DNA of 64,000 nucleotides, from positions 373,501 through 437,500 of the forward strand of contig NZ_CP013251.1 in assembly GCF_001583435.1 (NCBI RefSeq). Direction: 5' to 3'. This DNA comes from Endozoicomonas montiporae CL-33 (lineage in GTDB: Bacteria > Pseudomonadota > Gammaproteobacteria > Pseudomonadales > Endozoicomonadaceae). A program made the position numbers and the translations under genes. Of the stretch, positions 1 to 64,000 are shown piece by piece (the first letter of the stretch is position 1; each line of letters opens with the position of its first letter). A model generated the notes under the pieces. It did no database searches, was not told where the DNA came from, and was given only the letters and a program-made list of their open reading frames with translations.

Positions 1-1415
1 TCTTCATCTTCGGATGAGGCTTTGACAGTAGAGAGAAACTTTGCAAATTCACCAACCAGAGACTTCTCTTTGTTCAGAATAGAGTTAACGGCTTTGCGAA
101 TTTCTTTTTCAGACTCTTGCTTGAGCTTATCCAGTACGGTTTTGACTTCAGCCTCAAGCATAAATATCTGGCTATAGGTTGCCATCAGAGAGCCAGAAGC
201 CTCAACAATGCTGCTTATTTTTTCTGCCAGAGGCTTAACATCTGTGATGCTTACCTTCTTCAAAAGCTTGATGCCATCTTTGAGGTGTTTTTCTGCACTC
301 TCCTCGTGATAAGTCCTGAATGACTCATACCAGTCTATCGCTGCTTCATTGACTTCAGGTTTCAAGTGCCCAGCATCAGTTTTGAGAATAAATCCAGATT
401 TTTTACTGGCTGACTGCAAAATGTCCAGAACATTTCGACCAAGATCACGACTCTGGGCATCCCAAGTTTTAATATTCAGGTCAGACGCTGCAACCTGTTC
501 CCTGCTGAAAGCCTCTTTAAGGTAATACTTCAACAAGTCAGTCGGGGTAAACATTATCCAACTGCGCTTATGGTCAGTCTCTTCACCGATTTTTGCCTTC
601 TCTGTTTCGGTTAAGTAAGCGATATCCAGCTTTTGGCCCAAGCGCCGAATCAAAGTAGTGGTTTTACCTGTACCTGGAGGCCCTAATATCAGTAGCTGGC
701 TATCCAGAGGCATTCGAAAGATTTCATCCTGAAACTTATCCAGAATTGGCTGGTCTCTAAGACCAATACTGGTCAGGATTTCGTGCTGAATGGAATCTCT
801 GATGTTGTCGTCAGCATCGTCATCCAGATAATCATCGAAGAAGTCTATTTCTTCGCTTTCAACCGGTGACTTCAACAAACCTCGAAGGCTTGCTATCTGC
901 CTGAAACCGGTATCAATGTTTTCAAAATTGCTATTTCTTGAGTCCCATTCATCACCTATCTGAGATGGATTCAAAGAAGTTCTTTCAATGACTTCAAGAT
1001 ACCTGTCTCCCTTGGGAGTATGGATGATGACTTCCTCACCAACGGGGGTTGCAGCAATCCTTCCAATAGGGGCCCTATAGTTTACCAACCGCCCCCCTGC
1101 ATTGGCTCCATAAGGGTCGATTCTGCATATAAAATAAGTTTCTTCATTTTCATCATCATCCAGTACAACCACCCTTGAAATGGCAGGCTCTCTTGTAAGC
1201 TGGCTTAATGATTCAGTCTTGCTACGATTCATATCGCTGACTGTTTGGGTTGCACCAGTTTCTGTGAATGAGTTTCTGATAATCGACTGAGAATTCAGAC
1301 CATTATCATTCTGCATTAGCTTTTGCGCAGAACTGGCGACATCATCCATTGTTGAAAGGGCGTCTGAAGCCAGTTCCTCCAAATGACCAGCAATGTCCGT
1401 TTTTACTGCTTCCAT
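1..1415 (-). CDS. P-loop NTPase/helicase-like protein with GreA/GreB-like domain (C-terminus outside window)
   Basis: The reading frame starts at an ATG at 1415 and runs open through position 1, so only about 470 N-terminal residues are visible. A Walker A motif GPPGTGKTTTLIRR lies near residue 245, of the type seen in UvrD/superfamily 1 helicases. Upstream of it, roughly residues 95-150, the sequence AGGRLVNYRAPIGR followed by a GEEV..HTPKGDR stretch resembles the C-terminal domain of transcript cleavage factors GreA/GreB. A charged, probably coiled-coil region follows the Walker motif. It is the last visible gene of the leftward operon, 67 bp after the PLD-like gene. The role is inferred: nucleic-acid translocase in an anti-phage or repair system. 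Later helicase motifs cannot be checked because the gene leaves the window. Confidence 0.7.
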   Translation of the reverse strand, partial: MEAVKTDIAGHLEELASDALSTMDDVASSAQKLMQNDNGLNSQSIIRNSFTETGATQTVSDMNRSKTESLSQLTREPAISRVVVLDDDENEETYFICRIDPYGANAGGRLVNYRAPIGRIAATPVGEEVIIHTPKGDRYLEVIERTSLNPSQIGDEWDSRNSNFENIDTGFRQIASLRGLLKSPVESEEIDFFDDYLDDDADDNIRDSIQHEILTSIGLRDQPILDKFQDEIFRMPLDSQLLILGPPGTGKTTTLIRRLGQKLDIAYLTETEKAKIGEETDHKRSWIMFTPTDLLKYYLKEAFSREQVAASDLNIKTWDAQSRDLGRNVLDILQSASKKSGFILKTDAGHLKPEVNEAAIDWYESFRTYHEESAEKHLKDGIKLLKKVSITDVKPLAEKISSIVEASGSLMATYSQIFMLEAEVKTVLDKLKQESEKEIRKAVNSILNKEKSLVGEFAKFLSTVKASSEDE

Positions 1416-1482
1416 ATAACACCGTATCCTATATTCTAACTAGCTTGGATTCCCCCTCCATCCAAAGAGAGAGGGCTTAAAA

Positions 1483-2727
1483 TTATTGTTTCGACTCAAC
1501 AGCCTCAAGCTCATCCAGAGGCTTCACCCATTCCTCATAGGGAAATTTTTCTTTGATCTGCTTCTGGAACTCTGGCTCTTTCAGCATTTCATAAGTTACA
1601 TCTTTATAGGTGCAATGTAGCCTTGTTTTATCAAGGAGCTTGTCTGCAGAAGGTGCGCTTTTCATCAGCATGTCGAGCAGGTATTGCTTGGCAGTTTCTT
1701 TTGTGACCTTACTGCATCGCGCTTGTAGCGACTGAGGCGGTTTGTCTAAGACTATTGGAGACAGCTCTTCTGCCAGTCCTTCAAGTGACTTTTCAATACT
1801 GGACTTAATAGTGGCTCTAGAGCTGTTACAGTAATCGTTTAACCTGGTTCGCAAGCCTTTAACCTTTTCATCGAACTCAGCTCTCCGGGTTTTAAGTACA
1901 ACCCTGCCTAATCGCTTGCCCAGGTTGGGGGCATAATCGTTTCTTAGCTGCTGATATTCACTGCGGAGCTTTTTGAATTCTTTAAGTTCTATGTCTTCAA
2001 TTAGCTTGTAGCTAGCGTTTACTTTTTTCTCGACCTCTTTGCTCCCGGCAAAAATAACTTCCATGAGTTCGTCAGAAAATTTCAAAGTACGCTGCTCTAT
2101 TCGCCCTCCCTCCAGCTCGATTTCAACGAACTGGAGGTGAGTCTTATAAATCTGAACGATTCGTTGCAGGTCAAAAGCCTGAGGAGGGTTATCTGTAATG
2201 GATTTCGTGACTTTCTTGATTTCTTCCGGACCCAGAAAGTCTGAACCAATTTCCACTCCAGGGATATCTGCTTCAGGCCCTGGTTCATAAAGGACATTAG
2301 TTTTTTTTGGGTTTGAAGGTGGTGTTATAGAGCGAACTATCGCTTTTACCTGATCTCCATGAAGCTGAATTGCGTTGACTCCATCACCCTGGTTCTGGCT
2401 TTCAACTGCCATAGGAGCCAGGCTAAATGCCCAGCCCTTCTCATCGATCAGTAATGTTCCGATTCTGAGCCCCTTCTGCTTGCGAATTTCAACGCCAGCA
2501 TCAACAAGCATCTGTATGGACTCATTTCGACCATAACCGAGCCGGAAAACATTCTCATCGTAATCCAGAATAACGATGCAGCTGTTCTGATCCAGAGCGG
2601 TGTATCGGTCGATCAAAGCAGAAGCTACATCATCAGAAATGGAGGGAGCACTGTAGATTACACGCTCTCTGGCTTGAAGAATAAACTTTCCCATATCTGC
2701 AGGTGGCATACCTTGAAAAACGGCCAT
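1483..2727 (-). CDS. PLD-like superfamily protein, operon-associated
   Basis: This 414-residue protein has an N-terminal part (about residues 1-110) with the alternating strand/helix pattern of PLD-like proteins: ERVIYSAPSISD, then CIVILDYDEN, then VEIRKQKGLRIGTLLIDEKG. A canonical HKD catalytic motif is not visible, so it may be a non-catalytic or diverged member. The C-terminal half is charged and helical, probably coiled coil. A PLD-domain protein (DrmC) is part of DISARM systems and DpdK of the Dpd system, and this gene has the matching position in a helicase/methylase operon. It lies 102 bp after the SMC-like ATPase gene. The start ATG at 2727 is preceded by a GAGGGAGG-like ribosome site. 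The assignment to PLD is moderate. Confidence 0.6.
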   Translation of the reverse strand: MAVFQGMPPADMGKFILQARERVIYSAPSISDDVASALIDRYTALDQNSCIVILDYDENVFRLGYGRNESIQMLVDAGVEIRKQKGLRIGTLLIDEKGWAFSLAPMAVESQNQGDGVNAIQLHGDQVKAIVRSITPPSNPKKTNVLYEPGPEADIPGVEIGSDFLGPEEIKKVTKSITDNPPQAFDLQRIVQIYKTHLQFVEIELEGGRIEQRTLKFSDELMEVIFAGSKEVEKKVNASYKLIEDIELKEFKKLRSEYQQLRNDYAPNLGKRLGRVVLKTRRAEFDEKVKGLRTRLNDYCNSSRATIKSSIEKSLEGLAEELSPIVLDKPPQSLQARCSKVTKETAKQYLLDMLMKSAPSADKLLDKTRLHCTYKDVTYEMLKEPEFQKQIKEKFPYEEWVKPLDELEAVESKQ

Positions 2728-2829
2728 ATACCCTCCCTCTGAATTTATATCTGATTATTCTCCACTCGTAGAAAGATGCTGAAAGCACTGATTTTTTTCA
2801 TTAATGACGTGGTTTTGTCAGCTTTCCAC

Positions 2830-4800
2830 TCACAGCAGTTCGCCCCCGGAAAAGGACTGCTTAAACAAGAATCCATCTTTATTGCCGGAGTGAAGTATAA
2901 GTTTGACCACTCCTTGCTCTATTAGTTCAGAGCTCGGTCCGGTTGTGGTAGTAACAATGTACTGGAAAGGAAAAGCATCCTGACTCACGCCCAGCTGGTG
3001 TAGCTGAACCAGTAACTGCTCATACTTCTGATACAAATTATCACCCATATCCGCTTCACGGGGGCTGTCATGAATCAACATGCCGGGGTGAGTGACACCT
3101 TTATTGGCTCCGTACAAAAGCGTACAGATATCCCCCAGAAGCACTTCTGAGATATGCAGGGCTTCTCCTCCACGGCCACGTATGCGGAACGGCACTGAAG
3201 CACCTAATATGCATTCGCCGGTGTAGTCAGGGAAAACTTCGTGGACGATTTGCTTGTAGAGTTCTGTCAGTTTCTTGCTGGTTGCAGCATGAGAAAGGCT
3301 GGCGCTGTCGAGGCTCTGACTTTCCCTGTGCTGCTCCTGCGTTTTCTTTTGCAGCTTTGATTTCAGATCATTGAGTTCTTTGAAATCGCTTCTGCCAGAG
3401 AGGATGTCGTCGTATTCGCTTAAGTCATCAATGCTCTGATTGAGTTGTGCATGCAGGGCAGTAACAGATTGAATCTTCAGCTGTAGTTTCTTGTAATCAG
3501 ATTCAAGCAGACCTTCTTTTCGACTGTGGAATTTTATCGTTTCCTCTACAGATTTGACTCTGCTTTTGTAATTCCGGATAGCTGTCAGTCGTTTCTGATA
3601 CAGCTCATTACTTTCATTTTCTCTACGCTTTTCGTCCAGGCTTGAGCCGATAAGCACTTGAAATTCTTGAATATGCTTACATTCACTTAGCCGGACATTA
3701 CCCAGCTCACAAAGTTCATCTGAAGGGTTGAGTATCTGCTTTTTTAGCTTGCTTCTTTCTTCACGTTTCTGACTCTCTTTGTAGAAGCTTTTTCGTTCCA
3801 ACTTTAAAAGAGACTCAAACTTCCTGAGGTCTTTTTCAGCCAATTTACGCTCTGCAGCCTCTTCTGTCTGTTGCTCTCTTACACCATCCTGCTGCCCAGT
3901 CAGTTTTTCAATTTCGTCCTGATAATTTCCCAGCTCACCTCTTGCCTTTCCCAGCAAGTCAGTTGGGAATAATTGAGGCTGATCGGTGGATACCGGAACG
4001 TCCTGATCGACACCAATACGATTTCGCAACAATTTTGCCAGACGTTCCCAGGCAAGCTTTGGCGCACGTTCCAGTGAAGCGATTTCTTTCTCAAGATTAG
4101 CGATCTCACTTCCCAGCTGTTTTACCTTGCGAGAGAGTTTCTGCTCATTTGAACTCTCACCAGAAAGGCATAGCCGCACCATATTGATCGGGTCTTTACT
4201 TGGGTGAGTGAATCCCGGTGCATCTGATTCACTGCGGGTATCACGCCAGGTGTAATAGTCACCCAGATAAGCTTCCTGATCCCTGCTGCACCAGGAGAGC
4301 ACATGCCCCCATGAAACTTCATTTCCGCTTACGGGAAGAATCAACTGATCTGGCACCACAGCCTGCTCAATAGCCTGTTGATACGTTTTCCAGTCAAGCT
4401 GATTCTTGTCGCTGAAGACAGTTACAAAGTTTCCCTCCTGAACAACGAACTTCTTTTTTCGGGCATCAAGAGCTCTGGCTACAGTCCACTGTATTCCCTT
4501 GATCCAGACCACCGCTGCAACATAGGCTTCCGGGAGTTCAAAAAGAACACGCTCCTTGAACTCTTTGGTAGCAAAACTATCCTCGCCCAGGCAGTAACGA
4601 ATAAGACGGCAGAAACTGGTCTTGCCAACACCGTGTCCGAGACTGGGTTCATCACCCGCATTTTCTTTTGCCCAGATCAGGTTGAGCCCTTTGGCGAGCT
4701 CAACCTCCCGGATGGGTGAGCCATGTTCTTTTGACTCAAAAATAGCGACTCTCTCAACCCAGACTTTCGGCTCTTTATTGGCAAAGACCAGATCCATCAT
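2830..4800 (-). CDS. SMC/Rad50-like ATPase of the defence operon
   Basis: The 656-residue protein has an N-terminal P-loop, GHGVGKTSFCRLIRYCLG (about residues 56-73), inside a segment that begins like RecF/Rad50-type ATPases (KGLNLIWAKEN). A long charged coiled-coil region fills the middle. Near the C-terminus GMLIHDSPREADMGD has the form of a Walker B/D-loop. This head-coil-head order is that of SMC-like ATPases, including DUF2326-type proteins found in bacterial defence and ABC-ATPase conflict systems. It starts 17 bp after the methylase stop; two adjacent ATG codons are possible starts. Role inferred: DNA-binding ATPase that cooperates with the helicases and methylase. It has no counterpart in the standard five-gene class 1 DISARM set. 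Confidence 0.7.
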   Translation of the reverse strand: MMDLVFANKEPKVWVERVAIFESKEHGSPIREVELAKGLNLIWAKENAGDEPSLGHGVGKTSFCRLIRYCLGEDSFATKEFKERVLFELPEAYVAAVVWIKGIQWTVARALDARKKKFVVQEGNFVTVFSDKNQLDWKTYQQAIEQAVVPDQLILPVSGNEVSWGHVLSWCSRDQEAYLGDYYTWRDTRSESDAPGFTHPSKDPINMVRLCLSGESSNEQKLSRKVKQLGSEIANLEKEIASLERAPKLAWERLAKLLRNRIGVDQDVPVSTDQPQLFPTDLLGKARGELGNYQDEIEKLTGQQDGVREQQTEEAAERKLAEKDLRKFESLLKLERKSFYKESQKREERSKLKKQILNPSDELCELGNVRLSECKHIQEFQVLIGSSLDEKRRENESNELYQKRLTAIRNYKSRVKSVEETIKFHSRKEGLLESDYKKLQLKIQSVTALHAQLNQSIDDLSEYDDILSGRSDFKELNDLKSKLQKKTQEQHRESQSLDSASLSHAATSKKLTELYKQIVHEVFPDYTGECILGASVPFRIRGRGGEALHISEVLLGDICTLLYGANKGVTHPGMLIHDSPREADMGDNLYQKYEQLLVQLHQLGVSQDAFPFQYIVTTTTGPSSELIEQGVVKLILHSGNKDGFLFKQSFSGGELL

Positions 4801-4817
4801 CGGACAGTTACCTCCAT

Positions 4818-7800
4818 TTAACTGCTTTTACGTGTTTTTCTGTCGTGACTATCTGCAGTGGTTGTTTGTTGGTTAAAGACTTCAACAGCTTCGTTAACCC
4901 TGAGTGCCTGGGCGATCAATGCTTCTATGCCAGCAGGGATAATGGCTGTGCCATTGTTCTGGGTATCGGTTGCTGCCCAGTTATTGCCGGAACTGCGACG
5001 AATCAACTTCTGGTTTTCCAGTGAAGTGATCGCCCGATCAAAGTCGTACTTGGCACTTCGAGCAGGAAGGGCTTTAGGTAATGGCAAAGCCTCTTCATCT
5101 TCCAGGAAGGTTTCCCTGTGGCTGATATCAAGAACAATCCTCGCAATATCATTAGCCACCTTTTTATCCACAGACGACAGTTGACGAATTGTGGATAGAA
5201 TGAGGCCACAGTAAGCCTGCTGTACCGGATCATCACCTGGGTAGACAAAATCAGGCATCACAGGTTCAGCGGTTACATCTTGCTCAAGTTCCTGTTGCTC
5301 TAACTTGTCCCATGCTTCCAGAACCAGACGCTGGGTGCGGTATTCACCGAACTCCTTCATTTCCTTGTTCCTTAAAACACGGAAAGTCTCTGAAGGGTAG
5401 TCTGAACCCATTACATCAGCAGGGTCGAGGATATAACGCAGCTCGTCACGGGTCAGGCCGTAGAGTTTGGCGTAGTAAGCATCCAGCTCTGATCGAAGCT
5501 GATGACGACGGTTTGCATTGAATTTGAAAGGTTCACCATGATAGCCCAAAGCTTCGGCAAAGGCTTTCATATCGTGACCTGTATAGTTTAACTCCAAAAC
5601 TTTTGGAGCAATATAATCTAAATCCTTGTCACTAAATACTTCAGGTGGAAGTGTAGGGAATTGCTTGATTATGAAGAAATTCAAGTTAGCCCCACCAACT
5701 TTATGTCTCACGACAAAATCGAAGCATAAAGAGGAAACACACCCCTGAAGAGCTGCTAGGTGTTTCGCTGAAATATTACGCCCCACGAAAGAAAGAGGGA
5801 AACTATTACCAACAGCACTCATTGGTATTATGCTTGCAATAGCTGTTCGGTCATCATCTGAACGGCCAATGGCTCTCCATCCTAAGGCAAACTTAGGTAG
5901 GCGGCTTATCAGCAATTTATGAAGAGCGACGACTTTGTCACTTTCTTCTTGGTAGGCTGTAAATTGATCAGCCGTTAATGGGTATTCAGTCTGAAGTTTT
6001 TTTGCTCGATCATAGTCCTGTTGATTTGCAAATAAACCACTTGAGTCGTGAGAATACCTCTCAAGTATTTGATCAGCGCTTCTTTGATCACCTTGTTTCA
6101 AGCAATATCCTGCCAACCAAAAACTCAGCGCTTCGTCTACTTCATCCCGCTTATCTTTTTTTATAGCTGAAATCACTTCACTTGGAGAATCACTAGCTCT
6201 CAGTGCTACCTGATAGTGATCAACCCAATAACGTGGATTATTGACATATATTGAATCTTGCTTCTCTTCAAGAGTGCAGTCGCGAGGCCCCTCACCGTTC
6301 AGTTCATAAGTTGCCCAGCGGTGATCATAATGATGAACCATTTTAGCCTCATATAGAGGAATAAAATTATTCTTTTCAAATGTCCACCAAGCTGATCCTG
6401 TTTTATGGGGCACTGCTCCAATTTTTCTTAATTGCTCAAGGGAGTGAAACAGGTCGCTATCATTTGACATATGGAACATCGCTTGAAAACGAATTCCCCA
6501 TGGATTTTTTTCCGTTTCAAGAGGAGTCCCCTCGTGTATCAGCACAGGAGCTTTTTCATAAATTCTTTTTGTTAGTTCCGCATCAGCCTTCGAGCGGAAT
6601 ATCGGACAGTTTTTAGTATTAGGGTTAATTTTGCAAAACTCTTCGGGAGTTAAAGAAAAGCGCTTTTCTTCTACTCCAAAGTCCTCAATATTTTCTGCTC
6701 TAAACAGTAACAGTGCTCGATTTGAGCTACCAATTGTTAGTAAGCAAAATGGGTTACGGTCATCCGTTCCTGGAAACCACTTTCTTATTTCATAACAGCT
6801 AAACAGTTTTTCTAGTTGCCCAGTAGTAGCCAGTTTTGCGAAAAAGGCTTTAGTACTGTCATCTGTAGCAATCCCCAAGGGTAAAACAATACCGGCTTTG
6901 CCTTTTTCACAGCGTATATCCAATGCTGTTTCAGCAAATAAAGCATAGAGATTTACATCTCCTTTCCCCGTTAGAGGAAAGCGTTTTGATAAACGGGCAA
7001 AAGCACTGGTAGCTTCCGCCCCTTGCTTGGCTCTCATGAACTCAGAAAATATAGCTTGTTCTGTCTCGCTACCACTCTTAAGTTTTGTAATGAGACGGGA
7101 TCGAGCCGCTGCATTTTTTGCATCCGAAATTTCTGGGCTACGAGGCGCAAAAAATTCTTTTTCCTGTAGCTTAATACGTTCCCAAGGAGGATTCCCCAAC
7201 ACAACATCAAACCCTTGTCGCCCTTCTTCCCGACCGAAGACTTCAGGAAATGCCAACGGCCAGTGCAAAAAGCGATGCTGCTTTGCCAATTCCTGAATAT
7301 TATCTCTAACCAAAGTCGGAATTTCTGTGCCATTAATAACTTGCTTCAGCGTCAGATTGGTAGGCACAGTGGATTTTAAGTCTTCTGTTTTAGGAGCAAA
7401 GAATGCAGCAGTAAAAATATCTTCCTTCAGTCGTGCATCTTCCATTTCCCGAGAATGTTGGGCTGCTTGCCAGGCTTTTCGCTTGGCTTCAATCTGCTCC
7501 AGATCTTCTTCCGGCATCTGCTCCCAAGTAGCCAGATCAGCACCAATTATACGCTGGGCTACAGCCATCCCCTTAGCAGCGTCTTTGTTAATTCTATTCA
7601 GCTCAGTACAAACGGCTTTATCATCACCAGTCAGGGCTTTAAATGCTTCCTTGGGAATACCATCTTCCATAATGGCTGGATCAAGAATACCCACCAAGCC
7701 ATTACCACAACGAATATGTGCATCCAGGAAACCAAGAGGCTTACCGGGTTCTAACGCTTCCAGCCAGAGCGCCGTTTTACACAGTTCTACTGCCAACGGG

Positions 7801-9488
7801 TTTAAATCCACACCATAAATACAATGAGCGACTACTTCTCTCAATGCATGACGGTATTCCTGCTCTGTTGGTTGACCAGAAGTACTCTGATACTTTGCCA
7901 GCTCTGCAGCTATACGACGGGCGGCAGCCAACAGGAAGTGACCAGAACCACAGGCAGGGTCAACCACCTTAATGGATAACAGAGCTTCTGTAGGATTTTC
8001 CGGTTGTGCTTTCAGGCGATCAGCAATCACTGGTAACAAAGCTGATTTGATCAGTTCCTGAACCAATGAATCAGGCGTGTAATAGGAACCAGTCAGCTTT
8101 CTGGCTGAACCTTTGCTGCCAGAGGCTGCTTCTTCATCCCCCAAAAAGCCGAACCGCCACGGGCTTCCCTGACGAACTACCGGAATCAGTTCCAGCAGCG
8201 ATTCGTAAACAGAACCCAGTTCTTCGGTATCCATATCCCGGTAGTTGATTCGGGTAAGAATACCTTTGTAATTGCGAAACCAGGCCAGTTGGCGAATAGC
8301 TTTCAACAGAAAGCGGTTTTCCAACTGAGCATTATCTATATCTGAACACTGATCATTGGCAAAAAGACCGCCCAGAGCTGGTAATCCAAGGGATTGCTGA
8401 CCTGTGGATAAACACTGGAAGTTGACCTGCATTGCTTGCCAGAGATCACTATGCTTATCTTTGGTAATCTGTTTCAGGGCTCGTTCCCGAATCTGCTCAA
8501 TGGAATAACCATCCCGATAGAGTTGTCGTATATGCTCCTCTGTTCCTGGTTCGTGCAGCAAACCACGGGACTCAGTAGTGAACAGAAAAAGGCAGCGATA
8601 AATCAGACGTAGTAATTGCTGGAAATAGGCATCCCGACTTAGCTCCCCGGAACTGAGTTTTTCCCGGAGTTCTCTATTTTCAGGGTGAGCAACAAAGCCC
8701 GTACCCAAAGCTCTTAAAGCCTCTTTAACGCCTGTACGCAATAATCCTCGTGCCCGTTCACCCTCTTCACTACTTTGTGTTTTCCATTGTTCCAGAATAC
8801 AACTAGAAACAGGTTCACCCGCCTTTGGTTGAAAGCGACTGCGATGGATTAACAACCAGCAGGCAACAAAGTCGGAATATAACTCTTCCGTGAAGATGCG
8901 TTCTAAATCGACCTCAATAAAAGCAGGTCTGGTCAGGCTAGGATTATCCCTGACCAGTCGCAGTTGCAGACCGTTGGTAACAAGCCCCCACAGGCATTCA
9001 TCGGTGGAATTCAGGTATTCCTGCACCAAACCATATGGCGAGCGTTTGCGGTTTTCTTCACCAAATTGGTCATGACTGCTGTCCAGTTCCTGCTGATAGC
9101 TGGCGAAGACTACAGGAGCTACACCTTTTACTGCAGCAAACCCAATAGGGAAAGTACGTTCACCCTGAAATACTGTTCCTACTTCGTTAAGGTCAACAAA
9201 ACCAAATACCTGTGTGAACAAAGGTTCAAGCCAGGTTTCTCTGGTCATTTGCATTGGGTGAATATCAGTACGATGGCGGCGCTCTTCAAACTCCTGCCAA
9301 AGCGCCTGGGCAATACGCCAGTATCGACCTATTTCATCACGCAGCTTCATGCCTTTGGGCGTGGCGTAATCACCCGCTTCCTGATGAAGTGCTTCAAGAC
9401 GACTGATCTTGTTCAGGTATTCACCTGCAAGCAGCCCGTTTTCGATACGAACGGCATCCAGTGCCAGTTCGGTTGTTTTCTTGGACAT
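4818..9488 (-). CDS. Eco57I-type N6-adenine DNA methyltransferase (DrmMI-like)
   Basis: The 1556-residue protein has the two signature motifs of N6-adenine methylases: the SAM-binding motif I VVDPACGSGHFLL near residue 509 and the catalytic motif IV VLGNPPWERI near residue 766. The order and the large N- and C-terminal extensions match Eco57I-class BREX/DISARM methylases. No PD-(D/E)XK nuclease domain was recognised in the N-terminal 450 residues, but it cannot be excluded by eye. It lies 16 bp after the SNF2 helicase gene and 17 bp before the ATPase gene, so the genes are almost certainly co-transcribed. The expected role is to mark host DNA so the system attacks only unmodified DNA. Its target sequence cannot be read from the protein. 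Confidence 0.85.
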   Translation of the reverse strand: MSKKTTELALDAVRIENGLLAGEYLNKISRLEALHQEAGDYATPKGMKLRDEIGRYWRIAQALWQEFEERRHRTDIHPMQMTRETWLEPLFTQVFGFVDLNEVGTVFQGERTFPIGFAAVKGVAPVVFASYQQELDSSHDQFGEENRKRSPYGLVQEYLNSTDECLWGLVTNGLQLRLVRDNPSLTRPAFIEVDLERIFTEELYSDFVACWLLIHRSRFQPKAGEPVSSCILEQWKTQSSEEGERARGLLRTGVKEALRALGTGFVAHPENRELREKLSSGELSRDAYFQQLLRLIYRCLFLFTTESRGLLHEPGTEEHIRQLYRDGYSIEQIRERALKQITKDKHSDLWQAMQVNFQCLSTGQQSLGLPALGGLFANDQCSDIDNAQLENRFLLKAIRQLAWFRNYKGILTRINYRDMDTEELGSVYESLLELIPVVRQGSPWRFGFLGDEEAASGSKGSARKLTGSYYTPDSLVQELIKSALLPVIADRLKAQPENPTEALLSIKVVDPACGSGHFLLAAARRIAAELAKYQSTSGQPTEQEYRHALREVVAHCIYGVDLNPLAVELCKTALWLEALEPGKPLGFLDAHIRCGNGLVGILDPAIMEDGIPKEAFKALTGDDKAVCTELNRINKDAAKGMAVAQRIIGADLATWEQMPEEDLEQIEAKRKAWQAAQHSREMEDARLKEDIFTAAFFAPKTEDLKSTVPTNLTLKQVINGTEIPTLVRDNIQELAKQHRFLHWPLAFPEVFGREEGRQGFDVVLGNPPWERIKLQEKEFFAPRSPEISDAKNAAARSRLITKLKSGSETEQAIFSEFMRAKQGAEATSAFARLSKRFPLTGKGDVNLYALFAETALDIRCEKGKAGIVLPLGIATDDSTKAFFAKLATTGQLEKLFSCYEIRKWFPGTDDRNPFCLLTIGSSNRALLLFRAENIEDFGVEEKRFSLTPEEFCKINPNTKNCPIFRSKADAELTKRIYEKAPVLIHEGTPLETEKNPWGIRFQAMFHMSNDSDLFHSLEQLRKIGAVPHKTGSAWWTFEKNNFIPLYEAKMVHHYDHRWATYELNGEGPRDCTLEEKQDSIYVNNPRYWVDHYQVALRASDSPSEVISAIKKDKRDEVDEALSFWLAGYCLKQGDQRSADQILERYSHDSSGLFANQQDYDRAKKLQTEYPLTADQFTAYQEESDKVVALHKLLISRLPKFALGWRAIGRSDDDRTAIASIIPMSAVGNSFPLSFVGRNISAKHLAALQGCVSSLCFDFVVRHKVGGANLNFFIIKQFPTLPPEVFSDKDLDYIAPKVLELNYTGHDMKAFAEALGYHGEPFKFNANRRHQLRSELDAYYAKLYGLTRDELRYILDPADVMGSDYPSETFRVLRNKEMKEFGEYRTQRLVLEAWDKLEQQELEQDVTAEPVMPDFVYPGDDPVQQAYCGLILSTIRQLSSVDKKVANDIARIVLDISHRETFLEDEEALPLPKALPARSAKYDFDRAITSLENQKLIRRSSGNNWAATDTQNNGTAIIPAGIEALIAQALRVNEAVEVFNQQTTTADSHDRKTRKSS

Positions 9489-9504
9489 AATTACACCCTC
9501 AGCC

Positions 9505-12393
9505 TCAGTCGCTTTTTTCTTGCGCTATAGGCATCTGCGCCGGAATCAACACATACACACCCATTACATCTACCGGCAGAATGGGCTGAACCTTATAACT
9601 ACCTTTTGCATCCGCAGCGGTTCGCACACGACGATGATCACTTAACAACTGCTCAGCTTTATCTTTTGCCAGCTCATTCAACTGAGCTTCAAGCTGAGGT
9701 ACTTGCTGAATGGCTGTGCTGACATGTCGTTCAACCAGGGGTGGCGGCATATTGCGAACAGGTCTGGCATTTAACAGCTCTCTGGCTTCCTGACCTTTCA
9801 GGACAGAATCTGCTGATGAGCCTTCCAGTGCCAGTGCCATTGGCTCTTCACAAAGTAATATCTGTTCTGAACCTGGGCGGGAAATCATTAACTGAGTTCT
9901 CAGACGCAATAGCAACAAGGTTGTTTTGGTGCTGACAGAGTCGGTGAAAACAGAGCCGCATCGTGCAACAGAAAAAGTCGCCATAGCATCTTCTTCATGA
10001 GCGCCTTCGCTTAGGGCTGTTTCCAGCATATGGTCAGCCAGAATGCCAACCAGAGGATGAGTCCTGTGGATAAATGTGGCACCCGGCTTTGGCGGGTAGT
10101 GGAAATCTATACGTGGCGTGCCTGTTACGCTTTCAGCTGCCAGTCTTTCCTGCAAGCTTTCTGGCAGGGCTTCTGTTGGTAGTTTGTAGCCCTTATCCGT
10201 TTCTTCCAAAGCCGCATTCAGCTGATGACAGGCTGCGGTGACAAAGCGTTTAACATCGTCTTCACCACCCAGGACTGCCATGGTTTTGTTCCATTCCGGA
10301 AGCACGTCTTCTGGCTTTAAGCGGTGCTGGGCAAAGATGGTACGGTTTCTCTTGGCTTTTTCATAAGCCGAATTCCAGACAGCTTCCAGCTCTTCTTCAA
10401 CATCACCAAACAAGCTGGCCTGAGCCGTACCCTGCACAGAGTCTTTACCGGCAGCAGCTCCCTGACGTAACAGTACTGATTCCATCAATGCCTGAGAAAT
10501 ACGGTTATCATCATCCGGCATTGGCACGGACACGCCTAGCTCTTTGCGGATGGCATCAGCTTTACGAAGAATAACTTTTAAAACAGCACCATCTACGGGG
10601 TTATCCTGCCCATAAAGCATGGTAGCACGAACCACTTCAGCCGACTGACCAAAACGATCTACACGACCTTCACGCTGTTCATGGCGGGTTGGGTTCCAGG
10701 ACAGGTCGTAATGCACGACCGCAGTAAAGTATTCCTGAAGGTTAATACCTTCTGATAAACAGTCTGTTGCCACCAGAATCCGCTGTTCTCCATTGGCTTC
10801 TCCATCGACCATGGCATGAACTCTTTCTTCACGTTCAACCGGAGTCAGTTCACCTGTTACCGCTTCGATGGTGGCTTTTTTGAATGTCTTTTTTAACTCT
10901 TCAGCAAGATAGTGTGCTGTAGCAATGTAACGGCAGAAAACCACAGGCTGAAAACCTTCTTTGACCAGCCCTTTCAGGTGTTTGACCAGTGCTTTGAGTT
11001 TCGGGTCATTGGCAGCACCGTGCAGACCGGATGCCTGATCAATCAGTGAATGAAGTGTCTGGCTATCAGAAGTGTTGGCTCCCGGTTCGATATCGTCAGC
11101 CGACAGAGCTTCTTCTGTTCCGTCAAAAACTCGTTCCTGTGCCATTTCTTCAAATTGATCGAGATTAAAATCCTGATCGCCACTGTTGGCAGCAACTAAA
11201 CGGGTTCTGAGAGCACTGACCGCCGCTGAAGGAGAAGATGAAACACAACGCAGTAATGCCAAAGCAGCCCACCAATTAATGCGCTGTTGTCGTTTGTCGT
11301 CCTCACCTGCAGACTCAACCAGTTCACGGGCATAGTCCATAACCGAGCGGAACAAATCTCCCCAGTCACCGGTCAGGGTATAGGTGATTTCGGTGGTTTC
11401 CCTGTCCGGAAACAGTGATGAATCATCCTGCCATTCTTCGATATCCGGACGTCGCCTTTGTACGAAGTGCTCAGCAAGTTTCTGGCGTAAAGGGTTGCGG
11501 GCATCTTTAACGCCATCTTTAAGATTGATGAACTCAGGGCGCAATAAACCCAGAAGGTTATAAAACGCTTCTTCATCACCGCTATGAGGCGTAGCGGTAA
11601 GCAAAACCATATGGCGGTCTGGATCTTCACTCAGTCCTTTCAATAGCTGAAAACGTTTCTGTTTGCTTTGCATGCCACCACGTAAGGTGCATGTGTGAGC
11701 TTCATCGACAATCACTGCCTCGGGGCAGGAACGGTAGAATTCATCACGACGCTTGTCTGACTTGATGTAATCGAGACTAACAATGGTGAAATTCCAGGCT
11801 TCAAAAATGGAGGTTCCGGGTGGCAATCCCCGTTCCAACCGTGCAGCCGAGCTAGTTCGAACGATTGCAGCTCGAATGTTAAAGCGTTTTTCCAATTCAT
11901 CCTGCCATTGCTCACACAAATGCGGTGGGCAAAGTACGGTCAGGCGCTTGATTTCTCCCCGATCCAGTAGCTCTCTTGCGATCAGGCCTGCTTCGATGGT
12001 TTTACCGATACCTACGTCATCTGCAATCAGCAAACGTACAGTGTCGTGCTTCATAGCCATCAGCAGAGGCACCAGCTGGTAGGCTCGTGGCTCAACGGCA
12101 ATATTGCCGAAACTTCTGAAAGGGCCTGCTCCTGAGCGTAACTTCAGCATCATGGCATCACGCAGCAAACGACTTGCTGCATGAGTGCCAAAGGCTTTTG
12201 GATTAGGCAATGGAAAATGTGCCTGTTCAACGGGCATCTTTTCCAGTGGCAAAAAGATCACTGTTTTATCATCTTCTGCTGCGCCCATCGGGCGAAGGTG
12301 CAGAATCTGATTATTGGATTCGGGCAGAACAATCCATTCACGCCCTCGGGCAGCTACGATACTGCCCGGTTGAAAAGCGACCTGTACAGACAT
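9505..12393 (-). CDS. drmD: SNF2-family helicase, DISARM DrmD-like
   Basis: The 962-residue protein carries the SNF2/RapA arrangement: Q-motif-like region GAGPFRSFGNIAVEPRAYQL, Walker A LIADDVGIGKTIEAG (about residue 125), DEAH box VIVDEAHTC (about residue 228), LLTATPHSG (motif III), then the C-terminal helicase lobe with ATDCLSEGINLQ and REGRVDRFGQ. The N-terminal sequence and the GPFRSFGN segment look like DrmD, the SNF2-like helicase that defines class 1 DISARM. It begins 2 bp after the stop of the giant helicase gene and is followed after 16 bp by the methylase. It is probably an ATP-driven DNA translocase. The family is certain; the DrmD assignment is made from memory and needs an HMM search. 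Confidence 0.8.
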   Translation of the reverse strand: MSVQVAFQPGSIVAARGREWIVLPESNNQILHLRPMGAAEDDKTVIFLPLEKMPVEQAHFPLPNPKAFGTHAASRLLRDAMMLKLRSGAGPFRSFGNIAVEPRAYQLVPLLMAMKHDTVRLLIADDVGIGKTIEAGLIARELLDRGEIKRLTVLCPPHLCEQWQDELEKRFNIRAAIVRTSSAARLERGLPPGTSIFEAWNFTIVSLDYIKSDKRRDEFYRSCPEAVIVDEAHTCTLRGGMQSKQKRFQLLKGLSEDPDRHMVLLTATPHSGDEEAFYNLLGLLRPEFINLKDGVKDARNPLRQKLAEHFVQRRRPDIEEWQDDSSLFPDRETTEITYTLTGDWGDLFRSVMDYARELVESAGEDDKRQQRINWWAALALLRCVSSSPSAAVSALRTRLVAANSGDQDFNLDQFEEMAQERVFDGTEEALSADDIEPGANTSDSQTLHSLIDQASGLHGAANDPKLKALVKHLKGLVKEGFQPVVFCRYIATAHYLAEELKKTFKKATIEAVTGELTPVEREERVHAMVDGEANGEQRILVATDCLSEGINLQEYFTAVVHYDLSWNPTRHEQREGRVDRFGQSAEVVRATMLYGQDNPVDGAVLKVILRKADAIRKELGVSVPMPDDDNRISQALMESVLLRQGAAAGKDSVQGTAQASLFGDVEEELEAVWNSAYEKAKRNRTIFAQHRLKPEDVLPEWNKTMAVLGGEDDVKRFVTAACHQLNAALEETDKGYKLPTEALPESLQERLAAESVTGTPRIDFHYPPKPGATFIHRTHPLVGILADHMLETALSEGAHEEDAMATFSVARCGSVFTDSVSTKTTLLLLRLRTQLMISRPGSEQILLCEEPMALALEGSSADSVLKGQEARELLNARPVRNMPPPLVERHVSTAIQQVPQLEAQLNELAKDKAEQLLSDHRRVRTAADAKGSYKVQPILPVDVMGVYVLIPAQMPIAQEKSD

Positions 12394-12395
12394 GC

Positions 12396-15300
12396 TCAGG
12401 ATTCCCGTTTATCTTCAAAAGAGTTAATTTCACCAAAGAGGTAGCTGTGCTCGGAGAACAGGTCGAGCCATTTGTTCTTCTCTTTGGTAAATCGAATAAC
12501 GATAAAGCCTGCGTCTTCCAGTTTTCTGGTAATTGCTTCGTCTTTTTCTTTCTGGCTGGCATTTTCATGATGCGGTCCATCAATATAGATGGCGGCCTGA
12601 TACTCATCGTAATAAAAGTCAGGACAGGTTCCATGAGCCTCAAGGGTTTTCTGGGCTTCATCCGGTTCCTTTAATCCCAGTTCACGAACCTTTTCCAGCC
12701 AGGCTTTTTCCAGAGAACTTCCGGAAAGTCTGTCCAACTCATCGCTGTGAGGCGTAATGCGCTGAGACTTTGCGTTGACCAACTGGCACAGAATTTCTAC
12801 GACTTCACGCTCATGCTCCTGATCCTTTCTGTCAATCAGATCATGGTCAGGCTGGTTGTAGTAGCTGAGCAGGCAACGATAACAACCTGCCTCACAGGAG
12901 TCTTTGTGGGTGTGATGCTCCTGAATATTGTCTAAAGACCAGGGCTTGTCTTCATCCACTCGTTCAAAGTGACAAATCTTTAAAGCCTGCTCAGCTACCT
13001 GGCTCATTGCCTGAGGATCATTTGCCAGCCTTGTCAGTACGCCTGCTCCGCCTTCTGCAGCCTCATAGAATAAAATGGCACGACGATTATCTCTGCGAGG
13101 CAGAGGTTCAGACATAAGCTCCGATTCTTCCAGCTGGAATACCGCTTCAATGCCTCGCTTGAGCGCGTACTGAAGCGTGGTCATTGTGACTTCACCCGGT
13201 TGTACCGGAGGCCTCAGGATCAGGATATTCCGACGATCCTCGACATAAGGCACAATGCGTTCTGGCGGAGTTTTATCATCCGGTTCTTTGGAGTCTTTTT
13301 TGTCTTTATCATCAGGCTCTGCTTCCCAGAAGCCTGTGATTGGATTGATGTTGAAACCAAGCACGGTTTTATCTTTGCGACGACGCCATCCAAGGTTCAT
13401 TCGCCATACTGTGGCTGATGGCGCGTACTGAGCTTCCATAACAGCTTCGTCATCTAACAGAAACTCGGTTCGATCCCGACGCAGGCCACGACCATTGACA
13501 GCAAACTGTACTGTGGTTTGCATTTCATAGCCCTGGCGTAATCTTTCCTCTTCATCTGCGGTGATTCGCTCAACACGCTTTGTACTGACGTTTTCGATGC
13601 GATAGAGGTTTGGAATTTTTACTTCGCCTTCCAATAATTCATTGCAGGAAGCACAAAGGTCCAGGCTTCGCTGTTCACGGAAATGACCGTAACCACAACT
13701 TGGACAAACCCGCGCGTAGTCTTTGCTGAGTTGAGCACCTTCGGCAATCTGGTCAGGATCAGAAATACTGAGAATGGCTTTGTGAACCTTGTACTGACTG
13801 CCTTCATGGTAAATGCGGCTTTGTGGACCAAATTCAGCCAAAGCAAGAAAGCGTGGTCGGCTCAGGAAGTTTTCACGACCAATTTTGCCCTTTCTGGCAG
13901 GGATATATGCCATTAATGGCAGGCGTGGGAAGTTGTATCCGGGCAGGAATCCTTGCGATGCCAGATAGCGATAGGTGTAGAAATCAGAGTTTACACGGGC
14001 GTTTTCAGCCAGCAGTAAGTTTCTCTGCCTGTAAGCTTCATCGTAACGTTGCTTGGCATCCTTCCGCTCTCTTTCTGTGGCTGCTGCATTTGTGGATACC
14101 TTGTGGTTGAGATCCATTTGCAGAGTGGTTGCTTTATACAGTTCACGCCAGCGATTAAGAGCATGATCAAATTGACCAAAGGCTCCGGCAACACAGTTTT
14201 CGAGCCAGGTGTCGTTATACCATGGGGCGGTTTGCTCGGTAAGCTCGCTCTTCAACATACTGATGATTCGAATCGCACGACTATGGGTTTTCTTTTGAAC
14301 CTCATTGCGATCCATGTTGTCAGCAAGCTCCTGACGTAATGGCTTGGTATCCTGCTCCATATCCAATAGAGCTTTGATGCTGTTATCCAGCTTCTGTCCT
14401 GTTTCGGATAGCCAGACGGCGTGCAGATGGCTTTCGATAAGCTCACGGTTAGAGAGGTCAAGGTTAGGCGCTTTAACCTGACCATGAACCATGCGAACCG
14501 GATCTTCAAAAAAGTACTGATCGTGTGGACTTTGCGCTGCACAGTAGGTGATAACTAATGCTGGCTGACCAGAACGACCTGCACGACCACTACGCTGGGC
14601 ATAGTTAGCAGGTGTTGGCGGCACATTTCGCATGTATACCGTATTCAGGCTGGAAATATCTACACCAAGCTCCATGGTTGGGGAGCAGAACATAAGTGGT
14701 AGTTCCGGATACTTGCCTTTTTCACTGCGGAATTTAGCTTCACGCTCCAGCCGGTCTTCCATATCTACCTGAGCGGTATGCTCTCGGGCTTCGTAATCGA
14801 ATAAATGATGAGTAGATTTTGACAGCACTCCCGCTGCATTACGGTATAGATTCCGGAAGAATGGATTGTCTGCAGCAAGGCTTTGCAAGACAGCATGCTC
14901 CTGTCCTTCAGGCACAACCCGCCACTGGAGATTTCCGGAGTTGATTCTCCAACCAATAACACCAGTTTCGATCTCTTCTTCAACCACCATGCCGTATTCT
15001 TTGGCTGCACTTAGAACCGTATTGATGATCTCGGGATAGCTTTGGTCGGTAATTTTTTCATAAGCAGCATTATTTTCGCCCCAGGTGCTTTTCTTTTTCA
15101 GCTCCCGAGCCAGCGTCGAGCGACTGCCTCCGCGAACAACAACATCGGTTATAGAGCCGCGTCTCGCTCTTTGCCCAAACCTTTCTGGAAGCGGTTCAAA
15201 AACCATGTATTTCCAGGCCGCTAAACGTTCATCTTCACTTAACGCCCAAGGCTCACGCAGATAGTTGGAGCTGGCACTTCTCAGTGAATCTCTCTGATCC

Positions 15301-17684
15301 GGGTCCAGATATCTGGATTGAATACACAGGCCTTTTCGCATAGCATCCAGAACAGTTTTCAGGATATAAGCCCTGCGTTCAGGTTCAGCCTGCTTCAAAA
15401 TTTCCGGGGCACTTTCCCAGCTATCAGGATCTTCTGCGCAATCCTGCAAGTCTTCATAAGTGACCTGCAATAGCCCCAACTGTTCGAGGTTTGGATTGTT
15501 TAATCGCCAGCCACGGCGCAAGTCGTGATAAAGCCTGTAACCCAAGACATCCCTGATAGCATTTTCTACATTGCGCTTCGCTCCGCCCTTCAGAGTGAGA
15601 CTTGCATCATTGACGTATTCTTCCCGAATAGATGGGTCAGAACTGTTGAACCCCAGCGCTTCATATACGGCTTGAGCAATTGTCCCATCCGCAAGATATC
15701 CATCAGAAGATTTTTCCATTGCGGCCAGCAAAGCACTTCTCAAGATAAGGATTTGCAGGAAGTCATTGAAATGTCCCGCCTGGAGGGATGCATCCTGCCG
15801 GTTGTCCGTAAAGCCCAATAGCTTTTTAGCTTCTGCAGGAAGACTGCTGTCCTGCTCATAAAGGAATGACAATGCAGAAAGCGTCAGCATTGTGGTGGCA
15901 GAGCTACGACCTTCACCACTCAGGGAGGAAAGCCGTGAAGATTCCCGACCGGCAGTGTATGAACTGCGGCAATTCAGGCAAAAGCGAATGCTGCCGGGTA
16001 TTAACCAGCCTTCCATTCCTGAGCTATCGAGTTCTCCTCCAGGATTGACTGCCAGTTTGTTCGGCTTGTGCTTTTTGTAGGTGGATTTCAGCCTTGGCTC
16101 ATCTTTCGTGAAATCCATCCAGTTTTCGGGGTAGCTATCAACAGCATCTTCATCCCAGATGCGACCATCGCTATCCGGCATAAGGAATGCGTGTTGAGTA
16201 TCATCATCTTCAAGAGCCCGTTCATCTAGGTTACGAGGATCAAGGGAACCCACTGCTCCATTGGATGCATTCCAGACTGGGTAGTAGTCCTGACCACACT
16301 CCCGACAAAAATGAACATTGAAAAGACGCTTCTGACGCTCTGTGCCCGGAGCATATTTCTGGCCATCAAGAGTGATGTGGCGATGACCTTCCGGTTCGAG
16401 TGTTGTATAAGCTGTTCCGGCACCAGAGATAAACTGGTGCAAACGGAATGCGAACAGGCTCTTTCCTTTATCATTCTGGCAACGATAAGCATTCAGCAAA
16501 AACTCTTCCAGCCAAGGTTTGCAATGCTTTTCGTCCTGCTCTGTATCGGCTGCGAGTTGTTCTGCAGCCTGAGCCAGCGTTATAGGCTTGGCTCGAACCC
16601 ATTTATCGTCTTCCTTAGTCAATCCCAAGGTAAGCTCTACCCAGACAGAAGCTGGATGCTTGACCATCTCTGCATAGGAAGCATCAGGTACATTTTCTGA
16701 CAAAGCTTGCTGCAAGTCTGAGAGGATATCGTCTTTACCGATTGAATCAGGCGTAACCCTTTGCAATGTTTCAGTGATGATATTTTCTGGTTTAACAGCT
16801 CCACCAAACAAACGGCTTGCTACATCTGAAACAACTTTATTTCGTTCTTCTGCCGTACCATCTGTTGCCATCGTGGCAGAAGTGCCAATGCACAACAGTT
16901 TTTCGTTTAATGCTTCTCTTACCCTGCGGACAAGCAAGGCAACATCAGCACCTTGCCTGCCACGGTAAGTGTGCAACTCATCAAGAACTAGAAATTCCAA
17001 ACCTTTGGCATTTCTGATAACCGCTTTATCCTTGTCATCCTGACGAATCATCAGCAACTCAAGCATCATGAAGTTAGTCAGAAGGATGTCTGGCGGATTA
17101 CTGGCAATACGATTTCGCTCTTCCTCTGATTCCTGACCGGTATAGCGGCCAAAGGTTACTGGCTCACTGCCTTTTGTGTAATCACCAAGAAATTTCCCGA
17201 GCTCTTCCAGCTGGCTATTTGCCAGTGCGTTCATCGGATAGATAATGATTGCCCGGGTTTTGGGTTCACTATTCCTTTCTTTAGCTTTCAGGATTGCATC
17301 AACAATAGGGATGAAATACGACAGAGACTTACCAGATCCAGTACCAGTAGTCAGCACGTAGCTTTCTCCTGCCTGAGCTCTTTGGATCGCTTCCTGTTGG
17401 TGATGATGCAGAGTTAATGAGACTCCCATTGAACCTGTATCTTTTCCGGCTCTGAAAATCTGTCCACACTCGGAATGTAGTATGCCTTTAGCTACTAACT
17501 GCTCAACAGAGCTTCCTGCCTTAAAGCTTGGATTCACCTGTATCAGCGGGGCGGGCCAGTAAAGCTGCTCCTGATGAATTTTTTCAACAAATGAACGAAT
17601 ATCGTCCGCTTTTATTTTGCAGAAGCTACGGGAGAATTCGGAGTATTGAGAAATCAGGTGTTCCCTGAATTTGAAAGCATCCAT
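12396..17684 (-). CDS. Giant DEAD/DEAH helicase with DUF1998 and nuclease-like C-terminus
   Basis: This 1762-residue protein has Walker A VLTTGTGSGKSLSYF (residues 110-124), a DELH box FLVLDELHTYRG (about residue 230), and a second helicase lobe with MFCSPTMELGVDIS and QRSGRAGRSGQ. The C-terminal third has DUF1998 features: YEAAEGGAGVLTRL and a cysteine cluster CEAGCYRCLLSYYNQPDHD. The last 120 residues (CPDFYYDEYQAAIYIDGPHH, then an acidic helix and VIRFTKE) resemble the Vsr/DUF559 type of PD-(D/E)XK nuclease fold. In DISARM the helicase (DrmA) and DUF1998 protein (DrmB) are separate; Druantia DruE and MrfA join the two. Here a possible nuclease is added. It starts 5 bp after the small HTH gene. 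Probable role: main DNA-processing motor of the defence system. Confidence 0.8.
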   Translation of the reverse strand: MDAFKFREHLISQYSEFSRSFCKIKADDIRSFVEKIHQEQLYWPAPLIQVNPSFKAGSSVEQLVAKGILHSECGQIFRAGKDTGSMGVSLTLHHHQQEAIQRAQAGESYVLTTGTGSGKSLSYFIPIVDAILKAKERNSEPKTRAIIIYPMNALANSQLEELGKFLGDYTKGSEPVTFGRYTGQESEEERNRIASNPPDILLTNFMMLELLMIRQDDKDKAVIRNAKGLEFLVLDELHTYRGRQGADVALLVRRVREALNEKLLCIGTSATMATDGTAEERNKVVSDVASRLFGGAVKPENIITETLQRVTPDSIGKDDILSDLQQALSENVPDASYAEMVKHPASVWVELTLGLTKEDDKWVRAKPITLAQAAEQLAADTEQDEKHCKPWLEEFLLNAYRCQNDKGKSLFAFRLHQFISGAGTAYTTLEPEGHRHITLDGQKYAPGTERQKRLFNVHFCRECGQDYYPVWNASNGAVGSLDPRNLDERALEDDDTQHAFLMPDSDGRIWDEDAVDSYPENWMDFTKDEPRLKSTYKKHKPNKLAVNPGGELDSSGMEGWLIPGSIRFCLNCRSSYTAGRESSRLSSLSGEGRSSATTMLTLSALSFLYEQDSSLPAEAKKLLGFTDNRQDASLQAGHFNDFLQILILRSALLAAMEKSSDGYLADGTIAQAVYEALGFNSSDPSIREEYVNDASLTLKGGAKRNVENAIRDVLGYRLYHDLRRGWRLNNPNLEQLGLLQVTYEDLQDCAEDPDSWESAPEILKQAEPERRAYILKTVLDAMRKGLCIQSRYLDPDQRDSLRSASSNYLREPWALSEDERLAAWKYMVFEPLPERFGQRARRGSITDVVVRGGSRSTLARELKKKSTWGENNAAYEKITDQSYPEIINTVLSAAKEYGMVVEEEIETGVIGWRINSGNLQWRVVPEGQEHAVLQSLAADNPFFRNLYRNAAGVLSKSTHHLFDYEAREHTAQVDMEDRLEREAKFRSEKGKYPELPLMFCSPTMELGVDISSLNTVYMRNVPPTPANYAQRSGRAGRSGQPALVITYCAAQSPHDQYFFEDPVRMVHGQVKAPNLDLSNRELIESHLHAVWLSETGQKLDNSIKALLDMEQDTKPLRQELADNMDRNEVQKKTHSRAIRIISMLKSELTEQTAPWYNDTWLENCVAGAFGQFDHALNRWRELYKATTLQMDLNHKVSTNAAATERERKDAKQRYDEAYRQRNLLLAENARVNSDFYTYRYLASQGFLPGYNFPRLPLMAYIPARKGKIGRENFLSRPRFLALAEFGPQSRIYHEGSQYKVHKAILSISDPDQIAEGAQLSKDYARVCPSCGYGHFREQRSLDLCASCNELLEGEVKIPNLYRIENVSTKRVERITADEEERLRQGYEMQTTVQFAVNGRGLRRDRTEFLLDDEAVMEAQYAPSATVWRMNLGWRRRKDKTVLGFNINPITGFWEAEPDDKDKKDSKEPDDKTPPERIVPYVEDRRNILILRPPVQPGEVTMTTLQYALKRGIEAVFQLEESELMSEPLPRRDNRRAILFYEAAEGGAGVLTRLANDPQAMSQVAEQALKICHFERVDEDKPWSLDNIQEHHTHKDSCEAGCYRCLLSYYNQPDHDLIDRKDQEHEREVVEILCQLVNAKSQRITPHSDELDRLSGSSLEKAWLEKVRELGLKEPDEAQKTLEAHGTCPDFYYDEYQAAIYIDGPHHENASQKEKDEAITRKLEDAGFIVIRFTKEKNKWLDLFSEHSYLFGEINSFEDKRES

Positions 17685-17689
17685 GAAGA

Positions 17690-17911
17690 TTATCCTGCAG
17701 TTTGGCTAGCATTCTCTTTTTGGCTTCTGTTATCAGAAGCACCACCGGAGCGAACCCAGGCATCTACTTCAGGCACCTGAAATTTCCATAAACGACCAAT
17801 CTTATGTGCGGGCATTTGCCTGCTACTGATCCAGCTGTATACGGTGTCTCGGCTGACACCTAAATGATGGGAAATTTCTTCGACGGATAGCCAGCGATTG
17901 AGTGAGCTCAT
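17690..17911 (-). CDS. Excisionase-type HTH protein, first gene of defence operon
   Basis: The 73-residue protein has a winged HTH of the excisionase/MerR-like HTH_17 type: WLSVEEISHHLGVSRDTVY, then the wing HKIGRLWKFQVPEVDAWV. Such proteins bind DNA as recombination directionality factors or as small regulators. It lies only 5 bp upstream of the giant helicase gene, so it probably belongs to the same transcript. The position at the head of the operon suggests autoregulation. No integrase is nearby, which argues against a classical excisionase role. The upstream divergent gap (17912-18199) must hold the operon promoter; no clear sigma-70 boxes stood out. Confidence 0.75.
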   Translation of the reverse strand: MSSLNRWLSVEEISHHLGVSRDTVYSWISSRQMPAHKIGRLWKFQVPEVDAWVRSGGASDNRSQKENASQTAG

Positions 17912-18199
17912 GGGAGAAGGGCTTATTTACCAGAAACAACTAAGCAGACTATCGAATGGGGGTAGGGTTTACAATGATCTATACCTGTTTGTACGGCTTT
18001 GGCCGAGTATCTTCTGGCATTTATGCTGGACACAGCACATAAATCGACTATGTTGGATGCATAGGCTTATGCAGGAGCCTGCCGTCCACGCTGGCAAAAC
18101 ATTTGTACTGCCCACATACCTTTTCGCACATCCCCTGACCCTGACTTCCCGTAGTGGACACGGAACGATTATTACCTTTTGACAGGTGAGGGAGTTGTT

Positions 18200-18871
18200 G
18201 TGTCTGCTATTCCAGAGCTACATGGCTTTCTTTGGATTGAGAAAATTAAAAAGCATGCTAAGGATTTGAAAAAGAGCCTTCCCGCTCTTCGATATCTTGA
18301 GCGACTTGAAATCTCAGCTCGTCAGTTTGCGGGTAAGCGGGACTATAAAGAATGCCGCAGCTTGCATGAAAAGCATTTGCTGTCGTATAGGTATGTTAAA
18401 GATCAAACTGCTGAGCAGCAATTGCATCAATGGCAGTGTGCTTTTTGTGGGCTTGCTTTTGATCCAAGCTCGAAAGCAGACAAAAAACATATAGAGCAAC
18501 ATAAACTGTTTGAAATCGCATATTACAAGACAGGTTATAACCCTGACTGTTATGCAGTCCGAGAAGACAAAATCCGTGATGTTAGAGAAAAATATAAAAA
18601 TCTTTCATCTAGCGATAGTCAAGCGACCAGATTAGAAATCTGCATAGGTATCTACAAACGATTCTATGATCGATCTTTTGAGAAGGCTATTCTTTGTGGA
18701 TACTGGGAGCAGCACCCACCTTTTCATAGATTTGTCGCAATGACAGAAATTAAAAACCCTCTTCGCCCAGATGATTTCAAGATGTTTCATGAAAAGTTTG
18801 GAATCCTTAAAGGGCATATTCCACCCGGGCATTCATATTGGACTCCTCAAGGCAGCAATTTCCTGTACTGA
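18200..18871 (+). CDS. Orphan protein with zinc-finger-like motif
   Basis: The frame is open from 18179, but the GTG at 18200 is the better start because GAGGGA lies just upstream at suitable spacing (about 223 residues). I do not recognise the family. Near residue 80 WQCAFCGLAFD is followed by KKHIEQHK, which together look like a C2H2-type zinc-binding site (CxxC then HxxxH). The rest is lysine- and aromatic-rich and probably helical, with no signal peptide or membrane segment. It is transcribed away from the defence operon and stands before the Xre gene, inside the presumed transposon cargo. A nucleic-acid-binding role is possible but unproven. Confidence 0.6.
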   Translation: MSAIPELHGFLWIEKIKKHAKDLKKSLPALRYLERLEISARQFAGKRDYKECRSLHEKHLLSYRYVKDQTAEQQLHQWQCAFCGLAFDPSSKADKKHIEQHKLFEIAYYKTGYNPDCYAVREDKIRDVREKYKNLSSSDSQATRLEICIGIYKRFYDRSFEKAILCGYWEQHPPFHRFVAMTEIKNPLRPDDFKMFHEKFGILKGHIPPGHSYWTPQGSNFLY

Positions 18872-18892
18872 GTGGGCAGGAAGATGGAATAC

Positions 18893-19120
18893 TCAGTCCA
18901 GCAGTTGGAAAGCTCTCACCCCGAGTGCGCTTGCAAGCTTGTATATCCCTTTAATGGTAATGTTCTTTTCGCCACGTTCAATTTGTCCCACGTAGCTGCG
19001 ATCCATTCCTGCTCGATGGGCCAGTTCATCTTGCGTGATTGCCTGACTGTCACGCAGTTCTCTCACGCGTTTACCAAACCTTATAACCGGATCACCCTGC
19101 ATCAAAAATCCTTTCTCCAA
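18893..19120 (-). CDS. Xre-family HTH repressor
   Basis: The 75-residue protein is almost entirely an HTH_3/Cro-CI domain: FGKRVRELRDSQAITQDELA, then HRAGMDRSYVGQIERGEKN and a final helix KLASALGVRAFQLLD. The second ATG (19102, MQGDPVIRFG) is an equally likely start. Length and layout resemble restriction-modification controller proteins. It is divergent from the OrfA-like/cas operon with a 100-bp gap. Xre-type regulators are known in type I-F3 CRISPR-associated transposons, where they control the guide-RNA and tniQ/cas region, so a similar role here is a reasonable inference. Confidence 0.85.
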   Translation of the reverse strand: MEKGFLMQGDPVIRFGKRVRELRDSQAITQDELAHRAGMDRSYVGQIERGEKNITIKGIYKLASALGVRAFQLLD

Positions 19121-19220
19121 AAGAAAGGACTATCAGTCGCTTTACAACCCTTAACGACGGACTATGATTACCAAAGTGTAAACAGCCATAAATACGTTCA
19201 ATTACTACGAGGCTTGCGGC
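19121..19220. promoter_or_regulatory. Divergent control region between xre and the cas operon, with direct repeat
   Basis: The 100-bp gap separates two divergent genes. It contains GGACTATCA at 19128-19136 and GGACTATGA at 19159-19167, 31 bp apart (about three helical turns), a plausible pair of Xre operator sites. The second copy contains TATGAT, which could serve as a -10 box for rightward transcription. Binding is inferred only from position. Confidence 0.35.
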
Positions 19221-19559
19221 ATGGCTGAGAGAAAACGTGGCAGCTATACCCCTGAATTTCGGCAAAAGGCCGCAGACTTGGCTATGGCTTCTGGTGTCCG
19301 CTTAGGTGATATCGCAAAAACGTTGGATTTAGTTCCCAGTACGCTGAGCAATTGGGTAGCCAGAAGAAAGCAGGAATTGGGTAAGGGCTCAGTCAAAAAA
19401 GAAGCCACTGAGCAACAGAAAGCCGAGCAGCTTCCTTTGGAAAAAGAGAAGCCGTTAGTAAACAGCTCAACTGAAATTGAAAAATTGAAGCTCGAAATTA
19501 AACGACTACAGCAGGAGAGGAAGGTAGTAAAAGAAGCCATTCGACTGCTAACAAGCTGA
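19221..19559 (+). CDS. IS3-family OrfA-like HTH/coiled-coil protein (orphan)
   Basis: The 112-residue protein has the HTH_Tnp_1 domain of IS3/IS911 OrfA (YTPEFRQKAADLAMASGVR, then DIAKTLDLVPSTLSNWVARR) and a C-terminal leucine-zipper-like helix (IEKLKLEIKRLQQERKVVK). GAGG is 9 bp before the ATG. The usual partner OrfB (DDE catalytic subunit) is absent: cas5 starts 12 bp after this stop. It is therefore either a remnant of an inserted IS3 element or an OrfA reused as a DNA-binding protein at the head of the cas operon. The frame is intact and the junction is tight, which favours co-transcription with cas5. Confidence 0.75.
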   Translation: MAERKRGSYTPEFRQKAADLAMASGVRLGDIAKTLDLVPSTLSNWVARRKQELGKGSVKKEATEQQKAEQLPLEKEKPLVNSSTEIEKLKLEIKRLQQERKVVKEAIRLLTS

Positions 19560-19571
19560 GTAGTAGCAATC

Positions 19572-20249
19572 ATGGGAAGACCAAGACACATCACTCTTAA
19601 GGTATGGGGTGACTTTGCATGCTTTACGAATCCTGCCTTTTCTGTGGAGCGGTGGTCATACCCTGTTATGACCCCCACGGCTGCCAGAGGAATTCTCAAT
19701 GCAATTTACTTCCATAAAGAAGTCTGCTGGATTGTCACTAAAATCAATGTTCTCAAGCCAGTTCGCTGGCGAGGTTTTGGTACGAACGAAATTGACCAAT
19801 GCATACGGAAAAAAGATATTGCCAAAGTGCTGTCTGATGGTTATCAGGGGGATGTCATGGTGACAGATGAGAGGCGTTTACAATTTCATAACCTGATTTT
19901 GAAAGATGTAGCCTATGTCATTCATGCTTATGCTGGTCTATTGCCTCGGTATCGTGAGCATCCCCATATGACAGAACAGGAGCATAAGCAGGTATTTCAG
20001 GAGCGAGTAAAATCTGGTCTATGTCGTTTTACTCCCTGGTTGGGGCAGAGAGACTACATCGCTTACTTTGATGAAGCTACTTCGTTTGATGAGCCTGTTG
20101 ATCTCACAGAGCCACTGGGAATGTTGCCGCTTGAGATCATTGAGAAAAGTGGGAAAGTGCAACCTGTATTTTTCAATGCCTTCATTAAAAAAGGGCGGAT
20201 AAGAGTGCCAAGGGTGGGGGCTGTACTACCATGCTGCTCAAGGAGCTAA
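19572..20249 (+). CDS. cas5c: Cas5c (Cas5d), type I-C Cascade subunit and presumed crRNA processing enzyme
   Basis: The 225-residue protein matches the Cas5 family: LKVWGDFACFTNPAFSVERW at the N-terminus, then YPVMTPTAARGILNAIYFH, then KPVRWRGFGTNEI. In type I-C systems Cas5 replaces Cas6 and cuts pre-crRNA. By position against B. halodurans Cas5d (Tyr46, Lys116, His117), Tyr46 and the His (His138) are present, but the residue aligned with the catalytic Lys seems to be Glu137 (TEQEHKQVF). Alignment was done by eye. The gene overlaps cas8c by 19 bp and lies 12 bp after the OrfA-like gene. No cas3 is found upstream, unlike standard I-C loci. Confidence 0.9.
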   Translation: MGRPRHITLKVWGDFACFTNPAFSVERWSYPVMTPTAARGILNAIYFHKEVCWIVTKINVLKPVRWRGFGTNEIDQCIRKKDIAKVLSDGYQGDVMVTDERRLQFHNLILKDVAYVIHAYAGLLPRYREHPHMTEQEHKQVFQERVKSGLCRFTPWLGQRDYIAYFDEATSFDEPVDLTEPLGMLPLEIIEKSGKVQPVFFNAFIKKGRIRVPRVGAVLPCCSRS

Positions 20250-21922
20250 CACGCTACTTTTCCCAGAACCGCAATGTAATGCCTCCATTCGGATGGCAGC
20301 TCCATCGCTTGCGCTGGGTAATTGTTGTTAATGAGCATGGAGAGTTTTGCGATATTCAAGATTTGGCCACTTCTAGCTGCCCTAAGGGAGCTATGACCCA
20401 TGTTCCTAAAAAAGTAGTGCGAACCAGAGGTATCAAAAGCTGCCAGCTCTGGGATCATTCTGGCTACGTTTTGGGAAAAGATATTGAAGATCCAGAAAGG
20501 GCAAAAAGACTTCATAAGCACTTTGTAGGCAGATGCCAGCTTATTGCCGATGAAACCAAGGATTCAGGTGCAGAAGCTGTGGCAAAATTCATATCAAATT
20601 TTCAGGAACAAAATATCTCTCAACACCCTCTATGCGAGGAGCTTTTCAAGGCGGAAGCAATCAGTTTCAGGCTTAAATCAGATGACGTTTTAGTGTTTGA
20701 GCGCCCTTCTGTTCATCAATGGCTTTCTGATAACCCGCTATCTTCTAAAACTGAAACTGGGCAGTGTCTGGTCTGCGGAGAATGGGGGAATATTGAAAGG
20801 ATACTGCCAACGATAAAAGGTATTCGCGGCTGCAATCCTATTGGTGTCAGGCTGACAGCTATTAACAATATCAGAACAGGAAACTCTTGCCTGGGAGCAT
20901 ATGGGCTTACACAAGGGTACTGTGCTCCTACTTGTGAGCAGTGTTCTTATAAGTACGGAAATGCACTGAACCACCTGCTTCGTCCGGATTCACAGAATAA
21001 AATTCATATAGGCCGATTTACGCTTGTGTTTTGGTGCCCTCAGGGGCAACAGCTGGAAATATTGATACGAAAAGCGATTCTTGGTGGCAAGGATACTCAG
21101 CAGGTGAAGGATAAAAACGGAAAAATTCTGTTGAAACCAAATCCAACCGGATTTCATTGGGTTCCAGAGCCTTCCAGTAATGTTGTGCAACACCTGCAAC
21201 AGCAATGTCGAAATGGCTATGTGAATGTAGTCGTTTTTCGTGGCAAGGATAGAAGAGCGGCTATTGAGTTTTACCAACGCATTCCGCAAACAGAACTGGT
21301 ACATAATCTCTGTCATTGGCTCTCATGTACCGCAGTTTCTGACCGTGAATTAACTCCCCTGAGAGTATTTTTAGCCTTCTTATCTCAGAACAAGGATCTG
21401 GAGCATTTGCGTTCATCCGTATTGCTCTCATTGCTAAGAGCTATGTTTAGCAAAAAGCCTGTCAGTTTTTCAATCATCAAGCAGCTGACAGACTACACTG
21501 GTCGTAGGATAAAGCTCTCTTTACTCCATGAAAAACTGATCAGTTATATGTCCTCTTTACTACCAGAAGGCTACAAAAGCTCCAAAGCATTTTTGTGCGG
21601 TGAATTAATTGCACTGTTGGTGAAGTGTCAGGAAGAGGCCAACGGTGAAGCGACAACTATCCGCTGTGATACCGCGACAGTAACTTCACCTGCAAGGAGG
21701 CTGGCTTCTTATCTCAAGAAAAACCGCCACCACCTTAATCTCATTGGAAAGCAAAGCTTTGGCAGGCGGGTTAATCTCGAAAAAAAGATTCAGCGAGCAG
21801 TGTCTGAAATTGGTGTATTTCCGGAGCTTCTTGATCCTGATGAGCAGTTAATTTTACTTTCTGGTTATTACTGCCAGCGTCAAGCGCTTTTCCCAATCCG
21901 TAAGGAGAAAAAGCAATGCTAA
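20231..21922 (+). CDS. cas8c: Cas8c (Csd1), large subunit of type I-C Cascade
   Basis: The 563-residue protein carries features of Csd1: N-terminal MLLKELTRYF, SYxLG-type SGYVLGKDIED, a CxxC pair CLVCGEWGNIERILPTIKG, then NPIGVRLTAINN and KYGNALNHLLRPDSQ with IGRFTLVFWC. Length is normal for the family. Cas8c recognises the PAM and holds the target; in Cas3-less systems it would bind without cleavage. The start overlaps cas5 by 19 bp and the end overlaps cas7 by 7 bp, so translation is coupled. Confidence 0.92.
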   Translation: MLLKELTRYFSQNRNVMPPFGWQLHRLRWVIVVNEHGEFCDIQDLATSSCPKGAMTHVPKKVVRTRGIKSCQLWDHSGYVLGKDIEDPERAKRLHKHFVGRCQLIADETKDSGAEAVAKFISNFQEQNISQHPLCEELFKAEAISFRLKSDDVLVFERPSVHQWLSDNPLSSKTETGQCLVCGEWGNIERILPTIKGIRGCNPIGVRLTAINNIRTGNSCLGAYGLTQGYCAPTCEQCSYKYGNALNHLLRPDSQNKIHIGRFTLVFWCPQGQQLEILIRKAILGGKDTQQVKDKNGKILLKPNPTGFHWVPEPSSNVVQHLQQQCRNGYVNVVVFRGKDRRAAIEFYQRIPQTELVHNLCHWLSCTAVSDRELTPLRVFLAFLSQNKDLEHLRSSVLLSLLRAMFSKKPVSFSIIKQLTDYTGRRIKLSLLHEKLISYMSSLLPEGYKSSKAFLCGELIALLVKCQEEANGEATTIRCDTATVTSPARRLASYLKKNRHHLNLIGKQSFGRRVNLEKKIQRAVSEIGVFPELLDPDEQLILLSGYYCQRQALFPIRKEKKQC

Positions 21923-22815
21923 CCAATGTGCTGCAACATCCTAGAGATATTTTTTTCCTGTTTGATATTGAGAATGGAAACCCAAACGGCGATCCGGATC
22001 AGGATGGGGCTGTTCGCTATGATGATGAAGTGAGAAAAGCTGAAATGACGGGTATTTGTCTGAAGCGAAAAATCAGAGATCGGGTGTCGCTGATGAAGGA
22101 CTGCGTTCCCCCTTACGATACCTATTTTTCCAGTTCTCAAACTGTGCTCAATGATCATCATCGCTGGGCTATGGAGCAAGCAGATATAGAAGTAGCAGGA
22201 CTGGAGAGCGACAGAGGCAAAAAACAGAAGAAGGTGTCAGCATCAGATAGGCGGAAAGTAACCAGTCTACTGACAGAGCGCTTCTATGACTTAAGAGCTT
22301 TCGGGGCACCTTTAAAAGCTTCGGAATTTCCCGGTGAGGTGGTGAGAGGACCTTGTCAGGTTCCAATGATTCAATCCTTAAATACTGTTATGCCCGTCGA
22401 TGTTGGTATTACACGGGGTTCTGTCACCAACGAGAGGGATGCTGACAAAGAGAGCACGATGGGTCAGTTCTCAAAAATTAGGCATGCTGTTTTTATGGGG
22501 GTCTGTACAGTATCCGCCCATCTTTCGGAGAGTACAGGATTCTCAGAACAAGATTTTGAGATTATGGTTGATGCCATTGACTATATGTTTGAAGAGGATC
22601 GAGCTCATAACAGAATCATCAACCTGCAGGGAATGGTTGTAATGAAGCATGAAAGCCGTCTTCGTAGTGGAAAATTGCATGCTCTCAAAAAGGCTGTAGA
22701 GGTTGAGCAGAAGAGAAAATATACCGAAACTTTTGATGATTACGAGATAACGGTTAATAAGAAACTGTTACCAAAGGGTGTCTCTATAGAGCGAAATGAT
22801 TTTGAAACTCAGTAG
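21916..22815 (+). CDS. cas7c: Cas7c (Csd2), crRNA backbone subunit
   Basis: The 299-residue protein starts with the classic Cas7 motif FLFDIENGNPNGDPDQDG, continues with CLKRKIRDRV, and has the glycine-rich region VGITRGSVTNERD. Cas7 multimerises along the crRNA spacer. AAGGAG sits just before the ATG inside the end of cas8c. It is the last cas gene: cas4, cas1 and cas2, which normally follow cas7 in type I-C, are absent, and a CRISPR array begins 149 bp later. The 22816-22964 gap is the leader-like region. Confidence 0.93.
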   Translation: MLTNVLQHPRDIFFLFDIENGNPNGDPDQDGAVRYDDEVRKAEMTGICLKRKIRDRVSLMKDCVPPYDTYFSSSQTVLNDHHRWAMEQADIEVAGLESDRGKKQKKVSASDRRKVTSLLTERFYDLRAFGAPLKASEFPGEVVRGPCQVPMIQSLNTVMPVDVGITRGSVTNERDADKESTMGQFSKIRHAVFMGVCTVSAHLSESTGFSEQDFEIMVDAIDYMFEEDRAHNRIINLQGMVVMKHESRLRSGKLHALKKAVEVEQKRKYTETFDDYEITVNKKLLPKGVSIERNDFETQ

Positions 22816-22964
22816 CATTTTAACCGTTCGTTTTATAGCCTTCTCCCCACCAGATATTTACGAATTTTCTGGATTGGCAGGAGGCAAATAGCTTGTTAGG
22901 AGCATGCTTTTTTCGCTTGGAAATTGCATATTCCTCATACTTTCTAATGGGTTATGCGACTCCT

Positions 22965-23330
22965 GCTGTAAGAGCCCTTTGGTTGGAGGGTTATTTCAGC
23001 AATGCTTATGATGGGCAAATTGCTATCAGCGCTGTAAGAACCCTTTGATTGGAGGGTTATTTCAGCGATCCGGGCTTTTTTTCCGTTGATTTTGTCTCTG
23101 TACGAGTCCTTTGATTAAAGGGTGTTTTCAGCAGCGTACCGTGTTCACCTTTTTCGAGAGCTGCTGTAAGAGCCTTTTGATTGGAGAGTGTTTTCAGTAC
23201 CGTTCGAGCAAGCCAGTTTCTCTTTGAGATTGTAAGAACTCTTTGATTGGAGGGTGCTTTCAGCTATGTCAGTGGGTTAGGTCCTGAAGACGCAGCTGTA
23301 AGAGTCCTTTGATTGTAGGGCTCTTACTTT
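22965..23330 (+). CRISPR. CRISPR array with six diverged 36-bp repeats and five 30-bp spacers
   Basis: Repeats start at 22965, 23031, 23097, 23163, 23229 and 23295, an exact 66-bp period. The consensus begins GCTGTAAGAG and ends GTGTTTTCAGC. No two repeats are identical. The core forms a hairpin of about six pairs around a GATT (once GGTT) tetraloop, and changes in some repeats keep the pairing: repeat 3 has CCTTT-GATT-AAAGG where others have wobble pairs. Orientation is that of the cas genes, with a roughly 10-nt tag after the stem as expected for Cas5-cleaved I-C crRNA. The 66-bp unit also equals a usual I-C repeat plus spacer. No spacer matched the flank between 24.6 and 24.9 kb by eye. 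Confidence 0.88.
23298..23327 (+). terminator. Terminal CRISPR repeat turned into a long hairpin
   Basis: The last repeat departs from consensus after its loop: GTAAGAGTCCT pairs with AGGGCTCTTAC across an 8-nt loop, an 11-bp stem with one G-T pair. It is followed by TTT. It may end the crRNA precursor, or the altered end may reflect decay. Function is inferred. Confidence 0.45.
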
Positions 23331-23519
23331 GTATCTATTTCTCACAACATTATCTGCTACACTTTTCTGAATCAGACATTTCAGTTGTTCTGAGATGGCA
23401 GAAGTAAACCCTTTGAAAATGCATCTTTTTTGCAAATAAAAGGAATGACAGCTTCCGCTTTAAAGCTTGGTAATCAGGCGTTTATTTAAGTGACAATACG
23501 GTGGCAATTCACCCTACCT

Positions 23520-23545
23520 GCAGTAGAGTCTCCATGCTCTACTGC
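23520..23545 (+). promoter_or_regulatory. Perfect 9-bp hairpin just before tniQ
   Basis: GCAGTAGAG (23520-23528) and CTCTACTGC (23537-23545) form a perfect inverted repeat with an 8-bp loop, 14 bp before the tniQ ATG. No good ribosome site is seen between it and the start. It could be an operator or an RNA element that limits tniQ translation. Confidence 0.4.
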
Positions 23546-23559
23546 CTACTGTAAAATTA

Positions 23560-24474
23560 ATGGATGCTTATTTTCCTGCACCTTTCCCTGACGAATCTCT
23601 ATACAGCCTGATGGCAAGATACAGGGTTTCTCTCCCACACAGCAATCGGCACGTATCTCATAGAGAGTTTGGTTATGAGCAGGCATTGAGCAAGCCGAGT
23701 TCTATCGGGCAGGATGCACTTGCATTTTATCGGCGGCACTCAGAGTTCTGGAAAAGTGAGCGTAATTTCATTAGGACAATGACTGCCAGCAATTTAATAT
23801 TTCCATTCTTAACAAAATCAGTGCAAGACAGGTTCTATAAAGCTCTCCAAGGTTATAGCAGTGGAGTAAACTCTCTGTTACGGCCATATATTTACTTCCC
23901 AAACCATAACTTTGGCAGCCTAAAGTATTGTCCGGAATGTGTAATACATGACATTGATCAGTATGGAGTAGCTTATTGGCATTGCAGCCATTGTGTTTGG
24001 TTTGCCACTGCATGCTGGCAGCATGGCTGTTGTTTAAAAGAGGTGCAAAATGAGAGTAGGTTTGAGCTTCCTCCGCAGCATCAAGCTAATTCAGAGTTAG
24101 GGCGGGCTGATGACTCAGGTGTTGCACTTTGCATATTGGTGAAAGAGTTGCTGGGTGGTGGGTTGCCTTGGGGAGTATCCATGTCTGACATTCGGGCATG
24201 CTACCAGGAGGTTATTACAGTCAAAAGTTCAGAGATAAAGGCCTTCGCTAGGGGCTTACAATGCGAATTGGAAGAGAACTGTACTCCCGAACTTTTACAA
24301 TTGTTGAAAATTCGCAGGACGTTCAATGGCACAGGCAGACGTCTATGGGTTTATGATGTGCTCAAAGGACACAGCATTGAGCATATCCCAGAACATCTAC
24401 TGGTAATAAACCAGTTATTCTCAAGCATCCAGAGGCTAAGGGAAGTTTTGACAACTTCAGATCATGTATCCTGA
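23560..24474 (+). CDS. tniQ: TniQ/TnsD-family transposition targeting protein
   Basis: The 304-residue protein shows TniQ features in order: N-terminal FPAPFPDESLYSLMARY, a central SLLRPYIYFPNHNFGSLKYC segment, then the zinc-finger YCPECVIHD (Cys124, Cys127), YWHCSHC (His141-Cys145) and CWQHG (Cys152, His155). TniQ links Cascade or a DNA-bound TnsD to the TnsC/TnsAB transposase in Tn7-like elements. At 304 residues it is shorter than Tn7 TnsD (about 500) and in the range of CAST TniQ proteins. It follows a Cas3-less I-C Cascade and a CRISPR array and is the last gene before the presumed transposon end. The last codons overlap one of the TTTTGACAAC sites. Confidence 0.88.
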   Translation: MDAYFPAPFPDESLYSLMARYRVSLPHSNRHVSHREFGYEQALSKPSSIGQDALAFYRRHSEFWKSERNFIRTMTASNLIFPFLTKSVQDRFYKALQGYSSGVNSLLRPYIYFPNHNFGSLKYCPECVIHDIDQYGVAYWHCSHCVWFATACWQHGCCLKEVQNESRFELPPQHQANSELGRADDSGVALCILVKELLGGGLPWGVSMSDIRACYQEVITVKSSEIKAFARGLQCELEENCTPELLQLLKIRRTFNGTGRRLWVYDVLKGHSIEHIPEHLLVINQLFSSIQRLREVLTTSDHVS

Positions 24475-24599
24475 AAGGGTGTTGAGCAGCATAAGTTGTC
24501 AAAACTATTATTTCATGGGTAGGCTGGGAAGCCTTGGTATGTAGTAAGCTTAGTTGTCAAAACTTTTATGATTCTCCAATAAAATAGAATTTTGACAAC
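24443..24599. repeat. Presumed Tn7-like transposon right end with four TTTTGACAAC-type sites
   Basis: Four copies of a 12-14 bp motif occur in 157 bp: AAGTTTTGACAACTT (24443-24457, inside tniQ), AAGTTGTCAAAACT (24493-24506), AGTTGTCAAAACTT (24552-24565) and AATTTTGACAAC (24588-24599). Arrays of TnsB sites of this size mark Tn7-like ends. If the end is the usual ACA, it falls at 24597, with ACGTT as possible target duplication. Motif orientation is mixed (first and last alike, middle two reversed), which is not typical. The other end is outside the window. Confidence 0.6.
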
Positions 24600-24615
24600 G
24601 TTACTTACCATGATG

Positions 24616-24656
24616 AATACCCTCATAGTCGTTTAATTTTCGGCTTTGAGGGTATT
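24616..24656. terminator. Hairpin between transposon end and thrE-like gene
   Basis: AATACCCTCA (24616-24625) and TGAGGGTATT (24647-24656) form a perfect 10-bp stem with a 21-nt loop, followed by TTGG. The T-run is weak, so it may be a terminator or a structural element near the insertion point. Confidence 0.4.
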
Positions 24657-24764
24657 TTGGTTCTATGGCTAATTTATTCATAACTCCCCTGGCCCATTTC
24701 AGCTGACAACACGTTAATATCCGCAGACTTATTTTTACTGCCTTTCTTTTTGGAGTAATGGTCT

Positions 24765-25988
24765 GTGAAATCGGACGGTTTTTCTCAAAAACGTGATTTT
24801 ATTCTGGAGCTGGGTAAAGCCCTGCATCAATTCGGAACCCCTGCATTTCGTCTTGAAGCCCATCTCAATAACGTGACAAAGTTTCTTGGATTAGATGGTT
24901 ATTTTTTACTGTCACCCACTTCGATGACCTTTTCACTGTGGGAACACGCCGAAACCGAGCAACAGAATTACAACATTCGTGTGCATCCGGGCGAGTTGGA
25001 TTTAGGGCGACTGGCTGAAGCCGATGAGCTGGTGGAAGAACTGGTCTCCGGCAGCAAGACGCTCGATGAGGCATTAACCTCGTTACGACAGCTGACAAGA
25101 AAACCAGCCCCTTACAGTCAACAGTTAACGATGCTCGCCTTTGGTGTGTCGGCAGGTGCATTTGCCATGCTTATGCGCGCCAGCTGGATTGATATCATGT
25201 TTTCGACACTGGCTGGTTTGATGGTTTACTGTCTCATTGTTCTGGTGGAAAGAAAAGGACTCAACTCTGAAATCCTGGAGCCACTGTCTTCTATAATGGC
25301 GGCACTGTTCGCCGCTGCTGTATCTGTGTTCTATCCGGAGATTTATTCCCCCATAGTGATCCTTTCGAGCATCATCGTGTTTATCCCCGGGCTGGCAATT
25401 ACCATGGGGTTGAAAGACCTTGCCGCCAGGCATCTTACCTCGGGTACTGCCCGGGTGATGGACGGCATTATGTGCCTGTTCAAACTGTACTTTGGAACCA
25501 CCTTAGGAATGGCGCTGGGAGCACAGATTTTTGGCTCTGTTGAACACGTCAATGCTCCTGCCGTTCCCGAATGGACGTTGTGGCTTGCTGTTCCAACGCT
25601 TTCTATGACGCTGGTGGTTATTTTTAAAAGTCGTCTGAAAGATGCACCGTGGGGCGTTTTGTCGGCGATTGTCGCATTTGTTGGTTCTTTATTGGGAACG
25701 GTGTATCTGGGGGATTCTCTGGGCTTGTTTGTAGGTGCAGTCATGACAGGCATGTACAGTAATATTTATTCACGAATAACTAATGCGCCGTCGTCTGTGG
25801 TGCTGTTGCACGGAGTGGTTTTACTGGTACCTGGCAGTAAAGCGTATATTACCCTGAATGAAGTCATATCCGGTGAAAGCATGATGGCATTGAGCGACCT
25901 GGGTCCACAGACCTTTTTAATATTTATGTCGATTACTGCCGGGCTGATTTTCGCCAACAGTCTGATACCATCGCGAAAAACGTTGTAA
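24765..25988 (+). CDS. Threonine/serine exporter family protein (ThrE-like)
   Basis: The 407-residue protein has the two-part ThrE structure: an N-terminal soluble region (DUF1212, about residues 1-115, with SPTSMTFSLW) followed by about ten hydrophobic segments (for example MLAFGVSAGAFAMLMRASW and IVFIPGLAITMGLKDLAARH, the second typical of this family). It probably exports threonine or serine across the inner membrane; substrate is not provable here. The GTG start is preceded by TGGAG. It is the first gene after the presumed transposon end and the start of ordinary chromosome. Confidence 0.85.
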   Translation: MKSDGFSQKRDFILELGKALHQFGTPAFRLEAHLNNVTKFLGLDGYFLLSPTSMTFSLWEHAETEQQNYNIRVHPGELDLGRLAEADELVEELVSGSKTLDEALTSLRQLTRKPAPYSQQLTMLAFGVSAGAFAMLMRASWIDIMFSTLAGLMVYCLIVLVERKGLNSEILEPLSSIMAALFAAAVSVFYPEIYSPIVILSSIIVFIPGLAITMGLKDLAARHLTSGTARVMDGIMCLFKLYFGTTLGMALGAQIFGSVEHVNAPAVPEWTLWLAVPTLSMTLVVIFKSRLKDAPWGVLSAIVAFVGSLLGTVYLGDSLGLFVGAVMTGMYSNIYSRITNAPSSVVLLHGVVLLVPGSKAYITLNEVISGESMMALSDLGPQTFLIFMSITAGLIFANSLIPSRKTL

Positions 25989-26003
25989 TTGTTTAGGTAT
26001 TTT

Positions 26004-26705
26004 ATGGTTTCCAGATTGTTATCCTATTGCAGGAGCATTTGTCTGGTGTCGTTTGCTCTTATGCTTTCAGGCTCTCCTGCTGTTCTTGCTCACCCGCATT
26101 CATGGATTGATATGAAAACCCATATTGAAGGCAAAGAGGGTGTGATAACTGGCTTTCAGATGGAATGGATTTTCGATGCCATGTCATCAGCCTTTATGCT
26201 GGAAGGCGAGAAAAAATCCCCGCAGGCATTACGAAAAGCGCTGGACGGGCTTACTGCCTCTGTCATGGAAAATATAAAGAACGAACACTATTTTACGCAT
26301 TTTCTGGATGGTAACAGGTCTGTCGATTTCGGAACGGCCACAGATGCAACATTCAGTCGCAACCGTGCCAGACTCGTTCTGACGTTTAATTTGCCATTGT
26401 TAAAACCGCAGCCTTTGAGGAAAGACTCACTGAAGTTAGAAATTTTCGAGCCAACCCACTACACCGATATGAGCTGGCCTGCCAAAAACAGCGTCAGCTT
26501 ATCGGACGAATTAGCGAAACAGTGTGAACTTGAACTGGTTCGTCCCAACCCGACACCTCAACAAATGAGTTATGCCCTTGCCTTGCCGGAAGATGCTGAT
26601 CCGGATCACACACTCGGACAATTATTTACCCAGAGTATTCGTTTTCATTGTTCGGTAAATCAACAGTTAACGCCCGGGAAAGCATCCAAGGAGGTCAGAA
26701 AATGA
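26004..26705 (+). CDS. DUF1007 family exported protein
   Basis: The open frame begins at a TTG at 25989, but the ATG at 26004 begins a clear signal peptide (SICLVSFALMLSGSPAVLA) ending at Ala before HPHSWIDMK. The mature start HPHSW with a conserved His pair is typical of DUF1007 periplasmic proteins, which occur beside NicO-type metal transporters and are proposed to bind metal. The stop overlaps the next ATG by 4 bp (ATGA), showing translational coupling with the NicO gene. Confidence 0.8.
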   Translation: MVSRLLSYCRSICLVSFALMLSGSPAVLAHPHSWIDMKTHIEGKEGVITGFQMEWIFDAMSSAFMLEGEKKSPQALRKALDGLTASVMENIKNEHYFTHFLDGNRSVDFGTATDATFSRNRARLVLTFNLPLLKPQPLRKDSLKLEIFEPTHYTDMSWPAKNSVSLSDELAKQCELELVRPNPTPQQMSYALALPEDADPDHTLGQLFTQSIRFHCSVNQQLTPGKASKEVRK

Positions 26706-27685
26706 TGCAACACTCTTCTTCGGGCAGTGCCAAACAGAAAAGGCTTCAATGGGTCGCTTTAACAAGTCTGATCGTAGTCATGCTGGCCTGTCATCAATTG
26801 TGGCAGGCATGGCCCACGCTGGTGTTAAAAAGTATCGAATGGCAACGCATCGTCAATAATCAGCTGGCTGACCTGCTGTATGATGCCAGGGAAAATCCGC
26901 TGGTTTCAGGTGGCTACCTGGCAGGCTTCAGCTTTTTGTATGGCATTCTTCATGCACTGGGGCCCGGGCACGGCAAAGTAATCGTGACCACTTATCTGGC
27001 AACTCAACCAGCCAAAGCAAAGGCAAGTCTTGTTCTTACCTTTGTTTCAGCGTTGTGTCAGGCCATGGTGGCTGTTGCACTGGTCAGTGTTCTGTTGTGG
27101 GGTTTGAGCGCCTCCACTCAGGATATTAACCGACATGCGCTGAATTTGATGACGTTGAGCAGTGGTTTGATTATTGTCCTTGGCGTCATGATCTGCTGGC
27201 GGGTATTCAGATCACTGCTCTTCAAAAAAGCCCCCCGAAAAGCAGCATGCGACAGCCACCATCAGGAGCATGATCACTCATGTGGCTGTGGGCATCAGCA
27301 TGTAGTGTCACCGGAAGCCATTAATCAAGCCTCCTCATTGCGTGAATATATTGGTGTGATTTTGAGCATCGGCTTACGTCCCTGCACCGGTGCGATCATG
27401 GTGCTCTTCTTTGCAAACATGGTTGGGCTTTACTGGATGGGAGTCGTCAGTGCCCTGTTAATGTCTATGGGTACTGCTATCACCACATCGGCTCTGGCAC
27501 TGATGACGTTATCAGGCAAAAAGATTGTTCGTCGTTACCTGTCATCAAAACAGTCACACCAACAACGACGCTGGCAGTGGGCAGGATACGGTTTACAACT
27601 GCTGGGTGGCTCTATTCTGATTCTGTTGGGTTTGCTGTTGATCAACTCTCAAAGCACAGGCCTGTCACCTATGTTGATGACGTGA
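26702..27685 (+). CDS. NicO-family nickel/cobalt (or zinc) transporter
   Basis: AAGGAGGT before the ATG at 26702 supports this start over an in-frame one at 26648. The 327-residue protein has six or so membrane segments and the NicO signature ILHALGPGHGKVIVTTYLA, plus a second conserved region IGLRPCTGAIMVLFFAN. Between them a cytoplasmic or periplasmic loop is His/Cys-rich (CDSHHQEHDHSCGCGHQH), a probable metal-binding site. Family members export Ni/Co (RcnA) or import metals. The link to a DUF1007 protein and the nearby Zur-like site with a COG0523 GTPase hints at zinc rather than nickel, as inference. Confidence 0.85.
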   Translation: MMQHSSSGSAKQKRLQWVALTSLIVVMLACHQLWQAWPTLVLKSIEWQRIVNNQLADLLYDARENPLVSGGYLAGFSFLYGILHALGPGHGKVIVTTYLATQPAKAKASLVLTFVSALCQAMVAVALVSVLLWGLSASTQDINRHALNLMTLSSGLIIVLGVMICWRVFRSLLFKKAPRKAACDSHHQEHDHSCGCGHQHVVSPEAINQASSLREYIGVILSIGLRPCTGAIMVLFFANMVGLYWMGVVSALLMSMGTAITTSALALMTLSGKKIVRRYLSSKQSHQQRRWQWAGYGLQLLGGSILILLGLLLINSQSTGLSPMLMT

Positions 27686-27716
27686 GCTATTTTTCCATAA
27701 GACCATCAAAAATAGC

Positions 27717-27757
27717 AGGGAGGAGTCAGTTATTTTAAATGACTCCTTCCCTTTTTC
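27717..27757 (+). terminator. Intrinsic terminator after the NicO gene
   Basis: AGGGAGGAGTCA pairs with TGACTCCTTCCCT across an 11-nt loop (one bulged T), followed by a T-run. It lies between convergent genes and overlaps the stop codon of the COG0523 gene. Confidence 0.8.
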
Positions 27758-28724
27758 ATTTAGACAAATTATCCAGTAAAAACTGCTCTACCTCGTCCCA
27801 CGGCAAGGGTTTGTCATTGATGATTTCAATACGACTGTCATCACATTCATCCAGCTCCAAAACCGACACCAAACCATTCTGGGCATTAAACGCTTTTGGT
27901 CCGGTATCGGTTTTCACCACGGCTTTGAATCTATCGGCATTCAAACCATTACACATTTGGAACAGAGCATGAAAAGAAAATTCAGTGCTTCCGCTGAATA
28001 GCCAGCCACAGCTGACATGTCCCTGCCCTTTGTTTTCCTTACGAACAAAACGTTGTCCGGGTTCGAGAACCAGAGAGGCTGTATCTGGCATGTCGTGGTG
28101 ATGAGGGTGAGCACTGGACGCACTGATTTCATGGGATTTTCTCGGCAAGCTCAGCCACTCTACATCAAGGGCTCCCTGACTGACCCAGGCAGACTTTGCT
28201 TCCTGAGGGCAGAAATCTTCGAATCGCTGCCGGTCTTCTTCAGTGCAGAGGTCGGTTTTATTGGCAACCAGCACATCAGCGATGGCAACCTGACTTGTGA
28301 AGTTTTCGTTTTCCAGATAGCGATCGTCTTGAAGGTTTCTCGGATCAAGCAGGCAGATGCTGGCCTTCAGTTCAAGAATATCCTTGTAGTATTTTCCGGT
28401 TAAGGTTTCCAGAATCTGTTTTGGATGACCAAGACCGGTGGGTTCTACCAGAATGCGGTCGGGTTTGCTTCGGGCAATCAGCATATTCAAGCCAATCTGC
28501 ATGGGCAGGCCGGCAACGCAACACATGCAGCCACCGGGAACTTCCCGTACAACCGCACCCTTGCCCTTCATCATGGCACCATCAATACCAATTTCGCCAA
28601 ACTCATTGACCAGAACCCCCCAGGTCTCATGCTCAGGCTTTTGTTTCAGAAGATGCAGAATTGCAGTGGTTTTACCTGCTCCAAGAAAGCCGGTAATGAG
28701 AGTGACGGGTATTTTCTTATCCAT
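27756..28724 (-). CDS. COG0523/CobW-type metallochaperone GTPase
   Basis: The 322-residue protein has the G3E GTPase elements: Walker A LITGFLGAGKTTAIL, the metal-binding GGCMCC motif (CxCC type), VEPTGLGHP, and NKTD (base recognition). A His-rich stretch SSAHPHHHDM lies before the C-terminal CobW_C domain. Members insert or traffic zinc, cobalt or other metals; the ones behind Zur sites (ZigA/YeiR-like) act in zinc starvation. A Zur-like palindrome lies 16 bp upstream of its ATG, supporting a zinc role. It converges with the NicO gene. Confidence 0.85.
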   Translation of the reverse strand: MDKKIPVTLITGFLGAGKTTAILHLLKQKPEHETWGVLVNEFGEIGIDGAMMKGKGAVVREVPGGCMCCVAGLPMQIGLNMLIARSKPDRILVEPTGLGHPKQILETLTGKYYKDILELKASICLLDPRNLQDDRYLENENFTSQVAIADVLVANKTDLCTEEDRQRFEDFCPQEAKSAWVSQGALDVEWLSLPRKSHEISASSAHPHHHDMPDTASLVLEPGQRFVRKENKGQGHVSCGWLFSGSTEFSFHALFQMCNGLNADRFKAVVKTDTGPKAFNAQNGLVSVLELDECDDSRIEIINDKPLPWDEVEQFLLDNLSK

Positions 28725-28740
28725 GTTTACATTACTTTAA

Positions 28741-28757
28741 ATGTTATAATATAACAT
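28741..28757. promoter_or_regulatory. Zur-like operator
   Basis: ATGTTATAATATAACAT is a perfect 17-bp palindrome around a central A and matches the TGTTATATTATAACA-type core of gammaproteobacterial Zur boxes. It sits just upstream of the COG0523 gene start at 28724, where binding would block transcription when zinc is plentiful. Confidence 0.7.
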
Positions 28758-28878
28758 TGGTTGGCAGTCAGAAGAACAACTCCCTCCGTCTGGATCAGGA
28801 AAATCTGCAAACGAGTGAAGGAATGGTCGTAATGGGCAAATGTGATTGGTAACTTAATGGTTACCCTTTAATTCTTAG

Positions 28879-30153
28879 TTACTCCATATACGCCATAGGG
28901 TTCCGAGGATGCTGCGTCCAGTTCAGATACGGTTTTCCGGTATCCTGCTTCACCATGGTAATGCAATCTTCAACCGGGCAAACAATCTGGCAAAGATTGC
29001 AACCAACACATTTTTCATCAATGACTTCGAAGCGCCTTGACGTCTGACTTTCTGGAATCATGGCAATCGCCTGATGGGATGTGTCTTCACAGGCGGCATA
29101 GCACCTGCCACATTCAATGCAGGATGACGGGTCTATATGGGCCAGTGTCTTGTAGTTCAGGTCGAGGTATTTCCAGTCGGTGAGTTGCGGTACGGCTGCA
29201 CCACGAAAGGCATTGAGGTTTTGATAACCTTTACTGTCCATCCAGCGTGACAGGCCATCGATCATATCCTCGACAATTTTGAAGCCATAAAGCATGGCAG
29301 CCGTACACACCTGAACATTTCCGGCGCCAAGGGCAATAAATTCAGCAGCATCCTTCCAGTTACCGATGCCGCCAATGGCTGAAACCGGCAGGTCTGAGGT
29401 GTCCGGATTGCGGGAAATCTGCCCCACCATGTTCAGGGCGATCGGCTTCACTGCAGAACCGCAATAACCACCACTGGTGAACTGACCGCCAACGTCAGGG
29501 TAACCGGTCATTGTGTCGAGATTAATGCCGGTAATGGAATTAATGGTGTTAATCAGGGAAACAGCATCGGCACCTGCGCTTTGAGCAGCCATGGCAGGAA
29601 GCAAGATGTTGGTAATGTTGGGAGTCAGCTTTACGATGACTGGCAAGGATGTGTGCTGTTTACACCAACGAGTCACCATTTCAATGTATTCCGGCACCTG
29701 ACCAACCGCCGCGCCCATTCCTCTTTCCGGCATGCCATGTGGGCAACCAAAGTTGAGTTCCACACCATCGCAGCCCGTCTGTTCAACCTGTTGAAGAATA
29801 CGTTTCCAGCTGTCTTCTTCGCAGGGCACCATTAACGAGACAACCAGTGCCCGGTCAGGCCAGTCCTTTTTGGTTTGATAAATTTCTTCCAGGTTAACCG
29901 CCAGAGGTCGGTCAGTGATTAATTCAATGTTATTGATTCCCAGCACCTTGCCGCTATTGTCACGATGCACTGAATAACGCGAACAGACATTGACCGGTTC
30001 CGGATCTTCCCCAAGGGTTTTCCAGACAACGCCGCCCCAGCCTGCTTCGAATGCTCTGTAAACGTTGTAGGCTTTATCGGTTGGTGGCGCGGAGGCCAGC
30101 CAGAAAGGGTTAGGGGAAGAGATACCAACAAAGTTACTGCTTAAATCTGCCAT
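28879..30153 (-). CDS. preA: NAD-dependent dihydropyrimidine dehydrogenase, catalytic subunit PreA
   Basis: The 424-residue protein has the dihydroorotate-dehydrogenase-like barrel with FMN-site segments (NPFWLASAPPTDKAYN, VELNFGCPHGMPERGMG, VIVKLTPN, VSAIGGIGNWKDA, GAGNVQVCTAAM) and a C-terminal ferredoxin domain with two 4Fe-4S motifs (CIECGRCYAAC and CVGCNLCQIVCPVEDC). The catalytic Cys is in NFGCPHGM. It reduces uracil and thymine with NADH, together with PreT encoded 4 bp upstream. Length is that of E. coli PreA (411). Confidence 0.95.
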   Translation of the reverse strand: MADLSSNFVGISSPNPFWLASAPPTDKAYNVYRAFEAGWGGVVWKTLGEDPEPVNVCSRYSVHRDNSGKVLGINNIELITDRPLAVNLEEIYQTKKDWPDRALVVSLMVPCEEDSWKRILQQVEQTGCDGVELNFGCPHGMPERGMGAAVGQVPEYIEMVTRWCKQHTSLPVIVKLTPNITNILLPAMAAQSAGADAVSLINTINSITGINLDTMTGYPDVGGQFTSGGYCGSAVKPIALNMVGQISRNPDTSDLPVSAIGGIGNWKDAAEFIALGAGNVQVCTAAMLYGFKIVEDMIDGLSRWMDSKGYQNLNAFRGAAVPQLTDWKYLDLNYKTLAHIDPSSCIECGRCYAACEDTSHQAIAMIPESQTSRRFEVIDEKCVGCNLCQIVCPVEDCITMVKQDTGKPYLNWTQHPRNPMAYME

Positions 30154-30157
30154 GTTG

Positions 30158-31522
30158 TTAACCTCTTTCGTCGTTTAAAAAGCGATCTATTGCAAGGGCA
30201 GCCTGCTTGCCATGCTCGACAGCCTGAACCGTGAGATTATCTCCCTGCAAGATGCAGTCGCCTCCGGCCCAGACATTATCCAGTGATGTCTTGAAGTTCA
30301 TGTCTGTGGCAATGCGACCGGCTTCTATAGCGGGTGGTTCAGAGCACTGTGCAAAACAGTCTTCCAGTAAATGCTGGCCTATGGCTTTGTATAATGTGTC
30401 AGCGGGTAGGTGGAAATGTTCTTCGGTGTCTTTCAATAAACCATTGTCGTTAATCTGGGTGCGGGTGAAAGTAACTGCCTTTAAGTGGCCCTCAACGGTT
30501 TCAATGGATGAAAGCCTTGCCCAGTGGATGATTCGAATGCCGTTGTCCCGGGCAAATGCCTGCTCATGATCGGTTGCTGACATGTCTTCGGCTCCGCGTC
30601 GATAAACCAGTGTAACTTCATCAGCCCCCAGACGTTTACTCTGGCAGGCGATATCAATAGCAGTGTTACCCCCGCCAATTACAATTACCCGTCTGCCCAC
30701 AGGCAACGTGTTTAGCTGACGTGTTTGCCGCAAACGGTCAATGGCTTTAATGGCATCTTCAACGCCCTGACAATGTTCACCAGATAAACCAAGAGAGTTA
30801 CTGCCCCCCAGCCCGGGAGCCAGGAATACGGCATTGAACGTTTCTCGTAAGGTATCAAGACTCATATCCTTCCCCAGTCGTTTTTCATACTGTGGGTGAA
30901 TGCCTCCAAGACCAAGAACAAACTCGATTTCCTTCTGGGCATAATCCTCAACCAGTTTGTAAGCGGCGATACCGTATTCATTTAACCCGCCAGAATGAGG
31001 TTTTGCATCGTAAAGTGTCACATCATGGCCAAAGCGGGAAAGTCGGTGAGCACACGCCAGTCCAGCCGGACCGGCACCCACTACTGCGACGGATTTGCCC
31101 GTTGAGGCTTTACGGGTGAATGGATGATGGTTTTCAGAGCGGTTATCAATGGCAAATCGTTGCAGGAGACCAATGGCGACAGGTAAACACTCCGGTTCTT
31201 TATTACGAACACAGGCTTGCTCACAGAGGATTTCAGTGGGGCAAACCCGTGCGCAGCTGCCACCAAGAATATTGGCATCCAGAATCGTCTGTGCGGCACC
31301 GTCAATATTATGGGTGGCAATTCGATGAATAAAGGACGGTACATTAATATGCGTCGGGCAAGCTGTAATGCAGGGAGCCGCTTCACAATAAAGGCAGCGA
31401 TCAGAAGCCATTCGGGCTTCATGCCAACTCAGGGGCGGATGGATATCAGCAAAGTTGTCACGGTATTCGTCAACCTTCAGGCGACCACTGTGAATATCGG
31501 GTTTATACATGACTGTTTTCAT
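30158..31522 (-). CDS. preT: NAD-dependent dihydropyrimidine dehydrogenase, flavin subunit PreT
   Basis: The protein has an N-terminal iron-sulphur segment (CLYCEAAPCITACPTHINVP, then GGSCARVCPTEILCEQAC), an FAD site VAVVGAGPAGLACAHRLSRF and an NAD(P) site VIVIGGGNTAIDIAC, as in PreT and glutamate synthase small subunits. It passes electrons from NADH to PreA, whose gene follows after 4 bp. The ATG at 31522 was chosen; an in-frame GTG at 31546 is also possible and neither has a strong ribosome site. Confidence 0.93.
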   Translation of the reverse strand: MKTVMYKPDIHSGRLKVDEYRDNFADIHPPLSWHEARMASDRCLYCEAAPCITACPTHINVPSFIHRIATHNIDGAAQTILDANILGGSCARVCPTEILCEQACVRNKEPECLPVAIGLLQRFAIDNRSENHHPFTRKASTGKSVAVVGAGPAGLACAHRLSRFGHDVTLYDAKPHSGGLNEYGIAAYKLVEDYAQKEIEFVLGLGGIHPQYEKRLGKDMSLDTLRETFNAVFLAPGLGGSNSLGLSGEHCQGVEDAIKAIDRLRQTRQLNTLPVGRRVIVIGGGNTAIDIACQSKRLGADEVTLVYRRGAEDMSATDHEQAFARDNGIRIIHWARLSSIETVEGHLKAVTFTRTQINDNGLLKDTEEHFHLPADTLYKAIGQHLLEDCFAQCSEPPAIEAGRIATDMNFKTSLDNVWAGGDCILQGDNLTVQAVEHGKQAALAIDRFLNDERG

Positions 31523-31546
31523 CAGATGAGGAGTGACTGAGCCCAC

Positions 31547-31982
31547 TCCGGTTGGCCTGTTTCAGCATAGCAGTCTGGTCGTTCAGGCTTCCCGTGAGCA
31601 GAGCCATTTGAGGGATTCGATGAATTATGGTTTATGTGACAAATCTCTGAAAAATGAACGTCCTTATAGGGAATTGCCCATTCTATTCTAGTTAATTACC
31701 ACTTTTCGCAAAAATCACATAAGATGTGCGATCCAATGGAAACATTAGACGTTGGTCTAAGTTTTCAGCCGTTATTTATGGAGCGAATTCGGTTGATAAA
31801 AAGAGCCATGGTAGTACACCAGGCGCATACTGAGAGCTGCTATGTTGGCTGACGCCTGCTTTCCAGTTGCGATATAAACGACAGTAGGAGGCTGCCCGAG
31901 AATAGACTGTATTCTCGGACAGCGTACTGCTCATTCGATCACACTCCCTGATCATGTCTTTGATAATAACCAGGTGACCGAT
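31547..31982. promoter_or_regulatory. Long divergent gap between preT and pntA with hairpins
   Basis: This 430-bp stretch has no convincing gene. It holds a strong inverted repeat at 31891-31923 (GCTGCCCGAGAATA pairing with TATTCTCGGACAGC, one mismatch, 5-nt loop) about 60 bp before pntA, and a small palindrome TTAGAC-GTTG-GTCTAA near 31746-31761 that could be an operator. AGGTGA precedes the pntA ATG. Confidence 0.4.
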
Positions 31983-33530
31983 ATGCGAATAGGGATCCCT
32001 GAAGAGATTCAGGAAAATGAAAACCGAGTGGCGGCGACTCCCGACACCGTCAAGAAGTTAATCAAGCTCGGTTACGACATCGTCATTGAAGCCGGAGCTG
32101 GTGAAAAAGCCAGCTTTGACGATGCAGCTTTTACAGAAGCTGGCGCTGACATTGCCGAGCGCAGCTCGGTTTGGGCTTCCGATATCGTTATGAAGGTCAA
32201 TGCACCGACGGATGATGAGATTGCCCTGCTCAAAGATGGCGCTACTCTTGCCAGCTTTATCTGGCCCGGCCAGAACGAACCCCTCATGAATAAGCTCGGT
32301 CAGCGCACTATTAATGTGCTGGCTCTGGACAGCGTACCTCGTCTGTCGCGCTCCCAATCCCTTGATGCCCTTAGCTCCATGGCCAATATCGGTGGCTATC
32401 GGGCGGTGGTAGAAGCTTCCCATCATTTTGGCCGTTTCTTTAATGGTCAGATTACGGCAGCCGGTAAAATTCCACCTGCGAAAGTGTTGGTGATTGGTGC
32501 CGGTGTTGCTGGTCTGGCTGCACTGGGCGCTGCTGGCAGTATGGGTGCCATTGTTCGTGCATTCGACACCCGCCCCGAAGTGAAGGAGCAGGTTGAAAGC
32601 ATGGGGGCGGAATTCCTTGAGCTTGACCTTTTATTGAGCGAGGAAGAAGAACAGGATTCTTCTGACGGTTATGCCAAGGAAATGAGTCAGGCATTTATTG
32701 ATGCTGAAATGGCACTGTTTATGGAGCAGGCCAAAGACGTTGATATCATTATCACGACGGCTCTGATTCCCGGCCGCCCTGCCCCCAAACTGATCACCGA
32801 AGACATGGTTAAAGCCATGAAGCCGGGCAGTGTGGTTGTTGACCTTGCGGCACAAACCGGTGGCAACTGTGAATGCACTGAAAAAGACCGGGCGGTTGTT
32901 AAACACGGGGTGACGGTGATTGGCTTTACCGACATGCCCAGCCGTTTGCCCACCCAGTCTTCCCAGCTTTACGGCACTAACCTTGTTAACATGCTGAAGC
33001 TGATGACACCGGAAAAAGATGGCAATCTGGTTATCGATTTCGATGATGAGGTGGTGAGAGGTCTGACCGTTATCAAGGAAGGGAATATTACCTGGCCTCC
33101 GCCCCCCGTGAAGGTCAGTGCAGCACCTGCCGCCAAACCCGAGCCTGTTGCAACGCCCGACGTTAAAGAAGAAAAAAACAGCCGTCCATGGCTGAAACCT
33201 GCTCTGTTGGCAGCGGGTGCAGCCCTGTTTGCCTGGTTCGCAAACTCTGCACCAGCCAGTTTTCTTGAGCACTTTACCGTGTTTGTTCTGTCGTCCATTG
33301 TCGGCTATTACGTGATCTGGAATGTGACTTCAGCACTGCACACTCCTCTGATGAGTGTGACCAATGCCATCAGCGGCATTATTGTTGTGGGGGCGCTGGT
33401 ACAGATGGGCAGTGACAGTCCTATTGTACTGGCACTGTCGGGTATTGCGCTGGTGGTCGCCATGATCAATATCGTTGGTGGTTTTGCCGTGACCCAGCGC
33501 ATGCTGAAAATGTTCATCAGGGACCAGTAA
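31983..33530 (+). CDS. pntA: Proton-translocating NAD(P) transhydrogenase subunit alpha
   Basis: The 515-residue protein starts [20 protein letters not shown], the usual PntA start; the ATG at 31983 has AGGTGA 5 bp before it and is preferred to the GTG at 31974. It has the NAD-binding domain I ([20 protein letters not shown], then [18 protein letters not shown]) and C-terminal membrane helices (about residues 405-510) after a proline/alanine linker. With PntB it uses the proton gradient to reduce NADP with NADH in the inner membrane. This is the E. coli-type fused alpha chain. Confidence 0.97.
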
Positions 33531-33543
33531 GGAGTGAGTGGAA

Positions 33544-34938
33544 ATGTCTGAAGGATTACTTGTATCTGCTTATCTGGTAGCAGCCCTGCTGTTTGTGATG
33601 AGCCTTGCCGGTCTCAGTCGTCAGGAAAGTGCCAGAAATGGCAGCCTTTACGGTATGGTCGGTATGGCTGTTGCAGTATTGGCGACTCTTGCCCATGCGC
33701 ATGTCACCGGTATTACTCTGGTCACTGTGTTGATGATTGCTGGCGCGGGTATTGGTTTGTACCTGGCGAAAAAAGTGGAAATGACCGAAATGCCTCAGCT
33801 GGTAGCCATCCTGAACGGGTTTGGTGGTCTGGCTGCGGTGCTGATTGGTTTTTCCAGTGCTATTGAAGGTATGAATGAGCCGGTTGTTGCAAGTCTGTTG
33901 CCGTCTTCTGAAGCGCTGGTACACGACATTCAAATAGCATTTGGAGTCATTATCGGTGCGATTACCTTCAGTGGTTCAGTGGTAGCCTGCCTGAAGCTGC
34001 ATGGCAAAATCTCCAGTCGTCCGGCGTCTTTGCCTGGTGGGCACTGGAGCAACCTTGCCATTATTGGTTTTGCGGTACTGATGGCTGTGGTGTATGTGCA
34101 GCAGAACAGTCTGCTGGCTCTGTTGCTGATGACAGCCTTCGCGTTTGGTTTTGGTATCACTCTGGTGATGGGCATCGGTGGTGCCGATATGCCTGTGGTG
34201 GTGTCCATGCTGAATGCCTATTCGGGTATTGCTGCTGCCGCTACCGGTTTCATGCTGGGTAACAACCTGCTGATCATTACCGGTGCCATGGTAGGATCTT
34301 CCGGTGCCATTCTGTCTTACCTGATGTGTGCTGCCATGAATCGCTCATTTGTCTCTGTGATTCTGGGTGGTTTTGGCGCTGAAGAAGGCGCGATGGCTGA
34401 AGGCGGTGAACAGGGAGAGCATACAGAAGTGCATGTGGAAGACGTGGCAGAGATGCTGAAGAATGCTTCCAGTGTCATTATTACGCCCGGTTACGGTATG
34501 GCGGTGGCTCAGGCGCAGCACCCGTTGCGTGAGCTGGTGACCAAGCTACGTGCCCAGAACATTCAGGTTCGTTTTGGTATTCATCCGGTGGCAGGGCGTT
34601 TGCCGGGTCATATGAATGTTCTTCTGGCAGAAGCCAAGGTGCCCTACGATATCGTCGAAGAAATGGATGAACTTAACGACGACTTCACCGATACCGACGT
34701 GGTTCTGGTCATTGGTGCAAACGACACCGTAAACCCGGCTGCGATGGAAGACCCTGGTAGTCCGATTGCCGGAATGCCGGTGTTGCGCGTATGGGAATCC
34801 GGTCAGGTGATAGTGTTCAAACGTTCCATGGCCACCGGTTATGCCGGTGTTCAGAATCCGCTGTTCTTCAAGGAAAATACCAGTATGTTGTTTGGCGATG
34901 CCAATGACAGTGTGCAGGGCATTTTGAAACAGTTCTGA
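33544..34938 (+). CDS. pntB: NAD(P) transhydrogenase subunit beta
   Basis: The 464-residue protein has about eight membrane segments and then the NADP-binding domain III ([73 protein letters not shown]), all standard for PntB. AAGGAG lies before the ATG at 33544; a GTG at 33538 is in frame but less likely. It starts 13 bp after pntA and forms one operon with it. Confidence 0.97.
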
Positions 34939-34997
34939 AATCATTGGACTTCACAGGAGTAGAAATCCACCTGCTCCTGTTTTACAGAAATGAACTA

Positions 34998-35017
34998 CCC
35001 CGAAGCAAGCTGCGGGG
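34998..35017. repeat. REP-like GC-rich palindrome
   Basis: CCCCGAAGCAAGCTGCGGGG is an inverted repeat with one mismatch around a 2-nt loop. When translated it gives the ELPRSKLRGI peptide that I remember recurring as spurious protein starts in several gammaproteobacterial genomes, so it is probably a dispersed repeat. It is in the gap between pntB and the ModA-like gene. Confidence 0.45.
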
Positions 35018-35108
35018 AATTAGACTCAAGGCTTCGCGATTAAAAAAACACATTATTGGATGTCGACTATACTGCTTCGCTCAATCTATCGATGAGCATA
35101 TAACTGTT

Positions 35109-36212
35109 ATGAATACGTTAATGTCGATTTTATTCAACTATCTGGAATGGGATTTCAAAAAGTATCTGGAATCTCTGCAGTCTAAAACACGACAATGCAA
35201 CTTTAAAAAAGCCTCATGCCCAACGTTTTTTGCTCTTGCCCTGATGTTTCTTAGTCCACTTGTTTTTTCGAGTTCGCTGAACCCGGGAAAGTTGACAATT
35301 GCGGTTGCATCCAACTTTTACCCGACGGCTGTTGAATTGAAAAAAATGTTTAATAAGCAACATCCGGAGGTTGACATTACGCTTGAGAAAGGTGCAAGTG
35401 GTGACTTGTTCGACCATATTGTGAAGGGCAAAGCGATTGACGTGTTTCTCAGCGCAGATGGAAACCACCCGGCTACGCTGGAGCGACTTGATAGAATAGA
35501 GCCAGGTTCACTGAAAACCTTCGCGTTTGGTCGGATTGCATTTTTACACAAGCTGGAAGAACAGCACGAAGATCATGGTCATGGTCATGGGGAAGAGACT
35601 ATATCGGTGAAAGAGTTGGGTGATTTTATCATTGAGAATAAAGATCCGGACATCTATATCCCGAATTCTCAGGGTTCTCCCTATGGCGAGAGAGTGGAGG
35701 CATTGCTTAAAGCTGCGGGGGTTTACTATTCCCTTAATGCAACGGAAAGACTCCAGATTGAAGACAGCTCTCATGATGTTTGGTTGAATAGCAAAAATAA
35801 AACAGAAGTATTTGCCTTGCTCCCAGCCTCATTAGTGTTTCATGGAGAAGATGATCACTCTAAGGATATACATGACGTAAAGCACCCTTACCCCGAAAAA
35901 GATCAGGTATCCCTGTTAGAAGACACTGAATTTCGGCATCTTAAGCAGCAGATGGTGATACTCAAAAATTCCACTAACAAACCGGCAGCTAAAGCCTTTA
36001 CAGAGTTTATGCTATCATCCGGCACCCAATCCTATATTGCAGATCATGGTTATTATCCGGCAAATCACTCTAACAAATGCAATCTGGTTAACAGTTCGGG
36101 CGCTGCTTCTTATTTTTCTTCTATCCCTTATCTTGGTGTTGGTATTCTGTCTGCTGTTATCTCCACAACCTTGCTGCCTGCCTGGACTAACAGAGGTTAT
36201 TGCCGTTTCTAA
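35109..36212 (+). CDS. ModA-like periplasmic molybdate/anion-binding protein
   Basis: The frame is open from 34944, but those first codons read through a REP-like repeat; ATG 35109 or 35121 is more likely. A hydrophobic stretch (FFALALMFLSPLVFSSS) about 40 residues in looks like a signal sequence with an unusually long N-region, so the true start may be internal. The mature part has the ModA pattern: LTIAVASNFYPTAVELKKMF, then VDITLEKGASGDLFDHIVKG, then FLSADGNHPATLERL, ending with FTEFMLSSGTQSYIADHGYY. Two His-rich insertions (HEDHGHGHGEE and HGEDDHSKDIHD) are odd for ModA and suggest a metal. No permease or ATPase gene is next to it. Confidence 0.75.
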   Translation: MNTLMSILFNYLEWDFKKYLESLQSKTRQCNFKKASCPTFFALALMFLSPLVFSSSLNPGKLTIAVASNFYPTAVELKKMFNKQHPEVDITLEKGASGDLFDHIVKGKAIDVFLSADGNHPATLERLDRIEPGSLKTFAFGRIAFLHKLEEQHEDHGHGHGEETISVKELGDFIIENKDPDIYIPNSQGSPYGERVEALLKAAGVYYSLNATERLQIEDSSHDVWLNSKNKTEVFALLPASLVFHGEDDHSKDIHDVKHPYPEKDQVSLLEDTEFRHLKQQMVILKNSTNKPAAKAFTEFMLSSGTQSYIADHGYYPANHSNKCNLVNSSGAASYFSSIPYLGVGILSAVISTTLLPAWTNRGYCRF

Positions 36213-36216
36213 GCTC

Positions 36217-36243
36217 TGCCAGGAGCCTGCTGGCACTTTTTTC
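36217..36243 (+). terminator. Intrinsic terminator after ModA-like gene
   Basis: TGCCAG and CTGGCA form a 6-bp stem with a 7-nt loop, followed by a run of six T residues. Confidence 0.75.
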
Positions 36244-36390
36244 TGAATAGACGCAAAAAAGAACTCTTTATGAATATCGGGCTGGAAAGGATGCTGGCCT
36301 ACATTCAGACCTCCCCGAACTCGAAGTCTTTCCTCTGTGCCTGTAAAATCCCGTTTCCAACAAATTAAGATCAAAAGTGATTAATTGATT

Positions 36391-37215
36391 ATGCCGTTCA
36401 AACACGTAATCGGGCTGGGCGTTGCCGGTAATTTTGCCGGTCATCTGGAGCAGGCAGGCGAAGCCGCAGACTTTGTCGCGGTGAAAACTGAAGAAGCCAT
36501 TGCGCCTAAAGCAATTTTTCCTTTCTATGTACCATCAGAGGAAGCAGGCTTCCTGGCGACTTATCCGTTGTGCAACAACACGATTGTTCCGCCAAACGAT
36601 GCAGACAACCTGCAGATTGAGCCTGAAGTTGCCCTGCTGTGTGATATCCAGTACGACAATGGCAAGGTAACGGCACTGACTCCGGTAAAGTTCGCTGCTT
36701 ATAACGACTGCTCGATTCGTAAACCCAATGCCAAAAAAATCAGTGAAAAGAAAAACTGGGGTCAGCAGACCAAAGGCGTTTCCGGAAACATGATCGAGCT
36801 GGATCATCTGCAGCAAGGCGGTGTGCTCGATCGTTTTCGTATTGCCAGCTTTCATAAACGCGGCGACCAGGTTGCCTGTTATGGTGAAGACAGCCCGGTG
36901 GTGGGCTACAGCTACTTCCACGAGAAGCTGCTGAACTGGATTATTGACCGCATGAATAACCAGAAAAATGTAGGACCGGCCGAGGATATTTCTGCCTATC
37001 TGGCCAACGCAGGTTATCCACAACAGGCTCTGATCAGTATTGGTGCCACTCGTTACACTGAATACGGCGAAACCAACTTCCTGCAATCTGGCGACACCAG
37101 CATTGTTGTCGTGTACGACGGTGAGCAGTATTCTCGGGAACAGATTACTGAAATGGCTCGGAATCAGGCATTTTCAGATCAAGGTATTTCTACCCTGATT
37201 CAGAACGTTGCGTAA
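36391..37215 (+). CDS. DUF5718 family protein
   Basis: The 274-residue protein begins MPFKHVIGLGVAGNFAGHLE. The segments PSEEAGFLATYPLCNNTIVPP and IEPEVALLCDIQYDNGKV, with later FLQSGDTSIVVVYDGEQYS, agree with what I remember of DUF5718 proteins, which are related to fumarylacetoacetase-type folds. No enzyme function is established. It is soluble, has no signal peptide and stands alone between two terminator-like hairpins (36217-36243 and 37227-37254). Confidence 0.65.
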   Translation: MPFKHVIGLGVAGNFAGHLEQAGEAADFVAVKTEEAIAPKAIFPFYVPSEEAGFLATYPLCNNTIVPPNDADNLQIEPEVALLCDIQYDNGKVTALTPVKFAAYNDCSIRKPNAKKISEKKNWGQQTKGVSGNMIELDHLQQGGVLDRFRIASFHKRGDQVACYGEDSPVVGYSYFHEKLLNWIIDRMNNQKNVGPAEDISAYLANAGYPQQALISIGATRYTEYGETNFLQSGDTSIVVVYDGEQYSREQITEMARNQAFSDQGISTLIQNVA

Positions 37216-37456
37216 TAAAAATACGGAGTGCTTGCTGCTTTGGCAGGCACTTTCATTAAAGTGCCGGATCGATTCCAGTGGATTGATGCTTTATAAATAC
37301 ATGATAAGAGTCTGTAAACGTTTACCAACGTGCAAGGCCAATGACTGTCTTCTATGTCTGCTGTGACTTGTATATACTCCGTAGCACATTAAAAAGAGAG
37401 TCCAAATACAATAAAACAATTATCTCAGGCATTTTATATAGCCTGCAGGGGGATGT

Positions 37457-37738
37457 ATGTGGTTAACAAAAAGAAAACAGGCCAGCATGTTGTCTATGAT
37501 CGACGCGAACAGTCGTCGAGTTCTCAAAGAAATTACGTCGGGTGTTGCACGGCAAAACCTCAGGACTGCTTGCCATGAGCTCCGTTGGAGGGATCTCAAT
37601 AATTGTAACTGGCATTACGCTACTGAAAGCTCCGAACGTCTGGCTCTGTTGACAAAAGAGCAGTTGAAGCTGGTGCACAGAATAGCGTTTGAAAATGGAG
37701 TTACACCCAGTTCGGTTTTATCAGCTGCCATCTGCTAA
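37457..37738 (+). CDS. Small hypothetical protein
   Basis: This 93-residue frame (MWLTKRKQASMLSMIDANSR...) is preceded by CAGGGGGA at suitable distance. It is basic and helical, with no recognised domain. It ends one base before the IS1-family element (stop at 37736-37738, element from 37739), so the insertion may have cut a longer gene. Coding status is uncertain. Confidence 0.4.
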   Translation: MWLTKRKQASMLSMIDANSRRVLKEITSGVARQNLRTACHELRWRDLNNCNWHYATESSERLALLTKEQLKLVHRIAFENGVTPSSVLSAAIC

Positions 37739-38700
37739 GGATTTGTCCCGAAATGACTTCCCGATTTGCTGGAACGACTGCCCTGCATGGGCTATTGAGT
37801 CAAATATGAAATCCAGGGTAGTGGCACAGTTCTGTGATTCTAGCCCTGTCTGCTAAAATACGACATTCGGCAACTTTGAAAAATGCGGTTTAAAAATGTG
37901 CCTTACGCAAGTCCTCTGTACAACATGTGGCAGTAACCAAGTTCGGCCTTTCGGATACAGCACTCATGATGTTCCACGATACTATTGCTGTAATGACAAA
38001 TGTGAAATCAAAACCTTCATGCTTGAATATCGCTACAAGGCCTGTGAGCCTGGCGTTAAAGAAAAAATCATCGATATGGCAATAAATGGCAGCGGAATCA
38101 GGGATACAAGTAAAGTACTCGGAATAAGCAAGACAACAGTAATAAAGACTCTAAAAAAAAAGAAAGCGGTCTGGTAAAGGTCAACCCAAATATTCAAACT
38201 ATTGATCTCAAGTCAGATGCAATTATTCATGTAGGGCTTGTCTGCCAAGAGGCTGAGCTAGATGAGCAGTGGTCGTATGTTCATGATAAATCGAACCAAC
38301 GCTGGCTTTGGTATGCTGTTGATCACGCTACAAATACCGTGCTTGCTTATGTTTTCGGAAAACGGAAAGATGAAGTTTTTAAAGAACTCAAAACACTTCT
38401 GAAGCCATTTGGTATTAATAAATTTTACACCGATGATTGGGGAGCCTATGAGCGACACCTTGATGAAAACATGCATATTATTGGTAAAGCAAACACTCAG
38501 AAGATAGAGCGTAAAAACCTTAATTTTCGGACTTGGATTAAACGGTTGGCCAGAAAGACAATTTGTTTTTCAAAGCTCGAAAAGATGCACGATATTGTTA
38601 TTGGATTATTGATTAATAAAGTTGAGTTTGGGGTCAATATTCACGCGATATAACAGTTCTGGCCCACTACCAAATCCAGAATTTATTTCGGGACAGTTCC
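37739..38700. mobile_element. IS1-family insertion sequence
   Basis: The element is 962 bp. Its ends are GGATTTGTCCCGAAAT (left) and, reversed, GGAACTGTCCCGAAAT (right), 13 of 16 matching. It encodes InsA and InsB frames joined by an A-run. TAA flanks both ends, but the terminal bases are part of a wider TAAGGA/TTAGGA symmetry, so the exact edge and duplication are uncertain. Confidence 0.8.
37896..38653 (+). CDS. IS1-family transposase, made by programmed frameshift (InsA-InsB)
   Basis: The first frame (37896-38177) has the InsA features: zinc-finger-like CTTCGSNQVRPFGYS with YYCCNDKCEI, then the HTH GSGIRDTSKVLGISKTTVIK. It runs into a nine-A stretch near 38154-38162. The second frame continues from there to 38653 with the InsB DDE catalytic region: ELDEQWSYVHDKSNQRWLWY, VLAYVFGKRKDEVFKEL, FYTDDWGAYERHL, and a C-terminal IERKNLNFRTWIKRLARKT. 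A -1 slip on the A-run joins the two, as in IS1. No internal stop breaks the second frame, so the transposase looks intact. Confidence 0.82.
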
Positions 38701-38703
38701 TAA

Positions 38704-40423
38704 CCCGGATATTTCATAAACAAGCAGCAACTACCATCCCATCCTCTTAATTTTGGACTTTTCCGCAAGCCTGCTGCTCTGTTAACCATGTGAAAGACAT
38801 TGCAGCCCATACTTGCTTACAGATTAGACGCTAATCAACGAATCCTGCTATTTCAGGATAACGGAAAGCCCCAAGGCTCTTTCATCTGGTTGCTATGTAC
38901 CTTGATTGAGTCTTATGAAAGTTGCTACCCCGGTCGAAGTATCGGCATCTGGTAAAAGACTTCTGTCACATGCTGCAAAAGCCTCTTGAATGGGCAGCTA
39001 CGCGGCAGATGAAGTTTAATTCGGTCTTTATATTCAACCACTTTGACTGCAACTTTACAGAGCTTCATGATCACCGTTGATGGCTGCGCTTTTTCCAGCT
39101 CCGTACCTTTCAAAGTCTTGGTTCTTAACTCATAGTGCAAAACATAAGCGGCACAGGCATAAAACATTCTCAAATGGTTAGCCAAAAAGCCCTGATCGGA
39201 CAATCTGTCGCCGGACAGATCACTTTTCAGATGTTTGATGAAGTTCTCATCCTGTCCTCTTGGACAGTAAAGCTCTTCATAAATTACCTCTGGAGAAGCT
39301 TCCTTCATCGACGTCACAATGAAACGAGGGTTGTCGCCTTTTTGGTTGACCTCCGCCTTGTAAATTATCCGGGTATCGAGACCTTTCCAGCTCTTGGCCT
39401 GGTATTCTGCTTCCCCGTAAAGTCTGAGCCGATCAGGTTCTGGCATGTTGTTCAGTCTTGCCAGCTCAGTCTTGACCTTCAGAGCTTGACGCGCTTCATC
39501 CAACAACTCTTTGGCTTTTGGCCGCAAAGCCGTTTTGTGGCCTGCACCTTTGCCCAGGACATAATCCGAATGAGGGGCATTCTGAACCACCCACATTAAC
39601 TCTGGTTGAGCGAAGTGGCTGTCTCCCCGAACCAGTAGATGGGTTTTCGGCCACTTTTTCCGAAGCAGCCGAATGACCCGTTCGAGAATGGCTGCATTTT
39701 CCTTGCCCGTTGGGGTTTTCCCCGGACGAAGAATCGCCGTAATCAGCTTGCCGCTGAGTCCCTCAAAAATCATCAGGGGCAAGTAGCAGTAGTCCTGATA
39801 TTTGGCATTAAACAGGTTCATCTGCTGGCCACCATGAGTAATGGCCGGTGTATGATCAAGATCGATAACGATCACCGGAGGTGGCAGCTTGTAACTGCTG
39901 ATAAAGTGATGCACAAATGCTTCAGCCATCCTGTAAATGTCGGAGCGGGTCATAGATTGTCCCAGCCGGGTAAAAGTGGGCGCTGATGCGAGATGGTTAT
40001 CGCTGTCCAACGGATTGCGACCAGTGGCCAGTTTGAACATAGGGTCTTTACGCAAACGGTTACTGTCGTTGGCATCTTCATAGCCGCAGGCCATTTGCAG
40101 AACCCGCTGAACCAGAAGTTCTTTCAGGGAGTGGTCGATATAGGATTGATGGCGTCTGTCATTGATGGCATCAGTCATTTTGCAGATAAGACCGCTCTGC
40201 AGAATGGTTTCCCGTAGCAGCAGAGTGCCAAAGTCAGAAGATAACTCCCCACCATTGAAGTCTGCCCGGATGGTTTTTCCATTTGAGGGATGAAAACGAA
40301 GCTGTTCTTGTGTAGATTTGGGCATGGCAAGTTCCGGTTTGCTTCTTCCGAAGCTTTCTTTTGGTCGACCCAATTATATCAAGTGATTGGGCGGAACTTG
40401 CCTCCTTTTATGAAATATTCGGG
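38704..40423. mobile_element. IS1380-family insertion sequence
   Basis: Inverted ends are CCCGGATATTTCATAAAC (left) and, reversed, CCCGAATATTTCATAAAA (right). A 4-bp CTAA flanks both sides (38700-38703 and 40424-40427), as expected for a target duplication. The element is 1720 bp and holds one transposase gene. It has landed exactly between the right end of the IS1-family element and the short IS1-like element. Confidence 0.85.
38925..40373 (-). CDS. IS1380-family transposase
   Basis: The 482-residue DDE transposase has IS1380 features: SSDFGTLLLRETILQSGL near the N-terminus, QRVLQMACGYEDANDSNRLR, VIDLDHTPAITHGGQQ (first Asp), LLVRGDSHFAQPELM (second Asp) and a C-terminal YCPRGQDENFIKHLKSDLSG (Glu) region. 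Length is normal (about 450-490) and the frame is unbroken, so it may be active. The downstream part of the element (38704-38924) has no gene. Confidence 0.92.
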   Translation of the reverse strand: MGRPKESFGRSKPELAMPKSTQEQLRFHPSNGKTIRADFNGGELSSDFGTLLLRETILQSGLICKMTDAINDRRHQSYIDHSLKELLVQRVLQMACGYEDANDSNRLRKDPMFKLATGRNPLDSDNHLASAPTFTRLGQSMTRSDIYRMAEAFVHHFISSYKLPPPVIVIDLDHTPAITHGGQQMNLFNAKYQDYCYLPLMIFEGLSGKLITAILRPGKTPTGKENAAILERVIRLLRKKWPKTHLLVRGDSHFAQPELMWVVQNAPHSDYVLGKGAGHKTALRPKAKELLDEARQALKVKTELARLNNMPEPDRLRLYGEAEYQAKSWKGLDTRIIYKAEVNQKGDNPRFIVTSMKEASPEVIYEELYCPRGQDENFIKHLKSDLSGDRLSDQGFLANHLRMFYACAAYVLHYELRTKTLKGTELEKAQPSTVIMKLCKVAVKVVEYKDRIKLHLPRSCPFKRLLQHVTEVFYQMPILRPG

Positions 40424-40427
40424 CTAA

Positions 40428-40528
40428 GGATTTGTCTGAAAATAAGTTCCGTATTTCACTATCGCTTACCTCAAGCCATTACTGGCTGATGATTGCAGCA
40501 AATCGGGAAGTTATTTTTAGACGATTCC
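40428..40528. mobile_element. MITE-like element related to the IS1-family element
   Basis: This 101-bp stretch has ends GGATTTGTCTGAAAAT and, reversed, GGAATCGTCTAAAAAT. Its reversed right end continues with ACTTCCCGATTTGCTG, almost as the left end of the IS1-family element at 37739. It has no coding capacity and could be moved by that transposase. CTAA/TAAG flank it. Confidence 0.65.
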
Positions 40529-40580
40529 TAAGTTCTAAATTGATCAAGTGCAGCCATATGGCTGCAGCCTGTTATTTGAA

Positions 40581-41423
40581 TCAGTAAGCCATCATCTTCA
40601 GAGCTTCAATCTCATCCGCCCAGATGCTGTCATCAATGGTTTCCAGCACCATAGGCACACGGTCGAAGCGGGAATCCTGCATGATATAACGGAAAACATC
40701 CCAGCCAATTTCACCCTGCCCTAAACTGTGATGACGGTCTTTGCGCGAATTCAGTTCGGTTTTAGAGTCATTCAGGTGCATGCCTTTCAGGTACTTAAAC
40801 CCGACAATTTTGTCGAATTCGGCAAAGGTTGCTTCGCAGGCTTCGGGTGTGCGGAGGTCATACCCGGCTGAAAAGGTGTGGCAGGTATCCAGACAAACAC
40901 CAATACGGCTTTTGTCTTCTACCTGATTAATGATGTCCGCCAGTTCTTCAAAGCGCCAGCCAAGGTTGCTGCCCTGCCCTGCCGTATTTTCTATAACGGC
41001 TATAACGCCTTCGGTCTGATCAAGAGCCAGATTAATGGATTCGGCGATGCGGCTCAGGCAGGCAGAAATCTCAATTTTTCGTAAATGACTGCCCGGGTGA
41101 AAATTCAGCCGATCCAGCCCCAGCTGGGTACAGCGCTGTATTTCGTCAATGAAAGCTTCTCTGGATTTTTGCAAACCTTCTTGTTCAGGATGACCAAGGT
41201 TTATAAGATAACTATCGTGCGGAAGGATCTGCTCAGGTTTGTACCCGTATTCCTCACACCGTTGTTTGAACAGCTCAATGTTTTGATCGGTCAGTGGTTT
41301 GGCTTTCCACTGTCGCTGGTTTTTTGTGAAGAGAGCAAACGCAGTAGCCCCAAGCTTGTGGGCGTTGACCGGGGCATTCTCAACCCCCCCTGCAGCGCTG
41401 ACATGGGCGCCGATATACTTCAT
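40581..41423 (-). CDS. nfo: Endonuclease IV
   Basis: The 280-residue protein begins [20 protein letters not shown], the typical Nfo start; the ATG at 41423 is preferred to a TTG two codons upstream. Metal-binding His/Asp/Glu residues are in [58 protein letters not shown] and VLETID. It cuts DNA at abasic sites in base excision repair, using three Zn ions. It is a single gene, divergent from dsbA. Confidence 0.96.
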
Positions 41424-41525
41424 AAACAATCCTTTATCGTTTGATCTGGGTCAAAAAACGTACAGAGGCAATCATAAGAAAATCGTAACGATCAATTTAT
41501 AGCTCATGATAATAAGGCGATATTC

Positions 41526-42131
41526 GTGAAAAAAATACTCTCTGCCGTTTGCTTGACGTTAGCCATGCCTCTGTCGGTGATGGCGGCGTCATTTTCTCAG
41601 GGCACACATTACAATGTGCTGCCGGACTTTAAGAAGTCAGAAACACCTGAAGTGCGTGAAGCCTTTTCGGTGTATTGCCCTGCTTGCTATCAGTGGGATC
41701 AGGGTGTTGTGGGTGATCTGCAAAAGCGTCTGGAGTTGAAGGATATTCCTTTTAACCAGTCTCATGTTGCTTTTATGGGGAACTACGCCGACAAAATCAG
41801 TCAGGCTCTGGCGATTACCAAGGGTACAGAGAAGTACACACCTGTGAAAAAGGCGATTTTTAAAGCCCTTCAGGAAGATCGTATTGGAGACTGGAAGAAG
41901 GATGAAGACTTCTTCAAAGTGCTGGCTGAAGCCGGTCTGAGTAAGCGAGAGTGGACATTCGGTGTGAATGATCCAGTGGTTCGGAAACGGATGAAGCGCT
42001 GGTCGCAACTGGAGAGCAGTGTGCGCAGTGTGCCAAGCTTTATCGTTAATAATAAGTACATTATTAATCTCAGCAGCATCAAATCGTTTGACGAGTTCTA
42101 CAGTCTGATTGACTATTTGCTTGAAAAGTAA
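41526..42131 (+). CDS. dsbA: DsbA-family thiol:disulfide oxidoreductase
   Basis: The 201-residue protein has a signal peptide (ILSAVCLTLAMPLSVMA, cut before ASFSQG) and a thioredoxin-fold active site FSVYCPACYQW with CPAC in place of the E. coli CPHC. The cis-Pro loop is SSVRSVPSFIVNNKY. It introduces disulphides into periplasmic proteins and is re-oxidised by DsbB, whose gene follows after 32 bp. Start codon GTG. Confidence 0.88.
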   Translation: MKKILSAVCLTLAMPLSVMAASFSQGTHYNVLPDFKKSETPEVREAFSVYCPACYQWDQGVVGDLQKRLELKDIPFNQSHVAFMGNYADKISQALAITKGTEKYTPVKKAIFKALQEDRIGDWKKDEDFFKVLAEAGLSKREWTFGVNDPVVRKRMKRWSQLESSVRSVPSFIVNNKYIINLSSIKSFDEFYSLIDYLLEK

Positions 42132-42163
42132 GAGCTGCTGGAAAGAGACGTAAGGTTAGAACC

Positions 42164-42763
42164 ATGGCGAATGCTGACTTTCAGGATAATGCTGAAAAAG
42201 GCTCCCTGAGAAAGGTATGGAATGATTTCCGGACTCAGCCACTGGCTGCTGTCCGGGAATGGCAGAATCACCGGCTGACCTGGGGCATCATGCTCGGCAC
42301 CGCTGTCTTTCTGGAAATTTGTGCATTCTATTTCCAGTACGGGATGGATCTGTATCCCTGTGAAATGTGTGTTTATCAGCGCTTTGCGGTTCTGGTGCTC
42401 GGGCTTGCAGCAGGGATTATGCTGGTTGCTCCCCGTAATAAGGGCGTCAGAGGAGCAGGGTATCTTCTGTGGATAAGCGGTGCCGTTTATGGTTTGCAAT
42501 ATGCTTTGCAGCAAATCAAGAATTATGCAGACTTTAACCCGTTCTTCAGTGCGTGCAATGCGTTTCCGGTGTTTCCTTTCGGGCTGCCTTTACACGAATG
42601 GTGGCCTGCCATGTTTTTCCCGACCGGGATGTGTGGTGAAGACAGCTGGACTTTTTTGAGTCTGAATATGGCCAACTGGATGACCATTATTTTTGGTATC
42701 TACATTCTGGCATTTGCTGTCTGCGTGCTGAGTGTTGTTGTCGGCAAGTTGGCTGACAGGTGA
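42164..42763 (+). CDS. dsbB: DsbB/DsbI-family membrane oxidoreductase
   Basis: The 199-residue protein has about four membrane segments. The first periplasmic pair is in LYPCEMCVYQRFAV (CxxC as in DsbB) and the second pair is formed by the Cys in FFSACNAFPVF and FPTGMCGED, separated by the usual loop with a Pro/Phe-rich linker. It re-oxidises DsbA and passes electrons to quinone. It probably forms an operon with dsbA. Confidence 0.85.
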   Translation: MANADFQDNAEKGSLRKVWNDFRTQPLAAVREWQNHRLTWGIMLGTAVFLEICAFYFQYGMDLYPCEMCVYQRFAVLVLGLAAGIMLVAPRNKGVRGAGYLLWISGAVYGLQYALQQIKNYADFNPFFSACNAFPVFPFGLPLHEWWPAMFFPTGMCGEDSWTFLSLNMANWMTIIFGIYILAFAVCVLSVVVGKLADR

Positions 42764-42765
42764 TT

Positions 42766-42815
42766 TTAAACAGGCTCCGTTTTTCTAACGGAGTCTGTTT
42801 AACGACTAAAGTCGT
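42766..42815. terminator. Bidirectional hairpin pair between dsbB and hydrolase
   Basis: TTAAACAGGCTCCGTT pairs with AACGGAGTCTGTTTAA across a 5-nt loop (one G-T pair), and ACGACTAAAGTCGT follows as a second small hairpin before an AT-rich tract. They lie between two convergent genes. Confidence 0.65.
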
Positions 42816-43766
42816 TTATATATACGACGATAGCCAATCCATATATTCTTTTCTTGTTTCTTTCAGCTCATTAGGAAGATGGTGTCGTGCATCTTTCAGC
42901 ATGAGAACTTCCGGATCAGTGAATAGTTGCTTCAGTCTGGCGATGTTGTGTTTTGCATCCACTGTCCGGTCGCAGGTGCCCTGGATAATCAGCGGCCTTA
43001 AAGGGCTTTTCTTGCGATGACGTTCAATTTTCCGTATCCAGCGATCCATGGCAGAGACCCATTGGGTCGGTAACACTTTTGGAGCCAGTGGATCATTGTG
43101 TGCCTTTTTCAGGAAGTCAGGGTCTCGGGAATTGTCCGTAAACGTGCGTGGCAACTGTTTAATAAAGGGTCTGGCCAGATAGAGTTGAATGCGGCTGAGA
43201 GGCCACATCCATGGTCTTACCAGTGGTGCCGAGAAAATAACTTGATCCAGTTCCGGATTATTCTGAAACAACAGGTAGTCCGTTAGAATAGCGCAGCCGG
43301 TACTTTGTCCATAACCATGCCAGGGTTTGGGCAGTTGGCCTGAGCTTGCCTGAAAAATGTCTGTCAGAATTCCGGTGTAAACCGAAAAGTCTTCAATAGT
43401 GGCTGGCTCGCCACTGGACAGCCCATGACCTGGCAGGTCATACGCCAGAACGTTATAACCTTGCTGTAAAAAGAAGGTCAGGATGTGACCGAACAGACCT
43501 GCATGGTCGTAATAACCATGCAGGACGAAGAAGGTGCCTTTGGCATCGGGCTGCGTGTAAAGATGGCAGGCGATCTGGTAGCCGCAGCTGTTGATCGTGC
43601 CAAACCGATGTCGTACATCAGCCAGCTGGTTTTCCAGATCAATGCCATAGTCCCTGAAGTATGCCTTCTCAACAGCAGTGAAATTCTGAGCTTCGTTGGT
43701 TTGCTCCTGACTGAACAGTGGTTTCGGCTCATGGCTTAAAAGGTGTCTCAGCTTGTCTAAGTCCAT
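42816..43766 (-). CDS. Alpha/beta hydrolase, lysophospholipase-like
   Basis: The 316-residue protein has an alpha/beta hydrolase core: FFVLHGYYDHAGLFGHIL (oxyanion region), VLAYDLPGHGLSSGEP, the nucleophile elbow GYGQSTGCAIL (GxSxG with Ser), the Asp in LIIQGTCDRTVD, and the His in LKDARHHLPNE. It resembles PldB/monoacylglycerol lipase-type enzymes (lysophospholipase L2). Substrate unknown. Its start overlaps the rfaH stop by 1 bp, so the two are co-transcribed. Confidence 0.8.
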   Translation of the reverse strand: MDLDKLRHLLSHEPKPLFSQEQTNEAQNFTAVEKAYFRDYGIDLENQLADVRHRFGTINSCGYQIACHLYTQPDAKGTFFVLHGYYDHAGLFGHILTFFLQQGYNVLAYDLPGHGLSSGEPATIEDFSVYTGILTDIFQASSGQLPKPWHGYGQSTGCAILTDYLLFQNNPELDQVIFSAPLVRPWMWPLSRIQLYLARPFIKQLPRTFTDNSRDPDFLKKAHNDPLAPKVLPTQWVSAMDRWIRKIERHRKKSPLRPLIIQGTCDRTVDAKHNIARLKQLFTDPEVLMLKDARHHLPNELKETRKEYMDWLSSYI

Positions 43767-44404
43767 CAGGCCTTTTCCAGATCATCCAGACGTACTTGCA
43801 TACGCTGTTTTTTTACAACGGTTTTCTGGGTTGTGCCATCGCTCAGGCGCTGCTCTTTAATGTGGCTGATGAGAATCTGGCCACGATAAGCACCCATGCT
43901 TTTTTCAAACGTCATTTCCAGATGCTTGAACAGTGGATGATTCATGACCACTTTGTCGCCTGGCTCAAAGGCATCCGGGCTGACGCCGTCGGCCTTGTTG
44001 TTGAGTATCCGGACGATTTTTCTGATCTCGTCAATAATGTCTTCCCCGTTGGGAATCGGCTTTGGCAGGAGGTCAGATTTCGCCTTTTCTTCTTCTTTTT
44101 TGGACATTCGTCCTGAGCTGGCAAGCTGACGGGTGATTCGGTTGAAATGCACCATTTCATGAACACCACGACAGGAGCGTATGGTGTGGAATTTTTCCAG
44201 ATCTTTTTCCAGATCCAGCAGTAGAAACAGATAATCCGGGAACAGAACTTCTTCCTTAATGGTTCCCTTGCTTTTCTGTCTGAACACCGGGCAGTAGGTG
44301 TCAAAACCCAGGTTGTTCAGGTTTTCCATGGCTCTCAGTTCCTGACGGACCTTGGTCTTGAGCAGGTACCAGCCTTCTTCTAACAAGCACTCTTTATTAG
44401 ACAT
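43766..44404 (-). CDS. rfaH: RfaH-like NusG-family antiterminator
   Basis: The 212-residue protein starts with a NusG N-terminal domain: GWYLLKTKVRQELRAMENL, GFDTYCPVFRQK, EEVLFPDYLFLLLDL, TIRSCRGVHEMVHFN. A long charged linker precedes the C-terminal KOW-like domain (FEPGDKVVMNHPLFKHLEMT). This is the pattern of RfaH, a specialised elongation factor acting on ops sites in surface-polysaccharide and similar operons. It is longer than E. coli RfaH (162) mainly because of the linker. It is not the essential NusG. Downstream it is coupled to the hydrolase gene. Confidence 0.85.
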   Translation of the reverse strand: MSNKECLLEEGWYLLKTKVRQELRAMENLNNLGFDTYCPVFRQKSKGTIKEEVLFPDYLFLLLDLEKDLEKFHTIRSCRGVHEMVHFNRITRQLASSGRMSKKEEEKAKSDLLPKPIPNGEDIIDEIRKIVRILNNKADGVSPDAFEPGDKVVMNHPLFKHLEMTFEKSMGAYRGQILISHIKEQRLSDGTTQKTVVKKQRMQVRLDDLEKA

Positions 44405-44753
44405 TAACGTTCCCTGAATGCTTTGAATATGTATAGGTGTATAGGCCCAGCCTCAGGGCAGAGCTTGAAGTCATTATAAAGATCCTGTGAGAAATGTGGA
44501 CTCTTTTGTGTTGGGGCTAGTGTGGTGAAACATTAAGTAAGTGTGTACTTACTTCGATAGCAGAAAGTAAGCATAACATCTTTGAAAATTTTATGTCAGC
44601 AGAAATTTATTCTTTTATATTTTAATGCTTTTCGATAATTATCGTGAAATTTGAACTGTTTATCGAACATTTTGTACGAATGTAATGGTTTGAAATTATA
44701 TTCAAACCATTACATAAAAAGTGCCTGATGTTTCAGTCACCGGGAGGGAATGC
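44405..44753. promoter_or_regulatory. AT-rich gap between pgk and rfaH with two palindromes
   Basis: This gap has no gene. It holds AAGTAAGT-GTGT-ACTTACTT (44535-44554), an operator-like palindrome upstream of rfaH, and a perfect 14-bp inverted repeat (44681-44694 and 44701-44714, TGTAATGGTTTGAA and its complement, 6-nt loop) 40 bp after the pgk stop. The latter lacks a T-run but is probably the pgk terminator. Confidence 0.5.
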
Positions 44754-45917
44754 TTACTTGGAAGCTTCTTCCAGCATAGCCACTGCAGGCAGTTTCTTGC
44801 CTTCTACGAACTCCAGGAACGCACCGCCACCAGTAGAGATGTAAGATACTTTGTCCTTGATGCCGTACTTGTCGATAGCGGCCAGCGTGTCACCACCGCC
44901 AGCGATGGAGAATGCTTCAGATTCGGCAATCGCCAGAGACATGGAACGGGTGCCTTCACCGAACTGATCAAATTCGAATACGCCTACCGGGCCGTTCCAC
45001 AGGATGGTTTTGGAGGACTTCAGCACTTCGTTGAACAGCTTCTGGGTTTCCGGACCTACGTCGAAGATCATGTCGTCGTCTTCTACTTCGGAAACCAGTT
45101 TAACAACCGCAGGCTCGTTTTCGTCGAACTTCTTGCCGCAGATCACGTCTACAGGCATTGGTACGTCAACCTTTTCCATCAGCGCTTTGGCGTTAGGGAT
45201 CAGATCTGCTTCGTACAGGGACTTACCAACGTTGTGGCCAGCAGCGGCCAGGAAGGTGTTTGCGATGCCGCCACCCACGATCAGCTGATCGCAGATGTCA
45301 GACAGAGATTCCAGAACGGTCAGCTTGGTAGACACCTTGGAACCACCAACGATGGCACACATTGGGCGCTCAGGGTTGCCCAGTGCTTTGCCCAGTGCGT
45401 CCAGTTCGCCAGCCAGCAAAGGACCTGCACAGGCAACGTCAGCAAACTTGCCAACACCGTGAGTGGAAGCCTGGGCGCGGTGAGCAGTACCGAACGCGTC
45501 CATTACGTAAACGTCGCACAGGGCAGCCATTTTCTTGGACAGTGCTTCGTCGTCTTTCTTCTCGCCTTTGTTGAAGCGAACGTTTTCCAGAATAACCAGT
45601 TCGCCTTCGGCAACGTCGAAGCCACCTTCAACCCAGTCTTTGATCAGACGAACTTCTTTACCCAGCAGGTTGCCAATGTAATCAGCAACCGGCTTCAGAG
45701 AGAACTGCTCGTCGTATTCGCCTTCGGTTGGACGACCCAGGTGAGAAGTCGCCATCACTTTAGCACCAGCTTCCAGAGCCAGTTTAATGGTTGGCAGGGA
45801 AGCCAGGATGCGGGCGTCGCTGGTGACCTTACCGTCTTTTACCGGAACGTTCAGGTCTTCACGGATCAGGACGCGCTTGCCGGCCAGATCCAGGTCAGTC
45901 ATTTTCAATACGTTCAT
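44754..45917 (-). CDS. pgk: Phosphoglycerate kinase
   Basis: The 387-residue protein is complete: [19 protein letters not shown] at the N-terminus, [11 protein letters not shown] (substrate site), [37 protein letters not shown] and the C-terminal ATP-site GGGDTLAAI and [14 protein letters not shown]. It converts 1,3-bisphosphoglycerate to 3-phosphoglycerate with ATP formation. It follows epd in the same direction, as in E. coli. The strong codon bias gives a long antisense open frame on the other strand, which is a shadow. Confidence 0.97.
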
Positions 45918-46154
45918 GAGGTCTCTCTCTCAATGACGAGTCAGATAAAATAACAGGATCAGGAAGTAACAGGATAACGCCTGTAAAACTTCCACAACCC
46001 TTAAAAATGCGGAGGACGATACCATAATCTGTTGAGTGTAGGTACGTAGAAGGCTGTCAATACGTTTGGAAAATTGACATGGATCACGGTGATTATCAAG
46101 GGTTAACGCAAGGCAACGCAGCTGCTCGCTGAGCACCCCGCGGTAACACGCAAA

Positions 46155-47177
46155 TCAGGATTTTGACCGATCCAGCCAGTAACTGGCAACGTCCAGCATA
46201 CGATTTGAAAATCCCCATTCATTGTCGAACCAGCATAGCAGCTTCAGCAGTTTTCCGGAGGTCACTTTGGTTTGGGTACCGTCAATAACGCAGGAGCGGG
46301 CATCGTGGTTAAAATCCACAGATGCATGGGGTTCATTGGAAATGCCCATAATACCTTCCAGCCGTCCCCAGGAGGCTCTTTCCAGAATCAGGTTTACTTC
46401 TTCTTCCGTCGTGTCACGCTGAACATGGACGCATAAATCCATGCAGGAAACATTAATAGTGGGAACGCGAACCGAGTTGGCTTTAAAGCGACCCTTCAGT
46501 TCAGGCAGCAAACGGTCAATACCTTTTGCCAGTCCGGTATCCACCGGAATGATGGAGTGCAGGGCGCTGCGTGTCAGTCTCAAATCACTTTTGTGATAAG
46601 CATCAATGACCGGCTGGTCATTCATGGCAGAATGAATGGTGGTTATAGAGCCGTAATCAATGCCCAGCGATTCGTTCAGTGTTTTCAACACCGGAACAAT
46701 ACAGTTAGTCGTACAGGAGGCACTGGACACAATACGATTGTCGGGTTTGATGGACTCTTCATTGATGCCAAAAACAATGGTGGCATCCACATCGGGTCTG
46801 GCGGGTTGGGAAAACAGCAGTCTGGGTGCGCCACTTTCAAGGTGAAGTTCTGCCGTCTGGCGATCGTTGAATGCCCCGGAGCACTCCAGCAACAGATCGA
46901 TATCATGGGCTTTCCAGTCGATGGCCTGCGGACGGTCAGCATTAACAATCTTTATGCGGTCCCCATCCACAAGCAGTTCATCACCCGAATGCTCTACTCT
47001 GGCCGGAAAACGGCCATGGGTGGTGTCATACCGGGTCAGGTAGACCAGTGTTTCTATATCCGACAACTCGTTAATGGCAACGACCTGCATTTTATTGCGG
47101 TAGCCATTTTCATAGAGCGCCCTCAGAACACTCTGCCCGATACGGCCATAACCATTGATAGCGACCTTGAAAGCCAT
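46155..47177 (-). CDS. epd: Erythrose-4-phosphate dehydrogenase (GAPDH family)
   Basis: The 340-residue protein has the NAD site VAINGYGRIGQSVLRALYE and the catalytic Cys in VSSASCTTNCIVPVLK. The segment TTIHSAMNDQPVIDAYH is typical of Epd; in GapA the equivalent is T.H.YT..Q. Epd makes 4-phosphoerythronate for pyridoxal phosphate synthesis. It lies upstream of pgk, as in E. coli (epd-pgk-fba), with a 237-bp gap. A GAPDH role is the alternative. Confidence 0.9.
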   Translation of the reverse strand: MAFKVAINGYGRIGQSVLRALYENGYRNKMQVVAINELSDIETLVYLTRYDTTHGRFPARVEHSGDELLVDGDRIKIVNADRPQAIDWKAHDIDLLLECSGAFNDRQTAELHLESGAPRLLFSQPARPDVDATIVFGINEESIKPDNRIVSSASCTTNCIVPVLKTLNESLGIDYGSITTIHSAMNDQPVIDAYHKSDLRLTRSALHSIIPVDTGLAKGIDRLLPELKGRFKANSVRVPTINVSCMDLCVHVQRDTTEEEVNLILERASWGRLEGIMGISNEPHASVDFNHDARSCVIDGTQTKVTSGKLLKLLCWFDNEWGFSNRMLDVASYWLDRSKS

Positions 47178-47231
47178 GTCACTCCAGCCCTTTCCCCTGA
47201 TGAGTGGCTCATTATAAACAGGAATAGTGAA

Positions 47232-47801
47232 CTATGGTTTGCTATTGCCCGGAATGGGCGACGAAATCAGCACATACACTGTCCAGTCATCCGAGAATAA
47301 CCCTTTGGTGTTGACCATCTGCGATGAGCCCCGAACCTGGCCATTCAGCAGATATTCGGTTTTTTCACCTTTCGTCTTTTGACCATTACTGTCGGGCAGC
47401 TTTTCCGTCCGTGTGGCAACGTTTTCCGGCTTGACGCACTGCTGGATGGTGGCATTGGTTTCATCATAAATGGCCCGGGCAGACTGGGCATCAGGCAGCA
47501 CTTTGCTGCAGACAAAACTGTACCGGTTTGCCCACTGCCAGATTTCACAATGGGCTTGCAAGGGTTGATAGGTGGACTTCCACAGTGTGATTTTATTCTG
47601 AAAATCAGGCTGCGTGCGAATTGCCTGAAAACCGTTGCTGCTGTTATCGAACACATAATTCAGCTGCCCGCAGACATCTGTCTGATCAGGCTGTTTTGCT
47701 GCCAGCTGTACTTCTTTTTCAAGATGAGAGGCACAGCCAGTCAGGAACCCGGCCAGTATGGCAAGGATCAGGGTAGAACCGGAAATGGATCGAATAGCCA
47801 T
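47232..47801 (-). CDS. Hypothetical lipoprotein
   Basis: The open frame starts at 47858, but AGGAG lies before the ATG at 47801, which begins MAIRSISGSTLILAILAGFLTGC. LTGC is a lipobox, so the protein is probably anchored by lipid at the Cys. The mature part (about 165 residues) has several Cys (CGQL, HCEIW, FVCSK, QQCVK) that could form disulphides. No domain was recognised. It lies upstream of epd in the same direction. Confidence 0.65.
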   Translation of the reverse strand: MAIRSISGSTLILAILAGFLTGCASHLEKEVQLAAKQPDQTDVCGQLNYVFDNSSNGFQAIRTQPDFQNKITLWKSTYQPLQAHCEIWQWANRYSFVCSKVLPDAQSARAIYDETNATIQQCVKPENVATRTEKLPDSNGQKTKGEKTEYLLNGQVRGSSQMVNTKGLFSDDWTVYVLISSPIPGNSKP

Positions 47802-47907
47802 TAAAAACTCCTGGAACCTGATTTTTTTATGGAAGAGTGCAGGAGGAATGTCGAGCAATATGTGTCCGGTATTGTAACACAGGCTGAAACTTTTTCAGTT
47901 TGAAGAG

Positions 47908-49320
47908 TCAAAAACGATAGTTCAGCTGTGCGGCTACAATGTGAGAACTGTTTTTGTACTTGCCGGTCAGTTTACCGTAGCTTTCATCCACTGCATGGGG
48001 TGGCGTGCCTTTGTATTTTGATTCAGAGATTTTGCCTTTATCCAACACAACGTAAGCGTAGGAAAGGTCAATGCCCAGACTCTCCGTTGCCTGCCAGTTT
48101 GCGCCGCAGGTAAACCAGTTCCGGTCTGCATCCGCAGAGCGGGCGGTACGGTTTTTGTCGTTTACCGGGGAGTTGTCTCTCATGTAACCGAAGCGTAACA
48201 ACCAGCGTGGTGAGACCTCATAGGAAGCCCCGGCAGAATACGCCCATACGTCTTTCCAGTTCATGGGAATATAAGACGATGGATTAGTAGTGATTTCAGG
48301 GGGCAGGTTAGGGAAACCTCCGGACAGGTGAACGGTCATATTCTTTCTGGCTTTCACATAAAATTCTTCAAAGCGGCTCCAGCGAGTCCAGGTAGCGTCT
48401 GCCATCAGAGTCCAGCGAGGTGCAGGTTTGTGGGTAATGCTCAGGGCAGCGCGTTCAGGCATGTTGATATCGAGTTTTGCGCCTACTTTGTCATTGACGC
48501 TGGCGTTAATCACAGGGTTCTCGGGAATTGCCAGTTTGCCATGAGCCTTGGTGTCGCCGTCCAGAGTAAAATCAAGCTGTGAATGGTAAACGACACCTAG
48601 CATGGTTTGCTCACTCACCTGCCATATTGCACCGACATTCCAGCCAAAAGTGTTGTCATCGCCTTCAATGGTGGCATCCAAAGGTAAAAAGTCCGGAACT
48701 CCGGCACTTTGTGTCAGCTTGCCTTTGACGTGGGAGCCGATCAAACCAAAACCGATGGCAACGTTGTTGTGCAGTTTAAACGACAACGTGCCTTGCAGAT
48801 TGATCACTTTGACACTGGTTTTATCGGCAAAATATTTACCGGGCCAGTTGCTTTTGTAGTCCAGTTCGACGCCATAAGGTCCATAGGCACTTAAACCAAA
48901 GGCAATTTTCTCATTAACAGGCATGGAAAAATGCCCAAAGGGAACCAGCTTTGTTTGTTGAAAGTCTGTGGTTTTGCCAGAAATGGTTTCGCCACTGACC
49001 AGTCCGCCAAATCTTGGGGGGCGAGTAAACTGTCCTTCAAATTCGCCACCCTTGAGGATCACAGCTGAACCGGCAGAGAATATATAAGCAGGTATGAAAC
49101 TGATGCCTGCCGGGTTGTTTGCAGCAATAGACGCATCAACGGGGTTTGAGGCACGTCCCGCAAAGCCTGTTGCCATATAACTGGCCGAGTTTTCATTAAT
49201 GCCATAGCCTGCTGCCAGACACTGTGATGTTGAGGTAATAGCAATAGCAATAGCAATAGCAATAGCGATAGCGATAGATAAGGAGGCTAATTGGTAAAAG
49301 CAGGTTGAGAGTTGATGCAT
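47908..49320 (-). CDS. OmpP1/FadL-family outer-membrane porin
   Basis: GAGGT before the ATG at 49320 supports MHQLSTCFYQLASLS as the start. The signal peptide holds an (Ile-Ala)n run and ends near QCLAAGYG. The mature N-terminus AGYGINENSASYMATGFAGR and NNPAGISFIP match the FadL plug domain, and the C-terminus ends in Phe (AAQLNYRF) as outer-membrane barrels do. Mid-length segments such as GFGLIGSHVKGKLTQ agree with the family. It probably takes up long-chain fatty acids or other hydrophobic compounds. The signal-peptide repeat is listed separately. Confidence 0.88.
   Translation of the reverse strand: MHQLSTCFYQLASLSIAIAIAIAIAIAITSTSQCLAAGYGINENSASYMATGFAGRASNPVDASIAANNPAGISFIPAYIFSAGSAVILKGGEFEGQFTRPPRFGGLVSGETISGKTTDFQQTKLVPFGHFSMPVNEKIAFGLSAYGPYGVELDYKSNWPGKYFADKTSVKVINLQGTLSFKLHNNVAIGFGLIGSHVKGKLTQSAGVPDFLPLDATIEGDDNTFGWNVGAIWQVSEQTMLGVVYHSQLDFTLDGDTKAHGKLAIPENPVINASVNDKVGAKLDINMPERAALSITHKPAPRWTLMADATWTRWSRFEEFYVKARKNMTVHLSGGFPNLPPEITTNPSSYIPMNWKDVWAYSAGASYEVSPRWLLRFGYMRDNSPVNDKNRTARSADADRNWFTCGANWQATESLGIDLSYAYVVLDKGKISESKYKGTPPHAVDESYGKLTGKYKNSSHIVAAQLNYRF
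49235..49276. repeat. Hexanucleotide tandem repeat in FadL-like signal peptide
   Basis: Seven units of 6 bp lie head to tail: one GTAATA, four GCAATA and two GCGATA. On the minus strand they encode alternating Ile-Ala in the hydrophobic core of the signal peptide. Copy-number change would keep the frame but alter the core length. Confidence 0.9.
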
Positions 49321-49470
49321 GGTAAACCTCGACAATGATCCTGAAATGGAAGTCGAACAGTAAAGGGCATCCGTTTTTTATAGTTTGTCTGGGAGAAAAC
49401 GCAGGAGAAATATTAACGGTTGGTCATTTTAAAGACGGCTCTGATCGTTTACAGAGCCACCGATAAACAA

Positions 49471-50085
49471 TTATTTTGAGACCTGGGGTAGCTGAAAGCG
49501 CGGCAGGGAAATATTGTTGTAGAGGGCAAACAGGCGCATAAACAACACCAGGCTGGCAGAGATAACGGTTGTCAGAGCGTATCCCAGCACCGGGTTCAGA
49601 ACCACAAACACAGCTCCACCGGCAATGGCTGCCGAGGCATACACTTCTTTGCGCAAAACGTTTGGCATTTCATCGGCCAGAATGTCGCGAATAGCGCCAC
49701 CGCCACAGCCGGTCAAAACACCCATCATCACGGCAACCACGGGTTCTGCCCCATAGGTCAGAGCTTTGCCAACACCGATCACCACAAACACGGCCAGACC
49801 CAGGGCATCTGCGACCTGTAATGGCCATCTGGCTTTTTCATGCCAGTTACGCAGGGCAATGGCGAGCAGGGTAGAAGCAAATATGACCGTTATGTAGAGC
49901 GTGTCCTGAAACCAGAATACAGGGGTGGCGCCTAACAGCAGGTCGCGGATGGTACCTCCGCCCACCGCTGTAACAAAAGCCAATACCATGGCACCAAATA
50001 TATCCATGTCTTTACGACAGGCGACCCAGGCTCCGCTGATAGCAAAAACAGCGGTACCGAATAAATCCAGGCTATATAACAGCAT
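49471..50085 (-). CDS. TRIC-type channel/UPF0126 membrane protein
   Basis: An in-frame upstream extension to 50184 exists, but the conserved start is MLLYSLDLFGTAVFAISGAW at 50085. The protein (about 204 residues) has two repeats of three to four membrane segments, each with the glycine-rich motif of UPF0126/YicG: VTAVGGGTIRDLLLGATPVFW and GVLTGCGGGAIRDILADEMP. Related proteins form trimeric cation channels (TRIC). A small hairpin at 49437-49458 probably terminates it. Confidence 0.88.
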   Translation of the reverse strand: MLLYSLDLFGTAVFAISGAWVACRKDMDIFGAMVLAFVTAVGGGTIRDLLLGATPVFWFQDTLYITVIFASTLLAIALRNWHEKARWPLQVADALGLAVFVVIGVGKALTYGAEPVVAVMMGVLTGCGGGAIRDILADEMPNVLRKEVYASAAIAGGAVFVVLNPVLGYALTTVISASLVLFMRLFALYNNISLPRFQLPQVSK

Positions 50086-50260
50086 GTTCAGACTGACTGT
50101 GCAGGTTAGAAAGTAGACGGAATTATATAGCCGCTGATCTATGGGCAAATATAGCCGGAAACCGTTGCGGGGTGCGGGGCGCACTTACGCTTCAGGTGGA
50201 TAGTGAGTTGAGCGGAGGAGGAGTGAACCACAACACTCTGAGTTGTGATTCACCGAGTTT

Positions 50261-51520
50261 TCAGGCAGAAATTTTTTCTTTGCTTGCAAATGATTCCTGC
50301 TGTGGCTCAATCTCAGTTGCTGGCACTCCGCCGTTGCTGACCAGTAACAGGCTTATTACAGACAGTGTACCGCAACCCGCCATAACCATTGCCATTGGCA
50401 TTGCAGTGCCATCGTGTAGCAGTCCGACAATGGCTGTGGTTGCTGCACCAATACTGAAACGCAGAGCGCCTGCCATGGCATTGGCAGTTCCGGCAGAGCG
50501 AGGAAAGTGGGCTAAAGCCAGTGCGTTGGAGTTTGGTCCGGTCAAACCAATACAGCCGACATAAACGACAACGGGTAAAACAATTCCCGCCAGTCCGGCA
50601 TTCCCTGTTTTAGCGTTCAGAAGCAAGGCAAAGGCTGCTACAGCAGCACTCATGCTGCCGGTTCTGAGAATATTAAACAGAGGCATACGACCAATCAGAC
50701 GGATGTTGATCATATTCATAATGCCCATGGCAACAATGTTCAATCCAAACACCAGTCCATAGCTTTCCGGGTCAATGCCATACAGTTCGATGTAAACAAA
50801 GGGCGATCCGGCAATAAAGGCAAACATTCCGCCAAAGAAGAAGCCGTGACAGAGAATGCAGCCCATGGCATTACGATTTTTCAGAACACTGAGATAAGTA
50901 GCGGCCAGCTCTTTCGCCGGTACAACCAGACGGTGATCTTCTTCCAAGGTTTCAGGAACACGCCATAACGCCAGGCCCATTGCCAGAAAGGCCAGAGCTG
51001 CGAGGAAAATGAACAGGCTTTCCCAGCCAAAGAACCTCAGGATCTGACCACCCAGTAGCGGTGCAAGCAATGGTGCAACCGTCATTACCAGCAGAATAGA
51101 CGACAAAGCTTTTGCACTTTCCTGACGGGGAAACAGATCCCGTACCATCGCCGGAATCGTCACCATAACAGCAGCGCCCGCCATGGCCTGCAGTATCCGG
51201 ACAATAATCAGCTGATCAGCGGTGGTACACATGGCTGCCATAATATTGGTGGCGATGTAGCCGATCAGGCCGGGTAATAATACTTTCTGACGACCAAAAC
51301 GGTCAGACAGAGGCCCGTAAAGCAGTTGTCCAATGGCAAAGCCGATGGTGTAGGCACTGAGAGTAAACTGAATTCTGCTGAGAGGTTCGCCCATATCCTC
51401 AGCAATCGCTGGCAGAGCCGGAAGGTAAAGGTCAATGGCCATAGGGCCAAGCATGGTGAGAGCACCAAGCGTCAGAATGAAAAGCATCCTTTCATTCTTA
51501 TTATGTATATCGATGGTCAT
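50261..51520 (-). CDS. Bcr/CflA-family MFS drug exporter
   Basis: The 419-residue protein has 12 membrane segments. The Bcr/CflA pattern is clear: GPMAIDLYLPALPAIAEDMG after the first helix, then FTLSAYTIGFAIGQLLYGPL-SDRFGRQKVLLPG (MFS loop motif), and LLAPLLGGQI in helix 5. Such transporters export drugs such as bicyclomycin or chloramphenicol, or sulphonamides, by proton exchange. The true substrate is unknown. It is divergent from no close neighbour and is followed by a small palindrome near 50223-50251. Confidence 0.88.
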   Translation of the reverse strand: MTIDIHNKNERMLFILTLGALTMLGPMAIDLYLPALPAIAEDMGEPLSRIQFTLSAYTIGFAIGQLLYGPLSDRFGRQKVLLPGLIGYIATNIMAAMCTTADQLIIVRILQAMAGAAVMVTIPAMVRDLFPRQESAKALSSILLVMTVAPLLAPLLGGQILRFFGWESLFIFLAALAFLAMGLALWRVPETLEEDHRLVVPAKELAATYLSVLKNRNAMGCILCHGFFFGGMFAFIAGSPFVYIELYGIDPESYGLVFGLNIVAMGIMNMINIRLIGRMPLFNILRTGSMSAAVAAFALLLNAKTGNAGLAGIVLPVVVYVGCIGLTGPNSNALALAHFPRSAGTANAMAGALRFSIGAATTAIVGLLHDGTAMPMAMVMAGCGTLSVISLLLVSNGGVPATEIEPQQESFASKEKISA

Positions 51521-51701
51521 ACAACTGCCTGAGAGAAAGATATAGACGACAGAGTCGTTATTGGTTCCTTCTGTTTGATGGGTTTTTTGGTAGACGATTT
51601 ATGTCGTAAACAGAGGAACAGGCAATTATAAAATTTATCGAAATATAAATATATCCGGTTAGATCGAAGTTTTTAAGGAAGTGTTGGGTGATGATTATGA
51701 A

Positions 51702-51728
51702 AGACCTGTCACGGAAAGCGACAGGTCT
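51702..51728 (-). terminator. Terminator-like hairpin after iron alcohol dehydrogenase
   Basis: AGACCTGTC and GACAGGTCT form a perfect 9-bp stem with a 9-nt loop, followed on the minus strand by TTTC. Confidence 0.6.
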
Positions 51729-51762
51729 GTTCAGGTCTCAGCAATAACTGTGATTGGTAGAG

Positions 51763-52914
51763 TTACATTGCTGCAGCAAAGATTGCTGTAATTTCTTCAG
51801 CGGTTGCCTGCTTGGGGTTTGTCAGACCACAGGCGTCTTTCAGAGCGTTTTCTGTCAGTGTCGGGAAATCTTCTTCCTTAACGTTCAGAGCTTTCAGACC
51901 GGTCGGAATGTCGATGCGTGCAGACAGAGCCTTAATCGCGTCAACCGCTTTCTGAGCAGCTTCATCAGCAGACAGGCCTTCAATGCTAACACCCATAGCT
52001 TTGGCAACATCAGCCAGACGTTCGGAAGCCACTTGTGCATTAAACGCCTGAACGTGTGGCAACAGGACTGCATTGCAGACGCCGTGTGGCAGGTCGTAAA
52101 AACCACCCAGCTGGTGTGCCATAGCATGAACATAACCCAGGCTGGCGTTGTTGAATGCCATACCAGCCAGCAGTTGTGCATAAGCCATCTGTTCGCGGGC
52201 TTCCATGTCATCGCCATTGCTTACGGCGTTTTCCAGGTGTTCGCTGATCAGCTCAATGGCTTTGATCGCACAGCAGTCAGTCACCGGTGTAGCAGCTGTG
52301 GATACGTAAGCTTCTACTGCGTGAGTCAGGGCGTCCATACCGGTTGCAGCCGTCAGGGATTTTGGCATGCCATTCATCAGCGCAGGATCATTAACAGACA
52401 TCAGTGGGGTGGTGTTTTTGTCAACGATCGCCATTTTCACATGACGTTCTTCGTCAGTGATAATGCAGAAACGGGTGATTTCGCTGGCAGTACCCGCAGT
52501 GGTGTTAATGGCTACCAGCGGGAACTGTGGTTTTTCAGACACGTCTACACCTTCGTAGTCGCGGATGTTACCACCGTTTGCGGCAACCAGTGCGATGCCT
52601 TTGGCGCAGTCGTGTGGAGAACCACCGCCCAGAGAGATAACGAAGTCGCAGTCGTTTTCCTGCAGCAGTTTCAGACCGGCTTCAACGTTGCCGCAGGTCG
52701 GGTTTGGCTGGGTACCATCGAATACCACGGAAGTGATGCCTTCTGCCCCCAGTTTTTCGGCAACAGAACCTACAAGACCGATGTCGTTCAGTACTTTGTC
52801 AGTGACGATCAGGGCTTTTTTGAAACCCAGTTTGGTAATGTCGGAAATAGAAGCTTCCAGACAGCCATTGCCCATCTGGTTAACCTGGGGCATGAAGAAC
52901 TTCATTGCGGACAT
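51763..52914 (-). CDS. Iron-containing alcohol dehydrogenase
   Basis: The 383-residue protein has the type III Fe-ADH motifs: NAD-site [27 protein letters not shown], and metal ligands in [14 protein letters not shown] and [25 protein letters not shown] lies before the ATG at 52914. It oxidises short-chain alcohols or reduces aldehydes with NAD. Strong codon bias suggests high expression. It is a separate unit between two terminators. Confidence 0.93.
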
Positions 52915-53152
52915 GGAAAGACTCCCAAAGTATGAAAACAGTTTGAGCTGAAACCGTTAGTAACAGCAGAAAAATCAATACGCTGCATCATATTAAGAGC
53001 TTGGTAGTGCAATATTGATACAGGTCAATAACTATGCAGACTGTCAGAAGTACACATTTTTCAGCGATATGTGTGTGTTTTTTGGGCGGTGGGTGTCGGA
53101 ATTTGATTATTATTTAACATATTTGTTTGTTTTGTCATCAGCGATGGGCGCT

Positions 53153-53186
53153 GAAAAAAAGAAGGGCTTCTTTTCAGAAGCCCTTC
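53153..53186 (-). terminator. Intrinsic terminator of tkt
   Basis: On the minus strand GAAGGGCTTC and GAAGCCCTTC form a perfect 10-bp stem with a 6-nt loop, followed by a run of T residues. Confidence 0.9.
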
Positions 53187-53212
53187 AGATGCAACAGGTC
53201 AGTATCCGAAAA

Positions 53213-55210
53213 TTAATCCAGCATGTCTTCAGCTGCAGCCACAATGTTGTCTACAGTGAACCCGAAGAACGGGAACAGGTCACTGGCCGGAGCAGACTCA
53301 CCGAAGGAAGTCATGCCGATAATACGACCGTCCAGACCCACATACTTGTACCAGAAGTCAGCGTGAGCCGCTTCGATAGCAATACGAGCCGGTACTTCCA
53401 GAGGCAGAACCTGCTGCTTGTATTCAGCATCCTGAGCATCAAACACTTCGGTTGAAGGCATGGACACGACGCGCACCTTACGACCCTGTTCGGTCAGTTT
53501 GGCTTCAGCGTTCATGGCCAGTTCGATTTCAGAGCCGGTAGCGATCAGGATCAGTTCCGGTGTACCCGCGCAGTCTTTCAGGATGTAACCACCACGGACA
53601 ATGTTGGCGATTTTCTCTTCGTCGCGCGCCATGCATGGCAGACCCTGACGGGAGAAGATCAGTGCGCTTGGGCCGTCGTTGCGTTCGATAGCGTATTTCC
53701 ACGCGACTGCAGACTCAACGGTGTCACATGGACGCCAGGTGTTCATGTTTGGCGTAGTGCGCAGGTTGGCCAGCTGTTCGATAGGCTGGTGGGTAGGGCC
53801 ATCTTCGCCCAGACCGATAGAGTCGTGGGTGTAAACGAAAATAGAGCGCTGCTTCATCAGAGCAGCCATACGCACCGCATTACGGGCGTATTCCATGAAC
53901 ACCAGGAAGGTCGCGCCGTAAGGTACGAAACCGCCGTGCAGAGCAATACCGTTCATCATGGCGCTCATGCCGAATTCACGTACACCGTAGAACAGGTAGT
54001 TACCCGCCGCGTCGTCTTTCTCAACGCCTTTGGAACCACTCCACAGGGTCAGGTTGGAACCGGCCAGATCGGCAGAGCCACCCAGCAGTTCCGGCAGCAT
54101 AGGACCGTAAGCATTCAGGGTGTTTTGGGAAGCTTTACGGCTGGCCACTTTCTCGGCTTTTTCCTGACATTCACGAATGTAGGCGTCGGCTTTTTCAGAG
54201 AAGTCGGCAGGCAGTTCACCGCTCATGCGGCGCTTGAATTCTGCAGCGAGTTCCGGGTAGGCAGCAGCATAAGCTTCGAATTTCTCGTTCCAGCCTGCTT
54301 CTTTGGAAGCACCTGCTTTTTTAGCGTCCCAGCCTTCGTAAACGCTGGCAGGTACTTCGAATGCACCGTGGTTCCAGCCCAGACGCTCACGAGTCAGTTT
54401 GATCTCGTCGTCACCCAGAGGCGCGCCGTGGCACTCTTCTTTGCCTTCCTTGTTAGGGGAGCCAAAACCAATGATGGTTTTGCAGCAAATCAGAGTTGGT
54501 TTGTTGGTTTCCGCACGACCGGCTTCAATGGCAGCCTTGATCGCTTCCGGGTCATGACCGTCAACACCTGGTACAACGTGCCAGTTGTAGGACTCGAAAC
54601 GCTTAACGGTATCGTCGGTGAACCAGCCTTCTACTTCGCCGTCAATGGAAATACCATTGTCGTCGTAGAATGCGATCAGTTTACCCAGACCCAGTGTGCC
54701 CGCCAGTGAGCAGGTTTCGTGGGAGATACCTTCCATCATGCAGCCGTCGCCCATGAAGACGTAGGTGTTGTGATCGACGATGTCATGGCCTTTGCGGTTG
54801 AACCGGGCAGCCAGCGCTTTTTCAGCTGCTGCGAAACCCACCGCGTTGGCGATGCCCTGACCCAGAGGACCAGTGGTGGTTTCGATGCCAGGCGCGTAAC
54901 CGTATTCAGGGTGACCTGCGGTTTTGGAGTGGAGCTGACGGAAGTTTTGCAGGTCTTCGATGGAAACATCGTAGCCGGAAAGGTGCAGCAGGGAGTACAA
55001 GAGCATAGAGCCGTGTCCGTTGGACAGGACAAAGCGGTCACGGTCAGCCCACTGGGGGTTGGCCGGGTTGTGGTTCATGTAGTCGCGCCACAACACTTCG
55101 GCGATGTCGGCCATACCCATTGGGGCGCCAGGGTGTCCGGATTTGGCTTTTTGGACAGCATCCATGCTCAGTGCACGGATGGCATTGGCTAGCTCACGAC
55201 GTGAGGACAT
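53213..55210 (-). CDS. tkt: Transketolase
   Basis: The 665-residue protein is full-length. It has the thiamine-diphosphate site [13 protein letters not shown] with later [11 protein letters not shown], the N-terminal [13 protein letters not shown], and the pyrimidine-domain segments [19 protein letters not shown] and [10 protein letters not shown]. It transfers two-carbon ketol units in the pentose phosphate pathway. It is near epd and pgk as in enteric bacteria, but with other genes between. A strong terminator follows. Confidence 0.97.
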
Positions 55211-55374
55211 AGAAATCAGGGCTCCTGATGATCAAGTCATTGCAATGTGTGTGCGTATTCTAATCGCTATCCGGGCAAAGCGGTATTGCAGAATGTACCA
55301 AAAGTGGTCGTTCAGTGATTTTTTTGGGATGTCCGGTCAGATTATTTGCACTGTAAACGACTGAGCAATGCGAT

Positions 55375-56523
55375 TTACCGGAATCGCAGGTTGTTTTTAC
55401 TGAGTTCCCGAATGTTTTTGCACCCCATCAGTTTCATATCCCTGACCAGTTCTGCGTGCAGGTACGATAGTGCTTTTTCAACACCTGCCTGTCCCGCGGC
55501 TGCCAGTGCATATAGATATAAGCGACCTCCGGAGCAGGCTTTCGCACCCAGCGAAAGCGCTTTTAGGACATGTGTGCCTCTTCGAATGCCGCCGTCACAA
55601 ATGACGTCGATGTTGTGACCGACAGCATCGACAATTTCTGCCAACTGATCAAAAGGCGCACGAGAGCCATCCAGTTGTCGCCCGCCGTGATTGGAAACCA
55701 TTATACCGGCAGCACCCATATCCACTGCCCGACGGGCATCATCCACCGACATGATGCCTTTGATGATGAATGGCTTTTCCCAGTATTTGGCCAGTGCTTC
55801 AGCATCCTGCCAGTTCATGGACTGATCCAGCATGGTATTAAAGTAGTTGGCAACGGACAGCGGAATACTGGAGCCTTCTTTTACGTAGTCCTGCAACTGG
55901 GGCAACTCAAATGTTTGTCGGAAAAAGTAGTTGTAAGTCCACGCCGGGTGCAACGCAAAGCTGAGCAGGCTTTTCAGGGTTGGCTTGGGTGGAACCGTAA
56001 AACCGGTGACCAGATCCCTTTCCCGGTTGCCGCCAACGGTGGTATCGACTGTGAGTGCCATCACATCAAAGTCAGCGGCTTTGCAGCGGTCGATCATGTT
56101 TCTGGTCAGCCCTTTGTCTTTATGAACGTATAACTGAAACAGTTTTGGGGTGTGAATCAGGCTGCTGATTTCTTCAATACTGACCGTACCAAGAGACGAC
56201 AAACCAAACATTGTGCCAAACTGTTCTGCTGCCCTGCCTACGGCCAGTTCTCCTTCATAATGAAACAGCCGTTGCAGGGCAGTGGGCGATAGAAACAGTG
56301 GCATTTTGAGCTGTTGTCCGACGACTGTTGTGGATAAATCCACCTCGTCTGCTCCCCTTAGAACGCCCGGAACCAGGTCGCAGCGATCGAAGGCTTCTGT
56401 GTTTTGTCGGTAGGTTTTTTCGTCATCGGCTGCGCCATCAATGTAGTGGAAGATGGGAGACGGTAGTCGTTTTTTAGCCAGTCGGCGAAAGTCATAAACT
56501 GAATGGCAGTGTTTCAGTTGCAT
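55375..56523 (-). CDS. lldD: FMN-dependent L-lactate dehydrogenase/alpha-hydroxy-acid oxidase
   Basis: The 382-residue protein matches the LldD family: FHYIDGAADDEKTYRQN at the N-terminus, LFLSPTALQRLFHYEGE, the FMN-site IIKGIMSVDDARRAVD, and the active-site MVSNHGGRQLDG with catalytic His, then ICDGGIRRGTHVLKAL. It oxidises L-lactate or another 2-hydroxy acid to the keto acid and passes electrons to quinone. No lldP or lldR is next to it, so substrate identity is moderate. Confidence 0.88.
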   Translation of the reverse strand: MQLKHCHSVYDFRRLAKKRLPSPIFHYIDGAADDEKTYRQNTEAFDRCDLVPGVLRGADEVDLSTTVVGQQLKMPLFLSPTALQRLFHYEGELAVGRAAEQFGTMFGLSSLGTVSIEEISSLIHTPKLFQLYVHKDKGLTRNMIDRCKAADFDVMALTVDTTVGGNRERDLVTGFTVPPKPTLKSLLSFALHPAWTYNYFFRQTFELPQLQDYVKEGSSIPLSVANYFNTMLDQSMNWQDAEALAKYWEKPFIIKGIMSVDDARRAVDMGAAGIMVSNHGGRQLDGSRAPFDQLAEIVDAVGHNIDVICDGGIRRGTHVLKALSLGAKACSGGRLYLYALAAAGQAGVEKALSYLHAELVRDMKLMGCKNIRELSKNNLRFR

Positions 56524-56623
56524 GGGGTTAGCCTGAAAATGCAGAGCGATGGTTAATAGTTATAGAGAGTTTTAAGAGGCGGGAGGGAAATTTGTCAGAG
56601 GGTGTTTTGTAAGGACATAAAAC

Positions 56624-56648
56624 AAAGGCAGCTATAAAAGCTGCCTTT
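56624..56648 (-). terminator. Terminator of cold-shock gene
   Basis: AAAGGCAGC and GCTGCCTTT form a perfect 9-bp stem with a 7-nt loop; on the minus strand it is followed by a GTTTTA tract. Confidence 0.75.
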
Positions 56649-56665
56649 GTCGGGTTGAACTGAGA

Positions 56666-56875
56666 TTACAGTACAACGATATCTTCAGCCTGAGGGCCTT
56701 TCTGACCTTGAGTTACGGTGAACTCAACGCGCTGACCTTCTTTCAGGGTTCTGAAACCGTCGCCTTTGATCTGACGGAAGTGAGCGAAAACGTCTGGTCC
56801 GCCATTTTCCTGGGCGATGAAACCAAAACCTTTTTCTTCGTTAAACCACTTAACAGTACCTGTGGAAGTAGACAT
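56666..56875 (-). CDS. CspA-family cold-shock protein
   Basis: The ATG at 56875 gives a 69-residue protein with RNA-binding motifs [18 protein letters not shown] (RNP1) and [11 protein letters not shown] (RNP2; the usual FVHFS is altered to FAHFR). AGGA lies 7 bp before the start. An upstream in-frame ATG at 56914 has no ribosome site. It is an RNA chaperone. The leader at 56876-57233 has no gene and may hold a long 5' untranslated region, as in csp genes. Confidence 0.9.
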
Positions 56876-57233
56876 ATGTATATCCTGACAGTTGATAAAT
56901 TTGTTGTGCCTCACTACTTACTAGTCACTAGTAAAGAGTAAGGCGGTTGAGCTAGAAGTTTTGTTATTGTTTATGAAAAGCAGGATGCGCTACGACACAC
57001 AGTACATCTGAATTAAACATAAAGACCTAAACACACTTTTAACCCACTCATTGTATAGCACTCTCTCGAATGCACAATGAGTATTTCTTTTAATGTTCCT
57101 CTGGAATTATCCCATCAGGCATAACCCCAGACAAAAAGAGGATTATAGCAGCCATTATTATCAGCTCCACTGAATGTTGCATAAAGCTACTGAAATAAAA
57201 TCGTTAATCTAAATGATAATGATGAACAATTTA

Positions 57234-58655
57234 TTAACAGTAGTGATTATACTGTTTTGACAGGGTATGTACCGACCCCATCCAGATAATCGTAATAATC
57301 AGAAAAATACAGCCTATCCAATGCATTGATGCCGTGAGTGATCCCAGTGTTACGATCAGAAACTGCTGCAAGAGGGCACTGGACGATTTTCCTGCGCGAC
57401 TGACAATCAATTCGATTGATGCCTTACCTTTTAGTTTCTGTTCATTATTCAGTGGAACAAAGGCCATTTCCTTGGTGGCATCGAACAGAGTGTATTTGGC
57501 GGATTTGCTGGCTACGTTACACAGTGTGCCTATGCCAACACCTGCCAGCAGCATCGACGCTGCCATTGTTTCCGGAACCCAGCTGCAGTTGGATATCAGA
57601 GTTACCAGAAAAAAAGGAACGCCGGTGATAGCCATCAGCATGGGTGTTCCTAAAGCCGCCACTCGCCAGCTATAGCGAATCAACCATGCACTCGCTGCAG
57701 CCATGAGTAAGCATCCCAGACCATAGTAAAAGGTCAGTTGCCCCATCAGCATGGAGTATTCGGCTTCAGTTGAGTACACCCGTACAAGCTGGCTCTTCCA
57801 TGCGACTTCGGCCATGTTAATCGCAACACAGTATGCGAGCATAATCAGGGCGATATTTTTCAGGTAAGGGCACTTTATCAGGTAAATAAAGCTGTCTTTT
57901 AAAGGCAGATGGGTGGCTGTTTTCTCATGGTTTTTCAGTGCTTCAGGGGCACTGGTTCGGGTATCTGATAGTTTCAGGCTCCAGTAATACAGCCCGATGA
58001 TTCCTACACCGCAGGCAACAAAAATCATCGAGAGACAGATCAGGCTCATTTGCCAGCCGTCGCTGTTTTGTGTGGACATGTATTTTACAAGCAGCAAAAT
58101 CATTGGGCCTGAAAACAAAGACGCACTGTTACCGATCAAAGTGAGCAGTGGGTATTCCTTTTCTGAAGATTCGACTGTGCTGGTGTCGTTGACATTGGTC
58201 CAGAATAATGTGCAGAGCACACCGGTACTCCATAGTTCCGCGCAGGTAAACAGCAGGGTTAGAGGCCAGTTTTCCAGTAGCCCGCAGATCAGAGCCATAG
58301 AGTCCGGCAAGTAAGCGGATATCCTTTGGCAAAAGCTATTGGGTGCGAGCTCGGCGAGATTCGGGTACAGCAAAAGGGAGAATACCGGCATCCAGATAAG
58401 AAAGGGCAGCAGGGTAAAAACAAACAGCTGTTGTCTGGAGAGACGGTTAGCCAGAAAGCTGTAACAGAAGACAAAGATAAAAGCTGAAGGCGTGACGAAC
58501 CACAGCTTTACAAATGGGATAACTTCAGCCCCCATTCGGGTGACCAGTAATGATTCTTTCAGATTCCTGAGAATGTCAAAGTTAATAATGCACAGGAACA
58601 TCATAAGGGCATGGCACAGGAACAGGGGGTGTCGTTTCAGGCATCCCGGAAGCAT
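57234..58655 (-). CDS. Tlc/Npt-type ATP/ADP (nucleotide) translocase
   Basis: GAGGT lies 6 bp before the ATG at 58655, which gives a protein of 473 residues with about 11-12 membrane segments. Family motifs are present: INFDILRNLKESLLVTRMGA near the start, LFWTNVNDTSTVESSEKEYP, and the C-terminal KSAKYTLFDATKEMAFVPLN with KLKGKASIELIVSRAGK. In Rickettsia, Chlamydia and plastids such carriers exchange host ATP for ADP, or import nucleotides. A free-living bacterium gains nothing from this, so the gene points to an intracellular life stage. It stands alone with no similar gene nearby. Confidence 0.9.
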   Translation of the reverse strand: MLPGCLKRHPLFLCHALMMFLCIINFDILRNLKESLLVTRMGAEVIPFVKLWFVTPSAFIFVFCYSFLANRLSRQQLFVFTLLPFLIWMPVFSLLLYPNLAELAPNSFCQRISAYLPDSMALICGLLENWPLTLLFTCAELWSTGVLCTLFWTNVNDTSTVESSEKEYPLLTLIGNSASLFSGPMILLLVKYMSTQNSDGWQMSLICLSMIFVACGVGIIGLYYWSLKLSDTRTSAPEALKNHEKTATHLPLKDSFIYLIKCPYLKNIALIMLAYCVAINMAEVAWKSQLVRVYSTEAEYSMLMGQLTFYYGLGCLLMAAASAWLIRYSWRVAALGTPMLMAITGVPFFLVTLISNCSWVPETMAASMLLAGVGIGTLCNVASKSAKYTLFDATKEMAFVPLNNEQKLKGKASIELIVSRAGKSSSALLQQFLIVTLGSLTASMHWIGCIFLIITIIWMGSVHTLSKQYNHYC

Positions 58656-58885
58656 GAAATTACCTCGCATATTAAGCGGCAGTTGGCTGAACAGGAAACG
58701 AGCTATATCAAAAAGTTTTGATATACATCATAGTGCTTGCTAAAATTTGCGGTGAAGTAACAAATACGAGCCTGTAGATCTGCTGTTTACAGCAGCAGAG
58801 ACTGTTTTAATCGCTGGGTTTGAGCGCATAAACGCTGTGGCGGGATTCATCCTGCTTATGAAGGTGGCCATCGATATCCAGTGCT

Positions 58886-58917
58886 TTTTCATGGTGCTTT
58901 TCATGACAGTTTTCATG
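58886..58917. promoter_or_regulatory. Three TTTTCATG repeats at 12-bp spacing before the ArsR-type gene
   Basis: TTTTCATG begins at 58886, 58898 and 58910, exactly 12 bp apart, just before the GAAGGAG ribosome site of the regulator gene at 58937. The last copy is also a palindrome, TTTTCATGAAAA. Likely autoregulatory sites; binding is inferred. Confidence 0.45.
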
Positions 58918-58936
58918 AAAAAAGAAGGAGCATAGC

Positions 58937-59896
58937 TTGTCAGACACTGAAATGGTCGATCAGCTTGCCGCTTTTGGCAAAGCAGTCGGTGACGCCCTCA
59001 GGCTGCAAGTGCTCAGAGTGCTCAGCACAGATTCTTTTGGTGTCCTGGAGCTGAGTCGTGTGTTTGACATGCGTCAGCCCGCAATGAGCCATCATCTCAA
59101 AGTCCTTGCTCAGGCTGGGCTGGTTTCTACCCGTAAAGAAGGCAACACCGTCTTTTATCGTCGGTCTCTGCCACCCTCCTCAGAAGGTTTTGGGGATGCA
59201 GTCAGAGCCATATTCAGAGCGGTTGATGGCGTCTCCCTGCCGGAAGAGCTGGAGTGTCGGCTGGAAGCCATCAGAGAGCAGCGGGCAGAGCAGTCCATGG
59301 TGTTTTTTACCCGGCATGTGGGTGAATTTCGACAGCATCAGGAACTGATTGCTGACCATGATCTGTATGCCCGGTGTGTAGCCGAGGTCCTGAAAACCAC
59401 TGACATGCCAGAGCAGGCTCTGGCTCTGGAGCTGGGGCCGGGAGAGGGCGAGTTTCTGGAAACGCTTAGCCAACGCTTTAATCAGGTCTATGCTGTTGAT
59501 AATTGTTCAGAGATGCTCACCAGCAGCCAGCATTTTGCTGACCGACATGCTCTGAAAAACATCGAGTTTGTTCACGGCGAACTGAAAGACCTGCAACACC
59601 TTGAAGAGCAGTTCGACTGTATTGTTGCCAACATGGTGTTGCACCACATACCCAGCCCTTCCGGAATTTTTAAACGGGTCACCGGCTTGCTGAAACCCGG
59701 TGGCAGTTTTCTGGTCAGTGACCTGAGTCAGCACGATCAGGACTGGGTACGGGAATCCTGTGGTGATATCTGGCTGGGTTTCAGCAGTGATGATCTTGAT
59801 AACTGGGCTCTGGAGGCGGGTCTGAATGCCGGTGAGTCGCAGTATCTGGGCTTGCGCAATGGTTTTCAGATTCAGGTTCGTCGCTTTTATCGATAA
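58937..59896 (+). CDS. ArsR-family regulator fused to SAM-dependent methyltransferase
   Basis: The 319-residue protein has an N-terminal winged HTH of ArsR type (LAAFGKAVGDALRLQVLRVL, then DMRQPAMSHHLKVLAQAG, then TRKEGNTVFYRR), a helical linker, and a class I methyltransferase domain with motif I ALELGPGEGEFLETLS, the YAVDNCSEML acidic loop, and VANMVLHHIP. TTG start with GAAGGAG before it. It stands just upstream of metK and ahcY. This arrangement matches SahR-type regulators of the S-adenosylhomocysteine cycle, so it probably senses SAH or SAM. That role is inference from neighbours. Confidence 0.83.
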   Translation: MSDTEMVDQLAAFGKAVGDALRLQVLRVLSTDSFGVLELSRVFDMRQPAMSHHLKVLAQAGLVSTRKEGNTVFYRRSLPPSSEGFGDAVRAIFRAVDGVSLPEELECRLEAIREQRAEQSMVFFTRHVGEFRQHQELIADHDLYARCVAEVLKTTDMPEQALALELGPGEGEFLETLSQRFNQVYAVDNCSEMLTSSQHFADRHALKNIEFVHGELKDLQHLEEQFDCIVANMVLHHIPSPSGIFKRVTGLLKPGGSFLVSDLSQHDQDWVRESCGDIWLGFSSDDLDNWALEAGLNAGESQYLGLRNGFQIQVRRFYR

Positions 59897-60054
59897 GTAC
59901 TCCGCCCTATGGAAACGAATATTTCTGGCCAATGGGGCAGTTACTATGCAAGGCGCAACGTAGCGAGCATAGCTAGCTATGTGACCGGAGTTGTAACGCA
60001 GCAGAGTGGCTGAACCATTGAGTCAGAAATAGCTGTTTTCATAGGGTTGAGTAC
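59896..60054. repeat. 159-bp imperfect inverted-repeat element
   Basis: The ends AGTACT-CCG-CCCTATGGAAAC and, on the far side, GTTTTCATAGGG-TTG-AGTACT mirror each other. The next parts, ATTTCTG and CAGAAAT, and AATGG and CCATT, pair as well. The centre is the perfect palindrome ATAGCTAGCTAT. It has no coding frame and overlaps the last codons of the regulator gene. It looks like a MITE or a dispersed palindromic repeat. Confidence 0.65.
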
Positions 60055-60206
60055 TTAAGCGTCGATGATTAAATAATTTGAGGAGGCTGTCTGGGAATAG
60101 TTTTAATGATTTTATTCGCAGCCAGCTTCAACGTAATAGTTTTCCGTCAATGTGTTTCTGTTCTGAAAGAAACAGTGGCGGATGTTTAATGAGGCACTAG
60201 AAGACA

Positions 60207-61370
60207 ATGGCAGATTACTCACTGTTTACCTCCGAGTCTGTATCTGAAGGTCATCCGGACAAAGTAGCGGATCAGATTTCTGACGCCATTCTGGATGCAA
60301 TCCTGAAAGACGATCCGGATGCCCGCGTTGCGGTTGAAACCATGGTGAAAACCGGCATGGTGATCGTAGCGGGTGAGGTGCGTACCGAAACTTACGTTGA
60401 TATCGAAGAGCTGGTTCGTAATGTTGTCACTGACATTGGTTACAACAACGGCGACCTGGGCTTTGACGGCGAATCCGTTGCCGTTCTGAATGCCATTGGT
60501 AAACAGTCTCCGGATATCGCAGTGGGCGTTGATGAAACCGAAGAACATGAAATGGGTGCTGGTGACCAGGGCCTGATGTTCGGTTACGCGACCAATGAAA
60601 CACCGGTTCTGATGCCTGCGCCGATTTACTACTCGCACATGCTGGTGAAGCGTCAGGCTGAACTGCGCAAAAACGGCACGCTGCCGTGGTTGCGTCCGGA
60701 TGCCAAGAGTCAGGTGACCATGCGTTACGACTCCGAAGGTCAGGTACAGAGTGTTGATGCTGTGGTGCTTTCTACTCAGCACGACCCTGAAATCTCTCAG
60801 GAGCAGTTGCAGAAAGATATTCTGGAACACGTTATCAAGCCGGTTCTGCCAGAACAGTGGCTGCACGACGATACCCAGTATCACATCAACCCGACCGGTA
60901 TCTTTGTGATTGGTGGCCCCGTAGGTGACTGTGGTCTGACTGGCCGCAAGATCATTGTTGATACCTACGGTGGTATGGCGCGTCACGGTGGTGGTGCCTT
61001 CTCCGGTAAGGACCCTTCCAAGGTTGACCGCTCTGCCGCTTATGCCGGTCGCTATGTGGCCAAGAACGTAGTGGCTGCCGGTCTGGCTGATAAGTGCGAG
61101 ATTCAGGTGTCTTACGCGATTGGTGTAGCCGAGCCAACGTCTATCTCCATCAATACCTTTGAAACCGGCAAAATTGCTGATGAGAAGATTGTTGAACTGG
61201 TGCGCGAGCATTTCGACCTGCGTCCTAAGGGTCTGATCAGCATGCTGGATCTGAAGCGCCCGATCTATCAGAAGACGGCTGCATACGGTCACTTTGGTCG
61301 TGAAGACGAAGAGTTCACCTGGGAGCGCACTGACAAGGCTGATGCCCTGCGTGCTGCAGCAGGTCTGTAA
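60207..61370 (+). CDS. metK: S-adenosylmethionine synthetase
   Basis: The 387-residue protein has all MetK signatures: [20 protein letters not shown] (ATP site His), [12 protein letters not shown] (hexapeptide-type loop), [15 protein letters not shown] and the C-terminal [20 protein letters not shown]. It forms SAM from methionine and ATP. It is downstream of the ArsR-type regulator and followed by a strong terminator. Codon bias is strong, giving a long antisense shadow frame. Confidence 0.98.
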
Positions 61371-61396
61371 TACAGACGTCAGCTCTGCTTCTTCTG

Positions 61397-61423
61397 AAGG
61401 CTGCCATTTGGCAGCCTTTTTTT
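61397..61423 (+). terminator. Intrinsic terminator of metK
   Basis: AGGCTGCC and GGCAGCCT form a perfect 8-bp stem with a 4-nt loop, followed by a run of T residues. Confidence 0.92.
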
Positions 61424-61563
61424 ATGGGGCAGACCTATAGATGGGCTGTTGTTAAAGACGTTTGGACAGAGCTGCTAACAGGGATGTCAGTGAAGTGGAG
61501 GGAGAAAATCTTCAGAATCCTGAGATACACGCCATACGATCAAAAAAGACAAGGGGTCGAGCT

Positions 61564-62388
61564 ATGCATACAAAAATAACGGATTCAGTCGCCTCTCCCA
61601 TGGGTTACCCAAAAACTTTTAAGCCTACCCAGTTGCCTGGCATGGAAACCGGTCAAAACAGTAACGGTCAGAAGGTTGAATTGATGACCCCTACTTCAGT
61701 TCTGACTTCACCTGAAGCTAAAGAAACATCTGTGGCACCTGCCGAAAGAGACGGTACCGGTATCAGACAAAGATTGGCCTGTCCGCTATACACAGCGGGT
61801 AACTATTTCGTAAAAACCGTTTTTAAAACTGGCAAGGTCGGAGAATTTCTTGCTGGTTTACCTGCTCTTTTGGTTGGGGGGATCGCCTCGGCAGCGGTGA
61901 GCATTTCCGTTGGCGCGATCGTCAAGCTGGTAGAGTCGCTGGCAGGAACCGGAACATCGTATGGACAACGAATACTCATGTTAGGGCCTTTGGTAGGCGC
62001 TGGACTCATCGCAACACCGGTGATCAAAATCGGTAGCTTTGTTGGTAAGCTGGCTGGTGCAGGCTTAGGAATTGTAGGGAGTCTTGTTGGTTTTGGCAGA
62101 GGGGTGCGAGATGCCTTCACAGGCGATCTTCATCGGCTGGAAGGTGATAAGCCAACCTTGAAAGGCATTTTTGAACAGGCAAAAGTTGCAGAACAGGAAA
62201 CTCGAAAGATAATAATGGGTGGATTGAGAGTACCCAGAAAGGGTGAGGAAACGACTCTGGCTTCCAAGCTGCCAACAATCGATCTGGAGGCTCCTGAAGC
62301 TCAATTATATGATGACTATAAAAAGCCTGACTTCAGTAGCCTAATCCTTGAGCTGGAAAAGGGATATGAAGCCAGCAGTGATGTTTAA
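61564..62388 (+). CDS. Orphan protein with glycine-rich hydrophobic core (possible secreted effector)
   Basis: The frame is open from 61462, but AAGGGG lies before the ATG at 61564 (MHTKITDSVASPMG). The 274-residue protein has a Ser/Thr/Pro-rich N-terminus without a signal peptide. Residues about 85-175 form two or three hydrophobic glycine/alanine-rich stretches (ALLVGGIASAAVSISVGAIV and LVGAGLIATPVIKIGSFVGK, then LAGAGLGIVGSLVGFGRGVR), and the C-terminus is acidic. I recognise no family. The layout suits a membrane-inserting or secreted effector-like protein, which would fit a host-associated bacterium, but this is conjecture. It breaks the metK-ahcY arrangement. Confidence 0.6.
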   Translation: MHTKITDSVASPMGYPKTFKPTQLPGMETGQNSNGQKVELMTPTSVLTSPEAKETSVAPAERDGTGIRQRLACPLYTAGNYFVKTVFKTGKVGEFLAGLPALLVGGIASAAVSISVGAIVKLVESLAGTGTSYGQRILMLGPLVGAGLIATPVIKIGSFVGKLAGAGLGIVGSLVGFGRGVRDAFTGDLHRLEGDKPTLKGIFEQAKVAEQETRKIIMGGLRVPRKGEETTLASKLPTIDLEAPEAQLYDDYKKPDFSSLILELEKGYEASSDV

Positions 62389-62536
62389 ATTCATATTGAC
62401 GCACTCGTTTTAACGAGTGTGTCATCACTTTATTACTGGCTGTTGCAAAGCTGGTAGCTATGTCCTAAAGCCCTGTAAGCCGCTAAAATAGAAAGCGTCA
62501 GATGGCACACCCTTCTAAAGAAGAGAGGTACTGTTT

Positions 62537-62731
62537 ATGGAACTGAACCACCCTGAACGCCTTGAACCTCATATCCTGCTTGGAATCGCTAACGAAAGAT
62601 TACGGCTGAGCTGCAAGAACCTTCAGCAATTGTCTGACGACCTTGATGTTCCGGTTAAGCAACTGGAGCGATTGATGAAACAAATCCACTACCATTATCA
62701 AATCAAAAACAACCAGTTTACCCACGATTAA
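62537..62731 (+). CDS. DUF4250-like small protein
   Basis: The 64-residue protein has the pattern I remember for DUF4250: ILLGIANERLRLSCKNLQQL, DDLDVPVKQLERLMKQIHYH and a final NNQF. GAGAGGTA precedes the ATG. Function is unknown. It is followed directly by a clear terminator. Confidence 0.6.
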   Translation: MELNHPERLEPHILLGIANERLRLSCKNLQQLSDDLDVPVKQLERLMKQIHYHYQIKNNQFTHD

Positions 62732-62746
62732 TTTTCCTCCATCACG

Positions 62747-62782
62747 AAAACCTATATCAAAATTAATTGATATAGGTTTTTT
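62747..62782 (+). terminator. Intrinsic terminator before ahcY
   Basis: AAAACCTATATCAA and TTGATATAGGTTTT form a perfect 14-bp stem with a 6-nt loop, followed by TT. It separates the DUF4250-like gene from ahcY. Confidence 0.88.
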
Positions 62783-62835
62783 GCACTGCTAGACTCCTCT
62801 TTATCCTTCGGAAAATACGCAGACAGGTTTTACCT

Positions 62836-64000
62836 ATGAGCGCCATTCTTGAAACACAGGCAACGTTTACTGACTATCGTGTGGCTGATATCAGCCTGGC
62901 AGACTGGGGACGACGCGAAATTCAGATCGCAGAAGGTGAAATGCCTGCCCTCATGGCCATTCGCAGTAAATACCGTGAACAGCAACCTTTAAAAGGTGCC
63001 CGCATCATGGGCTGTATTCACATGACCATCCAGACCGCCGTGTTAATTGAAACACTGGTGGAGCTGGGGGCTGACGTACGCTGGTCATCGTGCAATATTT
63101 TCTCGACGCAGGATCACGCTGCTGCTGCCATTGCAGCAGCCGGCATTCCCGTGTTTGCCTGGAAAGGTGAAACTGAGGAAGAGTTCTGGTGGTGTATTGA
63201 GCAAACCGTACTGAATCAGGACGGAACGCCCTGGGATTCCAATATGATTCTGGATGACGGTGGCGACCTGACCCTGCTGTTGCACGACAAATACCCACAA
63301 TTGCTGGATAACATTCACGGTATTTCCGAAGAGACCACCACGGGTGTGCATCGTCTGCTGGAAATGCTGGAGAAAGGCACCCTTAAGGTTCCGGCCATCA
63401 ACGTTAACGATGCTGTGACCAAGAGCAAGAACGATAATAAATACGGCTGCCGTCACTCACTGAACGACGCCATTAAACGCGGTACCGATCATCTTCTGGC
63501 CGGTAAAAAAGCTTTGGTTGTTGGCTATGGCGATGTTGGCAAAGGGTCTGCTGCCTCCCTGCGACAGGAAGGAATGATCGTCAAAGTCACCGAGGTGGAT
63601 CCGATTTGTGCCATGCAGGCCTGCATGGACGGTTTCGAAGTGGTTTCGCCTTATATCAATGGCATTAATGACGGCACAGAAAACAGCATCAACAAGGAAC
63701 TGCTGGCAACAACAGACCTGTTGGTAACGACCACAGGTAATGTCCATGTCTGCGATCGCAACATGTTAAAGGCTCTGAAGAGCAGCTGTGTGGTGTGCAA
63801 CATCGGCCACTTTGATACTGAAATCGACACGGCCTTTATGCGTGAACACTGGGAGTGGGAAGAGATTAAGCCCCAGGTGCACAAGATCTGGCGCAACAAA
63901 GACAACAACGATCATTTGATCCTGCTATCAGAAGGCAGACTGGTGAACCTCGGTAATGCCACCGGACACCCTTCGCGCATTATGGATGGCTCTTTTGCCA
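62836..64000 (+). CDS. ahcY: Adenosylhomocysteinase (3' end outside window)
   Basis: The frame starts at ATG 62836 and is open to the window end (388 residues visible of about 430-470). It has [37 protein letters not shown] (substrate site), [19 protein letters not shown], the NAD site [18 protein letters not shown] and [17 protein letters not shown]. It splits S-adenosylhomocysteine to homocysteine and adenosine and completes the SAM cycle started by metK upstream. The gene must have its own promoter in the short gap after the terminator at 62747-62782. Confidence 0.97.

Follow-up and report, generated by a model that had tools for sequence, protein, structure and literature searches.

CRISPR-associated Tn7-like transposons (CASTs) with a type I-C effector reportedly have their founding paper in Rybarski et al. 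2021 (PMC8670466). Passages of PMC11656645, PMC12669027 and PMC12452197 count them among the known kinds; according to the last of these, a 2025 paper, their transposition is without experimental validation. The term I-C is absent from the main text of PMC10293859 and PMC11406308, and the I-C passages in the available part of PMC11127173 are not about CASTs. Regarding type I-F3 CASTs, sections of a review (PMC11406308) state that mismatch tolerance lets guides serve att sites varying at wobble positions, that these elements are regulated by Xre proteins, and that in the I-F3a branch, upon entry into a new host, no guide other than the att-site one is expressed. The ends of Tn7-like elements typically read TGT, with named exceptions, and asymmetric ends, with the end of close-packed sites lying nearest the att site, have been described for many of them (PMC11406308, section 11).

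Here, we describe a chromosomal Tn7-like element in Endozoicomonas montiporae CL-33, from a genus known for coral symbiosis, whose genome is a single contig, C1, of 5,430,256 bases (5.43 Mb). The window, i.e., the whole stretch of 64,000 nucleotides that was analysed, corresponds to C1:373501-437500, and the stretch to its left, L042, to C1:360001-373500. The predicted element spans C1:362494-398079, which is 35,586 bp (about 35.6 kb); positions 1-24579 of the window hold one part and C1:362494-373500, left of the window, the remainder. In our view it is probably a structurally complete Tn7-like transposon with a type I-C Cascade devoid of cas3, likely homed by RNA to the 3' end of gor through a guide-like sequence located between the CRISPR array and tniQ. 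At the level of sequence, this reading is supported by its genes, by two ends that pair, by 5-bp flanks that match, by the adjacency to gor and by a match between guide and gor that differs only at codon third positions. Type I-C CASTs being an already known kind, what is new here is a complete, chromosomal and apparently guide-homed example.

Transposition genes and type I-C effector

The genes tnsA (L042:2606-3487, plus strand, 293 aa), tnsB (L042:3439-5682, plus strand, 747 aa) and tnsC (L042:5684-7249, plus strand, 521 aa) stand head to tail directly behind gor, overlapping or nearly so (C1:362606-367249). From the window alone, the first-pass annotation had proposed the end of a type I-C CAST, for which tnsABC should lie within about 100 kb to the left; this proposal is supported, the three genes being present 6.3-10.9 kb left of the window beside the inverted-repeat partner of the end that follows tniQ. 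TnsA matches the TnsA model PF08722 (29.7 bits, cut-off 26.5) and TnsC matches PF13401 (AAA_22; 29.4 bits, cut-off 27). TnsB matches no Pfam model, and no NCBIfam model matches any of the three. The TniB family model does not match TnsC and, in the genome, finds two frames of 773 and 865 aa at 2.65 and 3.49 Mb; PF09299, used as a test for TnsB, gave no match anywhere, controls included. Among solved Tn7 structures, TnsB aligns with the TnsB chain 7pik (E 1.7e-24), TnsA with 1f1z (E 5.3e-5) and TnsC with 8glu (E 1.5e-19). At the residues that we take to be those of the active sites, the D, D and E of TnsB are in register, as are the E and D of TnsA but not its lysine, so that two of three aligned positions are kept in TnsA, the third being one that the alignment does not resolve.

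The effector genes are found in the window, all on the plus strand: cas5c (19572-20249; TIGR01876, 109.5 bits, cut-off 85, with matches to Cas5c structures), cas8c (Cas8c/Csd1; 20231-21922; PF09709, 251.5 bits, cut-off 27, and TIGR01863, 201.2 bits, under its cut-off of 218.65) and cas7c (21916-22815; PF05107, 182.4 bits, cut-off 33.2, and TIGR02589, 181.0 bits, just under 182.25). They are accompanied, as had been read at first pass, by a CRISPR array (22965-23330, plus strand) and by tniQ (23560-24474, plus strand, 304 aa; PF06527, 41.7 bits, cut-off 27). The array has six degenerate repeats at a 66-bp period and five spacers, its last repeat forming an extended hairpin (z -4.41). No effector gene matches a type I-F model and all match I-C models, the set comprising Cas5c, Cas8c and Cas7c with no Cas6, as in a type I-C effector. 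By sequence, Cas5c is related to chains described as pre-crRNA processing endonucleases, and it may cut the repeat RNA likewise.

Type I-C systems normally have no cas6, and its absence is therefore not a loss. In this respect the first-pass annotation, which had listed cas3, cas1, cas2, cas4 and cas6 as missing, needs correction for cas6. Cas2, Cas4 and Cas6 were absent from the element ORFs scanned, a set short of some of the smallest ORFs. No Cas1 or Cas3-HD was found in the element, and their genome matches lie only elsewhere, at 2.31-2.35 and 4.21-4.22 Mb, with the sole Cas3-HD match at 4.21 Mb. The host's Cas1 and Cas3 stand with a type I-E system (Cas7/Cse4, Cas5e and Cas3 over their cut-offs, repeats at a 61-bp period) and a type III-B system (Cmr2 over and Cmr3 under its cut-off); no canonical type I-C system was found in the host stretches read. 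A second TniQ-domain protein was found nowhere in the genome at E <= 0.001, hence the genome appears to have no TnsD. TniQ has no NCBIfam match; a profile made from it and related proteins finds Tn7 TnsD in the set of solved structures (E 7.1e-9), which speaks against a non-transposon TniQ.

Element ends and flanks

The end on the tnsA side, next to gor, was located by comparison of the paired ends (L042:2494-2560) and carries three TnsB-like sites at a 19-bp pitch. The far end (24446-24579) has TnsB-like sites at 24552, 24494 and 24446 and a terminal inverted repeat at 24551-24579. Both ends share TTGGAGAATCATAAAAGTTTTGACAACTA, inverted and with no mismatch, or 30 of 30 bases when the preceding A is counted, which makes a perfect inverted repeat of 29-30 bp; the longest such match in 400 pairs of randomly chosen 200-bp windows was 12 bp. 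TAAAA flanks both boundaries of this repeat (24580-24584 at the far end), as expected of a 5-bp target-site duplication. The spacing of sites on the two ends fits the rule that the close-packed end lies nearest the att site. The ends read TTG.

Repeated motifs had been noted just after tniQ at first pass. They are real and clustered, but the first copy lies inside the end of the gene and the last outside the element: TTTTGACAACT is exact at 24446, within the 3' end of tniQ, at 24494 and at 24552, and occurs with one mismatch at 24590, just beyond the predicted boundary. A stray copy, also with one mismatch, lies within cas7 at 22466. Over the whole genome, TTTTGACAAC has 37 sites with at most one mismatch versus 102 for a reversed control pattern; four of them fall within 155 bp at and after the end of tniQ, and two form a pair at C1:362511-362560, 11 kb to the left of the window. 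The latter are the matching left-end repeats anticipated by the first-pass annotation and belong to the inverted-repeat match of the post-tniQ end. It is the clustering of the motif, and not its presence, that matters, the motif alone not being rare in the genome.

Palindromes with a similar left arm also stand after gor at L066 and L082, two loci without the TnsB-like motif. The outer 17 bp of the inverted repeat could therefore be a hairpin of gor, in which case the true ends would shift about 17 bp inward and there would be no 5-bp duplication. Insertion into the loop of such a hairpin was considered; the protospacer would then be about 50 bp away, and a 5-bp duplication would be lacking, so we prefer the inverted-repeat boundaries.

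Outside the element, positions 24588-24632 (plus strand) match the inside of the gor-side end at 37 of 45 bp in direct orientation. This sequence is likely the remnant of a second tnsA-side end, left by an older element at the same site. In another genome (G022), the gene found at window position 25995 stands only about 1.2 kb after gor, which means that everything between gor and this gene was either added in the host or lost in G022. The tandem remnant, the gor insertion site and the gor-matching guide described below had not been part of the first-pass annotation.

The gor site across the family

The gene beside the element encodes glutathione-disulfide reductase (NF004776, 731.5 bits, cut-off 480). 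Of 37 family genomes, 29 have it at E <= 1e-150, and its end could be located in 27 of the 29 loci, L088 and L089 being dropped. In seven of these 27 loci, host included, a TnsB-like motif begins 26-29 nt beyond the stop codon of gor; the other 20 lack it there. With an expected rate of 0.007 per locus, this corresponds to a P of 6e-10, which is nominal only, since the gor loci are related and both the motif and the distance window were fixed after a first look. Directly after gor, three other genomes (G023, G014 and G021) have pieces of tnsA that align over 75, 90 and 159 aa with 42-48% identity; in G011, a piece of 37 aa is found at a greater distance from gor. No intact second element was found among the family gor loci examined, and when the 19-60 kb downstream of gor in nine relatives were searched for the gor-side end in inverted orientation, nothing longer than 16 bp came up.

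A predicted guide matching gor

Between the array and tniQ lies a 27-nt stretch (23492-23518, plus strand) that encodes DNTVAIHPT and is predicted to be a homing guide. It reads GACAATACGGTGGCAATTCACCCTACC, where the 3' end of gor has GATAACACAGTTGCTATTCACCCCACT (L042:2429-2455); the nine encoded residues are the same, 20 of 27 bases are equal, and all seven mismatches fall at codon third positions. When the 229-bp interval was submitted to 2000 dinucleotide shuffles, the longest peptide in common with Gor had six residues, versus nine in the real sequence. Compared with 888 open frames (at least 100 aa) from 457.5 kb, the interval gave two matches above six residues, the nine of Gor and one of 11, the latter being, by our own reading of the letters, a self-match of the interval's own reading frame.

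The stretch is preceded by an atypical repeat-like sequence (23460-23491, plus strand) with the handle TTATTTAAG, whose counterpart in two of the six array repeats is TTATTTCAG, and is followed by a hairpin (23520-23545, plus strand; folded as 23518-23546, z -5.41) like that of the array's terminal repeat. For the repeat-like sequence, the predicted fold is within the range of shuffled versions (z -0.69; 47 of 200 were as good). Counted over 32 bases beginning with the guide, the gor loci of the family agree at 18-24 positions and the host's own at 21, so the guide was not copied from the host allele. Its direction is the one expected for type I systems, with the candidate PAM side upstream and the insertion downstream: the distance from the first base of the protospacer to the element is 65 bp, which leaves 33 bp beyond a protospacer of 32 nt. 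The candidate PAM upstream of the gor protospacer is TTT or CTT. It differs from TTC, the usual PAM of type I-C systems.

As in guide-homed CASTs, the predicted guide thus matches the gene that adjoins the element. We read the gor-matching stretch as a putative homing guide of the kind used by I-F3 CASTs, and the element likely inserts beside gor by means of this RNA, since the guide-like sequence matches the end of gor save for silent changes. The guide RNA would be transcribed and then processed by Cas5c, and would lead Cascade and TniQ, presumably in contact with each other, to the 3' end of gor. There, TnsA and TnsB would be brought in by TnsC and would move the element, by a cut-and-paste route, to the position directly behind the stop codon of gor. 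Wobble mismatches are presumably tolerated, and with such tolerance one guide could serve many gor alleles.

The ordinary array may supply guides for moves into other DNA. Its spacers were also considered as homing guides and set aside: over 457.5 kb of the host chromosome their best non-self matches reach 20-23 of 32 positions, none being in gor among the eight best per spacer. The whole array searched against phages and plasmids gave matches only at E 5 and E 1, and the first 24 nt of each of the five spacers, required to be exact except at bases 6, 12 and 18, had 0 matches in IMG/VR.

Relatives and the route of homing

Among 554 candidates, 16 proteins are related to TniQ at E <= 1e-3, P0001-P0011 being 47-100% identical to it; the two of the latter that carry an organism name belong to Endozoicomonadaceae. 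Likewise, 26 of 6433 candidates are related to Cas8c, P0017-P0028 with 55-100% identity. In a scan of named genomes, one relative was found, at locus L059 of E. acroporae, with the same order of xre, HTH_Tnp_1, cas5, cas8 and cas7 and with upstream neighbours that differ from the host's. This locus ends in cas7; tnsB and tnsC (63 and 67% identical over the aligned part) are on another contig, and a TniQ search for the part missing in E. acroporae yielded nothing closer than a distant TniQ. When 390 genomes of the order were sampled, Cas8c had a match in 16; apart from the host, G007 alone is close (67%), and the remaining ones are 25-34% identical. The contig number and coordinates of the G007 match are equal to those of G037, the genome of E. 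acroporae L059. Viral contigs scanned with two Cas8c peptide patterns gave no relative.

A further genome of the same genus (G020), which was not among the matches of this sample, has two I-C CAST-like loci (L092-L093 and L094-L095), one of them standing after gcvP. Each carries, besides a short TniQ (309 and 293 aa), a longer TnsD-like protein of 582 or 636 aa; the second of these proteins, 18 kb away, probably belongs to the same element. Protein homing thus probably exists in the kin of the present element, and protein-homed and apparently guide-homed I-C CASTs would occur in one genus. These loci lend some weight to the alternative that TniQ itself picks gor by TnsD-like DNA binding, the guide-like stretch being an unused fragment of gor. 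We consider this improbable: the sole TniQ of the present element has, with 304 aa, the size of the short TniQ of G020, and the match to gor is guide-sized, in array orientation and enclosed by a repeat-like handle and a hairpin.

Returning to guide-based homing, we lean, with reservations, towards a distinct I-C CAST branch of Endozoicomonas and kin that gave up protein-guided homing and reaches gor through a private, wobble-tolerant guide kept outside the array and under the cas operator. RNA homing in this branch would then have arisen independently of that of I-F3 and some I-B1 elements.

Cargo, state of the element and regulation

The cargo lies in the window at 3-17911 (minus strand), where PADLOC and NCBIfam matches point largely to defence-like genes, and continues left of the window in the C1:362494-373500 stretch. 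One PsyrT-like cargo gene is split by an IS3-like insertion, the array repeats are degenerate and a truncated older end adjoins the element, all of which could denote a decayed CAST that is no longer mobile. This too seems unlikely, given that all tns, cas and tniQ frames are open, that TnsB keeps its DDE positions and TnsA two of its three, and that the ends still match perfectly. A CRISPR defence or silencing locus merely riding on a Tn7-like element has in its favour the defence-rich cargo and the I-E Cas3 that the host has in trans; it is hardly credible, as the element has no cas3, tniQ comes after the array, and the guide, matching the host's own gor, would be self-targeting if used for defence.

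Upstream of the Cascade genes, an Xre-type HTH regulator (18893-19120, minus strand; PF01381) with a 74% identical neighbour in E. acroporae lies beside a small HTH_Tnp_1 protein that heads the cas operon (19221-19559, plus strand; PF01527; 61% identical in E. acroporae). Between them lies a candidate operator (19154-19182), of which 28 nt (19154-19181) are identical in E. acroporae L059. The sequence TGATTACCAAAGTGTAAA, from this region, recurs inverted before the guide at 23459-23476 with three differences in 18, and this imperfect second copy is overlapped by the atypical repeat. A pattern made from both copies had two matches in two of 100 window shuffles and none in L042, so that an operator shared by the cas operon and the guide is only suggested. 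Through it, the Xre protein likely represses both the cas operon and the guide-tniQ unit, and expression of the att-site guide alone on entry into a new host, as in I-F3a elements, may also apply here.

Comparison with known systems

As in Tn7, the present element combines tnsA, tnsB and tnsC, asymmetric ends and an insertion just after a conserved gene; it differs from Tn7 by the TnsD of the latter, none being found here at E <= 0.001, and by ends reading TTG instead of TGT. The G020 loci share with it cas5c-cas8c-cas7c and tniQ together with tnsB and tnsC, and the first of them (L092-L093) has a similar repeat, beginning GCTGTGAACAGCC. They differ by the longer TnsD-like protein that each carries and by their Cas8c and TniQ, only 24-30% and 30-34% identical to the host's.

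Regarding guide-homed elements, the effector of I-F3 CASTs is cas8f-cas7f-cas6f, in contrast to the type I-C cas5-cas8-cas7 found here. According to sections of PMC11406308, most I-F3 CASTs have, as here, a single TniQ and an Xre-family regulator, and their att-site guide is wobble-tolerant; the att genes named for them are guaC, yciA, ffs and rsmJ, whereas here the att gene is gor. In I-B1 CASTs at comM, the crRNA likewise reads the coding sequence of the att gene and there is a single TniQ, but the Cascade subtype and the att gene are others (PMC11406308, section 28).

The likeness to the type I-C CASTs of Rybarski et al. 2021 lies, as far as passages of PMC11656645, PMC12669027 and PMC12452197 go, in a Tn7-like element joined to a type I-C effector. 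Glutathione reductase, Tn7-like and attachment site together gave no literature match, and the founding paper may itself hold a gor site or guide; Endozoicomonas with Tn7 gave only a match on coral reef biotechnology, by title. The same passages give no att site or homing route for type I-C CASTs, while here a full element with its ends, a gor site and a predicted gor guide lies on a complete chromosome. A complete element with ends, home site and predicted native guide provides the parts to test an I-C CAST, and, as the I-C Cascade needs no Cas6, a set for RNA-guided insertion would be compact. If confirmed, the element would add a further case of guide-based homing, in another Cascade subtype and at an att gene outside the four that the review gives for I-F3.

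Cargo of the element

In addition to tnsA, tnsB and tnsC, the stretch to the left of the window (L042) carries a PsyrA/PsyrT-like pair (L042:7305-12050), which is part of the cargo of the predicted type I-C CAST. The PsyrT-like gene is split in two, its pieces covering positions 2-304 and 303-688 of the profile, and a pair of IS3-like frames is found near the break. Within the window, comparison with PADLOC and NCBIfam revealed long defence-like genes (4818-17684): a DrmMI or type IIG-like methylase, a DruE-like helicase and a further helicase which matches DpdE in PADLOC (744 bits) and falls below the NCBIfam cut-offs for both DrmD and DpdE. An open frame of 230 aa (18179-18871), adjoining the Xre-type regulator gene, has neither a Pfam nor an NCBIfam match.

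Beyond the element

Outside the element, a truncated second tnsA-side end is present in direct orientation (24588-24632), likely the trace of a tandem insertion at gor, the glutathione reductase gene. Between the element and DUF1007 sits a ThrE-like exporter gene (24765-25988; PF06738), which had no match in the compared stretches downstream of gor in relatives and may be leftover cargo.

Related loci in the same genus

One relative (G020) possesses an I-C CAST-like locus positioned after gcvP (L092:10071 to L093:1007), with tnsB, tnsC, a TnsD-like protein of 582 aa, and two full repeats at 66-bp spacing plus a partial third one. The same genome contains a further I-C CAST-like locus (L094-L095), the third counting the element at gor, with nine repeats ending in TTGAAAC and with ~18 kb separating cas/tniQ from the TnsD, tnsC and tnsB genes.
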